Assembly: GCA_018432615.1 (NCBI GenBank)
Contig: JAHDSQ010000015.1
Coordinates: 1-60,021 of the forward strand
DNA length: 60,021 nt
From: Clostridia bacterium
Lineage (GTDB): Bacteria; Bacillota; Peptococcia; DRI-13; SM3-B62
Reading direction: 5' to 3'
The notes beneath the pieces were generated by a model. That model did not search any database and had not been told where the DNA came from. It saw nothing but the letters and a program-made list of their open reading frames with translations. How positions within the stretch are numbered: position 1 is the first letter of the stretch; each line of letters begins with the position of its first letter. The translations under genes and the position numbers were made by a program. Below are positions 1-60,021 of the stretch, piece by piece.

Positions 1-123
1 ACATTTTAACCACCCCTGACGATGTTGTTATGTGCAAGCTTTTTTAGCCATATCGTACATTTCCTTTGCACTTAATTATATCATTTTTCAGGGGAAAAGT
101 CTTATTTCATGCGGTTTTGCGGG

Positions 124-924
124 TTATTCATCAGCCCCTATGGTAACGGTCGCACTTTCTTCACCCCCGGAATAGATCGCCTCGCTGTATAGTCCATAAA
201 ACTCGCTCCCACCAGATATAGTGCCACCTGTCAATATAGTGTACGTCTTACCCTTTTCAAGACTTGGCGAACTGAAAACCATGCTTTGATAACCTTTTTC
301 CGCCTCAAAAACCAGCGCCTCTCTGTCATCTTCCATAATACATAAGGGAGTATTTGTAAGAGTACCGCCATTGATAGTAATATCCGTTTCCGCGTTAAAC
401 CCATCGTCACTACACACCGCAGTAATCAAACCACCATTTATAATAATATCACCCCCATTGATGATCACATCATCATCGCTTTCAATGCCGTGTCCATTAT
501 TTCCTGTCACAACTAACTTCCCGTCTCCTTCAATAATCAAGGTGTCATTGCTGAAAATAGCCGCATTGTATTCACTGTTACCTCCGTCACTCATCGTGTT
601 AACCGTACCCGTTTTCAAAATCACTGTGATTTCTTTGGCATCGATGATTTGTAGCGCAGGCCCTCTGCTGTTGGTTATTTCAACGCCGGCCAGTTCAATA
701 TATACCTTTTCTTTTGTATCAACCGTTATCTGTCCGCCATTAAGCTCACCACTGATAGAATAGTAACCGCCTGAGGTAATAGCTTCATTGTTTCCTTCGG
801 TAAGGATAATAACCTTAGTCGAGGCAGTATCTTCATCATTCTCAACTTCGACTTGAACACAACCTGCTACAAATACCATAGTTAATAATCCCAGCAGTAG
901 TAATAATAAAGGCATCCTTTTCAT
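124..924 (-). CDS. Lipoprotein with carbohydrate-binding-like (DUF4353-type) domain
   Basis: A 266-residue secreted lipoprotein. Seen: Lys/Arg start, a Leu-rich hydrophobic stretch and a lipobox VAGC at about residues 19-22, so the mature protein should be lipid-anchored outside the membrane. The body has the short beta-strand repeats (INGG, IIING, GHGIES, DGFNAE) of the right-handed-helix-like domain called DUF4353/carbohydrate-binding in clostridia. It lies 37 bp downstream of the DUF4956 membrane gene and the VTC gene, an association known in Firmicutes, so the three are probably one operon. The first ATG directly abuts AAAGGA; the fourth codon, also ATG, has better spacing and may be the true start. 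Ligand unknown. Confidence 0.75.
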   Translation of the reverse strand: MKRMPLLLLLLGLLTMVFVAGCVQVEVENDEDTASTKVIILTEGNNEAITSGGYYSISGELNGGQITVDTKEKVYIELAGVEITNSRGPALQIIDAKEITVILKTGTVNTMSDGGNSEYNAAIFSNDTLIIEGDGKLVVTGNNGHGIESDDDVIINGGDIIINGGLITAVCSDDGFNAETDITINGGTLTNTPLCIMEDDREALVFEAEKGYQSMVFSSPSLEKGKTYTILTGGTISGGSEFYGLYSEAIYSGGEESATVTIGADE

Positions 925-932
925 TCCTTTAT

Positions 933-950
933 GTCGAGCAGATACTCGAC
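933..950. repeat. Perfect hairpin just upstream of the lipoprotein start
   Basis: GTCGAG, six bases, then CTCGAC forms a 6-bp perfect hairpin between the DUF4956 stop and the ribosome-binding region of the lipoprotein gene. It has no U-run, so it is not a terminator. It could be an RNA-processing or translational element in the operon. Function is inferred only. Confidence 0.35.
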
Positions 951-961
951 TTCCACCTCCC

Positions 962-1582
962 TTAATTATAGCCCTTTTCGCCGTATTCCTTTGCAGTCAG
1001 AATGATTCTTAGGTTACCATTTCTGGCCCGCAGCCTGTCAATAAACTGCTTCTTACCCGCTCCCTCTTTCATATTGATATTGTAGGTCACTTCAAAAAGC
1101 GCGCCGAAGTTCACTGTTTTAAGGCGCTGAAAGCTGCTCGCTGTGGTGTATTCGGCAAAAACATCCTCAAATAAACCCTGATATTCCAGATCCTCGGGTA
1201 TAGTGATCCTCAATTTCATCGGCGCATTTTTCTGTTCGGCATACTTGAGAACATTTAATGCGGTTATCACTGCACAGAGAATCACTGCAAACATTACCGC
1301 ATAAGCGATATATCCCATACCGCAGGCTAACCCTACTCCCAAGGTAAAAAAGACATAAGCAATGTCCTTCGGATTCCCGGGAGCACTTCTGAAACGGATC
1401 AAACTGAAAGCACCCGCTAAACTGAAAGCCCTTGCCACATTGTTGCCTACTAATAATATTATTAAAGCAATAATCGCCGGAAGCATAATTAATGTAACGG
1501 CAAAACTGCTTGAGTATCCTTCTTTCCGTTGATTCCCGATATAAACGATGCTGATAAACAGCCCCACGGCAAGAGCAGCCAA
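962..1582 (-). CDS. DUF4956 family membrane protein, probably N-terminally truncated
   Basis: A 206-residue open frame with about three to four membrane segments in the first 100 residues and a soluble C-terminal domain. The stretch around NNVARAFSLAGAFSLIRFRS and GNPKDIAYVFF is the typical core of DUF4956 proteins, which accompany VTC-domain polyphosphate polymerases. Family members usually carry some 25-30 more residues before this point, including a first membrane helix. Here the frame is closed by a TAA ten codons upstream of the only available start, a TTG at 1580-1582 with no Shine-Dalgarno. The reading frame lies inside the 3' end of the upstream VTC gene, and both genes appear cut at the same place. 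Likely a deletion product; activity is doubtful. Confidence 0.6.
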   Translation of the reverse strand: MAALAVGLFISIVYIGNQRKEGYSSSFAVTLIMLPAIIALIILLVGNNVARAFSLAGAFSLIRFRSAPGNPKDIAYVFFTLGVGLACGMGYIAYAVMFAVILCAVITALNVLKYAEQKNAPMKLRITIPEDLEYQGLFEDVFAEYTTASSFQRLKTVNFGALFEVTYNINMKEGAGKKQFIDRLRARNGNLRIILTAKEYGEKGYN

Positions 1583-2202
1583 AGAGGAATAGCCTCTGGC
1601 ATCTTAATTTCCATTAAGTACTGGTCGTCTGCAAGTAATTTCTTGTTTGGGGCATCAATCTCCGAAAACGACCTGTCCCTGGATGTCTGAATGTTTTTGT
1701 CAAAGGTTATACGCAGGCTTTCGTTTTCTTTGCTAAAAAAGGCCATTCTTTCATAACTTATCAAGACCTTAGGTTCCACCTTGTAACGATTTAAAAAGCA
1801 AGTGATTTCCTCTATTACCTGATCGTTTAAGAAATCCTTGCAAAGAGGTCGTTTACCCTTTTCCACAAAGTCATAGGCTTCAGATAATTTCATTGTCGCC
1901 CTTCTTTTGGAAACCACACCTCCTATCTTTTTCTTCAGCTCTAAAAATACGATTTTGTCCGGACAATCGGGAATAGTGTAACTGCGAAGTCTAAGCTTTT
2001 CCTTGTAATACGGCTTAGAGATTGAGTGCCTGATAATATCGTTGTTGTCTGTGTCATAGTAGATATTAAAAATGGTGTAACACTGCCCGTTACGGCAGTA
2101 CTTATCCGGTTGCATAACTTGAAAAAGCCTTTCCTGCAGGATTTTAAAGGTGGCTTCACTCAACAGGTATTTGTTTTCGCATCTTTGAAAAGACCTCCCC
2201 AT
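1489..2202 (-). CDS. VTC-domain (polyphosphate polymerase-like) protein with altered C-terminus
   Basis: 237 residues. The N-terminal 205 or so match the VTC domain, a triphosphate-tunnel fold that makes polyphosphate from ATP in yeast Vtc4. Visible family features are FQRCENKYLL at the start, the basic KEKLRLRSY strand, FLELKKKIGGVVSKRR, and YLMEIKMPEAIPLW near residue 205. Relatives continue with a conserved tail (leucine-rich segment, then a Ser-Lys-Tyr region) of about 30 residues. Here the frame instead runs into the coding sequence of the DUF4956 gene and ends with an unrelated 30-residue tail. That points to a deletion fusing the two genes out of frame. First gene of a probable three-gene operon behind a terminator at 2.3 kb. 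Confidence 0.65.
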   Translation of the reverse strand: MGRSFQRCENKYLLSEATFKILQERLFQVMQPDKYCRNGQCYTIFNIYYDTDNNDIIRHSISKPYYKEKLRLRSYTIPDCPDKIVFLELKKKIGGVVSKRRATMKLSEAYDFVEKGKRPLCKDFLNDQVIEEITCFLNRYKVEPKVLISYERMAFFSKENESLRITFDKNIQTSRDRSFSEIDAPNKKLLADDQYLMEIKMPEAIPLWLLLPWGCLSASFISGINGKKDTQAVLPLH

Positions 2203-2304
2203 GTGAATACTCCCCTTTTCTTTTTATCCTGCACTCATTATAAGCGGTCTCCTTGAAATTCCCTTGTTCACACCGTGATTATTTCGTGAAGCTTTTACGG
2301 CACA

Positions 2305-2345
2305 AAAAAAAACGCGCCTAAGTCGCTTCCTTTGGCGCGTTTTGC
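2305..2345 (-). terminator. Rho-independent terminator of the two-component operon
   Basis: Minus strand: AAAACGCGCC, a 15-base loop, GGCGCGTTTT, then a run of T. It lies between the histidine kinase stop and the VTC gene, separating the two transcription units. The symmetrical A/T flanks could also let it work from the other side. Confidence 0.85.
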
Positions 2346-2351
2346 CAAGTC

Positions 2352-3812
2352 TTATATTTTTAAAACGAACCAAAATACACTGCCCCGTTTCACTTCAGAA
2401 GAAACACCGTATTCACCATCATGCAAATCAATGATTGATTTTACAATGGAAAGGCCCAGTCCTGTACCGGCAACGGCTCGCTTGTGGGTCTTATCCAGTT
2501 TGTAGTACCTATCCCAAATATACGGCAAGTCTTCTTCTGAGATGCCCTCTCCGCTGTCAATAACCTCTATCTTCACTTTCCCACTGTCTGCCGTTTGCCT
2601 CACAACGACACTTTTGTCCTTACCGGTGTAGTTAACAGCGTTAATCAACAGATTGTAAAATGCCTGGGAAATCTTTGTTTCATCCGCTGTGATATAGATT
2701 TCACAGTCATAAAGAAATTTAATAGTATATCCGTCTGTACGAAGCATCTCATTCATTCGCTTAATAGTCGCCTTGATACTTTCCGTCAGATTGTAATTGC
2801 TGAGTTGCAGACTCTGCACACCGGCCTGGAGCTTGGAAATATCTAACACATCGTTGACTAAAGTGGTAAGCCGTCTAGTTTCATCTACGATAATCTGTGC
2901 ATTTTCAGCATTGCTCTCATCCGGAAAGTCACGCATCGCTTCGGCGTAACCGCCGATTAAGGTCAACGGCGTCCTGAGATCATGGGATATATTGGCAATA
3001 AGTTCTTGTCGTAAGCCTTCGACTTTGGAAAGTTCTTTAGCCGTATAGTTCAATGTCTCGGACAACTCGCTGATTTCCTTGTATCCATCCCCATGGAACT
3101 CCGTCTCATAATTGCCGGAAGCCAACATTTTGGCACTTTCATTTATTCTCTCAATAGGCTGTGATACTCTTTTGGCTATAACAAAAGCCAGAAGAGCAGA
3201 AAAGATAATCATAAATCCCGTAACATAATAGAGTTGAGTCCGCAACGTTGTAACCGTTGCATTCACAGGAGAAATGACGGAATTCAAAAGCAGCATCACA
3301 CTACGCCCGCTATTATCCGTTATGACTTTAGCATAAATAATTGTTTCTTGCCTCTCTATACCCGGCGGAGGAATCCTGCCTATGAACTTATTTTCCTCAT
3401 ATACCCTGTCTTGATAAATGTCGCCATGGCGATAATACTCCAAGAGCTCACCGCCCTTTTCCTCTGTTTTCTTGAACAACACAGCCTTTTCAAAGGGTGG
3501 CATCCTTTGTATGATACCGTCCCTCAAGATGCCGGAAGAAAAAAGCTCCATGCCGTTTTCTAATACAACTTCAACGCAAACGTCATTAGCGACAGCAATC
3601 CGCTCTATTAATTCAGGCAGATCCTCGTTTTCAATATTCTTGATAATGGCAGCCGCACTGCTATTTATTTCTTTGATTTTGATGTTTTTATAAAAGCTTT
3701 CTAAAAACACAACCTGAAAAAGCCACAATAAAACTAAAAGGGCGGAGCAAAACCCCAGGAGGAAAATGAAAATCTTCCATTTGATGCTGATATTGATACT
3801 TATACCTTTCAT
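2352..3812 (-). CDS. Sensor histidine kinase (HAMP/HisKA/HATPase)
   Basis: 486 residues, inner-membrane sensor of an OmpR-family two-component system. Order: membrane helix at about 12-35, extracytoplasmic sensing region at about 36-190, second helix at about 195-213 (MIIFSALLAFVIA), HAMP at about 215-265, HisKA with the phospho-accepting His in ELIANISHDLRTPLT (about 275), N box near LLINAVNYT, and ATP-binding G boxes DSGEGI and GTGLGLSIVKS near the end. Length is normal. Its ATG overlaps the response-regulator stop by four bases (ATGA), so the pair is translationally coupled. The signal is unknown; the neighbouring VTC/DUF4956/lipoprotein operon is a plausible target. Confidence 0.93.
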   Translation of the reverse strand: MKGISINISIKWKIFIFLLGFCSALLVLLWLFQVVFLESFYKNIKIKEINSSAAAIIKNIENEDLPELIERIAVANDVCVEVVLENGMELFSSGILRDGIIQRMPPFEKAVLFKKTEEKGGELLEYYRHGDIYQDRVYEENKFIGRIPPPGIERQETIIYAKVITDNSGRSVMLLLNSVISPVNATVTTLRTQLYYVTGFMIIFSALLAFVIAKRVSQPIERINESAKMLASGNYETEFHGDGYKEISELSETLNYTAKELSKVEGLRQELIANISHDLRTPLTLIGGYAEAMRDFPDESNAENAQIIVDETRRLTTLVNDVLDISKLQAGVQSLQLSNYNLTESIKATIKRMNEMLRTDGYTIKFLYDCEIYITADETKISQAFYNLLINAVNYTGKDKSVVVRQTADSGKVKIEVIDSGEGISEEDLPYIWDRYYKLDKTHKRAVAGTGLGLSIVKSIIDLHDGEYGVSSEVKRGSVFWFVLKI

Positions 3813-4498
3813 TGCTCTCTTCCTTTTCTTGAATCAAAACGATATCCGACACCGCGGAGGGTAGTAATATGATTCGCATAAACACCCAGTGATTTGCGAA
3901 GCAGCTTGATATGCGTGTCCAACGTCCTGTCATCACCGAAAAAGTCGTACCCCCAAACCTCGGTAATAAGCCTTTCCCGGGTCAGCGCTATGTCGATATT
4001 TTTAAGCAGATAAGACAATAAATCGTACTCCTTTGGTGACATATCAATATCTTTCCCGTCTATCGTCACCCGCCTGGCAGTAAAATCAACCACCAATCCC
4101 TCTATTGTCAAAGTTTCATGAACATCCTTTGCCCCTTTACCGCAACGTTTTATTATGGCTTCTATTCTCATCATCAGCTCTCGGGGAGAAAAAGGCTTAA
4201 CAACATAATCGTCTATTCCCAACTCGAAACCGTGAATCTTATCATACTCCTCTCCGCGCGCCGAGAGCATTAAAACCGGAGTATCCTGAGTTTTTCTGAT
4301 TTCCTTCACCGCAGAAAAGCCGTCAAGTTCCGGCATCATAATATCCATAATAATAATATCGAACCGCTCTTTTCTGCAACACTCAATCGCCTCCATACCA
4401 TTGGAAGCCTCTGTTACGTCGTGTCCTTCAAAAAGCGCATATTTTTTTATTAGGGCCCTGATTTTTTCCTCATCATCTGTAATCAATATCTTATACAC
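3809..4498 (-). CDS. OmpR-family response regulator
   Basis: 229 residues. Receiver domain at 1-115 with the acidic pair D8/D9, phosphorylation site D52 in IIIMDIMMPELDG, and the conserved Lys in VVKPFSPREL. Winged-helix DNA-binding domain at about 130-226, ending HITTLRGVGYRFD, typical of OmpR/PhoB regulators. First gene of a two-gene operon with the downstream kinase (overlap ATGA). Full length, no odd features. Confidence 0.95.
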   Translation of the reverse strand: MYKILITDDEEKIRALIKKYALFEGHDVTEASNGMEAIECCRKERFDIIIMDIMMPELDGFSAVKEIRKTQDTPVLMLSARGEEYDKIHGFELGIDDYVVKPFSPRELMMRIEAIIKRCGKGAKDVHETLTIEGLVVDFTARRVTIDGKDIDMSPKEYDLLSYLLKNIDIALTRERLITEVWGYDFFGDDRTLDTHIKLLRKSLGVYANHITTLRGVGYRFDSRKGREQ

Positions 4499-4638
4499 GC
4501 CGTTTCACTCCAATTAATCCATCTCATTGAATTTATTGTAACAAAGGTTTGTGAAGCTTGCTTGAATTTTTATGGAATTCTATCTGAATAACTGCTAAAT
4601 TTATTAGGCTTGATTCACTCACTTAATTCACTCATGCC

Positions 4639-4667
4639 TTTACTTTAAGTGTTGTTATAGATATAAT
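4639..4667 (+). promoter_or_regulatory. Probable sigma-A promoter of the peroxiredoxin gene
   Basis: TTTACT, 17 bases, TATAAT, ending 51 bases before the ATG. The -10 box is perfect and the -35 is partial. No other promoter-like pair is evident in this 220-bp gap. Confidence 0.55.
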
Positions 4668-4718
4668 TAATTATGTACAGGCAATGGTTGCCAAAAAGAA
4701 GAAAGGAGAGGGATTACC

Positions 4719-5312
4719 ATGTTAGTTACAAAAAAAGCTCCAAATTTCACGGCTAATGCATTTTATCAGGGCAAAATCAAGAAAGTATCATTAGAAGACT
4801 ATCGCGGGAAATGGCTCGTCCTTTGTTTTTATCCGGGGGATTTCACCTTTGTCTGACCCACGGAGATCTCACACATAGCAGTTGGCTATGATAAACTTCA
4901 AGCACTGGGAGTAGAAGTCCTTTCTGCCAGTACGGACAGCGTTCATTCTCACAAGGTATGGAACGAAACAGAACTCAGTAAAATGGTTGGTAACGATATT
5001 CCCTTCCCCATGCTTTCCGACCAAAACGGCACTATCGGAAAACTCTACGGAGTTTACGACGAGGATGCGGGCGTCAATATTCGCGGACGTTTCTTGATTG
5101 ACCCGGAGGGAATTATTCAAGCGGCAGAGGTTTTAAGCCCACCTGTAGGTCGGAACCCCGCTGAATTGCTCCGCCAAATCAAAGCTTTTCAACACAATCA
5201 AAAAACCGGCGAGGTTATGCCCTCAGGTTGGACTGAAGGAGGACAAACGCTGAAACCTACCCCTGCCATGGCCGGAAAGGTTTGGGAGGTTTGGCAGCCA
5301 CCGAAGGAATAA
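4719..5312 (+). CDS. Selenocysteine-containing peroxiredoxin (AhpC/TSA, in-frame UGA)
   Basis: A 197-residue peroxiredoxin when the UGA at 4854-4856 is read as selenocysteine (Sec46). The upstream part from ATG 4719 (Shine-Dalgarno GAAAGGAGAG) encodes MLVTKKAPNFTANAF and ends FYPGDFTFV. The UGA stands exactly where the peroxidatic Cys of the FTFVCPTE motif belongs, and reading resumes with PTEIS and the usual AhpC-like fold (GVEVLSASTDS, FPMLSD, RGRFLIDPEG, WQPPKE). The enzyme should reduce hydrogen peroxide and organic peroxides, using thioredoxin- or AhpF-like partners. An ordinary gene call would start at 4983 and miss the catalytic half. A hairpin suited to SECIS function lies right after the UGA. 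Expression needs SelA/B/C/D elsewhere in the genome. Confidence 0.9.
4857..4890 (+). promoter_or_regulatory. Putative bacterial SECIS element
   Basis: Immediately downstream of the UGA, CATAGC (4874-4879), loop AGTTG, GCTATG (4885-4890) forms a perfect 6-bp stem with a small loop containing GU. The loop is about 25 bases past the UGA, in the range known for bacterial SECIS elements that bind SelB. Structure seen; SelB binding is inferred. Confidence 0.6.
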
Positions 5313-5339
5313 AAAGAAAGTACAAGGTTGAATTATTTA

Positions 5340-5370
5340 GGGGCAGTTGCTTTTAGCAACTGCCCCTTTA
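5340..5370 (+). terminator. Terminator of the peroxiredoxin gene
   Basis: GGGGCAGTTGC, five-base loop, GCAACTGCCCC, then TTTA. A perfect 11-bp stem 27 bases after the stop codon. Confidence 0.85.
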
Positions 5371-5405
5371 ACTTGCTATCCTTTTTTAATATACCTTGCT
5401 GCTTA

Positions 5406-6125
5406 TTACAAAGTAACTGACTTTATTTCCGTTATCTCCCACTGCCCTTGTTGAGTTTTTACACAATCAAACATTACGGTATCATTCTCATTAATTAATA
5501 TCTGAGCCTCACCGGTTCCCTGGAAATGCTCTTTAACATCTTCAGAAAGCTTGAAAACAACCGGTTCGTCATTTCCCGGAAAATCCACACCCGGTGCCAG
5601 CTCTATTTCTATAAAGTTGTTATCGGCCTGCCCAATATACATACCAATTAAACCACCGTAGCAATCGGAATTATTCTCCCCTTGGTCCCTTGCTTCAGTC
5701 ATATCAAGACTTGCTAAAAGACAGAGTTCGGCCTCTTCCGTAAACCTCAACAGTAAATGAGGATATAGTCCCTGTTGTTTCACTTCCTCATCTTGTCCGG
5801 GCGATAATAGCTTTGCCGAAAGGTAAATAAAATCATCCTCTTTTTTTGCATCGGTAATCTTAATACCATAGCCTTCCTCCGGCATTTCGCCGGCACATAT
5901 CAACATGTACTTGTAACCATCTACATAACTAACGCTATGAGTATACTTTGTTTTATACGATTCTTCGTACCACTGTTGCAAAGCTTCGTCTTTAAGAACA
6001 TCAGGTTCTATCGTCTCGAACTCCACATTCCCTATTTTTTGGGGCACCGCTTCCTTCTTCCCGCATGCAATTGCAAGCGTAAATATCAGAATAATTATTA
6101 CCGGTAGCAACAGCTTTTTCCTCAT
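5406..6125 (-). CDS. Lipoprotein of unknown function
   Basis: 239 residues. Signal peptide MRKKLLLPVIIILIFTLA followed by lipobox AIAC (Cys21), so it is exported and lipid-anchored. The mature part is acidic with alternating beta segments, and no recognised domain is visible. Alone on the minus strand, with 121 bp to the downstream AbrB-family gene and the peroxiredoxin terminator behind it. I do not recognise the family. Confidence 0.75.
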   Translation of the reverse strand: MRKKLLLPVIIILIFTLAIACGKKEAVPQKIGNVEFETIEPDVLKDEALQQWYEESYKTKYTHSVSYVDGYKYMLICAGEMPEEGYGIKITDAKKEDDFIYLSAKLLSPGQDEEVKQQGLYPHLLLRFTEEAELCLLASLDMTEARDQGENNSDCYGGLIGMYIGQADNNFIEIELAPGVDFPGNDEPVVFKLSEDVKEHFQGTGEAQILINENDTVMFDCVKTQQGQWEITEIKSVTL

Positions 6126-6246
6126 CTTTTCATCCCCCGTTGATTAACCCTTTTTAAGGTACTATGCCCATTATATCATGAAAAATATATCTTAGACACG
6201 GTAAACTCTGTATATACGAACCATTCATACAGGAGTTCACCTGAAA

Positions 6247-7242
6247 CTACCCGGATAAAAAGATATACCCCTCCAAAGGCGCAAATAAAACAACGGTTGC
6301 CAATCTGAGAATCTGAAAAACAGCCACGCGCCCTGAATCCGCCTCAAGCTCCATGGCAAGAATGACAATCGGGGTCAAACCGGCCGGGGCTGTCGCTAAA
6401 AAACAGGTAGTCAAGTCCCAAGCGGTGGTCTTATGCAGGATAAACCCTAATAAGAGACTGCTGCCCAGAAGCATAATATTCAAGCAAATGATAGGGATTA
6501 AATAGTCTGGTATCCCCAAAATACTCTCCCTGGTCGCAGTTAATCCAATCAATCCTCCAACACCGATTTGCACATAGTTCTGGAAGTTCCGGTTAACCTC
6601 AAGTTTGATATCCCTTACCCTAATGTAGAGTCCAACCCCCAGCATTGGACCTAATAGATTACTCGCAGGCATCCCCGTGAGAGTTAATAAAACAGAGGAA
6701 ACAATACTCACTATAATAATTGCCAGCCATTCCCGTTTTGCCGAGAGTTCTCCCTCAACTGCAATACACGTAGACTCCTTGCAAGCCCGCTTTGCCAAGA
6801 AGGGAATAATCAACATTGTTGCGAAAAGACGTGAGGAATGAAGCAGCGCCACAACAAATGTATCGGCATCAAAAGACATTGCAATTAATGACACTTCCAC
6901 GATTCCGCCGGGTAGAGCGGAAAACAAGGCCGTCTCTTTTGTCAAACCCAGAAATACCAATAACCTGGCCGTTACCCAAGAGGCTGTAATAATCCAGCCG
7001 GCTACCAATAAGATTTCTTTAATCATACCCTTTAATTTAACATTGAATCTCAATCCCATTATCATACCCATCAGCGTCGACAGCACAGGCTTCACCCATA
7101 TGGGAATAGCCATATTCATCCCAAAAAAGCTGGCCATACTAATCACAACCAGTGGGCCCAAGATTGTCGGGGTAGGCAGTTTTAGTTTTTCAAAGCACTG
7201 CCAACCTGCAATGCAAAGAAGATAAAATACTATTAAGTCCAT
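6247..7242 (-). CDS. AbrB family membrane protein (putative transporter)
   Basis: 331 residues with about nine to ten hydrophobic helices and an internal duplication: each half has a segment of the GLTKETALFSALPGGIVEVSLIA / LTTCFLATAPAGLTPIVILA kind. This is the pattern of the AbrB membrane family (named after E. coli AbrB, unrelated to the Bacillus regulator). It follows malic enzyme with 31 bp between them and may share its transcript. That would suit a role with dicarboxylates, but the substrate is not established. Confidence 0.8.
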   Translation of the reverse strand: MDLIVFYLLCIAGWQCFEKLKLPTPTILGPLVVISMASFFGMNMAIPIWVKPVLSTLMGMIMGLRFNVKLKGMIKEILLVAGWIITASWVTARLLVFLGLTKETALFSALPGGIVEVSLIAMSFDADTFVVALLHSSRLFATMLIIPFLAKRACKESTCIAVEGELSAKREWLAIIIVSIVSSVLLTLTGMPASNLLGPMLGVGLYIRVRDIKLEVNRNFQNYVQIGVGGLIGLTATRESILGIPDYLIPIICLNIMLLGSSLLLGFILHKTTAWDLTTCFLATAPAGLTPIVILAMELEADSGRVAVFQILRLATVVLFAPLEGYIFLSG

Positions 7243-7273
7243 GATGCCATCACTCTGCTGTTCATTATTTTGT

Positions 7274-8509
7274 TCATTCCAGGCACATCTTCATCTTTCT
7301 TTCAGCCAAACGCAATTCCTCATCATAAGTAAGAACCTTGCGGGCGACCCCCGATTTCACTGCTGCCTCGGCCACTGCCGCGGCCACTCTCGGACCCACT
7401 CGCAGGTCAAATGCCCTAGGTATCACATACTCGGCATTTAGCTCCTCTTCTTTGATTATATCGGCTAGCGCGTACGCCGCAGCTATTTTCATTTCCTCAT
7501 TAATGTCCTTAGCCATCACATCCATAGCTCCCCGGAATATCCCCGGGAATGCTAAGACATTGTTGACCTGATTCTGAAAATCCGACCTGCCGGTCCCTAC
7601 TACTTTTGCTCCCGCTTCAAACGCCTCCCGGGGATATATTTCCGGGTCCGGGTTCGCCATGGCAAAGACAATCGAATCTTTACTCATACTCTTTACCATT
7701 TCTTTTGTCAGCAGACCCGCTTTTGATACCCCTATAAAAGCATCCTTACCTTTTATTACTTCCTGTAGCGTTCCCTGTTGATTGTTATTATTTGTTTCCC
7801 GGGCAATGATTTCTTTTTCTTTGTTCATGCCTTCTTTGCGCCCTCTATAGATAGCTCCTTTGCTGTCGCACAACACGACATCCTTGATTCCGACGGATTT
7901 TAGGAGCCTGGTCACGCTAACGCCTGCAGCTCCTGCTCCGTTTACAATAACTTCTATTTCCGTTATTTCTTTACCTATTACTTTGGCGGCATTGATTATT
8001 CCTGAAAGAACTACCACTGCCGTGCCGTGCTGGTCATCATGAAAGACGGGTATATCTAAGATTTTCTTCAGTTCCCTTTCTATTTCAAAGCACCTGGGCG
8101 CCGAGATGTCTTCCAGGTTTATGCCACCAAAGGCTGGGGCTAATTGTTTGACCAGTTTTATGATTTCCTTTGCGTCTTTAGTATCAATACAGATCGGAAC
8201 GGCATCTACTCCTCCGAATTCCTTAAACAGTACACATTTCCCTTCCATTACCGGCAGAGAAGCTTCCGGCCCAATATCACCCAATCCTAATACAGCTGAA
8301 CCATCCGAAATGACAGCTATGTAGTTTGATTTGATGGTGTAATCATAGACCAATTCTTTGTTTTCCGCGATCCGCCGGCAGGGCTCGGCCACCCCCGGCG
8401 TATAGGCTATTGACAGGTCATCTTTGTTCTGAACGGGAACCTTGCTTATTACTTCCAGCTTTCCCTTAAGCTCCTTGTGTATCCTTAGCGCTTCTTGAGC
8501 ATAGTCCAT
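7274..8509 (-). CDS. Malic enzyme (oxaloacetate-decarboxylating malate dehydrogenase)
   Basis: 411 residues from the chosen start. Converts malate to pyruvate and CO2 with NAD(P). Visible: SIAYTPGVAEPCR, catalytic Lys region GKCVLFKEFGGVDAVPI, metal ligands in FHDDQHGTAVV, the dinucleotide-binding fold VNGAGAAGVSVTRLL, and FAMANPDPEIYP. The ATG at 8507-8509 is preferred because AGGAGGT lies 10 bases before it. An in-frame ATG 36 bp further upstream has no Shine-Dalgarno. Directly downstream of fumarase, so fumarate to malate to pyruvate is encoded by adjacent genes. Confidence 0.93.
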   Translation of the reverse strand: MDYAQEALRIHKELKGKLEVISKVPVQNKDDLSIAYTPGVAEPCRRIAENKELVYDYTIKSNYIAVISDGSAVLGLGDIGPEASLPVMEGKCVLFKEFGGVDAVPICIDTKDAKEIIKLVKQLAPAFGGINLEDISAPRCFEIERELKKILDIPVFHDDQHGTAVVVLSGIINAAKVIGKEITEIEVIVNGAGAAGVSVTRLLKSVGIKDVVLCDSKGAIYRGRKEGMNKEKEIIARETNNNNQQGTLQEVIKGKDAFIGVSKAGLLTKEMVKSMSKDSIVFAMANPDPEIYPREAFEAGAKVVGTGRSDFQNQVNNVLAFPGIFRGAMDVMAKDINEEMKIAAAYALADIIKEEELNAEYVIPRAFDLRVGPRVAAAVAEAAVKSGVARKVLTYDEELRLAERKMKMCLE

Positions 8510-8551
8510 TTCTTTATGTACCTCCTCGAATTCTACCACTATCATCTTTTT

Positions 8552-9934
8552 TTAATATTCAATTTCGGGGACAACCATTTTTTCAGGTCTAACGTATTCG
8601 TCAAATTCCTCACCGGTTAACAAGCCTGATCCGATTGCCGCTTCCTTTAAAGTAGTACCTTCTGTATGGGCTTTTTTTGCGATCCTGGCCGCATTATCAT
8701 AACCGATATATGGACTTAACGCTGTCACAAGCATCAAGGAATTGTTCAGGTTCTCCTCAATTCTTTTCTTATTCGGTTGAAGACCAACGGCACAGTTCTT
8801 ATTAAATGACTCTATCACATCCGCCAAGAGCCGTACCGATTGCAGAAAATTATAGATACAAACAGGCATAAAGACATTTAACTGAAAATTACCCTGGCTT
8901 GCCGCTATGCCGACAGCAACATCATTCCCCATAACTTGACACGCCACCATCGTAACCGCTTCACACTGAGTAGGGTTGACTTTTCCCGGCATAATGGAAC
9001 TACCAGGTTCGTTAGCCGGTATTTCCAACTCTCCTATACCGCATCTGGGTCCGCTGGCCAGCCACCTGACATCATTGGCAATCTTCATCAAATCGGCCGC
9101 CAGAGCCTTTAAGGCACCATGGACAAAGACCAATTCGTCTTTACTGGTTAAGGAATGAAACTTATTTTCTGCTGTAATAAATTCTTGCCCGGTCAGCCTG
9201 GTTATTTCTTCCGCTGCCATTTCCCCAAATTCAGAAGGCGCATTTAGCCCCGTACCGACAGCCGTACCGCCCAGGGCTAACTCCTTTAGTTGCCTGACGC
9301 TCTCCCGAAGCATGGCTTCCGATTTCTCCATCATTCTGCGCCAAGCGCTGATTTCTTGTCCCAAAGTCAACGGCGTGGCATCCTGTAAATGTGTCCTGCC
9401 TGTCTTGACAATACTTTCAAACTCTATCTCCTGTAGAATAAAAGTGGCCCTTAACCCGCTAACCGCCGGAAATAGCCGCTCTTCTAAGGCCTTTACCGCC
9501 GCAATATGCATCGCGGTGGGAAAGGTATCGTTAGAGCTTTGGGACATATTGACATGGTCGTTCGGATGAATCGTCTTTTCCCCCAAGATCTGATTAGCAC
9601 GATTGGCTATTACCTCGTTGAGATTCATGTTTGATTGTGTTCCGCTACCCGTCTGCCAAACAACCAGCGGAAAGCTATCATCAAACTTCCCCGCCAGTAT
9701 TTCATCGCAAGCTGAAACAATGGCTCCCGTTTTCTTATCGTCAAGCCTACCCAGTCGGTTATTGGTAATTGCCGCCGCCTTCTTCAAAATGGCAAAAGCC
9801 TCTATTATTTCCAGCGGCATTTTTTCTGTACCTATTTTGAAATTTTCAAGACTTCTTTGGGTTTGAGCCGCCCATAGTTTGTCCTCCGGCACCTTCACCT
9901 CTCCCAATGAATCCTTCTCAATTCGGTATCCCAT
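8552..9934 (-). CDS. fumC: Fumarate hydratase, class II
   Basis: 460 residues, the usual length for the iron-independent homotetrameric fumarase. Interconverts fumarate and malate. Signatures: [52 protein letters not shown] with the catalytic His, and the fumarase/aspartase loop [15 protein letters not shown]. First gene of a probable operon with malic enzyme (about 40 bp apart) and possibly the AbrB-family protein. Confidence 0.97.
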
Positions 9935-10000
9935 TTTTACCTCTCCCCCGCCTGTTCATCTCATTAACCAACTCTAAGACTCCCACTGATGGGACTCGCT

Positions 10001-10930
10001 TCATTTCAAAAAGCCCTGCAAAATAGTTTCTTCGGCCTCTCTGGCCGAGAGACCCAGTGTCATCAATTTGATTATCTGCTCACCGGCTATTTTACCGATA
10101 GCCGCTTCGTGTACAAGCTGTGCATCCTCATGGTGCGCAGCAATTTCCGGGATAGACCTGACGACAGCCTCACCCATGATAATCGAATCACATTCCACAT
10201 GTCCCCGACACTTATTCTTTCCAATGACCCGGGGGTAAAAAACCTGTCTGGAGTTGTCCTGGGCTACTGTGCGGGATAACAACTGTACAGTGGAGTTTTC
10301 ACCCAAAAGCTCAACTGTGACATTTGATTCGGCAAACTGTTTGCCATGAGTCAGCAATCTCTCAGTAATAACAAGATGGGCATTTTTGTACACCTTCGCC
10401 TGAGTGTCCCTCTTAGTAGAATCAACACCCCGTATCTGCACCATCTCTAACTCCGCAGTGGCACCTTCTTCGATAATCAGATCGGTCATTGGATTAAGTA
10501 TCCGTTCCCCAGTGCCCTCTCCCTCACCGTAATGCTTTTCCACATAGCGCAGACGTGCACCCTTTCTGACAATAAAATTATGGATTCCGTCATGCTGGGT
10601 TTTTTCCCCTCCCGGATTATGAATGCCACAGCCCGCGACAATAACGACATCAGCATTTTCACCGATGTCAAAGGTATTATAAACCATGTCATCAATTCCT
10701 GTTGCCGTAATCACAACAGGGACATGAACACTTTCTCCCTTGGTTCCCGGTTTGACAATAACGTCAATACCCGGCTTGTCCTTTTTCGGCCTTATTTCAA
10801 TGTTAGCGGTCGAACTAACTTGGGCGCTTTCCCCATCCTTTCGCAAGCTGAAAGCACCCTGAGGAATATCATGTAATCCTGTTATTTCTTTCAGCATTCT
10901 TTTTTCGATGCTATCTATCAACGTTTTCAA
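10001..10930 (-). CDS. SufB/SufD-like Fe-S scaffold protein (minimal SUF type)
   Basis: 309 residues, much shorter than SufB (about 470). It keeps the beta-helix core and the C-terminal helices of SufB/SufD: GCGIHNPGG, NKCRGHVECDSIIMGEA, HHEDAQLVHEAAIGKIAGEQ, LGLSAREAEETILQGF. It overlaps the end of sufC by 20 bases, so the pair is coupled. No sufD, sufS or sufU lies nearby. This two-gene layout matches the reduced SUF-like (SMS) systems of anaerobes, in which a SufB homodimer with SufC builds Fe-S clusters. The Cys in CRGHVEC is a candidate functional residue. Confidence 0.88.
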   Translation of the reverse strand: MKTLIDSIEKRMLKEITGLHDIPQGAFSLRKDGESAQVSSTANIEIRPKKDKPGIDVIVKPGTKGESVHVPVVITATGIDDMVYNTFDIGENADVVIVAGCGIHNPGGEKTQHDGIHNFIVRKGARLRYVEKHYGEGEGTGERILNPMTDLIIEEGATAELEMVQIRGVDSTKRDTQAKVYKNAHLVITERLLTHGKQFAESNVTVELLGENSTVQLLSRTVAQDNSRQVFYPRVIGKNKCRGHVECDSIIMGEAVVRSIPEIAAHHEDAQLVHEAAIGKIAGEQIIKLMTLGLSAREAEETILQGFLK

Positions 10931-11657
10931 TCCTTTCCAGACAGTTTTTAGTATAGTTGCAGTCCCTGTATATATTGGGCAGTATGATATCCTTGTCCCC
11001 CTTTTGTTGAATCTGACCGTCCGCCACCAAGATTATTTCATCGGCCATTTCCATTATCCTTTCCTGGTGGGATATGATAACGATAGTGGTTTTTGACCTT
11101 TCATGCATCCTTCTGAATGTTTCTGTCAGCTTACTGAAACTCCAGAGGTCTATCCCTGCCTCGGGCTCGTCAAATATAGCAATGTCCAGTTTTCTGTTCA
11201 TTAAAGTGGCAATTTCTATCCTTTTTAGCTCTCCCCCCGACAAGCTACTGCTAACTTCCCTGTCTATATAACTCTTCGGACACAGTCCGACGTCAAAGAG
11301 GAAATTACAGCCTCTGCCTCTTTTCGACTCCCCGGCAGAAAGATATAAGAGTTCGCCGACGGTTATTCCTTTAAAACGCGGCGGCTGTTGAAAAGCGAAC
11401 CCAATCCCCATTCTGGCCCTTTCGGTTACATCTGAGGTTGTGATATCCTTGCCATTAAAGAGAATTTTGCCGCTTGTCACCGGATATATACCCATGATAA
11501 TCTTAGCCAAAGAAGATTTTCCCCCGCCATTAGGTCCGGTAATAACATAAAACTTTCCATCTTCCAGAGTAAGATTGATATCCCTTAAGATGGTAGTTGT
11601 TTCCCCTTCTTCTTCCACCGTATATGTTGCATTTTTTACTTCAAGCATTTTTTTCAC
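10911..11657 (-). CDS. sufC: SufC-like ABC ATPase for Fe-S cluster assembly
   Basis: 248 residues, cytosolic ABC ATPase. Walker A GPNGGGKSS, signature SSSLSGGELKRIEIA, Walker B LDIAIFDEPEAGIDLW with the SufC-specific wording, and the H-loop VIISHQERI. Supplies the energy for the SufB-like scaffold encoded next, with which it overlaps. ATG with a conventional upstream purine stretch. Confidence 0.93.
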   Translation of the reverse strand: MKKMLEVKNATYTVEEEGETTTILRDINLTLEDGKFYVITGPNGGGKSSLAKIIMGIYPVTSGKILFNGKDITTSDVTERARMGIGFAFQQPPRFKGITVGELLYLSAGESKRGRGCNFLFDVGLCPKSYIDREVSSSLSGGELKRIEIATLMNRKLDIAIFDEPEAGIDLWSFSKLTETFRRMHERSKTTIVIISHQERIMEMADEIILVADGQIQQKGDKDIILPNIYRDCNYTKNCLERIENVDR

Positions 11658-11683
11658 CCCTTATACCATTCTCCGCTTTTCTA

Positions 11684-12379
11684 CTATATTATCACAGCTA
11701 GCATAATACCCATAATTATTCCTAAGTTTGCCGCATGACTGTGAGTACCATGACTATGTGGTATCAATTCGTCACTGCATATATAAAGCATGGCTCCTGC
11801 CGCAAAGGCCAGGGACAAAGAAACCAGCATTTCAGATATGGCTACAATATTAACTCCGATTACGGTCCCTAATAACGTGGCTAACCCCGTCATGGTTGTA
11901 ATAAATATAATTCTTGTCTTTTGCATTTTCCCTATACTAAGGGGCATCGCCACGCTTAAACCTTCCGCAATATTATGAATACCTATAGACAATGCAGTAG
12001 CTATCCCAAGTTCCGCAGATACATAATGGCTAGTGCCGATGGCAATTCCCTCAGGAACATTATGAAAAGCGATTCCCAGCGCAATAAAAGAACCCATTTT
12101 CATATAAAGATCATGCTCCGTATCTGTTTTATAGATATGGGGCAAGGCCACATCAATCACCCACATAAAAAAGGCACCAAAAGCGAAACCTCCCAAACAG
12201 GAATAGAGTGAGCCCGTCTCTATACTCTCTGGGATCAAGCTCAAAGTGGATATCCCAATCATCACCCCGGAGGCAAAACCCAAAGACCAAGACATTAGCT
12301 TTTCCGTGGGGTTCTTCATCATTATAACGATCAAAGCCCCCAGCCCCGTAACAAGGCCGGAAACAAAACTCATTAGCAT
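11684..12379 (-). CDS. ZIP family metal transporter
   Basis: 231 residues with about eight membrane helices. The paired metal-site motifs HNVPEGIAIG and HNIAEGLSVAMPL, in helices IV and V, are diagnostic of ZIP (ZupT/GufA-like) transporters of zinc or other divalent cations. Lies just upstream of sufC on the same strand (26 bp), so it may share the Fe-S operon transcript. That would hint at iron or another metal, but specificity cannot be read from the sequence. Confidence 0.92.
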   Translation of the reverse strand: MLMSFVSGLVTGLGALIVIMMKNPTEKLMSWSLGFASGVMIGISTLSLIPESIETGSLYSCLGGFAFGAFFMWVIDVALPHIYKTDTEHDLYMKMGSFIALGIAFHNVPEGIAIGTSHYVSAELGIATALSIGIHNIAEGLSVAMPLSIGKMQKTRIIFITTMTGLATLLGTVIGVNIVAISEMLVSLSLAFAAGAMLYICSDELIPHSHGTHSHAANLGIIMGIMLAVII

Positions 12380-12588
12380 TATATTGATAAGATCACCCTC
12401 TTTTTCCTATTATTTTGTCTTGTCCACTAGTTCATTTTAATTTTATCTCCCATAAAAATCAAGCTATCCTGCTTAATAACCGGAAATTTTGTTATACTTA
12501 AAATAAATATCCTTACAACTGAAAAGGACCTGTTTTTTCATACAGATCCTCCTCATTCGCTGTTAATGATATTTGCGATATTTGCGTA

Positions 12589-13077
12589 TTATTCTTGTTC
12601 ATCCGTTGAAGGTGTGACCCTCCTGCCAATCTCTTCTAACTCTTTCACAAATCCGGATACCGGTTTGCCGTCCGCAATATCCCGAGCAATGTTTTCCAAT
12701 CTGGTCACCGTATCGGCATCCGCCGTAACATGAACGTTTGTTATATCATCCTTTTCTGCTTTTACGATACTGGATACTTCTTCCTTGATGTTTTCTGTAA
12801 CTTCATCCTCCGTATCTGCTTTCATATCAACGCCCACCCAAGCCGTATTATTTGACAAAACCACTGTCGCGGAGTTGATTTCGTCCAGGTCCTCAATCTT
12901 TTCCGCCAACATCTCCGCCTCTCTGTTATCCTCGGCCATTCCTTCATCCTGCGGGGCAGGTTGATTCGGCTCAGGCTGAACCGTCTCCGGACGTTGCTGA
13001 ACATTACAAGCAGAAAACACAGCAAGTCCAAACAACAAAACAAAAATCAAAATAAGGGCACCGGATTTTTTATTCAT
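12589..13077 (-). CDS. YhcN/YlaJ-like sporulation lipoprotein
   Basis: 162 residues. Signal peptide ending with the lipobox FSAC (Cys24), a proline/glutamate-rich linker, then a domain with LAEKIEDLDEINSATVVLSN and AWVGVDMK typical of the YhcN/YlaJ family found in spores and forespore membranes. Ends in a short acidic tail. Single gene facing away from thymidylate kinase. Supports a spore-forming host. Confidence 0.82.
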   Translation of the reverse strand: MNKKSGALILIFVLLFGLAVFSACNVQQRPETVQPEPNQPAPQDEGMAEDNREAEMLAEKIEDLDEINSATVVLSNNTAWVGVDMKADTEDEVTENIKEEVSSIVKAEKDDITNVHVTADADTVTRLENIARDIADGKPVSGFVKELEEIGRRVTPSTDEQE

Positions 13078-13214
13078 CGGATAGTTATTCCTCCTTAATC
13101 GTTTAATTATTTTTCACTAATAGTATTAACCCTTGTTATTAAAATATGTACCCTTTTAGATAATAAAATTAATATGGTAAAATATTGCCTAGAACGAGAA
13201 AGGGCGTGAAAAAC

Positions 13215-13862
13215 TTGTCCCATAAAGGCAAATTTATTGTTCTGGAAGGTCTGGACGGTTCCGGAACCTCTACTCAACTGGATCTTCTTAAAACCTGGTT
13301 AATTGAAAAAGAACACGAATTTGGAAAAACCTATTTCTCTCAAGAACCAACGAATGGTCCGGTTGGCAGCTTGATTCGACTGGCCTTGAGTAAAAGGTTA
13401 AAAGCTCTTGATGAAAGGGTCATGGCTTTGCTCTTTGCCGCCGACCGCTTAGACCATCTTTACTGTTCAGGCGATTTTGAACAAAGAGAAGGGATTAATA
13501 TGATGCTGGAGAAGGGCCTAAACGTGTTATCCGACAGGTACTACCTTTCTTCACTGGCCTATCAATCACTAAGCGTGGACCTGGAATGGTTAAAGCAAAT
13601 AAATAAATATGCCGTCAAGCCCGATTTAACCATTTTTCTCCATATACCGGTAGAAAAATCGCTGGAAAGACGGCATGGTTCCCGTATCCACGAGGAACTA
13701 TATGAGAACGAAAAAACTTTAACGGCCATCGCTCAAAAATATGAAATCTTAACGGCAGAACTTAAAACAGCCGGAGAAAACATCGTCACAATAAACGGCT
13801 GCCTTTCAAAAGCAGCCGTTTTCGAGGAAATAAAATCTGTAGTTTCAAGCATATTTTCATAA
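13215..13862 (+). CDS. tmk: Thymidylate kinase
   Basis: Phosphorylates dTMP to dTDP. P-loop FIVLEGLDGSGTSTQ near the N-terminus, the DR motif in SDRYYLSSLAYQ, and a lid-like region RRHGSRIHEELYE. 215 residues from the TTG at 13215, chosen because the protein then starts four residues before the family's first strand and GAGAAAGGG lies about 10 bases upstream. A longer frame from TTG 13185 has no ribosome-binding site. Convergent with htrA, stops two bases apart. Confidence 0.9.
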   Translation: MSHKGKFIVLEGLDGSGTSTQLDLLKTWLIEKEHEFGKTYFSQEPTNGPVGSLIRLALSKRLKALDERVMALLFAADRLDHLYCSGDFEQREGINMMLEKGLNVLSDRYYLSSLAYQSLSVDLEWLKQINKYAVKPDLTIFLHIPVEKSLERRHGSRIHEELYENEKTLTAIAQKYEILTAELKTAGENIVTINGCLSKAAVFEEIKSVVSSIFS

Positions 13863-13863
13863 A

Positions 13864-15033
13864 CTACCTTTCATCAATGGTCACACTGACGTAAACAGTA
13901 CCTCCCGAACGATGAACCAGCAGAACAACCTTTTGTCCGATTTCTGTTTCCCTGACCGCCTCTTGCAATTCCTCGGTGGTCTTAATCGTTTTATCATTAT
14001 ACTGCAGGATGATGTCACCCCTTCTCAGACCGGCTTTTTCCGCGGGAGAACCGCTTTGAACGTTGCTAATCAAAGCGCCTTCCGCTTTTTCTAACCCAAA
14101 ATACTGGGCAAGCTCCTCTGTGACCGGTTGAATAATGACGCCCAGCCAGGGCCGGATCACTTTACCTTCTGTCAATAACTGATCAAGTATCTGTTCAACG
14201 GTTGAACTGGGAATAGCAAAACCGATGCCCTGTGCGGAAGCATTCACAGCCGTATTGATGCCAACAACTTCACCGTTTAAGTTTAAAAGCGGACCTCCGC
14301 TGTTTCCCGGGTTAATAGAGGCATCTGTCTGGATAAGGTTTTTGTATTCCTGCCCTTCGATATTCACCGGCCTACCTGTCGCGCTGATGACACCTACGGT
14401 TACCGTGTGATCAAGGCCATAAGGATTACCAATGGCCACAACCCAACTGCCGGCACTGACATTGTCACTGTTGCCGAAATTGAGCATCGGCAGATCATTG
14501 CCCGCTTCAATCTTAATGACCGCCAGATCAAGTTCAGCATCGGAGCCTATCATTTTAGCAGTGTAGGGCTCCTGCCTACTAGAAAGATAGACCTTTATTT
14601 CTTTGGCATTTTCAACGACATGATTGTTCGTCAATATATAACCGTCTTTCGAAAAAATAAAACCTGACCCCATGCCTTGGGTGATTTGCGACCGCGGGTT
14701 TATTTGAAAGTCATCGCCAAAGAATTCCCGAAAAAAGGGATCGTCAAAGAACGGATTGGTACTGCCTCCCGCAACCTCGACTGTCGTCTCGATTTTCACC
14801 ACTGCCGGCCCCGCTTTTTTTACTATTTCCCGGATGGTATTTTCCCCGAACAAACCAGGCGCTGACCCTGTATCTTTTTCTTCTGCCGCTGTGCTCGCAT
14901 GAACCGGCTTAGGATTGCTCCAGGGAGCATCATATCCGTTTACCTCCATATATGCTCCTGTAATAAATACTCCTCCCAAAAATGCCAACAGAGTACATAC
15001 CACCAGCAGCCTGTTAATTAGTTTATTTTCCAT
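13864..15033 (-). CDS. HtrA/DegP-like serine protease (S1C) with PDZ domain
   Basis: 389 residues. N-terminal membrane anchor (about 7-29), low-complexity linker, trypsin-like domain with catalytic His in ILTNNHVVENA, Asp in DAELDLAVIKI and Ser in INPGNSGGPLLN, then one PDZ domain (GALISNVQSGSPAEKAGL, RGDIILQYN) to the end. Acts outside the membrane on misfolded proteins. GGGGGG before the ATG is its ribosome-binding site. A two-component operon on the same strand lies 48 bp upstream; CssRS-type control of htrA is known in Bacillus and is a reasonable inference here. Confidence 0.95.
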   Translation of the reverse strand: MENKLINRLLVVCTLLAFLGGVFITGAYMEVNGYDAPWSNPKPVHASTAAEEKDTGSAPGLFGENTIREIVKKAGPAVVKIETTVEVAGGSTNPFFDDPFFREFFGDDFQINPRSQITQGMGSGFIFSKDGYILTNNHVVENAKEIKVYLSSRQEPYTAKMIGSDAELDLAVIKIEAGNDLPMLNFGNSDNVSAGSWVVAIGNPYGLDHTVTVGVISATGRPVNIEGQEYKNLIQTDASINPGNSGGPLLNLNGEVVGINTAVNASAQGIGFAIPSSTVEQILDQLLTEGKVIRPWLGVIIQPVTEELAQYFGLEKAEGALISNVQSGSPAEKAGLRRGDIILQYNDKTIKTTEELQEAVRETEIGQKVVLLVHRSGGTVYVSVTIDER

Positions 15034-15081
15034 ACTGATCCCCCCTCGTAACTATTCTACTGCCAAGATACCACCCTTTCC

Positions 15082-16497
15082 TTAAAATAACCTGAGAATC
15101 GGAAGCTTAATTATAAAGTTCGTACCCTTCCCTTGTTCACTTTCCACCTTAATCTCTCCCTTATGCTCATCCACAATCCACTTGGCAATAGCTAATCCCA
15201 AACCCGTACCCTCCCCGCTTCTTGAGGTTTGGGCCCTATAAAACCTTTCGAAAATATGGGACTGTTCTGCCTGGCTTATACCCGGACCTTCATCGGCAAA
15301 TGATATTATTATCCATGCTTCCTCTCGTTCGACGGTCAACCTTACTTCCTTCTCCGCCGGGGTGTATTTAAAAGCGTTATCAAAAAACGCCAACATCATT
15401 TGCTTTAAATAATCTCCGTCTCCCTCAATTATGACCCCCTGTGCTCCCTCCGTATTAAACGTAAAGTTTTGTCCCTTCACCATAAAACGGGCTTGACGAA
15501 GAGCCTCCTCGAGCACCGAATAAAACTCAAGGGGCTTTAATTCCGGTTTGAAACCCGCATCGACCCTGGCCAGGAGAAGCAGTTCCCTGACCATGCGCGC
15601 CAGTCTTTTTGTTTCAGCCGAGACATCTTCCAGAGCCTCCGTTTCATCCTCAACGCGCTCTTTACTCATACTCAGCAAAAAATCTACGTTGCCCTGGATA
15701 GAAGTAAGCGGAGTCCGCAATTCATGAGAAGCATCGGCAACAAAGCGCCGCTGGGTTTCCAAAAGATCGGCCATTTTCTTATATGCCTCTTCCAAGCTTG
15801 CTAACATGTCATTGAAGGTAACCGTCAGCTCACCTAACTCATCTGCCGGTCCACTGTAACCTACCCTTCGCTCAAAGTTCCTTTCCTGCCCTATTTTACC
15901 GGCCTCCAAGGTTATACTCCTGATTGGGGCAAGAACCTTATTTGACATAAACCATCCTAAACCGAGGAAGAGTAAAATACCACCGCCTCCGCAAAACAAC
16001 AGTACAATCTTCAACCTATTCAGAGCCTCCGTTACCATACTCAACGGACGAGCCACCTGCAAAAAGCCCACAACACTACTATCCAACAAGATCGGCCTGA
16101 TAAGCATCCTAAGCTTTTCCCCGCCAACACTTACCGAAGTAAACCCTTTGTTTCCTTGCAAAATATCTTCCAGCGCTTCTTTCGGCACCGGTAGTTTGTA
16201 TCGACCAAGATTGTTGGATCTTACCGCCGCTTCACCCTCTCTGGTTATCACCTGAAAATATATATCGGGAGCTGCAAAGACCTCTACATCCGGCAGTACC
16301 ACCTGACGCAGAAAAAAGGGCAGCGAACCTACGACCTTGGTAGATTTAATGACTTCCTCCGCCTTGTTTTCTAGATTTCTTTCTATCTCTGCAGTCAATG
16401 AATACTCCAGTACCAAATAAACACTGCTTCCTATTAGAAGCAAAACCAGCAGCAAAACTGCTGTATACCATATGGTTAAACGCCAGCGTATCGGCAT
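15082..16497 (-). CDS. Sensor histidine kinase (HAMP/HisKA/HATPase)
   Basis: 471 residues. Membrane helix at about 10-30, extracytoplasmic region to about 160, second helix LLFCGGGGILLFLGLGWFM, HAMP, HisKA with the phospho-His in FVADASHELRTPLTSI, N box FFDNAFKYT, G boxes DEGPGI and GTGLGLAIAKWIV. Located 12 bp after the response regulator and before htrA. Envelope-stress sensing is inferred from that neighbourhood. Confidence 0.93.
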   Translation of the reverse strand: MPIRWRLTIWYTAVLLLVLLLIGSSVYLVLEYSLTAEIERNLENKAEEVIKSTKVVGSLPFFLRQVVLPDVEVFAAPDIYFQVITREGEAAVRSNNLGRYKLPVPKEALEDILQGNKGFTSVSVGGEKLRMLIRPILLDSSVVGFLQVARPLSMVTEALNRLKIVLLFCGGGGILLFLGLGWFMSNKVLAPIRSITLEAGKIGQERNFERRVGYSGPADELGELTVTFNDMLASLEEAYKKMADLLETQRRFVADASHELRTPLTSIQGNVDFLLSMSKERVEDETEALEDVSAETKRLARMVRELLLLARVDAGFKPELKPLEFYSVLEEALRQARFMVKGQNFTFNTEGAQGVIIEGDGDYLKQMMLAFFDNAFKYTPAEKEVRLTVEREEAWIIISFADEGPGISQAEQSHIFERFYRAQTSRSGEGTGLGLAIAKWIVDEHKGEIKVESEQGKGTNFIIKLPILRLF

Positions 16498-16509
16498 AAC
16501 GATTTCCCC

Positions 16510-17193
16510 CTATTCCTTCAGAACGTAACCGACTCCCCGTACGGTATGAATAACCCTATCTTCATTTTCCGCCTCAAGTTTATTGCGCAGATAACCAATA
16601 TATACTTCCAATACATTGGACTCTCCCTCATAATCGTAGCCCCAGACTAATTCCATTATTCTTTCCCTTGTTAAGACTTGGCGAGGGTGCTTTAAAAACA
16701 GGCAGAGCAAAGAAAACTCCTTAGCCGTCAGTTCTATTTCCCTCTCCCCGCGTTTTACTACAAATGTCTCGGCATTTACCATAATATCGCCAAACTTTAA
16801 GACCTTTTCAACATCCTTCTCAAAACGCCGCAGCAACGCACGCACCCTGGCTAATAACTCCTCCAAAGCAAAGGGTTTGACCAGGTAATCGTCAGCCCCG
16901 CAGTCCAAACCTTTGACCCTGTCCTTGACATCATCCTTGGCCGTGAGCATCAGGATAGGTATATCCTCCAGCCTTTTTAATTGTTCGCATACTTCATAAC
17001 CGTTCATTTCCGGCAGCATAATATCAAGGACAACCAACTGTGGCTTTACTTTCACAGTTAGTTCCCAGCCCTTTATGCCATCCTCGGCATCATAAACCTT
17101 ATATCCTTTGTACGAAAGGCTTCTTACCAACATCGCTCTTATTTTCGGATCATCATCGATTACGACAATTCTCTTTTCAACCAAAGAAAACAT
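16510..17193 (-). CDS. OmpR-family response regulator
   Basis: 227 residues: receiver with D13-D15, phosphorylation site D57 in LVVLDIMLPEMNG, Lys in YLVKPFALEEL, then a winged helix ending HTVRGVGYVLKE. First gene of the operon with the kinase. The ATG abuts GGGGAG with no spacer; the TTG three codons later, nine bases from GGGGAG, is an equally good start. Confidence 0.94.
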   Translation of the reverse strand: MFSLVEKRIVVIDDDPKIRAMLVRSLSYKGYKVYDAEDGIKGWELTVKVKPQLVVLDIMLPEMNGYEVCEQLKRLEDIPILMLTAKDDVKDRVKGLDCGADDYLVKPFALEELLARVRALLRRFEKDVEKVLKFGDIMVNAETFVVKRGEREIELTAKEFSLLCLFLKHPRQVLTRERIMELVWGYDYEGESNVLEVYIGYLRNKLEAENEDRVIHTVRGVGYVLKE

Positions 17194-17271
17194 CTCCCCG
17201 GTTAATGGTATTGTTTCTTCCCATGTTATTATAATATTATATCATTAGAAAAGACAGAAAGGATGATGGTT

Positions 17272-17967
17272 ATGTGCGGCCGTTTTACTACAACCATGGA
17301 TATCGATACAATAACCAAACACTTTAAAATAGACGTCATCGAGGGAGAATACTCTCCTTTATATAATGCCGCTCCCACCCAAAACATCCCGGTTGTTCGA
17401 GACATTCATCCCCGCAAACTTAGTTTTTTTCGCTGGGGCTTAATCCCCTCCTGGGCCAAGGACGAAAAAATAGGGTACGCTTTGATAAATGCCCGCTCTG
17501 AAACCGTGGCGGAAAAACCAAGCTTTCGCCAATCCTTTCTGAAAAAACGCTGTATCATTGTGGCAGACGGATTTTATGAATGGAAAAAAAGCGACCCGAA
17601 TAAGCGTTCATCAAGCACACAGCCATACAGAATAACACTCCGAGATAACACTCCCTTCGCCATGGCCGGCCTTTGGGAGGTGTGGATGACACCGGAAAAA
17701 CAGCCGCTTTTTACCTGCACCATCATCACCACAAATGCCAATTCCCTTCTTGCTCCCCTTCATAACCGTATGCCGGTAATTTTAAACACCCAGGCAATCG
17801 AAACCTGGCTTGACCCCTCTGTCTATGAACAATCGGTATTGGAGCCGCTGCTGCAACCATATCCTCCGGATTTAATGGATTATTACCCTGTCTCTTCGCT
17901 GGTCAACTCCCCTGTCCACAACTCTTCTCAGGTAATCCAACCGGTTGCCTTTCAACCTGATTTGTGA
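17272..17967 (+). CDS. SOS response-associated peptidase (YedK/HMCES family)
   Basis: 231 residues from the ATG that places Cys at position 2 (MCGRF). That Cys forms the covalent thiazolidine link with abasic sites in single-stranded DNA and must be exposed by Met removal, so the ATGs at 17263 and 17266 are rejected as functional starts. Other family marks: YNAAPTQNIPVV, WGLIPSWA, NARSETVAEKPSF, CIIVADGFYEW, and the catalytic His-containing PLHNRMPVIL. Stand-alone gene; no LexA box was assigned. Confidence 0.95.
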   Translation: MCGRFTTTMDIDTITKHFKIDVIEGEYSPLYNAAPTQNIPVVRDIHPRKLSFFRWGLIPSWAKDEKIGYALINARSETVAEKPSFRQSFLKKRCIIVADGFYEWKKSDPNKRSSSTQPYRITLRDNTPFAMAGLWEVWMTPEKQPLFTCTIITTNANSLLAPLHNRMPVILNTQAIETWLDPSVYEQSVLEPLLQPYPPDLMDYYPVSSLVNSPVHNSSQVIQPVAFQPDL

Positions 17968-18027
17968 TATAGTTTGTATAGGAATACCTATTAAAACTTC
18001 ATTATCATTACCTCATCTCTTTCCGAG

Positions 18028-18211
18028 GTGAGGTAGAGGTGCGGTGTTTATCAGTACCCCTTCTGAGTTGGGAGACGTTGAAGATGGGCGAAAGGAAATA
18101 CCGCCGAAGTCCGGCAAGCCCAACTTGCTGCGGCTGGGTCTGCATCGAACAGATGCAGGACTGTCACCGGCATCCCATATCTTTGTGGTTACCGGTGGAG
18201 CGCTATCTCAC
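18028..18211 (+). ncRNA. Lysine riboswitch (L box) aptamer
   Basis: The P1 stem is GTGAGGTAG (18028-18036) with CTATCTCAC (18203-18211). Inside are the conserved L-box blocks: AGAGGTGCG right after P1, an AGTA element in P2, GGCGAAAGG followed by CGCCGAAG, a GCTGGGT / CATCGA / ACTGTCACCGG stretch, and GGAGCGCTATCT at the 3' edge. Length is standard. Followed by a terminator, so control is transcriptional. Normal L-box logic is lysine-bound means off. Any long open frames across this region are artefacts of the RNA. Confidence 0.93.
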
Positions 18212-18237
18212 AGGGGAGGAGGGAATATTAGACTTCT

Positions 18238-18268
18238 AACCTCAGTGCTCCTGAGGTTTTTCGTTTTT
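18238..18268 (+). terminator. Riboswitch-controlled terminator
   Basis: AACCTCAG, loop TGCTC, CTGAGGTT, then a T-rich run. The left arm ACCTCA (18239-18244) is complementary to TGAGGT (18029-18034) in the 5' strand of P1. P1 and terminator can therefore form together (OFF), or an antiterminator can replace both (ON). Confidence 0.85.
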
Positions 18269-18296
18269 AAAGAGGATATGACAAGGAGGTTTTAAA

Positions 18297-18455
18297 ATGT
18301 GTAGATATTGCGGCAAGAGTATTAACGATGCTCGCTTTGAATTGTATATTGATGACGAGGTATTGGGGTTTTGTGGTGAAGAATGCGCCATCCTTTACAA
18401 TCAAGAACAGCAGCAGAGACACTTTCAAACATGGGTTTCGGTTACAGCCCGCTGA
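18297..18455 (+). CDS. 52-residue zinc-finger-like protein under lysine riboswitch control
   Basis: Starts at ATG 18297 with a strong AAGGAGG. Encodes a tiny protein with two Cys pairs, CRYC (2-5) and CGEEC (26-30), the second in GFCGEECAILY, resembling the FCS/TRASH treble-clef zinc fingers. The remainder is polar (QEQQQRHF) with no membrane segment. It is the only gene between the lysine riboswitch terminator and the next terminator, so it is the riboswitch target. I know of no function; lysine-linked regulation suggests a role in lysine metabolism or its regulation. Confidence 0.85.
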   Translation: MCRYCGKSINDARFELYIDDEVLGFCGEECAILYNQEQQQRHFQTWVSVTAR

Positions 18456-18498
18456 GATAAAGTTTAACCATTGATCAGCCTATTGAGTTGATTGCGTT

Positions 18499-18541
18499 AA
18501 AAAACGGTTTCCAGGCATAATTCCCTGAAAACCGTTTTTTT
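18499..18541 (+). terminator. Terminator after the small zinc-finger gene
   Basis: AAAACGGTTTCCAGG, then CCTGAAAACCG followed by seven T. A long stem that can also serve the convergent nicotinate phosphoribosyltransferase gene. Confidence 0.85.
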
Positions 18542-18555
18542 GCGTCATTTTTAAA

Positions 18556-19593
18556 TTATTTAACTTTGCAAAGCTGATCGTTTTGGGTAATACCGGGAAT
18601 CCTCCCTCTCTTGGCAACCGGTTTTCCTTCAATCTCCTTGATATCCATAGTCATATCAATGGCTACAGCCCCGGAAATATAGCTTCCTACTCCAAAAGCA
18701 TCCACCCCGGCCTCTTTTAACTCAACTATCCGCTCGGGGAACAGACCCCCGGAGGCAAAAATTTTCACATGATTGTATCCGGCATAATCAAGCCTGCCTC
18801 TCACCTCTCTCACCAATCCGGGGGTTACCCCTCCCCGTTCACTGGGAGTATCCAAGCGAATACCTTGCAGGGCCGGGCCGAGAGCTTTGGCAACACGCAG
18901 GGCTTCTTCCGCTTCATCTTTAAAGGTATCAACCAATACCGTGCGTGATTCCCCCTCCGGCATTATTTCATGATAGGCGAGTGCAACCTTAACGGAGTCA
19001 CCCATGATCAGAAAAATAGTATGTGGAACTGTTCCGGCAGGCTCTTTCCCGGCCAGCTTGGCTCCCAAAATACAACTCGCCCCGTCGGCACCGCCGATTA
19101 GGGCTGCCCTTTCCATAACAGGAGCAACCGCCGGATGAACATGCCTTGCCCCGAAACAAAAGACCGGCTTGTCCCCTGCCGCCTTCTTAGCGGCATGGGC
19201 AGCCGTAGCCCATCCACTTGAACTTGCCAGAATGCCCAGAATAGCTGTTTCGTAAATACCAAAGTCACTATACCTTCCGGCTATTCTCATAACCACATCT
19301 TTAGGGCCAAAAGGTTGTCCCTCCTTGAGAGACCAAACCTGAGCTTCACAGTCGGACAACAATCCACAAACCTCCGGCACTCCGGCCAGTATCCCTTCCC
19401 GGCGAGCAAATATCTCAACTACAACACGCGTATCGGCTAATCCCTTCTTTTCTAGAATTTCCTGGGTTTTGATAAAATAAATGTCTGTTGTAATACCTTT
19501 GATGATTTCCTCATGTTCTGCCGAAAACAGCTTCCTGCCCTTATCAACTTTAAAATCCTTTACCTGACTAAGGGTTTTTATCCTCTTTTCCAT
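18556..19593 (-). CDS. Nicotinate phosphoribosyltransferase
   Basis: 345 residues, the short clostridial form. Joins nicotinate and PRPP in NAD salvage. Features: ILGILASSSGWATAAHAAK, FGARHVHPAVAPVMERAALIGGADGASCI, VDTFKDEAEEALRVAK, IRLDTPSERGGVTPGLVREVR, and the C-terminal barrel motif KIFASGGLFPERI with FGVGSYI. Quinolinate phosphoribosyltransferase shares this fold, but the sequence fits the NAPRT group. Monocistronic between two convergent or divergent neighbours. Confidence 0.88.
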   Translation of the reverse strand: MEKRIKTLSQVKDFKVDKGRKLFSAEHEEIIKGITTDIYFIKTQEILEKKGLADTRVVVEIFARREGILAGVPEVCGLLSDCEAQVWSLKEGQPFGPKDVVMRIAGRYSDFGIYETAILGILASSSGWATAAHAAKKAAGDKPVFCFGARHVHPAVAPVMERAALIGGADGASCILGAKLAGKEPAGTVPHTIFLIMGDSVKVALAYHEIMPEGESRTVLVDTFKDEAEEALRVAKALGPALQGIRLDTPSERGGVTPGLVREVRGRLDYAGYNHVKIFASGGLFPERIVELKEAGVDAFGVGSYISGAVAIDMTMDIKEIEGKPVAKRGRIPGITQNDQLCKVK

Positions 19594-19638
19594 AATGCTC
19601 CTCTCGCTCCCTCTTCAACGTTGTCGCGACCGCCTCAC

Positions 19639-20208
19639 TTAGCTTCTTTGCTTATAAACCCTCTTGTAAACTTGATAATCGAAAAGCACCTTATCAATAT
19701 ACTCTCTGGTTTCTGCGTAAGGAATACGGTCCACATCCTGTAACAACCCTGTCCACGTACCCTCTTGAATCCAATCTCTGACCTTTTTTTCACCGGCATT
19801 ATACGCGGCTAGCATCTCCGGTATATTACCCTGAAACATTTTGTCAAGATAGGACAAATACCAAATACCCATGGGGATATTATACTCCGGCTGATAAAGA
19901 TAATCCACTGCAAAGCCTTCCTGCTTTGTCTGTTCAGCAATCCAGATACCCGTTTCGGGCATAATCTGCATCAAACCGCGAGCCCCGGAACGCGATTGTG
20001 CCTTGGTATAAAAACGGCTTTCCGCCTTAATTACAGCCAATACCAGATACTTGTCTACATTGTACTCCTCGCAGTGTTTCTCAATTAACTCCTTATGAGG
20101 AAAAGGATAAAATAACTTTATAAACCACGAACTGTTAGCAAGCAGTATCAACAAAAAAAGCAAGACCAACAGAACAACTAACACTTTACCTCGCCGCCGA
20201 TTATACAA
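19639..20208 (-). CDS. Lytic transglycosylase, SLT domain
   Basis: 189 residues from a TTG at 20208 preceded by GGGAGG at seven bases. This gives a short basic N-terminus, then the membrane anchor VLVVLLVLLFLLILLA. The SLT/goose-lysozyme-like domain follows, with the catalytic Glu in AVIKAESRFYTKAQSRSGARGL, MQIMPETG, GIWYLSYL and AAYNAGEKKVRDW. Cleaves peptidoglycan strands outside the membrane. Downstream of coaE on the same strand. An ATG 60 bp upstream lacks a ribosome-binding site. Confidence 0.92.
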   Translation of the reverse strand: MYNRRRGKVLVVLLVLLFLLILLANSSWFIKLFYPFPHKELIEKHCEEYNVDKYLVLAVIKAESRFYTKAQSRSGARGLMQIMPETGIWIAEQTKQEGFAVDYLYQPEYNIPMGIWYLSYLDKMFQGNIPEMLAAYNAGEKKVRDWIQEGTWTGLLQDVDRIPYAETREYIDKVLFDYQVYKRVYKQRS

Positions 20209-20301
20209 CAGGTTTCCTCCCGTGTACGAGCCCAAATTTTTTTCGGGTATACGTAGGTATACTAACAAAATATTTATGCCCTTGCAATATAAAAATATAA
20301 C

Positions 20302-20895
20302 TCAATTCACCGAATTCCATAAATCCCCAACCCTTTTCAAGGTCTCGGCCTGACTTCCGCTGTTATCTATGACCCTGTCGGCATAGGCAAGCTTATCGTC
20401 CAGCGGCATTTGCGAAGTAACCTTTTGTTGGGCTTCACTCAAAGAAATCCCGTCCCTCTCCCTCAAGCGCTTCAATTGGATAGCGGGGGAAACAGCGACC
20501 AGCCAAACCTCGTCGACCATGCCCGTCATCCCAGCTTCTATCAACAAAGGAGCATCGACTACTACAACCTTGGCTGTCCTTTCTTTCCTGTAATGTTCGA
20601 GAAGCTCCTCGGTCTCACGTATAACGCGCGGATGAATAATGCTATTTATTTTTTCCCGGGCATTGGGTTTTGAAAAAACAAGTTTGCCTAACTTTTTCCT
20701 GTCAATATTACCCTGTTTGTCAAAATACTCCTCTCCAAAATACTCATAGATTTCCTGCCAAGCCGGGCTTTTTGGGCTAACCGCTTTTTTTGCCAACTCA
20801 TCAGCATCTATTATCACTGCCCCTTTTTCCTTAAGAAAGCCGGAGATCAGACTCTTCCCTGTTGCAATCCCCCCGGTTAAACCAATTACCAACAT
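20302..20895 (-). CDS. coaE: Dephospho-CoA kinase
   Basis: 197 residues from ATG 20895 (GAGGAG nine bases upstream), starting at the family N-terminus MLVIGLTGGIATGKSLIS with its P-loop. Other marks: IIDADELAKKAV, IIHPRVIRETEELL, VVVDAPLLIEAGM, RLRERDGIS and the end-region YADRVIDNSGS. Last step of CoA synthesis. The frame stays open into mutM, but that extension is not family sequence. The polA-mutM-coaE order is common in Firmicutes and suggests an operon. Confidence 0.95.
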   Translation of the reverse strand: MLVIGLTGGIATGKSLISGFLKEKGAVIIDADELAKKAVSPKSPAWQEIYEYFGEEYFDKQGNIDRKKLGKLVFSKPNAREKINSIIHPRVIRETEELLEHYRKERTAKVVVVDAPLLIEAGMTGMVDEVWLVAVSPAIQLKRLRERDGISLSEAQQKVTSQMPLDDKLAYADRVIDNSGSQAETLKRVGDLWNSVN

Positions 20896-20941
20896 AGCCC
20901 GACACTCCTCACACTGAAAGTATAAAGAAAACCCCTTCAGG

Positions 20942-21766
20942 TCAAACCTGACAAGACGGGCAATACACCGTACCTCTTCCCGCCACGGTTTCTTTGACCA
21001 ACACAGTCCCACACCTTACACACGACTTCCCTGCCCGGTCATAAACCTTCAACTTTTCCTGGAAGCGCCCACGCTCTCCCTTGCCATCCACATAATCACG
21101 GATTGACGTTCCCCTGTATTTAATTCCTTCAGCCAATACCGCTCTGATGGCATCGTAAAGGCACCCCGCCTCCTCATTGACAATGCTATTAACATTACGT
21201 TGCGGCCTCAAACCCGCGGTAAAAAGTATTTCATCGGCATAGATATTACCGATACCCGCTATATTACGCTGATCCAAAAGAAAAGCCTTCACTCCAACTT
21301 TTTTCTGTTGCAGGGCTTTTTGAAAAGCGGATAACGAAAATTCCGCCTCCAAAGGTTCCGGACCCAGAGTTGATAAACCCCCAGCTTCCTCCCACTTACC
21401 GGTCGGAATAAGGTAAACAAGACCAAACTTCCGAATATCGATAAACCTCAGCTCATCCCCGCCGGAAAGATGAAGAACCAAATGGGTATGCTTAATAAGC
21501 TCTTCTCCCTTACGGCTAAAAACCAACTGACCGGTCATTCTCAAATGAATAACCAGTAAGCCGCCTTGGCCCAAAGAGAAAAGCAAATATTTCCCTCTTC
21601 TCTTTATTCCTTGTATTTCCTTGCCTTGAAGATATTGAATAAATTCTTCCGCACCGGGCTTTTTAATGATACCGGAATAAAAAACATCTGTTTTTTCTAT
21701 TATTCTGCCTTTAACTAAAGGCTCTAAAGACCTTTTTACAGTTTCCACTTCCGGTAATTCAGGCAT
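20942..21766 (-). CDS. mutM: Formamidopyrimidine-DNA glycosylase
   Basis: 274 residues. Catalytic Pro2/Glu3 in MPELPEVETVKRSL, conserved Lys in RRGKYLLFSL, the H2TH region NIAGIGNIYADEILF, and a C-terminal zinc finger CVRCGTVLVKETVAGRGT with YCPSC. Removes 8-oxoguanine and related lesions. Sixteen bp after polA on the same strand. Confidence 0.97.
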   Translation of the reverse strand: MPELPEVETVKRSLEPLVKGRIIEKTDVFYSGIIKKPGAEEFIQYLQGKEIQGIKRRGKYLLFSLGQGGLLVIHLRMTGQLVFSRKGEELIKHTHLVLHLSGGDELRFIDIRKFGLVYLIPTGKWEEAGGLSTLGPEPLEAEFSLSAFQKALQQKKVGVKAFLLDQRNIAGIGNIYADEILFTAGLRPQRNVNSIVNEEAGCLYDAIRAVLAEGIKYRGTSIRDYVDGKGERGRFQEKLKVYDRAGKSCVRCGTVLVKETVAGRGTVYCPSCQV

Positions 21767-21781
21767 ATTTTTTCATCCCCT

Positions 21782-24424
21782 CTATATTGGTGCCAGCTCA
21801 TACCAGTTTGGTCCTTTTTGTAAATCCACTTTAAGCGGCACGTCCAACGGATAAGCATTGCTCATTATTTCTTCTACATTCACGGCCAATTGGTCCACTA
21901 AAGCGGCAGGCACATCAAAAATAAGTTCGTCATGGACCTGCAGGATCATCGACCCTATATCACTGTTCTCCTGTAAATATCCGTGCATCCTCAGCATAGC
22001 AAGCTTAATAATATCAGCTGCGCTGCCCTGTATCGGGGTATTTATCGCCGACCTTTCGGCAAAACTGCGCAAATGAAAGTTTTTGCTCGCTATATCAGGA
22101 AAATAACGGCGCCGATTCAAGATGGTCGTAACATACCCCTTTTCTCTGGCTGTAGCAATAGTTTCCTCCATGTATCTTTTGACCCCGGGATAACGCCGAA
22201 AATAGTTGTCGATGTACTCCTTCGCCTCCTGGCGTGATATCCCCAAATCACGGCTTAAACCGAAATCACTTAACCCATAGACAATACCAAAATTCACAGC
22301 TTTGGCAGCCCTGCGCATATCCTTACCTACGGAATCCATCGGTACGCCGAAGACCTCCGCCGCCGTGCGTTTATGGATGTCCTGATTATTCATAAAGGCC
22401 TCAATCAAAACCTCATCCTGTGCCACATGGGCCAGCACCCTCAACTCGATTTGTGAATAATCGGCTGATAACAGCAGATTACCGGGAGAGGAAATAAAGG
22501 CTTTGCGGATACGCCTGCCCTCTTCCATCCTAATCGGGATATTCTGCAGGTTAGGTTCCGTACTGGATAAGCGCCCCGTGGCTGTAACGGCTTGGTTAAA
22601 AGAGGTATATACTCGTTTGTCATAAGGGTTAACAATGTTCCTTAACCCATCAATATATGTGGTCTTAAGCTTTACTAACTGCCTATACAATAGGATGTTA
22701 TCCACGATTTCGTGTTCATAAGCTAATGACTCCAACACGGCAGCGTTTGTGGAATAACCTGTTTTGGTCTTTTTCCCTTTTGGCAGCCCAAGCTTCTCAA
22801 AGAGGATTACTCCCAGCTGTTTGGGAGAATTAATATTAAATTCTTCACCTGCTAACCGATAAATCTCGGTCGTCAGTTTATCAACACGTGCATCCAACTC
22901 CGTTCCAATCTGCTCCAGTATTGAACAATCAAGACAGACCCCGGTCATCTCCATCTCGGCCAGCACGCAACTCAAAGGTAATTCTACCTCACTGTAAAGG
23001 CTAAGCAATCCGTGTTCCTTTAGGTTTTCTTCCAGACGTTTCCCCGTCTCTTCCAGCATTTCAAGTGCTACATATGCAGCCCCATTACTATGGTCCTTTT
23101 TGTCAACCCCCTGATCTCCTTGACCCCGCTCGGGATGTAGAAGATACGACATCAACATCACATCATGTCGGATCCCCTGTATCCTCACTCCATACCCGGC
23201 AAAAGCCATTATCGCTGTCTTGCCGTCATACAAGGTCTTTTTGATCTCCTTTTCTTCCAAAAAAGGCTTAAGCACAGTAAGATATTCCTTTAAACCATCC
23301 TTGTCTTGCCAAGCAAGGCAAAGCCCTTCAGAGCCCATCTGTCCGTCCGTCTCCGGTTTCACAGCCATACCTGTTATGATTATACCTTTATGCCCTTTTT
23401 TTTGCCTGTCCTCTGTTCTCCTGTTCTCTATTCGCAAATAGACAGACAGTCCGGTGATTTTTCCCGTTAAAGCTTCCCTCAGCTCTTCCCCACTATTTAT
23501 AAGCCTGCCGGTCGGCTGTCGGCTGCCCCCTGCTTCATCTTCTGCACGGTCGCCTCCAGCCTTTGCCATAGCATCCTGCAGAAGACTGTTAAATTCCAGT
23601 TCCTTTAACTTCTCGATTAAAGCCGGATAATCCGGCTCCCTCACCCGTAATTCATCAATATCAATTTGCATGGGCACCCGGCATTCGATGGTAGCCAGCC
23701 TTCTGCTCAACAAAGCCTGTTCTCCGTATTCCTCTAATAAAGCACCCAGCTTCTTCCCGCTATAGGCACCCTTGTTTGCCAATACGTTTTCTATATTATC
23801 ATGTTCCTTAAGAAGTTTTAGGGCTGTTTTTTCTCCCACCCCGGGAATACCGGGTATGTTATCCGAAGCATCACCCATCAGCCCCTTTAATTCAATGATC
23901 TGCCGCGGTTCAAGCTCATACTTCTCGTACAGCTTCTTCTCATCGTAGCATTCCAATTCGGTAATACCCTTTTTGGTTAAAAGTACCCTCGTCTTTTCCG
24001 AAACCAACTGCAGGGCATCCTTATCGCCTGTCACTACGGCAACCTTCATACCCTTATCTTCTCCCCATTTCACGAGGGTCCCGATCAAATCGTCTGCCTC
24101 ATAGTCTTCCAGTTCATAAGAGGCAACGTTCATCACCCGTAGCAAATCCTTCAGCACCGGAAATTGCTCCTTCAATTCCTCCGGCGTACCTTTTCTCGTT
24201 GCCTTATAGTTCTCATATTCCTTGTGTCGAAAGACTATTCTGCCCTTATCAAAAGCAACTGCCAAATAGCGCGGTTTTTCCTCCTCAAGAATTTTCTTGA
24301 GCATGTTGCAGAAACCGTACACAGCATTGGTAATCAAACCTTGGGAGTTTGAAAGCATGGGTATTGCATAAAAAGCCCTGTTTGCCAAACTATTACCATC
24401 TATCAAAATAAATTTATCAGTCAA
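21782..24424 (-). CDS. polA: DNA polymerase I
   Basis: 880 residues from TTG 24424, where the protein begins at the family start (TDKFILIDGNSLANRAFYA) and GGGGGAG lies close upstream. The frame is open 44 codons further without family similarity. Domains: 5'-3' flap exonuclease at about 1-290 (YEADDLIGTL, GDKDALQLV, GIPGVGEKTA); a 3'-5' exonuclease-like domain at about 310-500, where the acidic catalytic residues appear missing as in many Gram-positive PolA; polymerase at about 500-880 (LLSADYSQIELRVLAH, RRAAKAVNFGIVYGLS, QVHDELIFD). Roles: Okazaki fragment processing and repair. Confidence 0.96.
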   Translation of the reverse strand: MTDKFILIDGNSLANRAFYAIPMLSNSQGLITNAVYGFCNMLKKILEEEKPRYLAVAFDKGRIVFRHKEYENYKATRKGTPEELKEQFPVLKDLLRVMNVASYELEDYEADDLIGTLVKWGEDKGMKVAVVTGDKDALQLVSEKTRVLLTKKGITELECYDEKKLYEKYELEPRQIIELKGLMGDASDNIPGIPGVGEKTALKLLKEHDNIENVLANKGAYSGKKLGALLEEYGEQALLSRRLATIECRVPMQIDIDELRVREPDYPALIEKLKELEFNSLLQDAMAKAGGDRAEDEAGGSRQPTGRLINSGEELREALTGKITGLSVYLRIENRRTEDRQKKGHKGIIITGMAVKPETDGQMGSEGLCLAWQDKDGLKEYLTVLKPFLEEKEIKKTLYDGKTAIMAFAGYGVRIQGIRHDVMLMSYLLHPERGQGDQGVDKKDHSNGAAYVALEMLEETGKRLEENLKEHGLLSLYSEVELPLSCVLAEMEMTGVCLDCSILEQIGTELDARVDKLTTEIYRLAGEEFNINSPKQLGVILFEKLGLPKGKKTKTGYSTNAAVLESLAYEHEIVDNILLYRQLVKLKTTYIDGLRNIVNPYDKRVYTSFNQAVTATGRLSSTEPNLQNIPIRMEEGRRIRKAFISSPGNLLLSADYSQIELRVLAHVAQDEVLIEAFMNNQDIHKRTAAEVFGVPMDSVGKDMRRAAKAVNFGIVYGLSDFGLSRDLGISRQEAKEYIDNYFRRYPGVKRYMEETIATAREKGYVTTILNRRRYFPDIASKNFHLRSFAERSAINTPIQGSAADIIKLAMLRMHGYLQENSDIGSMILQVHDELIFDVPAALVDQLAVNVEEIMSNAYPLDVPLKVDLQKGPNWYELAPI

Positions 24425-24523
24425 ATATCTCCCCCCGATAACCATATATTTGTTATTTGGTATTATTGTTTCCGGAAAACCCCTGGATTTGCCCCTGACA
24501 GCACAAAAATAGGGCCGCATAAT

Positions 24524-24563
24524 AAAAATTCGGTGTGCGGGATGGATTTCCTGCACACCTTTT
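24524..24563 (-). terminator. Terminator between the anti-sigma gene and polA
   Basis: Minus strand: GGTGTGCAGG, an eight-base loop, CCCGCACACC, followed by GAATTTTTATT. Placed after the sigma/anti-sigma operon, so polA probably has its own promoter. Confidence 0.6.
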
Positions 24564-24611
24564 CTTTAATAATTATCTGCTCCCTGTTTAATATGCCTCA
24601 AGAGCAAGCTT

Positions 24612-25862
24612 TTATTCCTTTTTTCTCTTTTTCAAAAACCAAATACCACAGCCTCCCAAAAGCACGATTATTACCAGATAAGGAAGTGCCGCTCCGATAA
24701 ATACCACAAGTTTGCCGACAAGCAGCAGAATATTGTTGATTGCTCGGATAAATGCCTCTTTTGTCCTTACCATTACTCCGCTGAGTCCGGTAGCAGTTAT
24801 TTTTGTTGTGGAAGATTGAACCTGCTGTATGCTTATACCAATAGTAGAAAACTCCGTCCTGTTGTCCAAATACCGCAGTCTTCCCGTCAGGGATTCTAAT
24901 TGTGCCCGGGTATTGGCCAATTCGTTTTCCACGGCAAGAATATCGCTAAGCTGCCCTGATTTCGACAGTATTGCCAAGAGACGTTCCTCTTTTGTCTGAA
25001 GAGCCTTTAAACGGCTGTCAATATCAACGTATTCTTCGGTAACGTCCTGCGAGTAAATATTCCTGTTTTTCACCTTACCCAAGACGTCCATTTCCTCAAG
25101 CATCTTCTCAAAATACGTTTGGGGTACTCTGACCTGTAAGTTTCCTCTCAGAACATCTTCAGGGCCAACCACACTGGTGTTCTCATTAACAATATAGCCG
25201 TTCATGAGCATTACTTTATTCTTAATCTCCGCTACTGTATATTTATAATCTTCGACGTCCAAAGTAACATCGGCATTTTTGATGATTTTCCTGTCATATT
25301 CTTCGAACTGTACTTCACTTTCTTCAGTTCTTACTTCGGCAATACTCTCTTTTCGCCCCAAAATGTGATTCTCACCATCTTCTGCAAAACCTCTGTCAGC
25401 CGCAGGTGCAGATGGGGCCGCACCGGTACTGCTTTGATACATTATTTCCTCCGACTTAGCGGTGTCCATATCACGAGCCACCATATTAGATAAACCCATT
25501 CCACCGCCTATTGGCGGGATAATCAGGGGAATAACTACAAGTAAAATAACAAAGGCCGCCGCTACCGGTATTAAGGTCGAACGAGGTACGCTCTTTAGTC
25601 GTCCTGCTAATGAATGTAAGATATTATTACGCTTTTTAACCGATCCCTTCTCCAGCTTTGCCCGCAATTTACGACGGAAATCCGCCGGTGGAATAAGCTC
25701 TTCTAAAGAAGACAGCACAGCTACCGTCTTTTTTAATTCCTCATATTCTTTCAAGCATTCCGAACAGCCCTCAAGATGATTCTTTACTTCCGCCTGTTCG
25801 TTTTCATCTAACATCCCGTCCAGATACGCGGATAAATTTTCTTTAACTTGTCTGCAGTTCAT
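24612..25862 (-). CDS. Anti-sigma factor with zf-HC2 and DUF4349 domains
   Basis: 416 residues from ATG 25862 (GGGGG upstream). N-terminal zinc-binding anti-sigma domain: MNCRQVKENLSAYLDG and the HxxxCxxC motif HLEGCSEC. Membrane helix at about 110-133 (LIPVAAAFVILLVVIPLII), a low-complexity Ala/Pro linker, then an extracytoplasmic DUF4349 domain (KNADVTLDVEDYKYTVAEI, coiled-coil-like DSRLKALQTKEERLLAILS), and a final membrane helix with a KKRKKE tail. It lies 16 bp after the ECF sigma gene, the classic pairing. Probably holds the sigma factor at the membrane until an envelope signal releases it. Confidence 0.88.
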   Translation of the reverse strand: MNCRQVKENLSAYLDGMLDENEQAEVKNHLEGCSECLKEYEELKKTVAVLSSLEELIPPADFRRKLRAKLEKGSVKKRNNILHSLAGRLKSVPRSTLIPVAAAFVILLVVIPLIIPPIGGGMGLSNMVARDMDTAKSEEIMYQSSTGAAPSAPAADRGFAEDGENHILGRKESIAEVRTEESEVQFEEYDRKIIKNADVTLDVEDYKYTVAEIKNKVMLMNGYIVNENTSVVGPEDVLRGNLQVRVPQTYFEKMLEEMDVLGKVKNRNIYSQDVTEEYVDIDSRLKALQTKEERLLAILSKSGQLSDILAVENELANTRAQLESLTGRLRYLDNRTEFSTIGISIQQVQSSTTKITATGLSGVMVRTKEAFIRAINNILLLVGKLVVFIGAALPYLVIIVLLGGCGIWFLKKRKKE

Positions 25863-25878
25863 ACTCTTCCCCCCCTTC

Positions 25879-26478
25879 CTACACAAATAGACGTTGACTG
25901 TTTGCTTTTTGTTCCTGTTCACTTATGAGCTTTTCTTTAAGATAGTTCCTGGCTCTGTTGATCCTTGATTTCACCGTTCCCAAGGAACATTCCAATTCTT
26001 TTGCAATTTCTTGATAAGAGAATCCTTGAATGTCCCGCATAACCAAGGCTATTCGAAATTCCGGCGAAAGAGTACTGATAGCTGCCTGAACATAATCCTG
26101 TAATTCTTTCTTTTCATAGACTTCTGCCGGACCCGGGTCAGAAGTCGGATACTGCTTAGTAACCTCACCCTCATCTAAATCTATTCTCTCGTCGTATGAT
26201 TCAATGAACACATGGTGTTTTTTCCTCAACTCATCACGGCAGACGTTGGTGACAATCCTACAGACCCAGGTTAGAAAAGAAGCCTCGCCGCGAAATTTTT
26301 CTATCCCCTGAAAAGCTCTGAGAAAAGCCTCTTGAGCTAAGTCACTGGCGTCCTCGTGGTTTCCCATCATCCGATAAGCCACTGTATATACCCTACGCTC
26401 ATAACGGCAAACCAATTCTTCAAAAGCATCGATATCACCGTTTTTGCTTTTTCTCACCAACTCTTCTTCCCTATGCAC
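25879..26478 (-). CDS. ECF-family RNA polymerase sigma factor
   Basis: About 199 residues from GTG 26478 (AAGGGGGG nine bases upstream). Region 2: DAFEELVCRYERRVYTVAYR, DASDLAQEAFLRAFQG and FLTWVCRIVTNVCRDELR. Region 4: LSPEFRIALVMRDIQGFSY and QEIAKELECSLGTVKSRINR. SigW-like. First gene of an operon with its anti-sigma factor. An ECF-type promoter lies directly upstream, implying self-activation. Confidence 0.94.
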   Translation of the reverse strand: MHREEELVRKSKNGDIDAFEELVCRYERRVYTVAYRMMGNHEDASDLAQEAFLRAFQGIEKFRGEASFLTWVCRIVTNVCRDELRKKHHVFIESYDERIDLDEGEVTKQYPTSDPGPAEVYEKKELQDYVQAAISTLSPEFRIALVMRDIQGFSYQEIAKELECSLGTVKSRINRARNYLKEKLISEQEQKANSQRLFV

Positions 26479-26511
26479 GGTCAACTGCCCCCCTTCACAA
26501 ATCAATATTTA

Positions 26512-26538
26512 TAGACGTTATTAACGTAGAAAAGTTCC
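26512..26538 (-). promoter_or_regulatory. ECF-type promoter of the sigma/anti-sigma operon
   Basis: Minus strand: GGAACTT as -35 (GGAAC at 26538-26534), 16-base spacer, CGTCTA as -10 (26517-26512). These are the boxes expected for ECF sigma factors of the SigW/RpoE kind, 34 bases before the GTG. Recognition by the adjacent sigma factor is inferred. Confidence 0.7.
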
Positions 26539-26709
26539 TGTACACTGGTTATGTCACAAAACAATTTTAACACATGAATATTTTATCGGATAGTGTTTTT
26601 ATTTTTGGGGAAAATACCCACAGAAAGAGAAAGGAGGGATAAAACTGCATCCTATTTGACGGCGGTGCAAAAATTGCTCCAGTACAACAAATTATTTTAG
26701 GAGGTTCTT

Positions 26710-26913
26710 ATGAAGGATAAAACAAAGGGTAACCAGACCTATAAACCGGGGAATAAAAACTACCTTGACAAATTAAATCAAGAAACAGCTACCGAGTTTG
26801 GCACCCGTGACAAAATAAACGAATTAGGATTTGATGAAGAAAAGAACGCTTACAAAACAAAAAGTTACCAAAAAGAGAAAAACGAGAAGCAAAACGAAAA
26901 AGACTATGAGTAA
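26710..26913 (+). CDS. Small hydrophilic protein, possibly spore protein-like
   Basis: 67 residues with an excellent AGGAGG six bases upstream and its own terminator. Very rich in Lys, Glu, Asn and Gln, with no Cys and no membrane segment. ETATEFG at residues 25-31 resembles the GPR protease site (E-x-A-S/T-E-F-G) of small acid-soluble spore proteins. The rest does not show the alpha/beta SASP signature, so the assignment is tentative. Confidence 0.7.
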   Translation: MKDKTKGNQTYKPGNKNYLDKLNQETATEFGTRDKINELGFDEEKNAYKTKSYQKEKNEKQNEKDYE

Positions 26914-26977
26914 ATAAAGCATCTGATAAATACCGCTAACTACAACAAACAACAGCCGCCGTCACCTGTTGATAAAG

Positions 26978-27020
26978 AGGGGCTTACTGAAACCAGTGTT
27001 TCAATAAGCCCCTTTTCTTT
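26978..27020 (+). terminator. Terminator after the small hydrophilic gene
   Basis: GGGGCTTACTGAAAC, short loop, then TGTTTCAATAAGCCCC and TTTTCTTT. A long near-perfect stem. Confidence 0.88.
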
Positions 27021-27096
27021 ATACTATTTAGGTTTCTTGAGATTACAGTTACTCAAGCAAGCCTTGAGCAACTGAAGCACACCTGTATTTAAACCT

Positions 27097-28020
27097 TTAC
27101 CGCGTGGAGGGGAAGTGCAAGCTGATTTGATTACTGTTTGTTACCAACAGAACCCCGATTATGACAAAACCACCACCGACCAGAGACGAGAGAAGAAGTG
27201 CCTCTTCAAGAAAGAATACAGAAATAATCGTCACAAAGACAGGAATCAAATTCAGAAACACTGCAGCCTCCCCCGCACTTACTTTTACAATAGCCGCATT
27301 CCAACATACGAACGAAAGTAAAGTCGGAAAAATATTTAAAGCTAATAACCCTAAAATATGAGAGGAATTAAGATCTTGCACCCATCCTAGTCCATTTATC
27401 ACACTGTCGATGAAAAAGAGAGTAAAATTCATCAATAGACCACCGAGAAGAAGCATCGTAAAAAGGGGTTTCGGGCTGAATGTTGCTGCATTTTTTCTGT
27501 AAATCAAGGAATACAAGGCCCAACTGATTACAGCCAATAGCATAATAATGTCACCGGGATTGACGTTCAACTGTAACAAACGAATCCATTCGCCTCTAAA
27601 GATAATCCAGAATACCCCCGTCATAGAAGCTAGGATACCTACAATCTGTATGTTGTCAATCCTTTCCCGATAAAGAAGAAAGGCCAGTAACGTAAAGATA
27701 ATCGGACTGAAGGTTTGAATAAGGGAAGCGTTAATCGCCGTCGTATAATTAACGGCAAGATAGGTAGCTATGCCATTGACGCAGTATCCTGTTAAAACAA
27801 GCAATAACAAAAGGTGTATCCTCCCCCTGGAAAGATAGGAAGGCAGATTCCCCTTGATATCAGGCCAAGTCTGTGGAAGGAACACTAAAACAGCTATAAG
27901 CCAACGCAAAAAGTTTATCGCTATCGGCGGAACCGCTCCCGCCAAGAGTTTGCCTATAATAAAGTTTAGCGACCAAAAAGCAGCCGCAAAGGCTAAAAGC
28001 AGATAACGGTTGATTTGCAT
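27097..28020 (-). CDS. EamA/DMT family transporter
   Basis: 307 residues, ten predicted helices in two EamA repeats (starts at about residues 8 and 155). First repeat: SLNFIIGKLLAGAVPPIAINFLRW; second: GDIIMLLAVISWALYSLIYRK; both end with the family's GxxLI pattern (GILASMTGVFWII, GGFVIIGVLLVTN). Probable metabolite or amino-acid exporter; substrate unknown. Single gene. Confidence 0.9.
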   Translation of the reverse strand: MQINRYLLLAFAAAFWSLNFIIGKLLAGAVPPIAINFLRWLIAVLVFLPQTWPDIKGNLPSYLSRGRIHLLLLLVLTGYCVNGIATYLAVNYTTAINASLIQTFSPIIFTLLAFLLYRERIDNIQIVGILASMTGVFWIIFRGEWIRLLQLNVNPGDIIMLLAVISWALYSLIYRKNAATFSPKPLFTMLLLGGLLMNFTLFFIDSVINGLGWVQDLNSSHILGLLALNIFPTLLSFVCWNAAIVKVSAGEAAVFLNLIPVFVTIISVFFLEEALLLSSLVGGGFVIIGVLLVTNSNQISLHFPSTR

Positions 28021-28082
28021 AAATTGCTCCTTAATATTTTCAGTTTGATGATAATTCTAACAAATAATCACAGAGAAAAGCA

Positions 28083-28202
28083 ATGATTATATTATTCGCC
28101 GACAAACACACCATTACCTTGAACCTCTATTTTGATGAAAAGGGCAAAGCGCTAGATATACCACTTAACTATGAAACAAGACCATCTATTGAAAACATGT
28201 GA
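28083..28202 (+). pseudogene. 39-codon orphan frame, likely gene remnant
   Basis: A short frame beginning MIILFADKHTITLNLYF, without a Shine-Dalgarno site, in the 423-bp gap between the EamA gene and the AbrB/PIN pair. It reads like the C-terminal tail of a longer protein, but I cannot name the family. Kept as a possible remnant of mobile DNA. Confidence 0.3.
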
Positions 28203-28253
28203 AACTCCTTAGCCATATTCCTTATACTCTAATTGTGCGGAGGAGGTAAGAAA

Positions 28254-28328
28254 ATGCAAATCGAAATAAACGTAGATGAAAACTGCAAGGAACTTATAGA
28301 AGCATTGAATAAGAAGATTGTTAAATGA
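28254..28328 (+). pseudogene. 24-codon frame with strong ribosome-binding site, LytTR-protein-like start
   Basis: GGAGGAGG precedes an ATG that encodes MQIEINVDENCKELIEALNK and stops after 24 residues. The opening M-x-I-E-I-x-V/I-D-E-N is typical of small stand-alone LytTR DNA-binding proteins, so this may be their truncated N-terminus. Very short; weakly supported. Confidence 0.35.
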
Positions 28329-28443
28329 TGATACCACAAGATAAACACATATTTTTCTATAACTGTTGTAATTTATCTTGCTTTAGCATATAATACAAAG
28401 TAGGAATAGTAGGAAATATCCCACTTGAAAGGAGCGAACTATC

Positions 28444-28716
28444 ATGAACGTTCCCATGATTGATAACGCCAAAATAATGTCCAAAGGACAGGTTACGATA
28501 CCAAAGGAAATCCGAAATCTTTTAAAAATCTCCGAAGGAGACAGAGTAACTTTCATCTGCGAAGGCGATTATGCTATAGTAATGAACGCAAATCTCTATG
28601 CTATGCGCACCCTGCAAAAGGAAATGAGCGGTGAATTTGAAAAGGCAGGGATTAATAGCGAGGAAGATATTATGAGCTTAGTGCGCGAGGTAAGGGCAAA
28701 GATTGAAGGTCTATGA
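28444..28716 (+). CDS. AbrB/MazE/SpoVT-type antitoxin
   Basis: 90 residues. N-terminal swapped-hairpin DNA-binding domain: AKIMSKGQVTIPKEIRNLL and GDRVTFICEGD, the hallmark of AbrB/SpoVT antitoxins. The C-terminal half is helical and should wrap the toxin. AAAGGAG lies nine bases upstream. Overlaps the PIN gene by four bases (ATGA), the usual antitoxin-first layout; probably autoregulating. Confidence 0.9.
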   Translation: MNVPMIDNAKIMSKGQVTIPKEIRNLLKISEGDRVTFICEGDYAIVMNANLYAMRTLQKEMSGEFEKAGINSEEDIMSLVREVRAKIEGL

Positions 28717-29138
28717 GCGCACAGCAAACGATAAAAGTAATGCTTGATACGAATGTGCTGATTTCCGCTGTTTATAATCCAGGTAGCACAACCTTTCAGG
28801 CGTTCCGCAAAGCTTCGGAGCCGCCATATGTTTTGGTGCTTTGCGGTCAGGTCATTGACGAAATGCGCCGGATTTTCAACCGCAAATTTCCGACCAAGAT
28901 TCAGGCGATGGAACGCTTTCTTTCGATTGCCCATTACGACTTGGTGACGCTCACAGCTGAGGATGCTCCAAGCGAGGACGAGCCGTACATAAGGGATGTT
29001 AATGACCGGCCAATCCTCCGCTCGGCTTTGAAAGCAGGCGTTGAAATACTTGTGACAGGGGATAAGGATTTTCTTGAAAGCTCTGTAAAGAAACCAAATA
29101 TCGTAACGCCATCACAATTTATACAGTTATCCAGTTAG
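28713..29138 (+). CDS. PIN-domain toxin (VapC-like ribonuclease)
   Basis: 141 residues. PIN fold with acidic metal ligands in VMLDTNVLISAVY, E in CGQVIDEMRRIF, and the late pair in DVNDRPILRSALKAGVEILVTGDKDFL. Belongs to the group called putative toxin component, PIN family. Coupled to the AbrB-type antitoxin and immediately upstream of the tRNA-Leu gene, at the left edge of the island. Confidence 0.9.
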   Translation: MSAQQTIKVMLDTNVLISAVYNPGSTTFQAFRKASEPPYVLVLCGQVIDEMRRIFNRKFPTKIQAMERFLSIAHYDLVTLTAEDAPSEDEPYIRDVNDRPILRSALKAGVEILVTGDKDFLESSVKKPNIVTPSQFIQLSS

Positions 29139-29241
29139 AGATTATTGAAAAAGTTATTTCCACATTAGGTACCTTAAGGGGTAGAATTTACTTTTTCAAA
29201 TGAGGTTTTATGCGATTGCCCTGCCACAACCCGTTAGTGTA

Positions 29242-29270
29242 TTGACATCTCGGGACTTCTTTGGTAGAAT
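29242..29270 (+). promoter_or_regulatory. Sigma-A promoter of tRNA-Leu
   Basis: TTGACA (29242-29247), 17 bases, TAGAAT (29265-29270), 21 bases before the tRNA. Perfect -35 and good -10, as expected for a stable-RNA gene. Confidence 0.85.
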
Positions 29271-29291
29271 TATTTTTGCGTTCTTAAATGA

Positions 29292-29378
29292 GCCGCGGTG
29301 GCGGAATTGGCAGACGCAGTAGACTCAAAATCTACCGCTCGCAAGGGCGTGGGGGTTCAAGTCCCTTCCGCGGCACCA
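29292..29378 (+). tRNA. tRNA-Leu (anticodon CAA), with encoded CCA
   Basis: Acceptor stem GCCGCGG pairs with CCGCGGC. Anticodon stem GTAGA/TCTAC encloses loop CTCAAAA (anticodon CAA, reads UUG). A long variable arm CGCTCGCAAGGGCG and T arm GGGGGTTCAAGTCCC mark it as class II, and the 3' end is ACCA. Its 3' half is repeated in pieces at 30.05, 31.01 and 45.56 kb, indicating use as an integration site. Confidence 0.96.
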
Positions 29379-29387
29379 AGAAAGTTC

Positions 29388-29419
29388 AAAAGCCTTGGCA
29401 GACAAGGCTTTATTTTTTT
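29388..29419 (+). terminator. Terminator after tRNA-Leu
   Basis: AAGCCTTG, loop, CAAGGCTT, then TATTTTTTT, starting 12 bases after the tRNA. Confidence 0.88.
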
Positions 29420-29555
29420 GCCTTAATATGTAATTCCTACTTGAACTCTCGCAGAAACAAATTACTTTTTCAAAAGTAGCTACATATTTTGCATGCCAGC
29501 AAATTAAATATAGTAAAATAAAGCTACAAACATTATTAAAGCAGGGAGTGTAATA

Positions 29556-29852
29556 ATGTTTATTGTGAAACTTTTCGGATTTACTATTGCTACTACTGCT
29601 CTATTTACAAGTATTGCCATGTTTGTAATGGGGGGCAAATGGCAGAAGATTGAACGAGCTGCTTATGGGGAAAACCGCAGACCTTGGTGGTTTATCTCTT
29701 TATCCGCTATAATTATTTCATTTTACATTGCTACGCTCGTTAGTTTTATAGGAAACGAAAAAACATGGGCTAGTTGGGCAATGATAGTTATTATACCTAT
29801 TGGATGGGGACTTAAAGCGGCATTTATAGTATTCAATTCTAAAGGAAGATAA
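29556..29852 (+). CDS. Small membrane protein of unknown function
   Basis: 98 residues with three hydrophobic segments (about 3-26, 45-65, 72-92) and a basic loop around ENRRPWW. GCAGGGAG lies about eight bases before the ATG. No recognised family. Lies in the gap between the tRNA-Leu terminator and the first tRNA scar. Confidence 0.65.
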   Translation: MFIVKLFGFTIATTALFTSIAMFVMGGKWQKIERAAYGENRRPWWFISLSAIIISFYIATLVSFIGNEKTWASWAMIVIIPIGWGLKAAFIVFNSKGR

Positions 29853-29881
29853 AGAGTATCTTCAATATCAGGAGGTACATC

Positions 29882-29986
29882 TTGGATCAAGATAGGCCTT
29901 GTGAGGTTGCCAATCGCGTTAATATTTTATTTACTGGCTATTTTTTCATAATACGTCATTTGGAAGGAAGCCCCTATAAAGGTTAA
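29882..29986 (+). CDS. Possible 34-residue small ORF
   Basis: AGGAGG, six bases, TTG, then MDQDRPCEVANRVNILF and a total of 34 residues. The ribosome-binding site is strong, but the product matches nothing I know and may be the stub of a longer gene. Low confidence. Confidence 0.3.
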   Translation: MDQDRPCEVANRVNILFTGYFFIIRHLEGSPYKG

Positions 29987-30052
29987 CTCTTTGTCTATTA
30001 CCTGCATATTCTAATTGTTACCTCTTCCCCTCCGTCAGTGCATAGTATATGT

Positions 30053-30070
30053 GTCCCTTCCGCGGCACCA
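30053..30070 (+). repeat. tRNA-Leu scar A: 3' end fragment
   Basis: Eighteen bases identical to the last 18 of tRNA-Leu, including CCA (from GTCCC of the T arm onward), also followed by GAAAG as after the real tRNA. No 5' half is present. Most simply a displaced tRNA 3' end left by integration. Confidence 0.75.
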
Positions 30071-30327
30071 GAAAGATAAAGACCTAAAGAGCCTTTTTTT
30101 GTTTTTTGGGGGTTGGGGGGATGAGGTTTTATAGAGTTTATACCTGATAAACAAACATAAAACAAATTGGATATCTCCCAGCTTTCAGAGAATGAAATAA
30201 TACAGGACGTTATGGATATCCGCTACGGCAAAGAAAAGAGACTATAAGTATATTTATTTTGCCTGTTTATATTCTCCTATATTTATAGTAGAATAATGGT
30301 AGAATAATTACATTGGAGGATATTAAT

Positions 30328-30597
30328 ATGCTTATTAAATCTTCAACCACATTACGAAATGATTATAATTCCATTGCAAAACTCGCCCATGAAAAAGCCG
30401 AACCGGTATATATTACGCGAAATGGCGAGGGTGACCTTGTCGTTATGAGTATTGAAGCATTTGAACGTCGTGAAGCCATGCTTGACCTACGCGAAAAGCT
30501 AATGTTTGCTGAACAACAACGTCTTTCCGGTGAGCCAACAATTTCACTTAATGAAACTCATAAGCGGCTGAAAGAGAGGATTAATGGGAATATATAA
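30328..30597 (+). CDS. Phd/YefM-type antitoxin
   Basis: 89 residues from the ATG at 30328, eight bases after GGAGG. N-terminal Phd/YefM fold: SSTTLRNDYNSIAKLAH and PVYITRNGEGDLVVMSIEAFERR. The C-terminal helices should bind the toxin. Overlaps the next gene by 14 bases. Direct TAGAATAAT repeats just upstream may be an operator. Confidence 0.9.
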   Translation: MLIKSSTTLRNDYNSIAKLAHEKAEPVYITRNGEGDLVVMSIEAFERREAMLDLREKLMFAEQQRLSGEPTISLNETHKRLKERINGNI

Positions 30598-30901
30598 TGT
30601 TGACTTGTTGCCGGCCGCTGATTCAGACTTAGACGAAATATTCGACTATATAATGGCTGAAAATCCCCAGGCCGCTGATAGAATGCTTGAAAGTATTATG
30701 CAATCTTTGCAGCGACTTGAAAGTTATCCTCAATCTGGCGCACCACTTCTGGAACGTTCTCTTAGAAAATACAATTTTAGAACGACCGTCATTGATCCTT
30801 ATATAGCTTTTTACCGTTTTATAGATAACAAGGTCTTAATCTATCGTATATTACACGGCGCTAGAAATTACTCCCGCCTTCTGAAAAATACCATGAAATA
30901 A
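30584..30901 (+). CDS. RelE/ParE-type toxin
   Basis: 105 residues. ParE/RelE fold: LLPAADSDLDEIFDYI, LESYPQSGAPL and the C-terminal VLIYRILHGARNYSRLL. Whether it cleaves mRNA on the ribosome or targets gyrase cannot be told. Coupled to the upstream antitoxin and followed by a terminator. Confidence 0.9.
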   Translation: MGIYNVDLLPAADSDLDEIFDYIMAENPQAADRMLESIMQSLQRLESYPQSGAPLLERSLRKYNFRTTVIDPYIAFYRFIDNKVLIYRILHGARNYSRLLKNTMK

Positions 30902-30960
30902 ATGTCACTAATGCTATTTTGAGCAAAGCAAAATTACTGCAATCTTACTGCCATAATTGC

Positions 30961-31000
30961 AAAAGCCAACGTATATTCATTGAATTACGTTGGCTTTTTA
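30961..31000 (+). terminator. Terminator of the Phd/ParE-like operon
   Basis: AAAAGCCAACGTA, 12-base AT-rich loop, TACGTTGGCTTTTT. A 13-bp perfect stem with a T-run. Confidence 0.9.
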
Positions 31001-31008
31001 TGCTCAAC

Positions 31009-31054
31009 AGACCCAAAATCTACCGTTCGCAAGGGCGTGGTGGTTCAAGTCCCT
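31009..31054 (+). repeat. tRNA-Leu scar B: anticodon arm to T arm
   Basis: Forty-six bases matching tRNA-Leu from the anticodon stem to GTCCCT of the T arm, with three mismatches. Both the 5' half and the acceptor 3' end are missing, so it cannot work as a tRNA. Ends where scar A begins within the tRNA sequence. Confidence 0.8.
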
Positions 31055-31083
31055 ATTTCAGGCAAAAAACGAAGCTGTGCTCT

Positions 31084-31389
31084 TTAACCTGCATTACACC
31101 TGTGAGCCATCGGTATCATCGCTGTCACCTTGGATACAAGGGCTTCTTTACCGTTAATGTTAATCCCTTTTTCAAAGCTAAAAACGGCAACATCTTCAAA
31201 ACAACTTGCGTATAAAATTAAAACATTTTCCCCTTTACTCTCAGTAAGTGGTTGTGTAAATCCTGATGCCCCAAACGATAGACTATCACCTGTTTCGCTG
31301 TTAATATAGCTAATTTCATTTTGCTTTGTCATATCGCTTGGAAGCTTAAGGCTAATGCATATTTCCGTTGTAACAACAACCAAAGTCAC
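31084..31389 (-). pseudogene. Decayed copy of the 41-kb lipoprotein gene
   Basis: The frame is similar to the N-terminal domain of the lipoprotein at 41049-42023: shared VVTTE, ISLKLPSDMTKQ, ETGDS and INGKEA segments in the same order. It lacks the signal peptide and lipobox, as well as the whole C-terminal half, and ends in unrelated sequence next to tRNA scar B. A LytTR-type repeat pair lies upstream, but the matching -10 box has been lost. Confidence 0.75.
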
Positions 31390-31423
31390 TGATTCACTAA
31401 AAAATCGGTTCGAAGCGTAGTTG

Positions 31424-31454
31424 CATGAGATGTCGTTTTTATATCATGAAATGC
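31424..31454 (-). promoter_or_regulatory. LytTR-type direct-repeat site 1
   Basis: Minus strand: GCATTTCATG and ACATCTCATG, 21 bp start to start. Same repeat pair as at 39.5, 43.7 and 45.1 kb. Precedes the decayed lipoprotein copy; at the expected position the sequence is CAGTGA, not a -10 box. Confidence 0.75.
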
Positions 31455-31457
31455 ATC

Positions 31458-32726
31458 TTATAAAATAACTCTCACCTTAAAGACTCCATCTTCAGCAGAA
31501 AAGGAATATAGACCGCTATATTTTCGCACGGTAGCTGCTATGCTTTTTGTGCCAAAACCGTGGTTTTCTTGAGCACTTATGGGCATATCTTCTGCGAATA
31601 TGACCTCACCGTAGAAATTGTTCGTAACTTGAATAAACAGCTTATCATTTTTAGACTTGCAGCTAATATTGATCTTTCTGGCATTGATATCTTCTATCTT
31701 CATACAGGCATATATGGCGTTTTCTATAGTATTAGCTAGAATAACGCACAAATCCATATCTGAAATTGCACAGTCTTGAGGAATATAAGCCTGCGACTCT
31801 ACCAGAATATTTTCATTCTTAGCCATATTGATGTAGGAGGATAAGATCAAGTTTACTGTTGTGTTTTCACAAAATTTTATTGTCACTGTGTCCTCAGGAT
31901 CTGTTTCGATTTCCGTAATATATTTTTTTATTTCTGCAAATTTGTTCTCAGCCAAATAACCATTTAGCAGGTTCAAATGGTGACGCATGTCATGGCGATA
32001 GATAATTGTATTTTCCTCTGCTTCTTTCATCGTTTCATAGCGAGCCTGTAAGACAGACACCTGCATTGCTAAGATATTCTGTTCATTTTGCATAATAAGC
32101 TGTTCTCTGGTTTGTTTAAAAAAACGTAAAATTAACACATAGGCTGCAATAATCAAAATAGCAACCATCGTATCAAGCCATAATATGGGTTCTTCTCTCA
32201 CCAGTTCCACGTCATACCTTCCAAGTGTATAAGTAAATGCATTGTAGGAAAGTGGTATCAAGCAAAATGTTGCCCAACCTTTTTTTGTATTACGTAACAT
32301 ATAAATAAATAAGGGACGAAAATACTTGTACACTATAAACGTCATGGGTAGATACATAACTATGCAAACAACATTTAATATCACGTCATTGTAGCCAAAG
32401 GTTGCTGAAACAATCTGCCCTAGCAACATGGGAGGCGAAGCTAAAACGATGACTGTCAAAAGAACAAAAAGGAGCTTTATTCCTTTATATTTCGATATGA
32501 ACCAGAATAATATGAATAGCGGCACCTGTACAAAAACAGGGTAGAAAATCATAAAGCTCTGATAACCCAAGCTAAACCAAACAAACCCACCACAGACAAG
32601 TAAGATGGTCATAAATAGACCCATCATGTAAATCCCCTTTTTGCGCTTTACCTCCAGGTCCAAAAGAATGTACATCAAGACGATACTATAGCCAATGGTA
32701 ACAAAAAATTCTATCAAATCCATCAT
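31458..32726 (-). CDS. GHKL-type sensor histidine kinase (AgrC-like)
   Basis: 422 residues from the ATG eight bases after GGAGG. N-terminal half: six to seven membrane helices. Cytosolic half: coiled-coil linker, His box IIYRHDMRHHLNLLNGYL, N box DLCVILANTIENAIYA, and a G box in ENHGFGTKSI of the GHKL ATPase, HPK10-like as in AgrC. Closely similar along its length to the kinase at 39.6 kb. No regulator is adjacent; the only LytTR response regulator is at 43.9 kb. Lies downstream of the giant surface-protein gene behind a terminator. Confidence 0.9.
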   Translation of the reverse strand: MMDLIEFFVTIGYSIVLMYILLDLEVKRKKGIYMMGLFMTILLVCGGFVWFSLGYQSFMIFYPVFVQVPLFILFWFISKYKGIKLLFVLLTVIVLASPPMLLGQIVSATFGYNDVILNVVCIVMYLPMTFIVYKYFRPLFIYMLRNTKKGWATFCLIPLSYNAFTYTLGRYDVELVREEPILWLDTMVAILIIAAYVLILRFFKQTREQLIMQNEQNILAMQVSVLQARYETMKEAEENTIIYRHDMRHHLNLLNGYLAENKFAEIKKYITEIETDPEDTVTIKFCENTTVNLILSSYINMAKNENILVESQAYIPQDCAISDMDLCVILANTIENAIYACMKIEDINARKINISCKSKNDKLFIQVTNNFYGEVIFAEDMPISAQENHGFGTKSIAATVRKYSGLYSFSAEDGVFKVRVIL

Positions 32727-32762
32727 AGCTACTGCCTCCGTACTGCCAAAAATCAATTTTGA

Positions 32763-32803
32763 GGAAAAAAGGCTCCAGGTCTTTTACCTGGAACCTTTTT
32801 TCT
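32763..32803 (-). terminator. Terminator after the giant surface-protein gene
   Basis: Minus strand: AAAAAAGG, TTCCAGGT, loop, ACCTGGAGCC, TTTTTT. Strong stem between the surface gene and the kinase. Confidence 0.85.
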
Positions 32804-32814
32804 TTATGATGTTT

Positions 32815-35800
32815 CTATTTCACTACACTAACCGATCTACTAGCTGGGAACCACATTACCTGAGCGCCAAAGGTTTCCGAGATGTAGCGCAGAGGCACCA
32901 TTGTCCGCCCACTAACGATGGTAGGTTGTGTATCCATGCCCGGGATAGTCGAACCTACGGTTAGGGCTAATCTTTGGGAACCACTTTGGAAGGTTACGGT
33001 CTTGGTCTTGTCGTTCCAGTCAAAGGTGGCGCCCAGTGCCTCGCCGATGAAGCGTAGCGGCACGAAGGTGCGGTTATTAATGAGGGTAGGCGGCACATCA
33101 ATAGCTTTGTCCTGACCATTCAATTTGGTTATGGTATTGCCTATGGTCAGATTCAACACTACCAGGCCGTTCTTTTGCAATACCGTATAAATGCTGAACC
33201 GATCGGTGTAGAAGGTGATAGTTTTGGTAACCGGATCATAGCTGCCACCCAGAAAGACGGGAACTACATTGCCGTCAGCATCCTTCTCCAGACGGGCTCC
33301 GGAAAGACCGCTGATCTGCTCGTCCGTCAGGACCAAGCCGGAAAGGTCTATAGTCACGGCCACAGGCTGGCTAAAGGTTGAAACGTTTTCCGTATTTGTA
33401 GCACCGCCTGTTGTAGTACTTACTTGGGCCGTGAAGTTGAAGACCTGTCCGCCCACCTGAAAGATACCTGTGCTTTCACCCAAAGGAGCAGCCGCTAGGA
33501 TGTCCAGTTGTTCCTGGCTCGTTACAGCCGCTGCGCCGATTTGCACGGTGGTATTACTCTGTCCCACGACTTGGGTGGTCTGCAAAGAGTCTGGGTCAAA
33601 CTGCAAGCTGACCCCCTGCCCGGTGACGGTCAGCGGCTTACTCAACTCGGACAACTGATTGAGTACATTGCCGGTGATATTAGCCTGTCCGGTTCCAGTA
33701 GAAACCAGATCTATCTTCGCTTCCCCGGTTTTTTGCAGGCTGATTTCCAGCTTCTGCTCATCCTGAGTCATAATATCGGTGAGTATTGGTGCAATCAGGG
33801 CTGGAAGTTGATTACCTCCTCCGCCTGAACTGCCTTCTCCGGAATCACCTCCGCCAGAGGAGGAATTGACCACCTGGGTTACTGTGAAGGTCACATTCGT
33901 CATGTTAGTTGCTGATACGGTTACGGTTGCCGTATATGTACCCACTGCCAGTCCATCATTTGCTTTTACGGTAAAGGTTGTATTTGGTGTTCCGTTATTT
34001 AATGTTGTTACAGCAGGTTGGGTTATGGTAAAGCTTCCTGCGTTTGCCCCGCTTAAGGCTGTGGCTACGCTCGCAAGGTCACCTGTTCCTGTTCTGGTGA
34101 TGGTCAGTGTTTTTGTCTCCTGCGTACCTGCTCCATACCCCGCCGTTACTGCTGTCAGTGTCTGATCGGTGATAACTGTCATGGTATAGGTAGTTGGTGG
34201 AACTGCTCTTGTTACTTTAATCGTATAAGTCTTGGCTGTTTTGCCTGTTTCTGTGGCAACTACAGTTATCGTCTTCTCAACTCCTGCGTCTAGTGGGATT
34301 GCACCAGAAGCCACTGTTGTTGCTACTGGTGTTCCATCTACTGTGATTGTTCCTGCACCTGTAGGTGTTACCGTGATGCTGGCTACGCCATTTGCTACCG
34401 TTACTCCATCGTAGGTGTAGGTTCCTCCGGCAAATGTATAGTTACCCGGTGTTCCGCTTAGCACTAATCCGGTTAGGTTTGCGGATGCTGCTTGGGTATA
34501 GGCTGCGCTTCCTATTGCACTGTTGGTCATGCCTGCTTTTACGGCTATGGCTTTTACTATCACTGGCGCATTGATCACCAGTGGGGTCGTTGCTTGGTTG
34601 GTTGATGCTGTTGTTGGATCGGTTCCGTCTGTTGTGTAGTAGATGGCATCGGCTCCTGCTGAGCTGATTGTTACCGTGCTTCCATAGGCTATTGCTCCCG
34701 CTCCTGGGCTAAAGGTCGGCGTTGCTTGGACTGGCGCTGCCGCTACGCTTACTGTGAAGGTTCTTACTCCTGTTACTTTACCTGCCTCTGTTGTTGTTAC
34801 TACGATTGTTAGGTCACCGACTGAGGCAATGGTGTAGTCTGCTCCGCTTGTGTATGCAGCTCCATTGACGGTTATGGCTGATGTACCACCTGCATCTGTT
34901 ACAGTGAGTTTAATCTTATCGTTTGTCCCGGTTACCCAACCGGTTATTGCTCCTGTGGTGTCTGTTGCTCCTGCTGCCGGGATGACTACGTTTGTTACAC
35001 CGCCCACAGGATTTGCACCGCCTCCAGCTAAAGCGATGGCACTAGGTGCTGTGGCCACTGCCTGGGTATAGGCTGCGCTTCCTATTGCACTGTTGGTCAT
35101 GCCTGCTTTTACGGCTATGGCTTTTACTGTCACTGCTGAATTGATCACCAATGGGGTCGCTGCTTGGTTGGTTGATGCTGTTGTTGGATCGGTTCCGTCT
35201 GTTGTGTAGTAGATGGCATCGGCTCCCGCTGAGCTGATGGTTACTGTGCTTCCATAGGCTATTTCTCCCGCTCCTGGGCTAAAGGTCGGCGTTGCTTGGA
35301 CTGGCGCTACCGCTGTTGTAAATGCGATCGTTGATACTTCGGATTTGTTTAGTACTACATCTTCTACAATTACGTATGCTTTATAGGCTGTTGATGCCGT
35401 TAATCCGTTTATACTCACGCTATTGGCTGCTGCCAATGCTGCCGCTGTTCCTTTTTTCACAGCGGCACCTTGTGCTCTTACTGTTGCTGAAGAAGGTACT
35501 GCATCAGTCGCGGCATATACCAGATAATAATAGGTCCCCGCTTCATCTGAAGTAAAGTTTATGCCAGCACTTGTTGCTGTCTCGCCGCTTGAGCTTGTCG
35601 CACTCAGTATCGGTGGTCTTGCATCGACAAGCACGTTGGTTGTGCTACCCACTCCTACCAGTGCCCAATTTGTGAGATCGTTCAAGGCTACATCCTTTAT
35701 TGTACTACCATTAGCATCCAGAGGTGAATTGACTGCAATACCGTCAGAATCGTTCTCATTCACTATGGTATAGCGGAAAACTAAGGCCGAAGTACCGCTT

Positions 35801-38595
35801 CCGCTAATATAAGCGGCATTGACACTAGAGCCGCCTATATCAATAATCAGACGGGGAGTTCCACTGACAGTGACATTTTCACTAAAATTGACGGTGAAAT
35901 CCAAGTTCTGCCCAGCAGTGTACGTTGCGTTGGAGGGAACGCTCACAGAGGTAACCAACGGTGCTGTTGTATCTGCCGCTCGGGTTATGGTTACGGTATA
36001 ATACTTCACCGTTGTCGTATCCTGTGCCGTAACCTTGATATAGGCTACAGTGTTACCTACTGCTAGAGGAAGGGTATCTGCACCTGTGATTTCTGTGGTG
36101 AAAGCCGCATTAGAGTACAGCTTGAAGGTTGCATTTGCCGCCACTGCAATATCTCCCAGGGCTAATGTGGATTTGGCATTGGCCACGTCCAACTCCCAAG
36201 CTATGGCATTTCCTGCATCCGCGCCACTTTGTGCTCCCGGAGTTGCATCCGTTAGCGCTGCTACAGTTGTCAGATCTGCGTTGCTGCTTGCTGTTGCAAA
36301 GGCATTACTGTCATTGTTCACCACAGTTACAGCATAACTATTCGGGGCGTATGCTGCTGTCGCAGCGCCGGTGGGAAGGTAGAAGGTCAGCAAACCAACG
36401 TCCGTGGTCTTGACGCCTGTCAAGCCATAGCCAGAAGCTGCCGATCCTCCCAGGGTCAAACTGCCGCCACTTACATCTGTTACGGCACTGATACCTGGTA
36501 GCGTGAGCGTGGTTTTGTAGACGGGCGTTGTGCCGTCAGCTTTGGTCAACTTCCCAGCAGTATTACCTGTCACTGTGTCAGTAATACTGCCGCCACTGAT
36601 TCGGATATTTCTTGAGCCGGTAATAGTACCACCTATGCTACATCCACCATTGACTCCTATGAGTGTGCCCCCGCTGATGTTAACATTCGTACCGCCAGTA
36701 ATATCGTTGGACCTACTACCGCCGTAAATTGTATTCGCGAACGTGCCGCCGTTAATGTTAACATTCGTACTGCCGGCAATATCTCCAACCCATGTGCCTC
36801 CATGGATAATACCACTGAACGTGCCGCCGTTAATGGTAATATTCGTATTACCATTAACATTGGTACCACCACTATACTTCCCGCCGCCATAAACGGAGGT
36901 GAATGTGCCGCCGCTAATGATAATATTCGTACTTTGGGTAGTAGCGGGATCGTTAGCACTGTCAGTGCCGCCATAAACGTATTTTAACGTACCGCCGCCA
37001 ATAGTTACATTTGTGTTACCTGTAACATCGCCATCTTCAGAGCCTCCGTGGACTTCCGTGTCGACCGTACCGCCGCTGATAGTAACATTCGTATTACCTA
37101 TAACATTGGTATAACTAGAGCCTCCGTAGACTTTAGTGGCCTGACCGCCCCTCATGGTGACATACGTATCGCCGGTAACCGGGTAAAATTTCCCACCGCC
37201 CATTAGATTTTGAACTTTACCACCGAGCATAGTAATTTGGGTGTTACCTACCAACGCAGCTACGGTTCCTTTTCCACCGTAAATATTGTAAGTCGAGAGG
37301 TCGTAGCCACCGTTAGATGCGCTCGGCGCGCTCAGCCCAAGTAAACTGAGATCAACAATTGTATCTGTTCCAGGTTCGTACATACCAATAACACCATTAT
37401 CTAAATAGATATTGGATAATAAGGGAAATGCATCGCTGACCTTGTCAATGATAATCGTGTTGCCATTGGCATAAATATCCTTATTATTAATTCCCTCCCC
37501 AATCGAAAACTCCTCAGCCGCTAAGGCCGCTGTAAATGCCACACCTGATATTGCAGAGATATTCCCTGCTACATCCACGGCATATACTTTATATTCTGTT
37601 CCATTTGTGACGCCTATATTATTGGGCAATATTGCTATTGTCGTATTGGTAGCTGCGCCCGCTGAGGCCGCACTTCCTATCGCGGCACCGGTGATTGCAC
37701 CTATTGTGTTTCCTGTTCCTGATGGTACTACATATAATGTGCCTGTTGCTTCACTGCTTATGGCTACTACATTAAACCCTGCTGCTTTCTCTGCTGCACT
37801 GACCAGCGCATCACCACCTGCAGTTGTTCCTGCTACGATTGTGGCGGTTGGAGAAGTATGGTCAAAGGTATAGCTTTCTCCGCCTGTATAGCCTCCGCTT
37901 ATATCCATATTTGCAGTATTCTTTATTCCTGTTCCGCTATTATTTAAATCCAGTCGCATCGTACCGTCGCCGGTGATTGATTGAATTAATACATCATAGG
38001 TAGTTCCGCTGACTTCTGTTACCGTTGCTATTGTTCCAGCTGTTCCTGATGTTGTTAGTCCAAAGTCAGTGGTATCTACTCCGGTAACAGGTTCACTGAA
38101 TATCACCCTATAGGTGACTTCAGTTGCATTGGTTGTTGCTGAGGCAGGAGTTTGGCGTGAGATGGAGTTCACCTGCGTTGATAGCAATCCACCTCCAGTG
38201 ATAACGAGGGTTGATTGAAGTCCATCAATATCCCAATTATATATGCCTATGTAATAAGTTTGACCAGCTGTAAGATTCCATGTCATACTGAAATTTTGAT
38301 CTAGAAAGTCATCATTGTCACATAATTGCATGCCACTTTCATCGTAAAGAGTACCCACTGTATCCACAACACCTGTTGTTTTGATGGTATATTCACCGCT
38401 AATTGCGGGCACAAATCTAAAATTACGCTCGGCTGGGTAGCTAACGATATCAGTAGGTGATGTAGTAATTAAGGGCGTAGTGATATCTTTTGTCATTCCT
38501 CCCTCAATCGCTGCATAGACATTTGCACTTGGCAGCACAAATAACATTAGCATTACCAAAGCAATAATTACTTTGTATCTTTTTTTCATTTTCAT
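32815..38595 (-). CDS. Giant secreted multi-domain surface protein
   Basis: 1926 residues from the ATG six bases after AAAGGA, giving a signal peptide MKMKKRYKVIIALVMLMLFV ending near ANVYA. Order: pre-peptidase-like beta domain (about 40-135); Ig-like domain (VNSISRQTPASATTNATEVT); a solenoid-like block (about 420-680) of repeated NTNVTISGGT / VYGGS units; Ig/cadherin-like domains with KYYTVTITRA and KTYTIKVTRA; two near-identical chitobiase-like domains (YYTTDGTDPTTAS); a Ser/Gly-rich linker; and two copper-amine-oxidase N-like repeats (NNRTFVPLRFIGEALGA, SGRTMVPLRYISETFGA) at the C-terminus, often used for wall attachment. Probably adhesion or carbohydrate binding. Largest gene of the island. 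Confidence 0.88.
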   Translation of the reverse strand: MKMKKRYKVIIALVMLMLFVLPSANVYAAIEGGMTKDITTPLITTSPTDIVSYPAERNFRFVPAISGEYTIKTTGVVDTVGTLYDESGMQLCDNDDFLDQNFSMTWNLTAGQTYYIGIYNWDIDGLQSTLVITGGGLLSTQVNSISRQTPASATTNATEVTYRVIFSEPVTGVDTTDFGLTTSGTAGTIATVTEVSGTTYDVLIQSITGDGTMRLDLNNSGTGIKNTANMDISGGYTGGESYTFDHTSPTATIVAGTTAGGDALVSAAEKAAGFNVVAISSEATGTLYVVPSGTGNTIGAITGAAIGSAASAGAATNTTIAILPNNIGVTNGTEYKVYAVDVAGNISAISGVAFTAALAAEEFSIGEGINNKDIYANGNTIIIDKVSDAFPLLSNIYLDNGVIGMYEPGTDTIVDLSLLGLSAPSASNGGYDLSTYNIYGGKGTVAALVGNTQITMLGGKVQNLMGGGKFYPVTGDTYVTMRGGQATKVYGGSSYTNVIGNTNVTISGGTVDTEVHGGSEDGDVTGNTNVTIGGGTLKYVYGGTDSANDPATTQSTNIIISGGTFTSVYGGGKYSGGTNVNGNTNITINGGTFSGIIHGGTWVGDIAGSTNVNINGGTFANTIYGGSRSNDITGGTNVNISGGTLIGVNGGCSIGGTITGSRNIRISGGSITDTVTGNTAGKLTKADGTTPVYKTTLTLPGISAVTDVSGGSLTLGGSAASGYGLTGVKTTDVGLLTFYLPTGAATAAYAPNSYAVTVVNNDSNAFATASSNADLTTVAALTDATPGAQSGADAGNAIAWELDVANAKSTLALGDIAVAANATFKLYSNAAFTTEITGADTLPLAVGNTVAYIKVTAQDTTTVKYYTVTITRAADTTAPLVTSVSVPSNATYTAGQNLDFTVNFSENVTVSGTPRLIIDIGGSSVNAAYISGSGTSALVFRYTIVNENDSDGIAVNSPLDANGSTIKDVALNDLTNWALVGVGSTTNVLVDARPPILSATSSSGETATSAGINFTSDEAGTYYYLVYAATDAVPSSATVRAQGAAVKKGTAAALAAANSVSINGLTASTAYKAYVIVEDVVLNKSEVSTIAFTTAVAPVQATPTFSPGAGEIAYGSTVTISSAGADAIYYTTDGTDPTTASTNQAATPLVINSAVTVKAIAVKAGMTNSAIGSAAYTQAVATAPSAIALAGGGANPVGGVTNVVIPAAGATDTTGAITGWVTGTNDKIKLTVTDAGGTSAITVNGAAYTSGADYTIASVGDLTIVVTTTEAGKVTGVRTFTVSVAAAPVQATPTFSPGAGAIAYGSTVTISSAGADAIYYTTDGTDPTTASTNQATTPLVINAPVIVKAIAVKAGMTNSAIGSAAYTQAASANLTGLVLSGTPGNYTFAGGTYTYDGVTVANGVASITVTPTGAGTITVDGTPVATTVASGAIPLDAGVEKTITVVATETGKTAKTYTIKVTRAVPPTTYTMTVITDQTLTAVTAGYGAGTQETKTLTITRTGTGDLASVATALSGANAGSFTITQPAVTTLNNGTPNTTFTVKANDGLAVGTYTATVTVSATNMTNVTFTVTQVVNSSSGGGDSGEGSSGGGGNQLPALIAPILTDIMTQDEQKLEISLQKTGEAKIDLVSTGTGQANITGNVLNQLSELSKPLTVTGQGVSLQFDPDSLQTTQVVGQSNTTVQIGAAAVTSQEQLDILAAAPLGESTGIFQVGGQVFNFTAQVSTTTGGATNTENVSTFSQPVAVTIDLSGLVLTDEQISGLSGARLEKDADGNVVPVFLGGSYDPVTKTITFYTDRFSIYTVLQKNGLVVLNLTIGNTITKLNGQDKAIDVPPTLINNRTFVPLRFIGEALGATFDWNDKTKTVTFQSGSQRLALTVGSTIPGMDTQPTIVSGRTMVPLRYISETFGAQVMWFPASRSVSVVK

Positions 38596-38733
38596 GACCA
38601 TTCCTTTCACTCTTTTATACCTTTTTGTGTATTCCTCATGATTGTTGGAATTGCTTGATCCAAAAGCCAATTATAATAAGGAATATTCTGTGCCGCCGGT
38701 AATGCTTGTTGAATGACAATTTTGTGTGAAAAT

Positions 38734-38776
38734 AAAGAAGCTATACCTCAAATTACTTTGGCTGTATAGCTTCTTT
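38734..38776 (-). terminator. Terminator of the repeat lipoprotein gene
   Basis: AAAGAAGCTATAC and GTATAGCTTCTTT, a 13-bp perfect stem with a 17-base loop, followed on the minus strand by TATTTT. Separates the lipoprotein gene from the giant surface gene. Confidence 0.8.
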
Positions 38777-38796
38777 GGTTGTCAATTTCACTCTAG

Positions 38797-39420
38797 TTAC
38801 TTTAAGGGAACAGCAACCGCTTCTTTATAAGCCTGTAAATCTTGAATTAACCCATCAAGATCTGCACTCATTACATCGGCATCAATGTTTTTTGCCTGTT
38901 CTGGATCTTCAATGAGGGCTTTTATTTTTTCAATTTCGTCGGCAAGCCCATTATGTATTTTTAGAAATTCTGCGTCATCGTTCCAGCCATTTGCCTCTAC
39001 GAGCTTTGCTGCCTCATTAAAAATATCCGCAGCCTGATTATACTTTTTCGTAACCTCTGTAAGGTCTGGAGCACTGTCTAAGGGAACAGCAACCGCTTCT
39101 TTATAAGCCTGTAAATCTTGAATTAACCCATCAAGATCTGCACTCATTACATCGACATCAATGTTTTTTGCCTGTTCTGGATCTTCAATGAGGGCTTTTA
39201 TTTTTTCAATTTCGTCGGCGAGCCCATTATGTATTTTTAGAAATTCTGCGTCATCGTTCCAGCCATTTGCATTCACAAGCTCTGCTGCCTCATTAAAAAT
39301 ATCCGCAGCCTGATTATACTTTTTCGTAACCTCTGTAAGGTCTGGACCGTTGCCGCCGCATCCGGCAAGCAGAAAAACTGATAAAACAAGCATAAGTAAA
39401 ATAGAAATATTTTTTTTCAC
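38797..39420 (-). CDS. Lipoprotein with two tandem 92-residue repeats
   Basis: 207 residues from GTG 39420, eight bases after GGAGGG. Signal peptide and lipobox LLAGC, then two almost identical repeats starting PDLTEVTKKYNQAADIF and ending YKEAVAVPL. Each repeat is helical with a NANGWNDDAEF core. The unknown 45-kb remnant shares this core (YNEVAALAVKNGW). Transcribed away from the GHKL kinase at 39.6 kb, with a LytTR site and a matched -10 box upstream. Exported; function unknown. Confidence 0.85.
   Translation of the reverse strand: MKKNISILLMLVLSVFLLAGCGGNGPDLTEVTKKYNQAADIFNEAAELVNANGWNDDAEFLKIHNGLADEIEKIKALIEDPEQAKNIDVDVMSADLDGLIQDLQAYKEAVAVPLDSAPDLTEVTKKYNQAADIFNEAAKLVEANGWNDDAEFLKIHNGLADEIEKIKALIEDPEQAKNIDADVMSADLDGLIQDLQAYKEAVAVPLK
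38804..39346. repeat. 276-bp tandem duplication inside the lipoprotein gene
   Basis: Copies at 38804-39070 and 39080-39346, offset 276 bp, nearly identical with only a few substitutions (for example in AELVNANGW versus AKLVEANGW). In frame, so a recent duplication that doubled the protein domain. Confidence 0.9.
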
Positions 39421-39470
39421 GCTATTTTCCCTCCACAATAGTTTTATTTTCAGTGCACCTGATATAGGTA

Positions 39471-39539
39471 ACTATAAACTATAAGTCGCTACTGCATTTC
39501 ACCCTCTGCATGAGATGTAGTTTTTTCGTCATGAAATGT
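39471..39539 (-). promoter_or_regulatory. LytTR-type direct-repeat site 2 with -10 box
   Basis: Minus strand: ACATTTCATG and ACATCTCATG (39539-39509), 21 bp start to start. The -10 box TATAGT (39476-39471) begins exactly 33 bp from the edge of the near repeat, with no good -35. Drives the repeat lipoprotein. Confidence 0.82.
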
Positions 39540-39621
39540 AATTTCAGCCATTTCTTTGTGACTGTTCTGTTATAATAGAACTTGCCACCGAGGCCAAAAG
39601 GTTGATAGGGGATAAAATATT

Positions 39622-40890
39622 ATGATGGATTATATAAGGTCTCTTCTTAGCTTTATTTTCGCAATCAGCGTGATGTGTATGCTCTTGGATTGCGAAATCA
39701 AATACAAGAAGCACCGTTATCTGTTGGGGTTTTACGTAGCTGTCGTACTAGTTTTCGATATGCTTGTTTTACTCAATTTCGGGTATGCATATTTTATGAA
39801 GCTTTATCCCCTGCTTGTCCACCTTCCGACATTTATAGCGTTTTTGTTTGTTTCAAAATTCAAACCAATAAAGGTATTTTTTATTCTTTTGACACTTGTC
39901 GCTATCAGCACATCGTTTTCTATTGTAGGTCTCCTTATTTCATTATTTTTTGACTCCAGTAGGGAAATCGTGAACATTGTTTGCTATATTCTGTATCTAC
40001 CCACCGGTGTTATTGTTTACAAATATTTACGTCCCTCTTTCCTTTATATGATGCACAACACAGATAAAGGCTGGTTAGGATTTTGTATTATTCCGCTTAC
40101 ATACTATATGCTTGTTTATTCTATTGCAAAATATGATTTGGACAATCTAGTTAGTGATTGGGTTGTAAGGGACGCTGTGTTACTCTCTATTTTGACTACT
40201 TCAGCTTATTATCTGATTCTACGATTTTTCAAACAAACCAGAGAACATCTCCTCCTAAAAAACGAACAGGATTTATTGAAAACACAAGTAACAGCAGCAC
40301 AGGTGCATTTGAAATCCTTGCAAGACTCACAACAAAAAACAATCATTTATCGCCACGATATGCACCATCATTTGAATCTGATCAATTCCTATCTAACTGA
40401 CAACAACCAAGTGGCTGCACAAAGATATATTGCCGAGGTTGAAAATTGCATTGAAGATGTTATGGTTGAAAAATATTGCAACAATTATACGGTTAATTTG
40501 ATCGTATCTTCCTATATTGACAAGGCCAAAAATGAAGGAATTACAGTCGAAACCCAGATCAATCTCCCGGAGAAAACCGCCATATCCGACATGGACCTTT
40601 GCGTTGTTTTTGCCAATGCCCTAGAAAATGCGATTAATGCCTGTAAAAACATTCCGAACTCAAAAGACAGAACCTTAAAAATCCTCTGCAAGACCAAAAG
40701 CAATAAGCCCTTCATCCAAATCACCAACAGCTATGGAGGAAAGGTAGTGTTTGTGGACAGCATGCCTGTAAACACTGAGGAAAATCATGGTCTGGGAACG
40801 AAAAGCATTGCTGCAGTAGCCCAGAAATACGGCGGCATGTATTCCTTCACTGCCCAAGATGGATTATTTCAGACCAGTATTATACTGTAA
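39622..40890 (+). CDS. GHKL-type sensor histidine kinase (AgrC-like)
   Basis: 422 residues. Six to seven membrane helices to about residue 205, coiled-coil linker, His box IIYRHDMHHHLNLINSYL, N box DLCVVFANALENAINA, G box ENHGLGTKSI. Sister of the kinase at 31.5 kb. Divergent from the repeat lipoprotein with LytTR site 2 between them. Probably phosphorylates the LytTR regulator at 43.9 kb. ATG 39622 follows GGGGAT; the next codon is also ATG. Confidence 0.92.
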   Translation: MMDYIRSLLSFIFAISVMCMLLDCEIKYKKHRYLLGFYVAVVLVFDMLVLLNFGYAYFMKLYPLLVHLPTFIAFLFVSKFKPIKVFFILLTLVAISTSFSIVGLLISLFFDSSREIVNIVCYILYLPTGVIVYKYLRPSFLYMMHNTDKGWLGFCIIPLTYYMLVYSIAKYDLDNLVSDWVVRDAVLLSILTTSAYYLILRFFKQTREHLLLKNEQDLLKTQVTAAQVHLKSLQDSQQKTIIYRHDMHHHLNLINSYLTDNNQVAAQRYIAEVENCIEDVMVEKYCNNYTVNLIVSSYIDKAKNEGITVETQINLPEKTAISDMDLCVVFANALENAINACKNIPNSKDRTLKILCKTKSNKPFIQITNSYGGKVVFVDSMPVNTEENHGLGTKSIAAVAQKYGGMYSFTAQDGLFQTSIIL

Positions 40891-40959
40891 TGAACTTAAT
40901 TTTCATTTAAGGATTCTTTAAGGATTCTAGTGTCGCAGAATACCCTGTCCCGTCCTTAA

Positions 40960-41010
40960 CGAACAAGTGCATGGTCAGAGAATATTGACCATGCACTTGT
41001 TCGTTTTTTT
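40960..41010 (+). terminator. Terminator of the second GHKL kinase
   Basis: CGAACAAGTGCATGGTCA and TGACCATGCACTTGTTCG, an 18-bp perfect stem, followed by TTTTTTT. Also able to end the convergent lipoprotein transcript. Confidence 0.92.
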
Positions 41011-41048
41011 AAACTACGAGATAGGGGGGTAAATTCCTTACTGGGTAT

Positions 41049-42023
41049 CTACACACCTAAGTCTTTCTTCATGGACTCAGCCTTTGTTAAAAATTCTTCA
41101 ATCTTGGCATCAGATTCATCTAACACAGCAAAGGCAGCATCTACTTCAGCTTCAGTAGCAGGTTGCGTCAAAACTTCAAATAATTGTGCATATGCATCTT
41201 TTCTTAATTCGACAGCCTGAATAAAAAGATTATGCACTTCTTGAACTTCCGTCGTTTGTGGCGTGTAAGCTTTCATTTTTTCAAGCAAGGCATTATTCTT
41301 TGCAGGAAGGGTTTCTGATAATGCTTTTGCTAAAATCTTACTATCTGCAGTTAAGGCCGCCTCTGTATAGATTTCCTGGATAGCTCTATCTTCAGGTTCA
41401 AAAATTGTACCGAAATTATTATAGAGATATTCTGAAAAATCGTCTTTTACAGAGGTGCCAGCTGAAGTACTTGCAGATGTACTATCAGGGGTACTAGCAA
41501 TCGTTATGCTGTCGATACAAGCTTGTAGATTTTTATAAAGTGCGCCATCTGTTTTATCTTTTCCATAAACAAAATTTACAAGATAATTATTCGTGTCATC
41601 AGTAACCATAACAAGTGTAAGTGTAACCTCATCGCCTTCGGGAGTTGTTAAATTTTGCTGAGATACAACCGCTTCCTTACCGTTGATTTTTATGCCATTT
41701 TCAAAGCTTGTTACTACAACATCGTCATATTTACTTTGGTACATTGCTAAAACCTTTTCCTCTGTCGCGCTCGAAAGTGGGTCTCCACCAATTTCTGTAA
41801 CGCCAAAGGCTGCAGTATCACCTGTTTCCATGTTAGCATAGGCACCATTGTCTTGCTTTGTCATATCGCTTGGAAGCTTAAGGCTAATGCCTTGCTCTGT
41901 GGTGACATCAACCAAACTCACAGCTTCGGCAGTAGTACTGGCTTCTCCACCACAACCAGCAAAGCTAACAACTATGACCAATAATAGTGCGATGGTCATC
42001 GTTAGTGTAATAATTTTTTTCAT
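41049..42023 (-). CDS. Lipoprotein, intact member of the island family
   Basis: 324 residues from the second of two adjacent ATGs (six bases after AAGGGAG). Signal peptide and lipobox SFAGC. N-terminal domain (about 35-165): a mixed alpha/beta unit with GISLKLPSDMTKQ and INGKEAVVS, PsbP/DcrB-like in layout but not assignable. Ser/Thr linker, then a helical domain (about 185-324) rich in Glu/Lys. Fragment copy at 31.1 kb. Only 33 bp after the CAO/CBM gene, so probably expressed from its promoter at 43.7 kb. Confidence 0.82.
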   Translation of the reverse strand: MKKIITLTMTIALLLVIVVSFAGCGGEASTTAEAVSLVDVTTEQGISLKLPSDMTKQDNGAYANMETGDTAAFGVTEIGGDPLSSATEEKVLAMYQSKYDDVVVTSFENGIKINGKEAVVSQQNLTTPEGDEVTLTLVMVTDDTNNYLVNFVYGKDKTDGALYKNLQACIDSITIASTPDSTSASTSAGTSVKDDFSEYLYNNFGTIFEPEDRAIQEIYTEAALTADSKILAKALSETLPAKNNALLEKMKAYTPQTTEVQEVHNLFIQAVELRKDAYAQLFEVLTQPATEAEVDAAFAVLDESDAKIEEFLTKAESMKKDLGV

Positions 42024-42056
42024 CATAATCTCCCTTGATATAAGTTTAATGTTTTT

Positions 42057-43604
42057 CTATTCAGTTACAAAATCAATATAATCTATGTAAATTAGGTCAT
42101 CAGAACCAAGACGAACCATAACCTCTGCGTCTTTTGGAATTTCAACATTGAATGTAATTTCTTGATAATCATTATATCCATGCGTGTTCGGAAAATTAAA
42201 CGTATCAATTTTTTCCCCATTAACATATAAATTTACATTTCTTGTATTTTTAATATTTGCATATCCAAAAGTTAAAGAAGTAGCAGAAGGACTATTTTTA
42301 AAAGTAACCGAACCATCAGCGTATTCGAATTCTACAGCTTCTCCGCCGCTAATACGTTTAATAGGAGCTTTGTAAGCGAAATATATATCTCCATCTTCAG
42401 CTTCTAATCTAACATATTTAGGAGGTACAACAGAGGCAATTGCTGTATCAACCGTAATTGTATTTGTTACGCCATCCCAACCAACTCCGATACCGAACAC
42501 CTCTGCAATATCACGCAACTTGAAATAGTTGTTGCCGCCGATATTGTAAGCTGTAAATGACGTTTCTTTGCCGTTTACATAGATTTTTGATTTGGTAGCC
42601 GTAGCGGTTTTTGCCTTGCCGTCACCTTTTGAAAGCTCGCCGCCCACAGCATTGTACGCTTTTTGGCTGGTAAGGGTGATAGCGTTTGTCGCATTGTCAT
42701 ATCCTACTGCAAACTGCTTGCTCGTACCCGATACCACTTTCGCAAGGTCCCGGAGTTTAAAGTAATTGTTCCCGGCAATGCTATAAGCTTCAAAAGAGAC
42801 CTTTTTGCCATTCACCAGCACCGTGGACGCGGTGGGAGTGGCTGTAAGCCCTTGGGCGAATGGCACACCGTTACTTAATCCAGAGTCTGCCATCAAGGCT
42901 TTCGCTTCTGCTTCCGTTACGACATAAAAAGCAATATTGCTTCCTAGATCATGAAACTCGTCAGGGAATGGGTATATTTGGAATGTCCCATGATCATTTA
43001 TCGTCTTTTTAAATGTATATGTTTGTGCCTTATCGCCGCCCCACATTTGGTAAAAATACGATTTCCCTCCTCTTACCGTTAGCAACGGGGTCGTTCCTGG
43101 GAATGCATGAGTCCAATCCTGTTGGTGTTGAAAGTATCCAGTAGCTCCTAACTCTATAGTCATTTTAGAACCTTCAACAACAGGGATAAGCTTAATTTGA
43201 GATTTTTTTTCAGGACCAAAACTTTCTCCAAATTCAATTATAGTTTGAGCAATTTTTTCTCTCGGTACAATGACCATTTCTCCTCCCTGATATGAGTGGA
43301 CCTTGTATCCTGTTATAGGAACGTTGTCACCCGGTTTGTTAGGGGAATAATCAGGATGTCCTATAAATGGATAGGTGTAACCATAAGCGTCTGGTAACGT
43401 TGCAAGCTTTACATGATCATCGTCAATTTGTTCACCCACCACTCCAGTAAGTGTTATTTTTATAGTGCCCTCTAAGTTAATATTAGTTAGATTAACATCC
43501 CACTGTAGTGTTGCGTAGTCTTTGACAGCGGCAAAGCAAGTACTTACCATAAGCACGGACATAACAAACATCATAATAATTAAAACAACTAACTTCTTTT
43601 TCAT
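42057..43604 (-). CDS. Secreted protein with copper-amine-oxidase-like and CBM-like domains
   Basis: 515 residues with signal peptide MKKKLVVLIIMMFVMSVLMV ending near CFA. N-terminal beta domain of unknown type (about 25-240), containing a membrane-attack-like pattern I cannot name. Then two copper-amine-oxidase N-like repeats (VLVNGKKVSFEAYSIAGNNY, KIYVNGKETSFTAYNIGGNN, each followed by FKLRDLAKVV/FKLRDIAEVF) and a C-terminal CBM6-like beta sandwich (YVRLEAEDGDIYF, NVNLYVNGEKID, DDLIYIDYIDF). First gene of an operon with the lipoprotein; LytTR site 3 and a TATAAT lie upstream. Confidence 0.85.
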   Translation of the reverse strand: MKKKLVVLIIMMFVMSVLMVSTCFAAVKDYATLQWDVNLTNINLEGTIKITLTGVVGEQIDDDHVKLATLPDAYGYTYPFIGHPDYSPNKPGDNVPITGYKVHSYQGGEMVIVPREKIAQTIIEFGESFGPEKKSQIKLIPVVEGSKMTIELGATGYFQHQQDWTHAFPGTTPLLTVRGGKSYFYQMWGGDKAQTYTFKKTINDHGTFQIYPFPDEFHDLGSNIAFYVVTEAEAKALMADSGLSNGVPFAQGLTATPTASTVLVNGKKVSFEAYSIAGNNYFKLRDLAKVVSGTSKQFAVGYDNATNAITLTSQKAYNAVGGELSKGDGKAKTATATKSKIYVNGKETSFTAYNIGGNNYFKLRDIAEVFGIGVGWDGVTNTITVDTAIASVVPPKYVRLEAEDGDIYFAYKAPIKRISGGEAVEFEYADGSVTFKNSPSATSLTFGYANIKNTRNVNLYVNGEKIDTFNFPNTHGYNDYQEITFNVEIPKDAEVMVRLGSDDLIYIDYIDFVTE

Positions 43605-43656
43605 TTAAAATCCTCCCTTTATTTATGGTGCCAGCCTCTACTTCATGCTCAGCGTT

Positions 43657-43725
43657 ATTATAAAAGAAAAGGCGACTCATATGTTCATCGCCTGCATGAG
43701 ATGTCGTTTTTGCTTCATGAAATGT
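43657..43725 (-). promoter_or_regulatory. LytTR-type direct-repeat site 3 with TATAAT
   Basis: Minus strand: ACATTTCATG and ACATCTCATG (43725-43695), 21 bp start to start; TATAAT (43662-43657) starts exactly 33 bp from the near repeat. The -35 position reads AACATA, poor, as expected for an activator-dependent promoter. Confidence 0.85.
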
Positions 43726-43896
43726 AAGTTTTGATATTTTCTAACTAACGACTATGGTAGATTAATAGAAGCCAACCGCTATCATAATGTCTCTACAATT
43801 ACTAACCTTGTCAGCCTCAGAAAGTCTCAATCCACTTGAAATAACACGATCGTTATTTTGAAGCCCTAAGATATAGGTATTTCTTGCGGCGAATTC

Positions 43897-43905
43897 TGGT
43901 ATAAT
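43897..43905 (+). promoter_or_regulatory. Extended -10 promoter of the LytTR regulator
   Basis: TGGTATAAT, an extended -10 element, 34 bases before the ATG of the response regulator. No convincing -35. Confidence 0.55.
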
Positions 43906-43938
43906 GTAGAGCGTGGCACAAAATATTGAGGTGACAGC

Positions 43939-44667
43939 ATGAAAATTGCTATATGTGATGACAACAAGCAAGAACTCTTATTGATCACTGGCCTTGTGAA
44001 CGAATTTTCAGACTGCAATTCTGCAGAAAATAAAATAGAAATTAAGAGTTTTACTAGCAGTATAGAATTACTGAGCCAGCTAGAAAACGGTAGAAATTTT
44101 GATGTTTTTATTTTGGACATCATTATGCCTATCCTAAATGGTATCCAGCTAGCCGCCGAGATCAGAAACAAGGATCAGGTGGGCAAAATCATATTTTTGA
44201 CTTCATCCTCGGAATTTGCCGTGGATTCATACTCTGTAGATGCTTTTAACTATCTGATAAAGCCCATACAAAAAGATAAGCTCTTTACTATTTTAGAAAA
44301 AGCCTGCCTCGATATTTCCAGCGACCTGCAACAATATATCGTTGTAAAAACGCAAAACGGCTTGTCCAAGGTCTTCCTCCACGAGCTGCTCTATGTTGAG
44401 GTAATCCGAAGAACTATATATTTATATCTAAAAAGCGGGATTGTATTAAAAAGCACCAGTACGATATCTCAAATTGAAGCTATCTTATTACAAGATATAC
44501 GTTTCATCAAACCTCATCGCTCCTATATCGTCAACTTAAACTATATCAAGAACCTATCACAAGATGGCATTACGACGACAAGTGACTTGCTTATACCTAT
44601 ATCAAGAAATGCTTTCAAGGAAGTAAAACAGGCCTATATCAACTATTCTTTTCAAGTGGAGGATTAA
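43939..44667 (+). CDS. LytTR-family response regulator (AgrA-like)
   Basis: 242 residues. Receiver with D7/D8, phosphorylation site D60 in DVFILDIIMPILNG and Lys in YLIKPIQKDKL. LytTR DNA-binding domain at about 135-240: YIVVKTQNGLSKVFLHELLY, FIKPHRSYIVNLNYIKNL. Proteins of this type bind pairs of 9-10 bp direct repeats 21 bp apart, exactly the spacing repeated four times in this island. The only regulator here, so probably served by the GHKL kinases. Confidence 0.94.
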   Translation: MKIAICDDNKQELLLITGLVNEFSDCNSAENKIEIKSFTSSIELLSQLENGRNFDVFILDIIMPILNGIQLAAEIRNKDQVGKIIFLTSSSEFAVDSYSVDAFNYLIKPIQKDKLFTILEKACLDISSDLQQYIVVKTQNGLSKVFLHELLYVEVIRRTIYLYLKSGIVLKSTSTISQIEAILLQDIRFIKPHRSYIVNLNYIKNLSQDGITTTSDLLIPISRNAFKEVKQAYINYSFQVED

Positions 44668-44782
44668 CAGGCGGGCATTCTTAATTTTTATCCCCGTTAT
44701 TTTTCATTTTGCAAAAATAATAGCAATTATCTTTTTCACATATTCATCCTCCATCAACACATTGTTCTTTGTTTCTGAAATA

Positions 44783-45040
44783 TTAATAGACACCCCACCC
44801 CGCAAAAACGGAAAGGACTAAACCGCAAGCTGTGTTTAATTCTGTTACAGTCGCTTCATCTGCTTCCCAGCCATTTTTAACTGCCAAAGCTGCGACCTCA
44901 TTATAAACCGCTACAAGCACTTCATTTTTTCCCTCCAATTCCTTTAGTTTTCTATGTTCTTCCATAACCGTCGGATCTTTGGAAGCTTCGGAGGTAGATG
45001 GTGCCTGAGAAGGCATGGGTTCAGTTGTATCACCACTATA
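44783..45040 (-). pseudogene. Truncated lipoprotein gene joined to a LytTR promoter
   Basis: The open frame extends to an ATG at 45061, but that ATG lies upstream of the promoter's own -10 box (45040-45035), so translation from it is implausible. Encoded sequence: a Pro/Ser/Thr linker like those after lipoboxes, then a helical stretch with VYNEVAALAVKNGWEADEA akin to the repeat lipoprotein. No signal peptide. A deletion seems to have removed the 5' leader and signal sequence. Confidence 0.6.
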
Positions 45041-45103
45041 AACAAAAAAAGATTTCGACATTTAATCACCTGCATGAAATGTCGTTTTTCTGTTTTGAAA
45101 TGC
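45035..45103 (-). promoter_or_regulatory. LytTR-type direct-repeat site 4 with -10 box
   Basis: Minus strand: GCATTTCAAA and ACATTTCATG (45103-45073), 21 bp start to start. TATAGT (45040-45035) again starts 33 bp from the near repeat. Its downstream gene is truncated. Confidence 0.75.
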
Positions 45104-45159
45104 AGTTTTCGGTATTATTTGATATCTTCTTTATATCGTCTGAAAATACTATCCTTTCA

Positions 45160-45247
45160 GTTGGAGAAAAAACACGGACTTGGCACGAAAAGTATTGTAG
45201 CGATAGCACAGAAATATAGCCGAATGAATTCCTTCGCATGCAAATAA
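45160..45247 (+). pseudogene. C-terminal remnant of a third GHKL kinase
   Basis: Encodes EKKHGLGTKSIVAIAQKYSR followed by MNSF, matching the G-box end of the two intact kinases (ENHGLGTKSIAAVAQKYGGM). Everything upstream of the G box is gone. Divergent from the truncated lipoprotein with LytTR site 4 between, the same arrangement as at 39.5 kb. Confidence 0.8.
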
Positions 45248-45280
45248 TGAGTCTTTTAGACGAACGTTATACAATAGAGA

Positions 45281-45310
45281 AAGACCGCACCTTGTTAGGG
45301 CGGTCCTTTA
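45281..45310 (+). terminator. Probable terminator after the kinase remnant
   Basis: GACCGC, 11-base loop, GCGGTC, then CTTTA. Modest stem. Confidence 0.5.
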
Positions 45311-45559
45311 CTACATCAGGATATGGCTCATAAAGCTTTTTATAATATTCTTCATTTTTTACAGTCATCATCTCCAAAATTACTTGTCAGTGGTAGGATG
45401 ACGTCCATAAATTTCTCCAAAATGAGTTTTTTAAAGGTCTTGAAATGCCGGATTTTTTTGAGATCGAAGCGCAGGAAAGGCCAGTTTTACAGGGTTTTTT
45501 TGATCTGTAGCTTCCGATAAATTACACTCAGCTCCGGATACTTCCACTGGAACTGTAAA

Positions 45560-45597
45560 ACTCATAATCTACCGCTCGCAAGGGCGTGATGGTTCAA
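45560..45597 (+). repeat. tRNA-Leu scar C: anticodon arm to T loop
   Basis: Thirty-eight bases matching tRNA-Leu from the anticodon loop to GGTTCAA of the T loop, with three mismatches. Same strand and same kind of fragment as scar B. Marks the right edge of the island. The 250 bp to its left hold nothing I can assign. Confidence 0.75.
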
Positions 45598-45656
45598 TGC
45601 TTTTTTGTTATACTTTTATATTTGCCCTGCTTAAACTCACATTCTAGTTGATAATG

Positions 45657-46014
45657 TCATTCCCTTTCCGCTTTTGATTTTATAGGTGATGCCTCTAAAA
45701 AACCTATGAGTATATCTACTACCTCTTCCATAATATCTGCCGGAGCTTTTTCTTGATATATTACCTTTCTGGCGTTTATATCAAGTGATTTGACCTGGTC
45801 ACACATAATAACACCATTCGTCTTTGTTCTTTCATCAAGAGTTACATGTAAAGGAAAACCTCTATTCTTACTCGTAATAGGACAAACTATGGCTATCTTT
45901 GTGAAGTTGTTAAAGGTATTATTACTGACAACCAGAGCCGGTCTTTTTCCCTTCTGTTCGTGACCGGCCTGGGGATCAAACTCAAGGGTGATAATATCTC
46001 CTTCTCACCTCCAC
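45657..46014 (-). pseudogene. Frameshifted MazF/PemK-like toxin gene
   Basis: One frame encodes DIITLEFDPQAGHEQKGKRP, ALVVSNN, IAIVCPITSKNRGFP and VIMCDQVKSLDI, clearly MazF/PemK (ChpB-like). It has no start codon; a TGA lies four codons upstream of the first family residue. The expected N-terminus (GTG GAG GTG AGA AGG) is present one frame over, so a single-base deletion near 45999 explains it. No antitoxin gene fits in the 57 bp before the threonine ammonia-lyase gene. Inactive unless the indel is a sequencing error. Confidence 0.7.
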
Positions 46015-46070
46015 TATTAGTGGATACATTGTATCTACATTTGTCAAAACTATCTCTTTATCTTGTATTA

Positions 46071-47306
46071 TTAGGATGGCTTATCCGAGGCGCCAAACTT
46101 AAGCATAGCAGCTTCCACATTAAATCCGGAGTTTTTCAGCACCTTTATTATCCTTTCCCCGTGTTCACGCCCCTGGGTCTCTACTACAGCCTCAATACAA
46201 GCCCGGTCAATAGGCAAATGAATCTGGGTACGGTCATGGTTAATTGAGATAACATTACCACGTTCCCGAGCCACAATCTCCAAAAAAGCCTGCAGGCTGC
46301 CCGGTATATCCGGCAAAGAAGTAACCAGACGAATGTGACGGCCTGCTTTCACAAGACCTTTCTCAATTATGAGGGAAATGAAATTAACGTCAATGTTACC
46401 GCCACTGATTATCACGGCAGTTTTTTTGCCGGACACGGGATATTTATTATAAAGTACTGCTGCCAGGGATACCGCTCCGGCACCCTCTACTATCATTTTT
46501 GCCCTTTCCAAAAGTAAAAGAATAGTACTGGCTATCTCTTCATCATCAACTACTACCACATCATCCAGATATTTATTAAGCAAGTTATAAGTTAATTTAC
46601 CGGGACACTTTACGGCAATCCCATCGGCTATAGTATGAATGGATGTCAAAGGGCAAAGGCTGCCTTTCTCTCGGGATGCCTTCAGGCAAGCCGCCCCTTT
46701 TGCCTCCACACCTATGACTTTCGCTTTTGGATTAATACTTTTGGCCGCTAAGGCTACACCGCTGGCAAGGCCTCCACCGCCCACGGGAACAAAGATTAGG
46801 TCGACATCAGGAAGTTCCTCCATAATCTCCAAACCAATCGTACCCTGCCCCGCTATAACTTCAGGGTCATCAAAGGCATGAATAAAAACCGTTCCTGAGC
46901 TTTGTTGTATCTCTTGCGCCTTTTCACAGGCTTCATCATACACTCGGCCATGAAGCATCACTTGTGCACCATAACCGCGAGTTGCCGCTACCTTGGAGAA
47001 AGGAGCGATTTCCGGCATCACAATCAAAGAACTGATCCCGGCACTATGGGCAGCAAAGGCTACTCCCTGAGCATGGTTGCCTGCTGATGCCGCAATTACC
47101 CCTTTTGACCTGGAATTTTCGTCAAGTCCGACCATCTTGTTATAGGCTCCCCTGATTTTAAAAGAACCCGTCTTTTGCAGGTTTTCGGTTTTAAGATAAA
47201 CCCCAGCGCCGGCCATCTTGCTAAAGGTAGTGGAAAGGTCTAACCCAGTCTTATGTATCACACCCTTGAGGTTCTCACGGGCTCTTTTTATGTCACGGAT
47301 ATCCAT
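46071..47306 (-). CDS. ilvA: Threonine ammonia-lyase
   Basis: 411 residues. PLP enzyme making 2-oxobutanoate from threonine. PLP Lys in TGSFKIRGAYNKM; ASAGNHAQGVAFAA; glycine loop VPVGGGGLASGVA; C-terminal ACT-like domain from about residue 325 (LVTSLPDIPGSLQAFLEIVA). One ACT domain and this length fit the shorter TdcB/IlvA group of Firmicutes. Biosynthetic and catabolic roles cannot be separated here; no isoleucine genes nearby. Confidence 0.93.
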   Translation of the reverse strand: MDIRDIKRARENLKGVIHKTGLDLSTTFSKMAGAGVYLKTENLQKTGSFKIRGAYNKMVGLDENSRSKGVIAASAGNHAQGVAFAAHSAGISSLIVMPEIAPFSKVAATRGYGAQVMLHGRVYDEACEKAQEIQQSSGTVFIHAFDDPEVIAGQGTIGLEIMEELPDVDLIFVPVGGGGLASGVALAAKSINPKAKVIGVEAKGAACLKASREKGSLCPLTSIHTIADGIAVKCPGKLTYNLLNKYLDDVVVVDDEEIASTILLLLERAKMIVEGAGAVSLAAVLYNKYPVSGKKTAVIISGGNIDVNFISLIIEKGLVKAGRHIRLVTSLPDIPGSLQAFLEIVARERGNVISINHDRTQIHLPIDRACIEAVVETQGREHGERIIKVLKNSGFNVEAAMLKFGASDKPS

Positions 47307-47475
47307 ATGTTATTAACTCCTCCCTACCAGTTAGATTACAAAAAATGTTCTTATCCCTTATTCTATCATAATATTTCTTCTGCTTCTAATTTTTATTTTC
47401 CCAGGAAGAGCTTAACTTTACGCAAACGTAATCATGAATAAGTTCCGATATAAAGAATTGATCGTGCGGAGAAAC

Positions 47476-48525
47476 CTACGGCCTTACATATAGATATGAG
47501 CTTTTTTGAACTTGTTTAGTTGAATTCTTGCCATAAACAATGACCAGGATGTTAGTTCTCGCAGTCTCTGTTATAGTGGCCTTGTAAATATTGCCGTGCT
47601 GCACCCCAAGGGAGGTTTTTTGATTGTTTTTTACGATACAGACCTCCATGGTTTCGCAATCGGTTCCGATAGCGGAAATGGTAATATCTCCGGGAGGACA
47701 AATCGTAGCATCATAAGCCTCGTATGGAATAAGTAAGCGTACAGTCGGTGCCGGGGCTTTCACAACGATTGAATTGCTGGTCCAGACACTGATCGAGCCG
47801 GGATATGTATCATCAGGAGTATTGCTGCCACCGACTGTTATTTTGTAGGTTCCGCTTTGTTGTGTCGCAAAGGATGTGTTGTAGCTATTGCCGTTTTGTA
47901 CTCCAAGGGAGGTAACCTTGCCGCCGGGGTCCGTATAAGAGGCTGTCAGATGATCGCAGTTGGTCCCGGAAGCTGAGACGGTAATTGTTTCCCCGGACAG
48001 GCATTGGGCGTTGTAAGCCGGGGATTTTATAACTACTTTCGGTGAGGCGAGCAGGGGAACAACCACTTTGATTAAGGGCTGGGCATCAATCTTCCTTTCG
48101 TTTTGCTCAGCAACAGCCTTCTCACTGATGCTGAAGAAGGCCAAAGCGGGTATATCCCCGTTGTCCACTGAGGCCTTAACCAGATAATCCCCCGCCCGAA
48201 TCTGTCCCAAGCTACAGGTCTTGCTGAAACTTCCGTCGTCAAGGGAGGATGTTTGGCTCGAACAAATCTCTGCGCCAGCGTTGTTCATAATCATAAAAGA
48301 TAGTCCCCTGACCAAGGTTGAATCGGAGTCGATCTGTCCTGATACGGTTACCGTACCCGTCTCCGGGTCCGGCAAGACACTAAGGGCACTTATCCCGGTC
48401 GAAGCTAAGACCGGTTGCGGCATTAGAACTAGCCATACCGCCGCCAACATAAACAAGATAAACGAAAGCCTTTTCATCCCCCTGTTCCCCCTTTGCATGT
48501 AGAAACGCCGTATTCGCTTACTCAT
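47476..48525 (-). CDS. Secreted protein, partner of the repeat surface protein
   Basis: 349 residues. Start ATG overlaps the upstream stop (ATGA), so it is translationally coupled. Basic N-terminus, then signal sequence MKRLSFILFMLAAVWLVLM ending near VLAS. Beta-rich body: first a domain with VTVSGQIDSDSTLVRGLSFM, then two repeats of about 85 residues (SPAYNAQCLSGETITVSASG and PYEAYDATICPPGDITISAI, each followed by a TSLGVQ(N/H)GN motif). Unknown family; probably a surface or matrix partner of the 1497-residue protein. Confidence 0.75.
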   Translation of the reverse strand: MSKRIRRFYMQRGNRGMKRLSFILFMLAAVWLVLMPQPVLASTGISALSVLPDPETGTVTVSGQIDSDSTLVRGLSFMIMNNAGAEICSSQTSSLDDGSFSKTCSLGQIRAGDYLVKASVDNGDIPALAFFSISEKAVAEQNERKIDAQPLIKVVVPLLASPKVVIKSPAYNAQCLSGETITVSASGTNCDHLTASYTDPGGKVTSLGVQNGNSYNTSFATQQSGTYKITVGGSNTPDDTYPGSISVWTSNSIVVKAPAPTVRLLIPYEAYDATICPPGDITISAIGTDCETMEVCIVKNNQKTSLGVQHGNIYKATITETARTNILVIVYGKNSTKQVQKSSYLYVRP

Positions 48526-51500
48526 CCCTCACACACCTCCCCTGCTGTCAGTAGATGATCAGTAAAGGCCATGATCTTACCTGAGGCATCCAGGGCATAG
48601 ACACCAAGATGATGCATGTCTGCTGTCACTTCGTAAATTATATCACCGGCTGCGCAGGGTAACGCCCCCGGGGGTGGACTGTCCCCTACCTCCGGTCTGC
48701 TAAAGGCTCCCACCTGCTTGCACACTTTGTAGGATACAGCTCCCGGATGGCTAAGGGAATCTATCTTGGTGGCATTTTCTATTCCCGGACCAATTGCCGG
48801 AACAAATACCAGTGTCTGAATCCCCGGGGCCGTGGCACTTCCCCCTCTATGGACGTAGGGTACCTCTACGGTGATTGTCCTGGACGCCCCGGTAAAACCG
48901 GGCTTATCGGCTTTCACGGTAATAGTGACCGGAGTATCGGTTATGTAAAAGGGAGTCCCCGCTTTAAGAGCAAGCTGATAATTGCCCTCACTCCCGCTTA
49001 GATCCCATGAGACTGTGCCTTGTTTGTCGGAGCTTACGACCACGTTTGCATCTGCCGGATACACGGTAAAGAAACACCTGAGCTGACCTTCATTATTCAT
49101 ATTTAGTCTTGTATCGGCCAGGCTCAAAGTGACTATCGCCGTAGTCTGGATGGTAAATTCTTTTTTTGCTGTCTTACCGCTACAGTCCCTGATTGAAGCA
49201 TAGACAGTTGACGTAAGACTAGCTTGAGGGTAGCCGGTGATGGTACCGTCATCCTTCAGGGTGAGTCCATTGGCCGGTATAATCGCTCCGCTCCATTTGT
49301 ATTGCCCATCACCGCCAAAGGCAGCCAGGGAAGTACTGTATAACTCTCCTACTGTTCCTTCCGGTAACTCGTCGGTGGTTATGATCACAGGCAGAACACT
49401 CTGTTTCAAAACAGAAAGCTGCAGGGTTATACCGCCGGCGTTTCCACTGTCGTCTTTGACCACAGCTTTAACGGTTAAGGGTCTGGCATATGTGGGGTCG
49501 CTTGGGGTGCCGGTAATCATTCCGTCCTCCGTCACCTCAAGAGTACCATTAGCGGGTGTTATTGTGCCGCTGTAGGTATAGTTTCCATACCCGCCGCTGC
49601 CGTCTAATTTGACTTGATATAATTGACCAACAATACCCAGAGGCAGGGGGTCATTGATAAACATTTTAAAGTCGGCCTTTGCACTGTTTCCGCTGCCATC
49701 CTTAACCACAGCTTGAACAGTAAGGGGATTAACCTTGGTAGCAGCACTTGGGGTGCCGGTAATTTTCCCATCCTGAGTTATTTGAAGTGTTCCGTTGGCA
49801 GGCGTTATTGTACCGCTGTAGGTATAGTTCCCATCGCCGCCTTTGGCGGCCAAAACAACATCTTTTCCGGTAGGAGTCCGGTAAGATTTCCCGGTCAACC
49901 CCCCGGGCAGTATGTTAGTAGTGATCTGCAATTTGTTGAAGACATGGAGACTAAAGTTGGTCTCTGCTTTATTGCCGCTGCCGTCGCTAACCACCACGCT
50001 GACAGTTGATGAGATTGGCGACTGGGGAGTACCTGAAATGGTCCCGTCAGATTTTAGAGTCAGTCCGTTAGCCGGTTTAATAGTCCCGCTCCAGGTATAG
50101 CGACCGTCCCCCCCTTCTGCAGCTAATTTTACGGTTTTCCCGTCTGAAGTCTTATACGCGGCTCCCGTGGTACCGGCAACCAGCTCGGAAGTAGTTATCT
50201 TAAGTCTTTCCAGGGCACGAATAGTGAAATCGACACTTGTTCTAAAGCCCTTGCCGTCTCTGACCGTAGCCTTAACTACCGACTCGAGGGGTTTCTGCGG
50301 GGTACCGGTGATGGTTCCGTCGGATTTTAGAGTCAGTCCGTTAGTTGGCGTTATCGTCCCGTTCCAGATGTAGCGACCGTCCCCTCCTTCTGCGGCCAGA
50401 AGCACGGTTTTTCCTTCTTTGGTCCCATAAACAGCTCCGACCATGCCGTCAGGCAAATTATCTGTAGTTATATTGAGTTTTTCAAGAATATCGATGGTAA
50501 AACTTGCGCTGCCGGTGTTGCCGCTACCGTCCACCACCGTGGCCCAGACTTGCAAGGGCAGGTTCTGTGGTGAAGTGGGAGTCGCCGTGACCGGTCCGCC
50601 CGTGATAACACCGTTGGGATATAAAATCAGGCCGTCACCTTTGGCAATTGAGCTGTCCCAGGCTGTGACAGTACCGTACCAGGTGTATTTCCCATCACCA
50701 CCGGTAGCGGTCAAGGCACCGCCGTACGATTTTTTTACCATACCTGTGGGCAAGGTTGCATTAATCGTGAGCGGTTTGCCACCGCCTGCCGTGAACACAA
50801 AGGCGTGGGCGCTGTCGTTATAACTGCCCAACATGGTCATGTTAACGCAAGGGTAAAATCGATAAGCATGGCCTTTGGTAAGCCCGGAAACAGTAGCGGA
50901 GAAATCTCCGCCATAGGTAGGTATGGACATCACCCGAACCGTTTTCCAGTCCTTCTCACCGTTAGTGATATCCTGATACTTGAAATATGCTTCTCGCACT
51001 AAGTTGGTCAGATAGTTCTGATTTTGCCACTCCACATGCCCGCGCAGAACAACCGTGGAAGTATCTATATGGCTGACCGGCATGGTAGAAATAATCCCCA
51101 TGCTGCTTTTATCCTTCCAGGGTGTACCTGTACCCGGCAAAGTAGTGACGGTTACTTTCTGAGCCTCGGACATCCATTTGCTGTCCGTTCCGCCCATTTC
51201 AACATAGGGATAACAGGTATAAGTATGACCGGGTTGCAGACCACCCAGGTGTACGGTGAAGTCTCCGCCTTTGGTGTGAAGAGGCAAAGGACTTCCCTTA
51301 AGCAAGGCTTCTGTTGTTCTACCCGTCGAGGAACCATCATCATAACAAAAACCCAGTTCAGTTATGTAATCTTTGTTAATGGATTTGTTCTGCCACTCCA
51401 CGTGACAGGACAGATCGGCCGAGTATTGCCCGATATTCTTAACCGGCAATGTAGCCAGGATTCCGTCGCTATCCCCGCCATGATTGACCCAGGGAGGTTG

Positions 51501-53015
51501 CCAGGAAGCCACCTGTCCGGGCTTAGTGGTAAAAGTGCGTTCATGCAAGATATCGGTGTGTTTGCCGGACATGGTCATGTTTATGTAGGCATAAAATTTA
51601 TATTTATGTCCCGGAACCAAACCTGACAGATGGGCGGTAAAATCGCCGCCCCGGCTCGGTATCGGGGTCACCGTGACACTACGCTCACCCGCATGGGGAT
51701 TGGTAGTATCTATATACCAGAAGTGGGCATCCCGCACCAGATCAATCATGCCATGCCGGTTTTCCCATTCCACATGGCCTTTCAGATCGGCCCCGTACTG
51801 AGTGATGTTTTGGGCGTCCATGGTAGCCACAATACCGTCGCTACTGTATGTTGACCAGGAGGTGCCCGTTCCCGGCAGAGTAGTAAAGGTCATGGTATGG
51901 GGACTGTCGTTGTGTCCACCGGACACGGTCATATTAAGATAAGCATAAAACTGGTATTTGTGCCCGGGAGCCAAACCGTTCAAACGCACGGTAAAGTCTC
52001 CGCCTCCGCTGGGAACAGGCACCACCGTTACCGATTGCCAACCCTTGCTGGAATCCGTCAGATCAAGATATTTGAAGTGGGCATCCCGCACCAAATCGAT
52101 CATGCCGTGCTGGTTTTGCCACTCCACATGTCCTTTCAGGTCGGCCCCGAACCTGGTGACATTTTGCGCGGCCATGGTAGCCACAATACCGTTACTGCTG
52201 TATGTTGACCAGGGGGTACCCGTCCCCTGCTGAGTAGTGAATTTCTGCATGTTAGCGCTATTTTCATGGCCACCGGTCATGGTCATATTCAAATAAGTAT
52301 AATACTGGTATGTATGCCCGGGGATCAGACCGCGCAAACGCACGGAAAAGTCGCCGCCTCCGGAGGGCACTGGCACGACTGTCACCGACTGCCAACCCCT
52401 GCTGGAATCCGTCAGGTCCAGGTACTTGAAGTGAGCATCCCGTACCAAATCAATCATTCCGCGCCGGTTTTTCCACTCCACGTGTCCCCTGAGTTCGGCC
52501 TCATATTTACCCACATTCCCCACCGGTTTAGTCTCTATTACCCCGTTGCTGCTGTATGCTGTCCAAGGAGTACCGGTTCCGGGCAGAGTAGTGAACCTCT
52601 GACAATGCCCGCCGTCATCATGACCGCCGGATGAGGTCATATTCAAATAAGTATAAAACTGGTATGTATGCCCGGGAATCAAGCCGTGAATCTCTTCAGA
52701 ATAATCGCCGCCTCCGGAGGGAACCGGCACGACCGTTATTGACTGCCAACCCTTGCTGGAATCCGTCAAGTCAATGTACTTAAAGTGGGCATCCCGCACC
52801 AAATCAAGTCCTCCGTGACGGTTTTTCCAGTCCACATGACCGTTTAGTACGGCGCTATACCGGGTGATATTATCAGCGGCGCGAGTGTACACAGTGCCCG
52901 TGCTGAACCATTTTTCCCAAGACGTACCACCGTCAGCTTTTCCTATATCCGGAAAAACAAACAACCCTGTAATTAGAATCAAGCAGAGGATAAACGATAA
53001 GTGCCTTTTTATCAT
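48522..53015 (-). CDS. Large secreted protein of two tandem-repeat types
   Basis: 1497 residues with signal peptide MIKRHLSFILCLILITGLFV. Residues about 30-700: six fibronectin-like repeats of about 105 residues, each with GHVEWxN, LVRDAHFKYLDLTDSSKGWQ, VVPVPSGGGDF, GLxPGHxYxFYxYxNMT. Residues about 730-1290: seven putative-Ig (He_PIG-like) repeats with AEGGDGRYTWSGTI, ANGLTLKSDGTI and TGTP. C-terminal unique region with VSYKVCKQVGAFSRPEVGDS. No anchor motif is seen, so probably matrix or wall-associated through the repeats. AAGGAGG precedes the ATG. First gene of the coupled pair. Confidence 0.85.
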   Translation of the reverse strand: MIKRHLSFILCLILITGLFVFPDIGKADGGTSWEKWFSTGTVYTRAADNITRYSAVLNGHVDWKNRHGGLDLVRDAHFKYIDLTDSSKGWQSITVVPVPSGGGDYSEEIHGLIPGHTYQFYTYLNMTSSGGHDDGGHCQRFTTLPGTGTPWTAYSSNGVIETKPVGNVGKYEAELRGHVEWKNRRGMIDLVRDAHFKYLDLTDSSRGWQSVTVVPVPSGGGDFSVRLRGLIPGHTYQYYTYLNMTMTGGHENSANMQKFTTQQGTGTPWSTYSSNGIVATMAAQNVTRFGADLKGHVEWQNQHGMIDLVRDAHFKYLDLTDSSKGWQSVTVVPVPSGGGDFTVRLNGLAPGHKYQFYAYLNMTVSGGHNDSPHTMTFTTLPGTGTSWSTYSSDGIVATMDAQNITQYGADLKGHVEWENRHGMIDLVRDAHFWYIDTTNPHAGERSVTVTPIPSRGGDFTAHLSGLVPGHKYKFYAYINMTMSGKHTDILHERTFTTKPGQVASWQPPWVNHGGDSDGILATLPVKNIGQYSADLSCHVEWQNKSINKDYITELGFCYDDGSSTGRTTEALLKGSPLPLHTKGGDFTVHLGGLQPGHTYTCYPYVEMGGTDSKWMSEAQKVTVTTLPGTGTPWKDKSSMGIISTMPVSHIDTSTVVLRGHVEWQNQNYLTNLVREAYFKYQDITNGEKDWKTVRVMSIPTYGGDFSATVSGLTKGHAYRFYPCVNMTMLGSYNDSAHAFVFTAGGGKPLTINATLPTGMVKKSYGGALTATGGDGKYTWYGTVTAWDSSIAKGDGLILYPNGVITGGPVTATPTSPQNLPLQVWATVVDGSGNTGSASFTIDILEKLNITTDNLPDGMVGAVYGTKEGKTVLLAAEGGDGRYIWNGTITPTNGLTLKSDGTITGTPQKPLESVVKATVRDGKGFRTSVDFTIRALERLKITTSELVAGTTGAAYKTSDGKTVKLAAEGGDGRYTWSGTIKPANGLTLKSDGTISGTPQSPISSTVSVVVSDGSGNKAETNFSLHVFNKLQITTNILPGGLTGKSYRTPTGKDVVLAAKGGDGNYTYSGTITPANGTLQITQDGKITGTPSAATKVNPLTVQAVVKDGSGNSAKADFKMFINDPLPLGIVGQLYQVKLDGSGGYGNYTYSGTITPANGTLEVTEDGMITGTPSDPTYARPLTVKAVVKDDSGNAGGITLQLSVLKQSVLPVIITTDELPEGTVGELYSTSLAAFGGDGQYKWSGAIIPANGLTLKDDGTITGYPQASLTSTVYASIRDCSGKTAKKEFTIQTTAIVTLSLADTRLNMNNEGQLRCFFTVYPADANVVVSSDKQGTVSWDLSGSEGNYQLALKAGTPFYITDTPVTITVKADKPGFTGASRTITVEVPYVHRGGSATAPGIQTLVFVPAIGPGIENATKIDSLSHPGAVSYKVCKQVGAFSRPEVGDSPPPGALPCAAGDIIYEVTADMHHLGVYALDASGKIMAFTDHLLTAGEVCEG

Positions 53016-53107
53016 GTTTTTTACCTTCCTCCTTATTTAACCCTTGGTATTCAATAGTATCTATATTATATATTTTACGCTGATTTTCTGATTTATATTA
53101 TATCATA

Positions 53108-53254
53108 TTACCCTTTCGCCTCCCTAAGATAAGCAGCCCGTACGGCCAACCGGTAAGCTTCGCCTTTCCGAAACAATGCTTCTGACTCCTGCCTGGCTTC
53201 ATACATAGCTATTATCGCTTCATTAGTATAAGCCAGCTCATTCTCCCCGGCATT
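53108..53254 (-). pseudogene. Short open remnant in the 53-kb gap
   Basis: A 48-codon frame without start codon, encoding an Ala/Glu/Arg-rich helix (IAMYEARQESEALFRKGEAY). A TGA closes it just upstream. It may be the 3' end of a decayed gene. Otherwise this 313-bp gap holds only the AT-rich leader of the large repeat protein. Confidence 0.3.
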
Positions 53255-53328
53255 TCTTCACCCCTTGCTCAAGACATCTTTATAATTCTCCAAATCCACA
53301 CGGAATTTTCATGTTTGACCCTTTTGTC

Positions 53329-55302
53329 TTATCCCGACAACGCTTCTCGGATCAAGGCCTTAAAACTATGGTACCCGGCATGTTGAAGCGCTTCGGGCCT
53401 TCGCAGAACTTTCGTATCATATCCTTTTGCCGCAAGCTTCTCCCACAACTCGGTGTTTGGAAATATGAAACTAAATTCTTCTGATGACAGCTTCAACATT
53501 TCTTCATAGCTATACCCGAGGTTTCCGAGAACACCGCTTTGAGCCTCGGTAATGCCATGTGCCGAAAGCTCCGCGCGTTGCGCGTCGTTGGGCATAAACG
53601 CGGGGGCTCCGTCAGGGGTGGCTCCCGGCGCAAAGATACTTTTGATTTGATCCGTCGAAAGCGCTTCATAGTCCTCAACGCCGTATCCGAATCCAAGGTT
53701 CCCAAGCGTACTCAATTCCCACCTCTCAAATCTGCCCGTTGCCGCTACCTTGAAACTGTCTATCAGGAACCGGCCGTCGGAGCCTTCCGCCAGCTCGATT
53801 TCCACCGTCGTGTTTTCGTCAAGCCCAAGCGTCACACCGAGGCGGTCGGGGTCTGTGGCCAAAAAGACCGGCTCCGAAACGGAAACGGGAAAAGCCACGC
53901 CGGTGATTCTCCGAAACTGCATAAGGTCAATCGCTTCCGAAGCCCTGTTATTATTCCATTTTTGAATTTCTGCCTTTAACCCGTCTGTGCCCAGCCTATC
54001 AATCAGCTCGTACCACCGAAAATGCGCCGCCTGACAGAAAGCCAAGCTACGGCTCATAGCAGATCCGAGCGTTCTCATATCGTACCCGGAAGAAAGTCGA
54101 TCCAAATCCGCATTTCTGTGTACGATAATCTTTTGACCTAAAATTTCCGCTCTGTCCGGCCCCATATAACTAACAAATTCCATGCCGTCCAGCCAGTCGT
54201 AAACGGGCTTAAGAACCTCGGCGTCAAGCGGGCCTATCGTATGGGTATAGACTCCGTTCTTGGAGAGAAAAAGAAGGTCTTTGCTCTTTGTGAAACAGAC
54301 AAGCATCCTGTCGCACGGATAGGAGTGCCTGATATCGCCAAGAAGAGTATATGTCAGTTCGGCGTTTCCTTCAAAGACAAGCTCGATGCAGGATCCCTGC
54401 TCCCAGTAATCGCGGACAATGCTCTCATTGTCAATTCGGACCGCCGCCTGGTCGAGTATTTCAGGCAGCGCGCCAATGAGTGCGTTGGCGACAAAACCTA
54501 TCCTATCCTCGTCCATCGTGTAGCTGTCCCATCCTATGTGGCGGTAATTCATCCGCACGGCGGTTTTGACATAATCGGAAAGAGGACGCGATGCCGAGTG
54601 AGAAATAAAAACAGGCTCTTCGGTGGTTTCGTCCACATAATAGCGGAAAGATTCCGTCCGGACTGTAATCAGTTCGCTATAATCGGCCGCGACGACGGCG
54701 GCGCGGATTTCCTGCCACTGTTCGTCATTCAGGGGATATTCCTTGGTCACGCAGTAATCCATGGTAACAGAGTATATGGTGAGGTTATTTTCGACAGCAC
54801 TTTCACAATTTTTGAGTACGTAAATTGGTTTATCGTTTATGCCCACGGGAAAAGCTGTGTATTTCACGCCGTCATATTTCCAATGCTTGTTTATGAATAT
54901 GGATGTAGGAGTAATCTCCCTTACCTCAAAATGGTCGCGGATGACCTTTTCCACATAATCGCGGGTCATGATGCCCTTGTCGTCGCCCCAATTGTCAAGG
55001 TTTATCGCAAATGCGTAAAAAAGATATTCGGCGATGTCTGTGGGCGCATCGCCCGCCTCAAAAAAAGGCACATAGTCGAGGCGATTGCGCAGGGCGAAAT
55101 CGAAGTACTCGCCCCGCAGGGAGGCGTTGGCATCAAGATTTGCTTTTCCACTCGTGAAGGTACAACCCCCCGCAAGGGCAATAATCAAAATAACGGCAAG
55201 CAGAACATATTGCAACCGCAGACTTATTTTTCCTTTAAGTCCCCTCCGTAGCAAGATGACAACAATAATCAACAACACGAAGGTTATGATCCAACCAGCC
55301 AT
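53329..55302 (-). CDS. Membrane-anchored protein of unknown function
   Basis: 657 residues. Two hydrophobic segments (about 3-20 and 32-47), the second resembling a lipobox stretch (LAGGC), then a large soluble, probably extracytoplasmic region with no domain I recognise. The C-terminal 100 residues repeat a short helical motif (LGNLGFGYGVEDYEALS, LGNLGYSYEEMLKLS). A 336-codon frame on the opposite strand is judged a shadow. Base use looks richer in G+C than its neighbours, which may hint at transfer. Confidence 0.7.
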   Translation of the reverse strand: MAGWIITFVLLIIVVILLRRGLKGKISLRLQYVLLAVILIIALAGGCTFTSGKANLDANASLRGEYFDFALRNRLDYVPFFEAGDAPTDIAEYLFYAFAINLDNWGDDKGIMTRDYVEKVIRDHFEVREITPTSIFINKHWKYDGVKYTAFPVGINDKPIYVLKNCESAVENNLTIYSVTMDYCVTKEYPLNDEQWQEIRAAVVAADYSELITVRTESFRYYVDETTEEPVFISHSASRPLSDYVKTAVRMNYRHIGWDSYTMDEDRIGFVANALIGALPEILDQAAVRIDNESIVRDYWEQGSCIELVFEGNAELTYTLLGDIRHSYPCDRMLVCFTKSKDLLFLSKNGVYTHTIGPLDAEVLKPVYDWLDGMEFVSYMGPDRAEILGQKIIVHRNADLDRLSSGYDMRTLGSAMSRSLAFCQAAHFRWYELIDRLGTDGLKAEIQKWNNNRASEAIDLMQFRRITGVAFPVSVSEPVFLATDPDRLGVTLGLDENTTVEIELAEGSDGRFLIDSFKVAATGRFERWELSTLGNLGFGYGVEDYEALSTDQIKSIFAPGATPDGAPAFMPNDAQRAELSAHGITEAQSGVLGNLGYSYEEMLKLSSEEFSFIFPNTELWEKLAAKGYDTKVLRRPEALQHAGYHSFKALIREALSG

Positions 55303-55333
55303 TTTTTTCTCCTCCCCCTGCTCAGGTCTTTTG

Positions 55334-56434
55334 TTATTGAACTTTCCCTCTGGCCTTAACTTTCCAATTGTTTACTCTATTATTCTCATCAAAAACTACT
55401 AAAGATTCGGCCAAATTAACAGCGGTACAAGCGTGGTTTGGAATGATTTCCAATACATCCCCAATCTCCGGCATCTTTTCACTTTTCATACCTTCAATTA
55501 TGCCGTGTTCTTCTGAAAGACGGCTTAAAAGCAGGTGTGGGTAACCTTTAATAAACCCAAATCCTTTTAACATTTCATTCCCATGTGCTCCCTTATCAAG
55601 AGAAAGCGTTTTACTTCCCGCATCAATTATTACTCTGTTTTGTGTTGGCTTGCTTATCACGGTTGCATATATTGACAAAGCACAGCGTTGTGCTGGCACG
55701 ACCCCTAAACTCACTTGCATAGCATCGTAGAAAACATAATTACCCGGTCTTATTTCCGTTACCCCTTTAATTCTGCCTGATATCTTGGCAGTTGGCGTTG
55801 AACCGACTGAAACAACTTCTACCGGAATACCTTCTTTATTTAAACCCCTTGCTAGATCGACCATTATTTCGCCTTCTTGCCTACCTATTTCATCTACCTG
55901 GCTCGGGGAGGAAGCGCCATAAGCGTGCCCGGCATGAGTAAATATACCTTTAAAATTCAATCCGGGTATTTGTCTTATTTTTTTAGCTAAAACTATAGCC
56001 TCATGTCCGGACTTAACACCGCAACGATTCAACCCTGTGTCTACTTCCATTAAAACCGGGATTTTTCTTTCGACTTTTGCGGCCATATCCTTTAAATAGC
56101 CGACTCCTACTTCACTATCTACCGCTAAAGTTAAGTCGGCAGCACGCATAAGATTTATGACCCGCTGTATTTTTTTCTCACCAATAATTTGATAAGCAAT
56201 AAATACATCTCTGATTCCGGCTTTTGCCATTTCCTCTGCTTCACCAATTTTGGCAACCGTTATTCCTTTAGCTCCCGCTTCTACTTGTAATAACGCTATC
56301 TCTGGTGTTTTATGTGCTTTAATATGCGGGCGGAGATCAACTCCTGCTTCTTTTGAAAACTGAGCCATCTCGGTAATATTTCTTTTTAATTTATTCTTAT
56401 CTAAAACCACTAAAGGCGTATCAATACTTTTCAT
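55334..56434 (-). CDS. D-threonine aldolase / D-serine dehydratase-like PLP protein
   Basis: 366 residues. Alanine-racemase-type N-terminal barrel with the PLP Lys in LRPHIKAHKTPEI, and VDTGLNRCGVKSG. The C-terminal beta domain ends with the metal-site motif IIPNHACTAVNL typical of the D-TA/DSD1 family (His and Cys ligands). Probably acts on D-threonine or another D-3-hydroxy amino acid; exact substrate unknown. It lies after the aspartate kinase but beyond a terminator. Confidence 0.88.
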   Translation of the reverse strand: MKSIDTPLVVLDKNKLKRNITEMAQFSKEAGVDLRPHIKAHKTPEIALLQVEAGAKGITVAKIGEAEEMAKAGIRDVFIAYQIIGEKKIQRVINLMRAADLTLAVDSEVGVGYLKDMAAKVERKIPVLMEVDTGLNRCGVKSGHEAIVLAKKIRQIPGLNFKGIFTHAGHAYGASSPSQVDEIGRQEGEIMVDLARGLNKEGIPVEVVSVGSTPTAKISGRIKGVTEIRPGNYVFYDAMQVSLGVVPAQRCALSIYATVISKPTQNRVIIDAGSKTLSLDKGAHGNEMLKGFGFIKGYPHLLLSRLSEEHGIIEGMKSEKMPEIGDVLEIIPNHACTAVNLAESLVVFDENNRVNNWKVKARGKVQ

Positions 56435-56530
56435 TTTATAACACTTCCTCTTCAGCTAGAGTTTTCTTGCATTTCCTTTCTTATTTCAGGGACTTTTCTT
56501 ATGCCACTTTTAATTTTACCATAAAAGACT

Positions 56531-56563
56531 AAAAAACCCCGCCATTTTTAAATGACGGGGTTT
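56531..56563 (-). terminator. Terminator of the aspartate kinase gene
   Basis: Minus strand: AAACCCCGTCATT, short loop, AATGGCGGGGTTTTTT. Strong stem with U-run, 37 bp after the stop codon. Confidence 0.9.
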
Positions 56564-56599
56564 CTCGCTATCCTCTCTTTTAACTGTTTTATCGCAGTT

Positions 56600-57988
56600 T
56601 TAACAACCGTTATAACATAATTCTTCATTCAGACAGATTATTGCTTTGTTATAATTCTCCCTTTCAATTACAAACTGTATATTGACTTGCCGCAAAGACT
56701 GTGAAACGCAGAGCACATTAATGCTGTTCTTAGCCAACACATTTACTGCTTTGGCCAAAACACCGGGTTTTGATATATTTGATCCGATTAAACACATAAT
56801 AGCAACCTCTTTAATGGTTACCCTTTTGAAATTGTCACTAAGCTCACTGACAAGACTTTTATCAATATCGTCTTCCCAGAGCACTACCGAAATGCTATTG
56901 GCGTTTGTTGCTTTCATGATGTAACTTATATGATGCTTTTCAAGTATTTTCATCATATTCAAGTCGGCTCCGACTTCACCGACCATTGTTGAATCAAATA
57001 TTTCACAAACCACAACCTTATCCGAACCTGTAATGATTTCAATTTTTGATTCTTTACCGACATAGTCCTTAGTAATCAATGTTCCCGGATGTTGCGGGTC
57101 AAAAGTATTTTTGATTCGCAAATTAATCCCCAGATTTTCCAATGGTTTTGAAGCCTTGGGATGAATGGCCTCCATTCCTACATCCGCCATTTGATCTGTT
57201 ACATCGTAATTTGTGAATCCCACTATCTTTGTATGCTCTACCCCAACGATGTTCGGATCCGCGGAAGACAAATGGAATTCCTTATGAATAATGGCCTCGT
57301 CAGCCTTAAGTACAACAGCGATTTTTGAAAATGTAATTTCTGAATAACCTCTGTCAAATTCACGCATGATGCCTTCTGTACCCTTAGTGTAACCGGTAGC
57401 AACTAAGATGCTTTTTTTAACATCAACTGATTCGAAAGATTTGATGATTCTTTCATCGATCGTGAGATGTCTCGGGTCACTGAAACCCGTCAAATCCACG
57501 AACTTTGCGTTTATACCGTTGTTATGCAATATGTTCACTGTATTGTATGCCGAATGAGCTTCCCCAATAGAAGCAAGTATTTCTCTGGCTGCCAGGTTGA
57601 TACTATTTCTCTCAACATAACCTGATGCTATAACGTCGGCCATACTGCTCAGATAATCCTTTGTCTTACTTATCCTTTTTGTTATGAAGTTATTTGCTTC
57701 CTCTATATCCAAACCCAAATCGGAGAATTCATTGTTTATTTTAATAAGCCTTTGTAGCAATTCATCAATTGCACTTTCATAATCCTGATGCATGATGAAC
57801 TTTGTATAGATACCGGCCTCTTTGGTTTTTTTATTTTCCAATAGCACATTAGTAATACCGCCATATGCCGATACTACAAGAACCCTGCCGTATTTAAATT
57901 CTTTCTCATGAGGATAGTGCACAATGTTTTTTAGCACATCCTGAAACCTTAACATTGACGTTCCGCCAATTTTTTCAACTGTTAGCAT
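56600..57988 (-). CDS. Aspartate kinase
   Basis: 462 residues. Phosphorylates aspartate, first step to lysine, threonine and methionine. N-terminal kinase motif VEKIGGTSMLRFQDVL, VVSAYGGITNVLL, SSADPNIVGVEHT, then two ACT domains (about 320-460). The opening VEKIGGTSM and overall shape resemble the Ask_Ect group found with ectoine genes, but no ectoine genes are nearby. No riboswitch precedes it; the lysine riboswitch of this window is at 18 kb. Confidence 0.88.
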   Translation of the reverse strand: MLTVEKIGGTSMLRFQDVLKNIVHYPHEKEFKYGRVLVVSAYGGITNVLLENKKTKEAGIYTKFIMHQDYESAIDELLQRLIKINNEFSDLGLDIEEANNFITKRISKTKDYLSSMADVIASGYVERNSINLAAREILASIGEAHSAYNTVNILHNNGINAKFVDLTGFSDPRHLTIDERIIKSFESVDVKKSILVATGYTKGTEGIMREFDRGYSEITFSKIAVVLKADEAIIHKEFHLSSADPNIVGVEHTKIVGFTNYDVTDQMADVGMEAIHPKASKPLENLGINLRIKNTFDPQHPGTLITKDYVGKESKIEIITGSDKVVVCEIFDSTMVGEVGADLNMMKILEKHHISYIMKATNANSISVVLWEDDIDKSLVSELSDNFKRVTIKEVAIMCLIGSNISKPGVLAKAVNVLAKNSINVLCVSQSLRQVNIQFVIERENYNKAIICLNEELCYNGC

Positions 57989-58215
57989 GTTAATCTCCTT
58001 ACCATGTTTTTACAAATGTCTTCGTATTAGTATATTACAAAACTATTGAACTATAATAAAAAGTTAATATAGGCTTACAGAAATACATTATAGCACTATT
58101 TTCACCTGAGTAATAGTAATTTTCTGGGTTTGTTATCTTTACAACATATTTACATCTACAATGACAATATTGACTTTATTTTTACTTAATTTGGTTTAAT
58201 CTTAAGACAGCTACA

Positions 58216-58494
58216 TTGTTGTATTATTCTTCGTATAGTTTGAATGCAAAATATATCAAACAAGTAGATACGGACGACAATTTTTTAAATCTGGTCTTAA
58301 GTATTAAAGAGTATCTTCAGGAAACGTCATTAAGTCAAACTGAGAAAGAGAATATAATTACCCAAATTATTGAGACAACTGATTCAATCAAAAATACAAC
58401 TAAACATCAACAGGCCTGGCAATGGGAAATACTAAATAACAGGATTGTTAGTATCCTTAATACGCTTATTGGCATGGAAATCACAAAACAGTGA
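58216..58494 (+). CDS. Small protein of unknown function
   Basis: Up to 92 residues from a TTG without a good ribosome-binding site. Frame open a further 14 codons upstream without ATG or GTG. Helical, polar composition (SIKEYLQETSLSQTEKENII). No family recognised; the start is uncertain and the gene may be non-functional. Confidence 0.45.
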   Translation: MLYYSSYSLNAKYIKQVDTDDNFLNLVLSIKEYLQETSLSQTEKENIITQIIETTDSIKNTTKHQQAWQWEILNNRIVSILNTLIGMEITKQ

Positions 58495-58520
58495 TGATTA
58501 ACTGTTTGAACGTCACTGTT

Positions 58521-59795
58521 CTATGATTCTTTACTTTCTTTACTATCTCTAATAAAGTATTCTTTCATCGGTGTAAATATAAATATCATCCCTGTTAAGC
58601 CTACTGTCATTAATCCGCAACTGATCAATCCCATAGCAGCACCATGGTACTCCATAACCGTTCCGGCAAAAAGATTGCCGAGAGGATGGGAACCCTGATT
58701 GACCAGGGTGTAAATACTCATCACCCGACCCCGATATGAGTCTGCTATGTTTAACTGGATAACAGCATTAGCCATATTAAGGAAAGTAATACTGTAAAAC
58801 CCGATTATAAACAAAAAGACTATACTTGCAGCATAAACTCTTATATAAGCAGTGGCAATATGCAAAGCCGATATAATGACCGCATCTATGACAATCTGTT
58901 CCCTTTTTACCTCTCTTGACGATTTATTGGCCATATAAATCGCCCCTACGAAAGCCCCAACACCCATAGCAGATAATAAAGTTGTATACCCATTAACACC
59001 CCGCATCAAAACTGTATCGGCAAAAACGGGAACAATCACTTGAGTGTTCATGGCAAATGTACAAAAAACCAGCATCATCATCAGGGTTATGCGAAGGGTA
59101 TTATCCGCGGTAATATGTTTAAGTCCTTCAACAATTTCATTGCTAATACTCTTCTTTTCCTTAGGTTTCGGAGCACCCTGATCCTTTATAAAGAAAAGAC
59201 TGGCAAAAACAGCGATGAAGCTAACGCCGTTTAAGAAAAAACAGAATGCCATCCCGTATTTTGCCATGACAATACCTGCCAGCATCGGCCCTACAAACTT
59301 AGACATTTGCGTGACCGTACTGTTGAGAGAAATAGCATTGGGAAGATCATCCTTCCCTACCAAGTCATAATACCAAGACTGACGAGATGGTATATCAACC
59401 GTTTGCAAGGTTCCGAAGATAGCTATTAAAAGCAAAACATGCCAGTATTCAACACGATTTGACCAAACTAAAAGAAACAAAGCAATAGACTGGACCATAA
59501 ATCCAGCCTGGGTAATAAAAATTAGCTTTTTTTTGGAAACCCGATCCACCAATACACCGGCAAATAAAGAAAACACCAGCATCGGCATAAACTGAAAAAA
59601 TCCGAGCACGCCTAGAGCAAATGGAGAATCAGTTAACGTATACACCAACCAAACCTGAGCCGTACGCTGCATCCAGGTTCCTATCCACTTAATGCTCTGT
59701 CCGACCCAGTAATACCTGAAGTCTCTATGTCTCAAAGAGCTAAAAGTCACTTTAGCTCTGTTTGCTATCGCAAGCAACAGAGTGTTTTTGTCCAT
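58521..59795 (-). CDS. MFS transporter (EntS-like)
   Basis: 424 residues with 12 helices. Starts with RHRDFRYYWVGQSIKWIGTW, then the loop-2 motif FSLFAGVLVDRVSKKKLIFI, and PSRQSWYYDLVGKDDLPNAI typical of the MFS_3/EntS group that exports siderophores or drugs. Substrate unknown. Single gene. Confidence 0.92.
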   Translation of the reverse strand: MDKNTLLLAIANRAKVTFSSLRHRDFRYYWVGQSIKWIGTWMQRTAQVWLVYTLTDSPFALGVLGFFQFMPMLVFSLFAGVLVDRVSKKKLIFITQAGFMVQSIALFLLVWSNRVEYWHVLLLIAIFGTLQTVDIPSRQSWYYDLVGKDDLPNAISLNSTVTQMSKFVGPMLAGIVMAKYGMAFCFFLNGVSFIAVFASLFFIKDQGAPKPKEKKSISNEIVEGLKHITADNTLRITLMMMLVFCTFAMNTQVIVPVFADTVLMRGVNGYTTLLSAMGVGAFVGAIYMANKSSREVKREQIVIDAVIISALHIATAYIRVYAASIVFLFIIGFYSITFLNMANAVIQLNIADSYRGRVMSIYTLVNQGSHPLGNLFAGTVMEYHGAAMGLISCGLMTVGLTGMIFIFTPMKEYFIRDSKESKES

Positions 59796-59932
59796 AATAA
59801 TACATCTCTTTCCGCAAATAGCTGGTTTTTTTGTCTTATCTTCGCCATATTATATCACAACATATCATTAATTGTTCTCCAATTTAACAAAGATTGGTCC
59901 TATTTGCAATAGGATTTGCTCTATTTTTATAT

Positions 59933-59989
59933 ACAACAATACCCTGCATCTTCCTGATAAGCGATGAAGTATTGCTGGGGTATTGTTGT
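59933..59989. repeat. Perfect 12-bp inverted repeat with 33-bp spacer
   Basis: ACAACAATACCC and GGGTATTGTTGT enclose 33 bases. No U-run follows. It may be an RNA structure or the end of a mobile element continuing beyond the window. Confidence 0.5.
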
Positions 59990-60021
59990 AATCCATAAAA
60001 AATATTTAGATTATTACATAA

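Follow-up and report, generated by a model that had tools for sequence, protein, structure and literature searches.

The window, the whole stretch of 60,021 nucleotides of a Clostridia bacterium genome analysed here, contains an island that is best read as a LytTR regulon with mostly exported targets. This reading is supported because the element, the promoter gap and the regulator recur in other genomes, because a further site surfaced in an untargeted match (genome G032), and because the site is empty in a same-genus genome (G001). In the model to which we assign a probability of about 0.85, the island encodes a two-component system in which a signal would be perceived at the membrane, both sensor kinases (HK1 and HK2) would phosphorylate the single response regulator, and the regulator, likely bound to both repeats of a conserved operator, would bring RNA polymerase to a −10 box at a fixed distance and so switch on lipoprotein and surface-protein genes. 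The surface genes are likely switched on together, since in five other genomes that have a close relative of the regulator the element likewise precedes genes mostly for exported proteins, at a nearly constant distance from a promoter-like box. An island-wide LytTR regulon had been proposed in a first-pass annotation of the window, and the proposal holds up in the other genomes, where the same element, gap, regulator and kinases occur. The features are collected in Table 1.

Table 1. Features of the island and its borders, in window coordinates.
Feature	Position	Strand	Remarks
Left boundary repeat	31009..31054	+	copy of a tRNA-Leu(CAA) part, 93% over 46 nt to 29321-29366
Island, 14.55 kb	31049..45599	.	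absent from same-genus genome G001
LIP2-like gene remnant behind operator 1	31133..31395	-	DNA 73-75% to LIP2; 54% over 94 aa
Operator 1	31424..31454	-	without box; adjoins HK1 stop; likely fossil
HK1, second sensor kinase, GHKL	31458..32723	-	PF14501; listed ORF runs to 32756
SURF, large predicted surface protein	32815..38670	-	PF07833, PF13290, PF13287, PF12733
LIP1, lipoprotein by N-terminus	38797..39420	-	LLAGC near start; listed ORF to 39438
Box TATAGT of operator 2	39471..39476	-	32 nt from repeat
Operator 2	39509..39539	-	before LIP1, divergent from HK2
HK2, sensor kinase, GHKL	39622..40890	+	PF14501
LIP2, lipoprotein by N-terminus	41049..42026	-	no Pfam match
STALK, predicted exported protein	42057..43604	-	Cu_amine_oxidN1 and CBM_6 domains
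Box TATAAT of operator 3	43657..43662	-	32 nt from repeat
Operator 3	43695..43725	-	before STALK and LIP2
Response regulator	43939..44667	+	receiver and LytTR domain
Lipoprotein remnant behind operator 4	44783..45061	-	43% over 89 aa to HGW-12 lipoprotein
Box TATAGT of operator 4	45035..45040	-	32 nt from repeat, within remnant reading frame
Operator 4	45073..45103	-	imperfect left copy; before lipoprotein remnant
HK2-type kinase C-terminus remnant	45167..45247	+	63% over 27 aa to HK2 residues 386-412
Right boundary repeat, decayed, same tRNA-Leu part	45558..45603	+	83% over 46 nt, 92% over 38 nt

The operator is defined by a pair of direct repeats. A pattern scan of the window for RCATYTCATG-N11-RCATYTCAWR returns three exact matches, all on the minus strand (operators 1 to 3), against an expectation of 0.00 from 100 shuffles, while the fourth pair is imperfect, with CAAA in its left copy. 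At all four sites the repeats are 10 nt long with 11 nt between them, and the four pairs with a 21-bp period stand as originally described. Across the 3.16-Mb genome, the repeat pair occurs without mismatch three times, every one inside the window. Loose matching of the repeats alone is noisy, since up to two mismatches give 48 genome matches against 8 in the reversed control, and this search key was dropped in favor of the repeats together with their A-tract spacer. With the latter, again at up to two mismatches, the genome-wide search finds the four window sites and nothing else, with 0 matches in the reversed control. Rfam gives only tRNA-Leu, and an RNA-element reading of the locus was accordingly rejected.

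The same element is present in all five other named genomes that carry a regulator 68-73% identical to that of the window: HGW-Firmicutes-12 (HGW-12, also G010), Calditrichales MX18-03 (by its record title), Petroclostridium sp. X23, a Syntrophomonadaceae assembly and Clostridia bin.58 (b58). From 29 matches in six genomes, 23 sites were accepted; a seventh genome, G001, gave none. Six matches were dropped by judgement (G064:C23, G061:C11, two off-locus in G062, G060:C182 and G063:C165) and by no single fixed rule: the ACG before the A-tract is missing in all six, and also in six accepted sites, and G060:C182 has zero mismatches to the loose pattern and three to the strict one. The promoter box described below played no part in this choice and, checked afterwards, occurs at 30-33 nt in none of the six discarded matches. 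The majority sequence of the 23 sites reads TTACATTTCATGACGnAAAAAyGACATyTCATGCAG, with the A-tract spacer conserved along with the repeats.

The strict operator was found in three of 46 genomes of the class (own genome 4, HGW-12 10, G032 1), with 0 matches in the reversed control. The site in G032, a genome not previously recognised as carrying the system, lies before orthologues of LIP1 and LIP2, divergent from an orthologue of HK2 (69%), and has TATAGT 31 nt downstream (manual count); this assembly, 93% complete, gave no regulator match at E 1e-15. A looser pattern matched in 15 of 60 relatives (own genome 4, HGW-12 10, G055 4, and no more than two in any other), with a control match in six genomes. 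In the phylum sample, eight of 398 genomes matched at no more than one mismatch, the own genome included and the seven others with one match each, and the reversed control gave two matches. Seven 3-kb stretches from that sample and three viral-contig stretches held no match to eight island proteins at 1e-5, in a search whose two positive controls did match. The plasmids searched had no match to the element, and relatives of the regulator in plasmids and phages were all below 60% identity.

The regulator itself is a two-domain protein, with both the receiver (PF00072, 59.8 bits) and LytTR (PF04397, 46.6 bits) matches over cut-off. It had been called the only LytTR regulator, which is correct for the window, where the protein at 43939 is alone; the genome encodes four. 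Its relatives in the other genomes amount to nine loci, of which four are more distant or partial beyond those of the five named genomes, and in a protein search 96 of the best 120 of 529 matches (E 1e-30), own included, were at least 60% identical. PolA identity is 61% for G060, 50% for G061 and 48% for G063, and, in pieces, 42-55% for G062 and 35-37% for G064; that the regulator stays at 68-73% in all five genomes despite this lower PolA identity hints at transfer.

Four LytTR proteins in one genome, and the operator and targets of G032 without a regulator match, leave room for an arrangement in which the element is a promoter operator bound by another protein, for example another LytTR protein, with the 43939 regulator a bystander. 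We consider this improbable. The element accompanies a 43939-type regulator in six genomes, whereas the same-genus G001 has neither regulator match nor operator; each of the five other named genomes has an operator at a distance of 74-76 bp from where the regulator begins; and a sister regulator, described below, has a sister operator beside it. Furthermore, the LytTR domain of the 43939 regulator is only 19-33% identical to that of YpdB, of BtsR and of the remaining three LytTR proteins in the own genome.

The promoter geometry also fits the preferred model. At 39509, 43695 and 45073, counting from the repeat end (CATG), 32 nt separate repeat and box, so that the box begins at the 33rd base, as had been reported for three of the sites. 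Operator 1 has no box at 30-33 nt, its best candidate being TTTAGT at 22 nt. Across the six genomes, 21 of the 23 accepted sites carry a TATAAT-like box (at least 5/6) 30-33 nt downstream of the repeat, with a gap of exactly 32 nt at 12 of the 23; shuffles yielded a mean of 1.08 sites with a box and a maximum of 5 (2000 shuffles). The exceptions are 31424 and L045:3074 (TATGCT, 4/6, at 32 nt). When the sites are grouped by similar downstream DNA, 15 of 17 groups have the box (shuffle mean 0.85, maximum 4, 2000 shuffles). A good −35 is absent: at 16-18 nt spacing, the best candidates of the 21 boxed sites match in at most 3/6 positions. According to PMC6193735, LytTR promoters have their repeats some 10 bp before the −35.

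This geometry bears on the direction of control. The sequence does not fix that direction, and the operators are also close to the divergent start of the regulator gene itself, as a mainly repressing regulator might have them; but boxes without a −35 (at most 3/6), and repeats that end upstream of the −35 as in the LytTR-activated promoters of PMC6193735, make a mainly repressing role at these sites quite improbable. It is very improbable that the repeats are mobile or duplicated DNA carried along with gene duplications and without regulatory function: the island plainly contains duplicates of its kinase, lipoprotein and stalk genes, and around three of the window sites the flanking DNA agrees at 70-73% across 74 nt, yet 17 groups with unlike downstream DNA and genes keep the box in 15 cases, and all 23 sites lie outside intact genes, each pointing to a gene or hairpin on its own strand unless the gene there is decayed.

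Under the preferred reading of an island-borne, activating regulator, the genes behind the operators would be its targets. The first gene behind the accepted sites encodes an exported, lipo- or membrane protein in 16 of 23 cases, signal peptides and lipoboxes being judged by eye and with a simple pattern. The remaining first genes are the HK1 kinase in HGW-12, a zinc-ribbon/SPFH operon in X23, which has no evident export signal, and, at 31424, 45073 and L086:7443, a remnant or broken gene; at two of the 23 sites a short hairpin with a T-run takes the place of a gene. Pfam domains in the first and following genes include Cu_amine_oxidN1, RCC1, BspA-type LRR, S-layer homology, LemA and DUF2207, together with PGA_cap, clostripain and M23 and M14 peptidases. 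Within the island, LIP1 contains an internal tandem duplication (268 nt at 97%) and has orthologues in X23 and G032, SURF contains two Cu_amine_oxidN1 stretches, and STALK has an 86% identical orthologue in X23 behind the same operator. A fold model of LIP2 built from three sequences (mean pLDDT 63.6) matched PsbP and Mog1-like folds, a hint only. Two terminator-like hairpins, one in the gap from LIP1 to SURF and one in that from SURF to HK1, weaken the idea of a single transcript from operator 2 to HK1.

That the sites precede lipoprotein or surface-protein genes, as the first reading of the window had it, applies to operators 2 and 3; operators 1 and 4 precede remnants. The remnant behind operator 4 lacks a signal peptide and has its first ATG on the upstream side of the box, and the 27-residue kinase remnant adjoins the same operator. 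For operator 1, a counterpart is found at an HGW-12 locus (L045), where kinase and operator are followed by an intact lipoprotein gene, of a family other than that of the window remnant, in the position where the window has HK1, operator 1 and the remnant. Operators 1 and 4 therefore look like fossils left after gene decay, whereas the functional promoters in this genome would be those of operators 2 and 3. Several observations count against the best explanation: two of the four window sites lie before remnants and operator 1 is boxless; two of the 23 sites have only a hairpin, one X23 target shows no evident export signal and three other LytTR proteins could bind; and G032 has operator, kinase and targets without a regulator match.

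The island is delimited by comparison with G001, whose PolA is 94% identical. By blastn, positions 2021-2424 of the G001 locus (L124) correspond to window 46003-45600 and positions 2513-3434 to window 31048-30129, with 88 bases between the two flanking matches and one tRNA-Leu-derived repeat against two in the window. Both an empty site in a relative and flanking tRNA-derived direct repeats, traits of islands at tRNA genes, are thus found. No integrase was seen on the island by eye (ORFs of at least 60 aa) or by Pfam (eight ORFs scanned). GC content is 42.0% inside the island and 43.4 and 45.1% outside, a difference that is uninformative, and an island call from base composition was discarded. 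The island may have been gained here or lost in G001.

The kinases would provide the sensory side of the system. HK1 and HK2 both have an RHD motif besides the GHKL ATPase domain, and a hydropathy count gives several N-terminal membrane spans. Pfam finds no LytS domains in them, only PF14501 and a sub-cut-off PF14689 match. HK1-type copies (window, HGW-12 and b58) are 71-76% identical to one another and 44-54% identical to HK2-type copies, which share 52-73% among themselves. Each locus has a single intact regulator, accompanied by one to three kinases of normal length, so convergence of several kinases on a single regulator is likely. In b58 an operator precedes a lipoprotein gene followed by HK1; in HGW-12 one stands directly before HK1 (with a weak box), so positive feedback is possible there. 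As to the signal, the earlier statement that no AgrB is visible is accurate for the island, but the genome has two AgrB matches on other contigs (C15 and C58; the regulator is on C59). AgrB occurs in four of the five other genomes, at the regulator locus in 0 of 10 places. The look for an AgrD-like precursor was by eye, among ORFs of at least 60 aa in the window and at least 70 aa in the relatives; AgrD is shorter.

These patterns invite a broader and more tentative picture, which we regard as possible though not probable: a plug-in surface regulon on a mobile island, with several interchangeable GHKL kinases acting on one regulator. Any envelope or surface gene captured behind the 36-bp operator would join the response, and leftover operators would mark its former members. 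The operator code and promoter gap shared with YpdB, at 25% regulator identity, might then be an ancient LytTR recognition code extending across phyla. If so, that code would have been kept while kinases and targets were exchanged. In practice, regulator, likely kinases, operator, promoter gap and likely targets can be read from sequence alone in hosts that are anaerobes known largely from metagenomes, and the operator predicts targets and can find the system in unannotated genomes, as with G032. A literature search, with subscription journals mostly outside its coverage, found no paper among the titles listed that deals with this system; two papers were set aside because PMC6222199 concerns an OmpR-family regulator and PMC5552118 gamma-proteobacteria.

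Among known systems, AgrC/AgrA shares with the island a LytTR regulator and kinases of the GHKL type (PF14501) that have several membrane spans near the N-terminus, but differs in that AgrB is found neither on the island nor next to the regulator in any other genome searched. The letters of the island operator also differ from what we take to be the AgrA consensus. LytTR Regulatory Systems of the HdrRM type resemble the island in having direct repeats (9 bp, 12-bp spacing) upstream of the −35; in them the partner of the LytTR regulator is a membrane inhibitor (PMC6193735), whereas the island has a receiver domain and two kinases instead.

Among the operators compared, the closest seen appears to be the site of YpdB (PyrR) in Escherichia coli. 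According to PMC4847170, YpdB is reported to bind direct repeats of GGCATTTCAT in yhjX, and a LytTR operator is a pair of repeats, each 9-11 nt long and separated by 11-13 nt, a definition that the island operator fits. Of the LytTR/AgrA geometry suggested initially, the LytTR repeat spacing is therefore retained, while YpdB rather than AgrA offers the nearest site within these sources. The YpdA/YpdB (PyrS/PyrR)-yhjX system has in common with the island a LytTR regulator, the CATTTCAT core in both repeats and the 21-bp period; K-12 yhjX DNA has that core and period, and TATGGT 32 nt after CATG (manual count, DNA only). The conserved A-tract spacer, set against the YpdB site, is a feature of the island operator. 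The regulators, 25-26% identical, are not orthologous, and in YpdAB the kinase is of the LytS type and the only target is an MFS one (PMC4847170), in contrast to the GHKL kinases and mostly exported targets of the island. Should the agreement with YpdB stem from a shared recognition code, it would be relevant to the remark in PMC4847170 that LytTR regulators share no common consensus.

In a sister system, a regulator 39% identical, with a variant operator beside it, occurs in G025, G011 and Acetoanaerobium noterae. The regulator-kinase gene pair, the 21-bp period and the A-tract are alike, whereas the repeats are of the ATGATTCATG or TGTTTCATG type and the box reaches only 4/6, at 30 nt. The divergent genes encode exported proteins in G025 and G011, and, in A. 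noterae, LemA, at 63% to the HGW-12 target, together with a zinc-ribbon protein at 25%. Near 20 more distant regulators, variant operators were found at L020 and L021 only; other repeats with a period of 20-22 also turned up. Judging from these sequences, the layout of the operator persists while its letters drift.

The tRNA-Leu region bordering the island is an insertion hot spot, and its arrangement of tRNA gene, toxin-antitoxin-like pairs and tRNA 3' copy is common to G001, a same-genus genome that lacks the island. Further in, the hairpin listed below is likely a two-way terminator serving both HK2 and LIP2. LIP1 (window 38797-39420) carries an internal tandem duplication of 268 nt with copies 97% alike; its orthologue in Petroclostridium sp. 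X23 has a single copy of the duplicated unit.

Features at the island and elsewhere in the same genome (G000)
Feature	Coordinates	Description
Insertion hot spot region	window 29292-31054	tRNA-Leu(CAA), toxin-antitoxin-like gene pairs and tRNA 3' copy, consecutive
Hairpin	window 40958-41005	stem of 20 pairs and a T-run, in the gap where HK2 and LIP2 converge
GHKL kinase gene adjoining AgrB gene	G000:C58:932-1650	close to contig end, outside window

In HGW-Firmicutes-12, two operators (L037:3948 and L045:4682), each with a box, are directed toward the 3' end of HK2-type genes; the transcript predicted from them, ∼50-60 nt, would consist of a hairpin and T-run. It may be a small RNA, or else a terminator put to new use. 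A viral contig carries CATTTCAT-N13-CATTTCATG (L099:949), followed ∼32 nt further by TATACA, and no relatives of the island proteins occur in the 5.6 kb of this contig that the analysis covered. Single AAAACCGCATTTCA-type repeats with a 21-bp period occur in three genomes of one genus (G144, G177 and G055; stretches L096, L097 and L098).

At the regulator locus of the record titled Calditrichales MX18-03 (L038), there are Firmicutes-like genes, and that title may be wrong. Within G000, the kinase-AgrB pair is a candidate for a separate Agr-like system.
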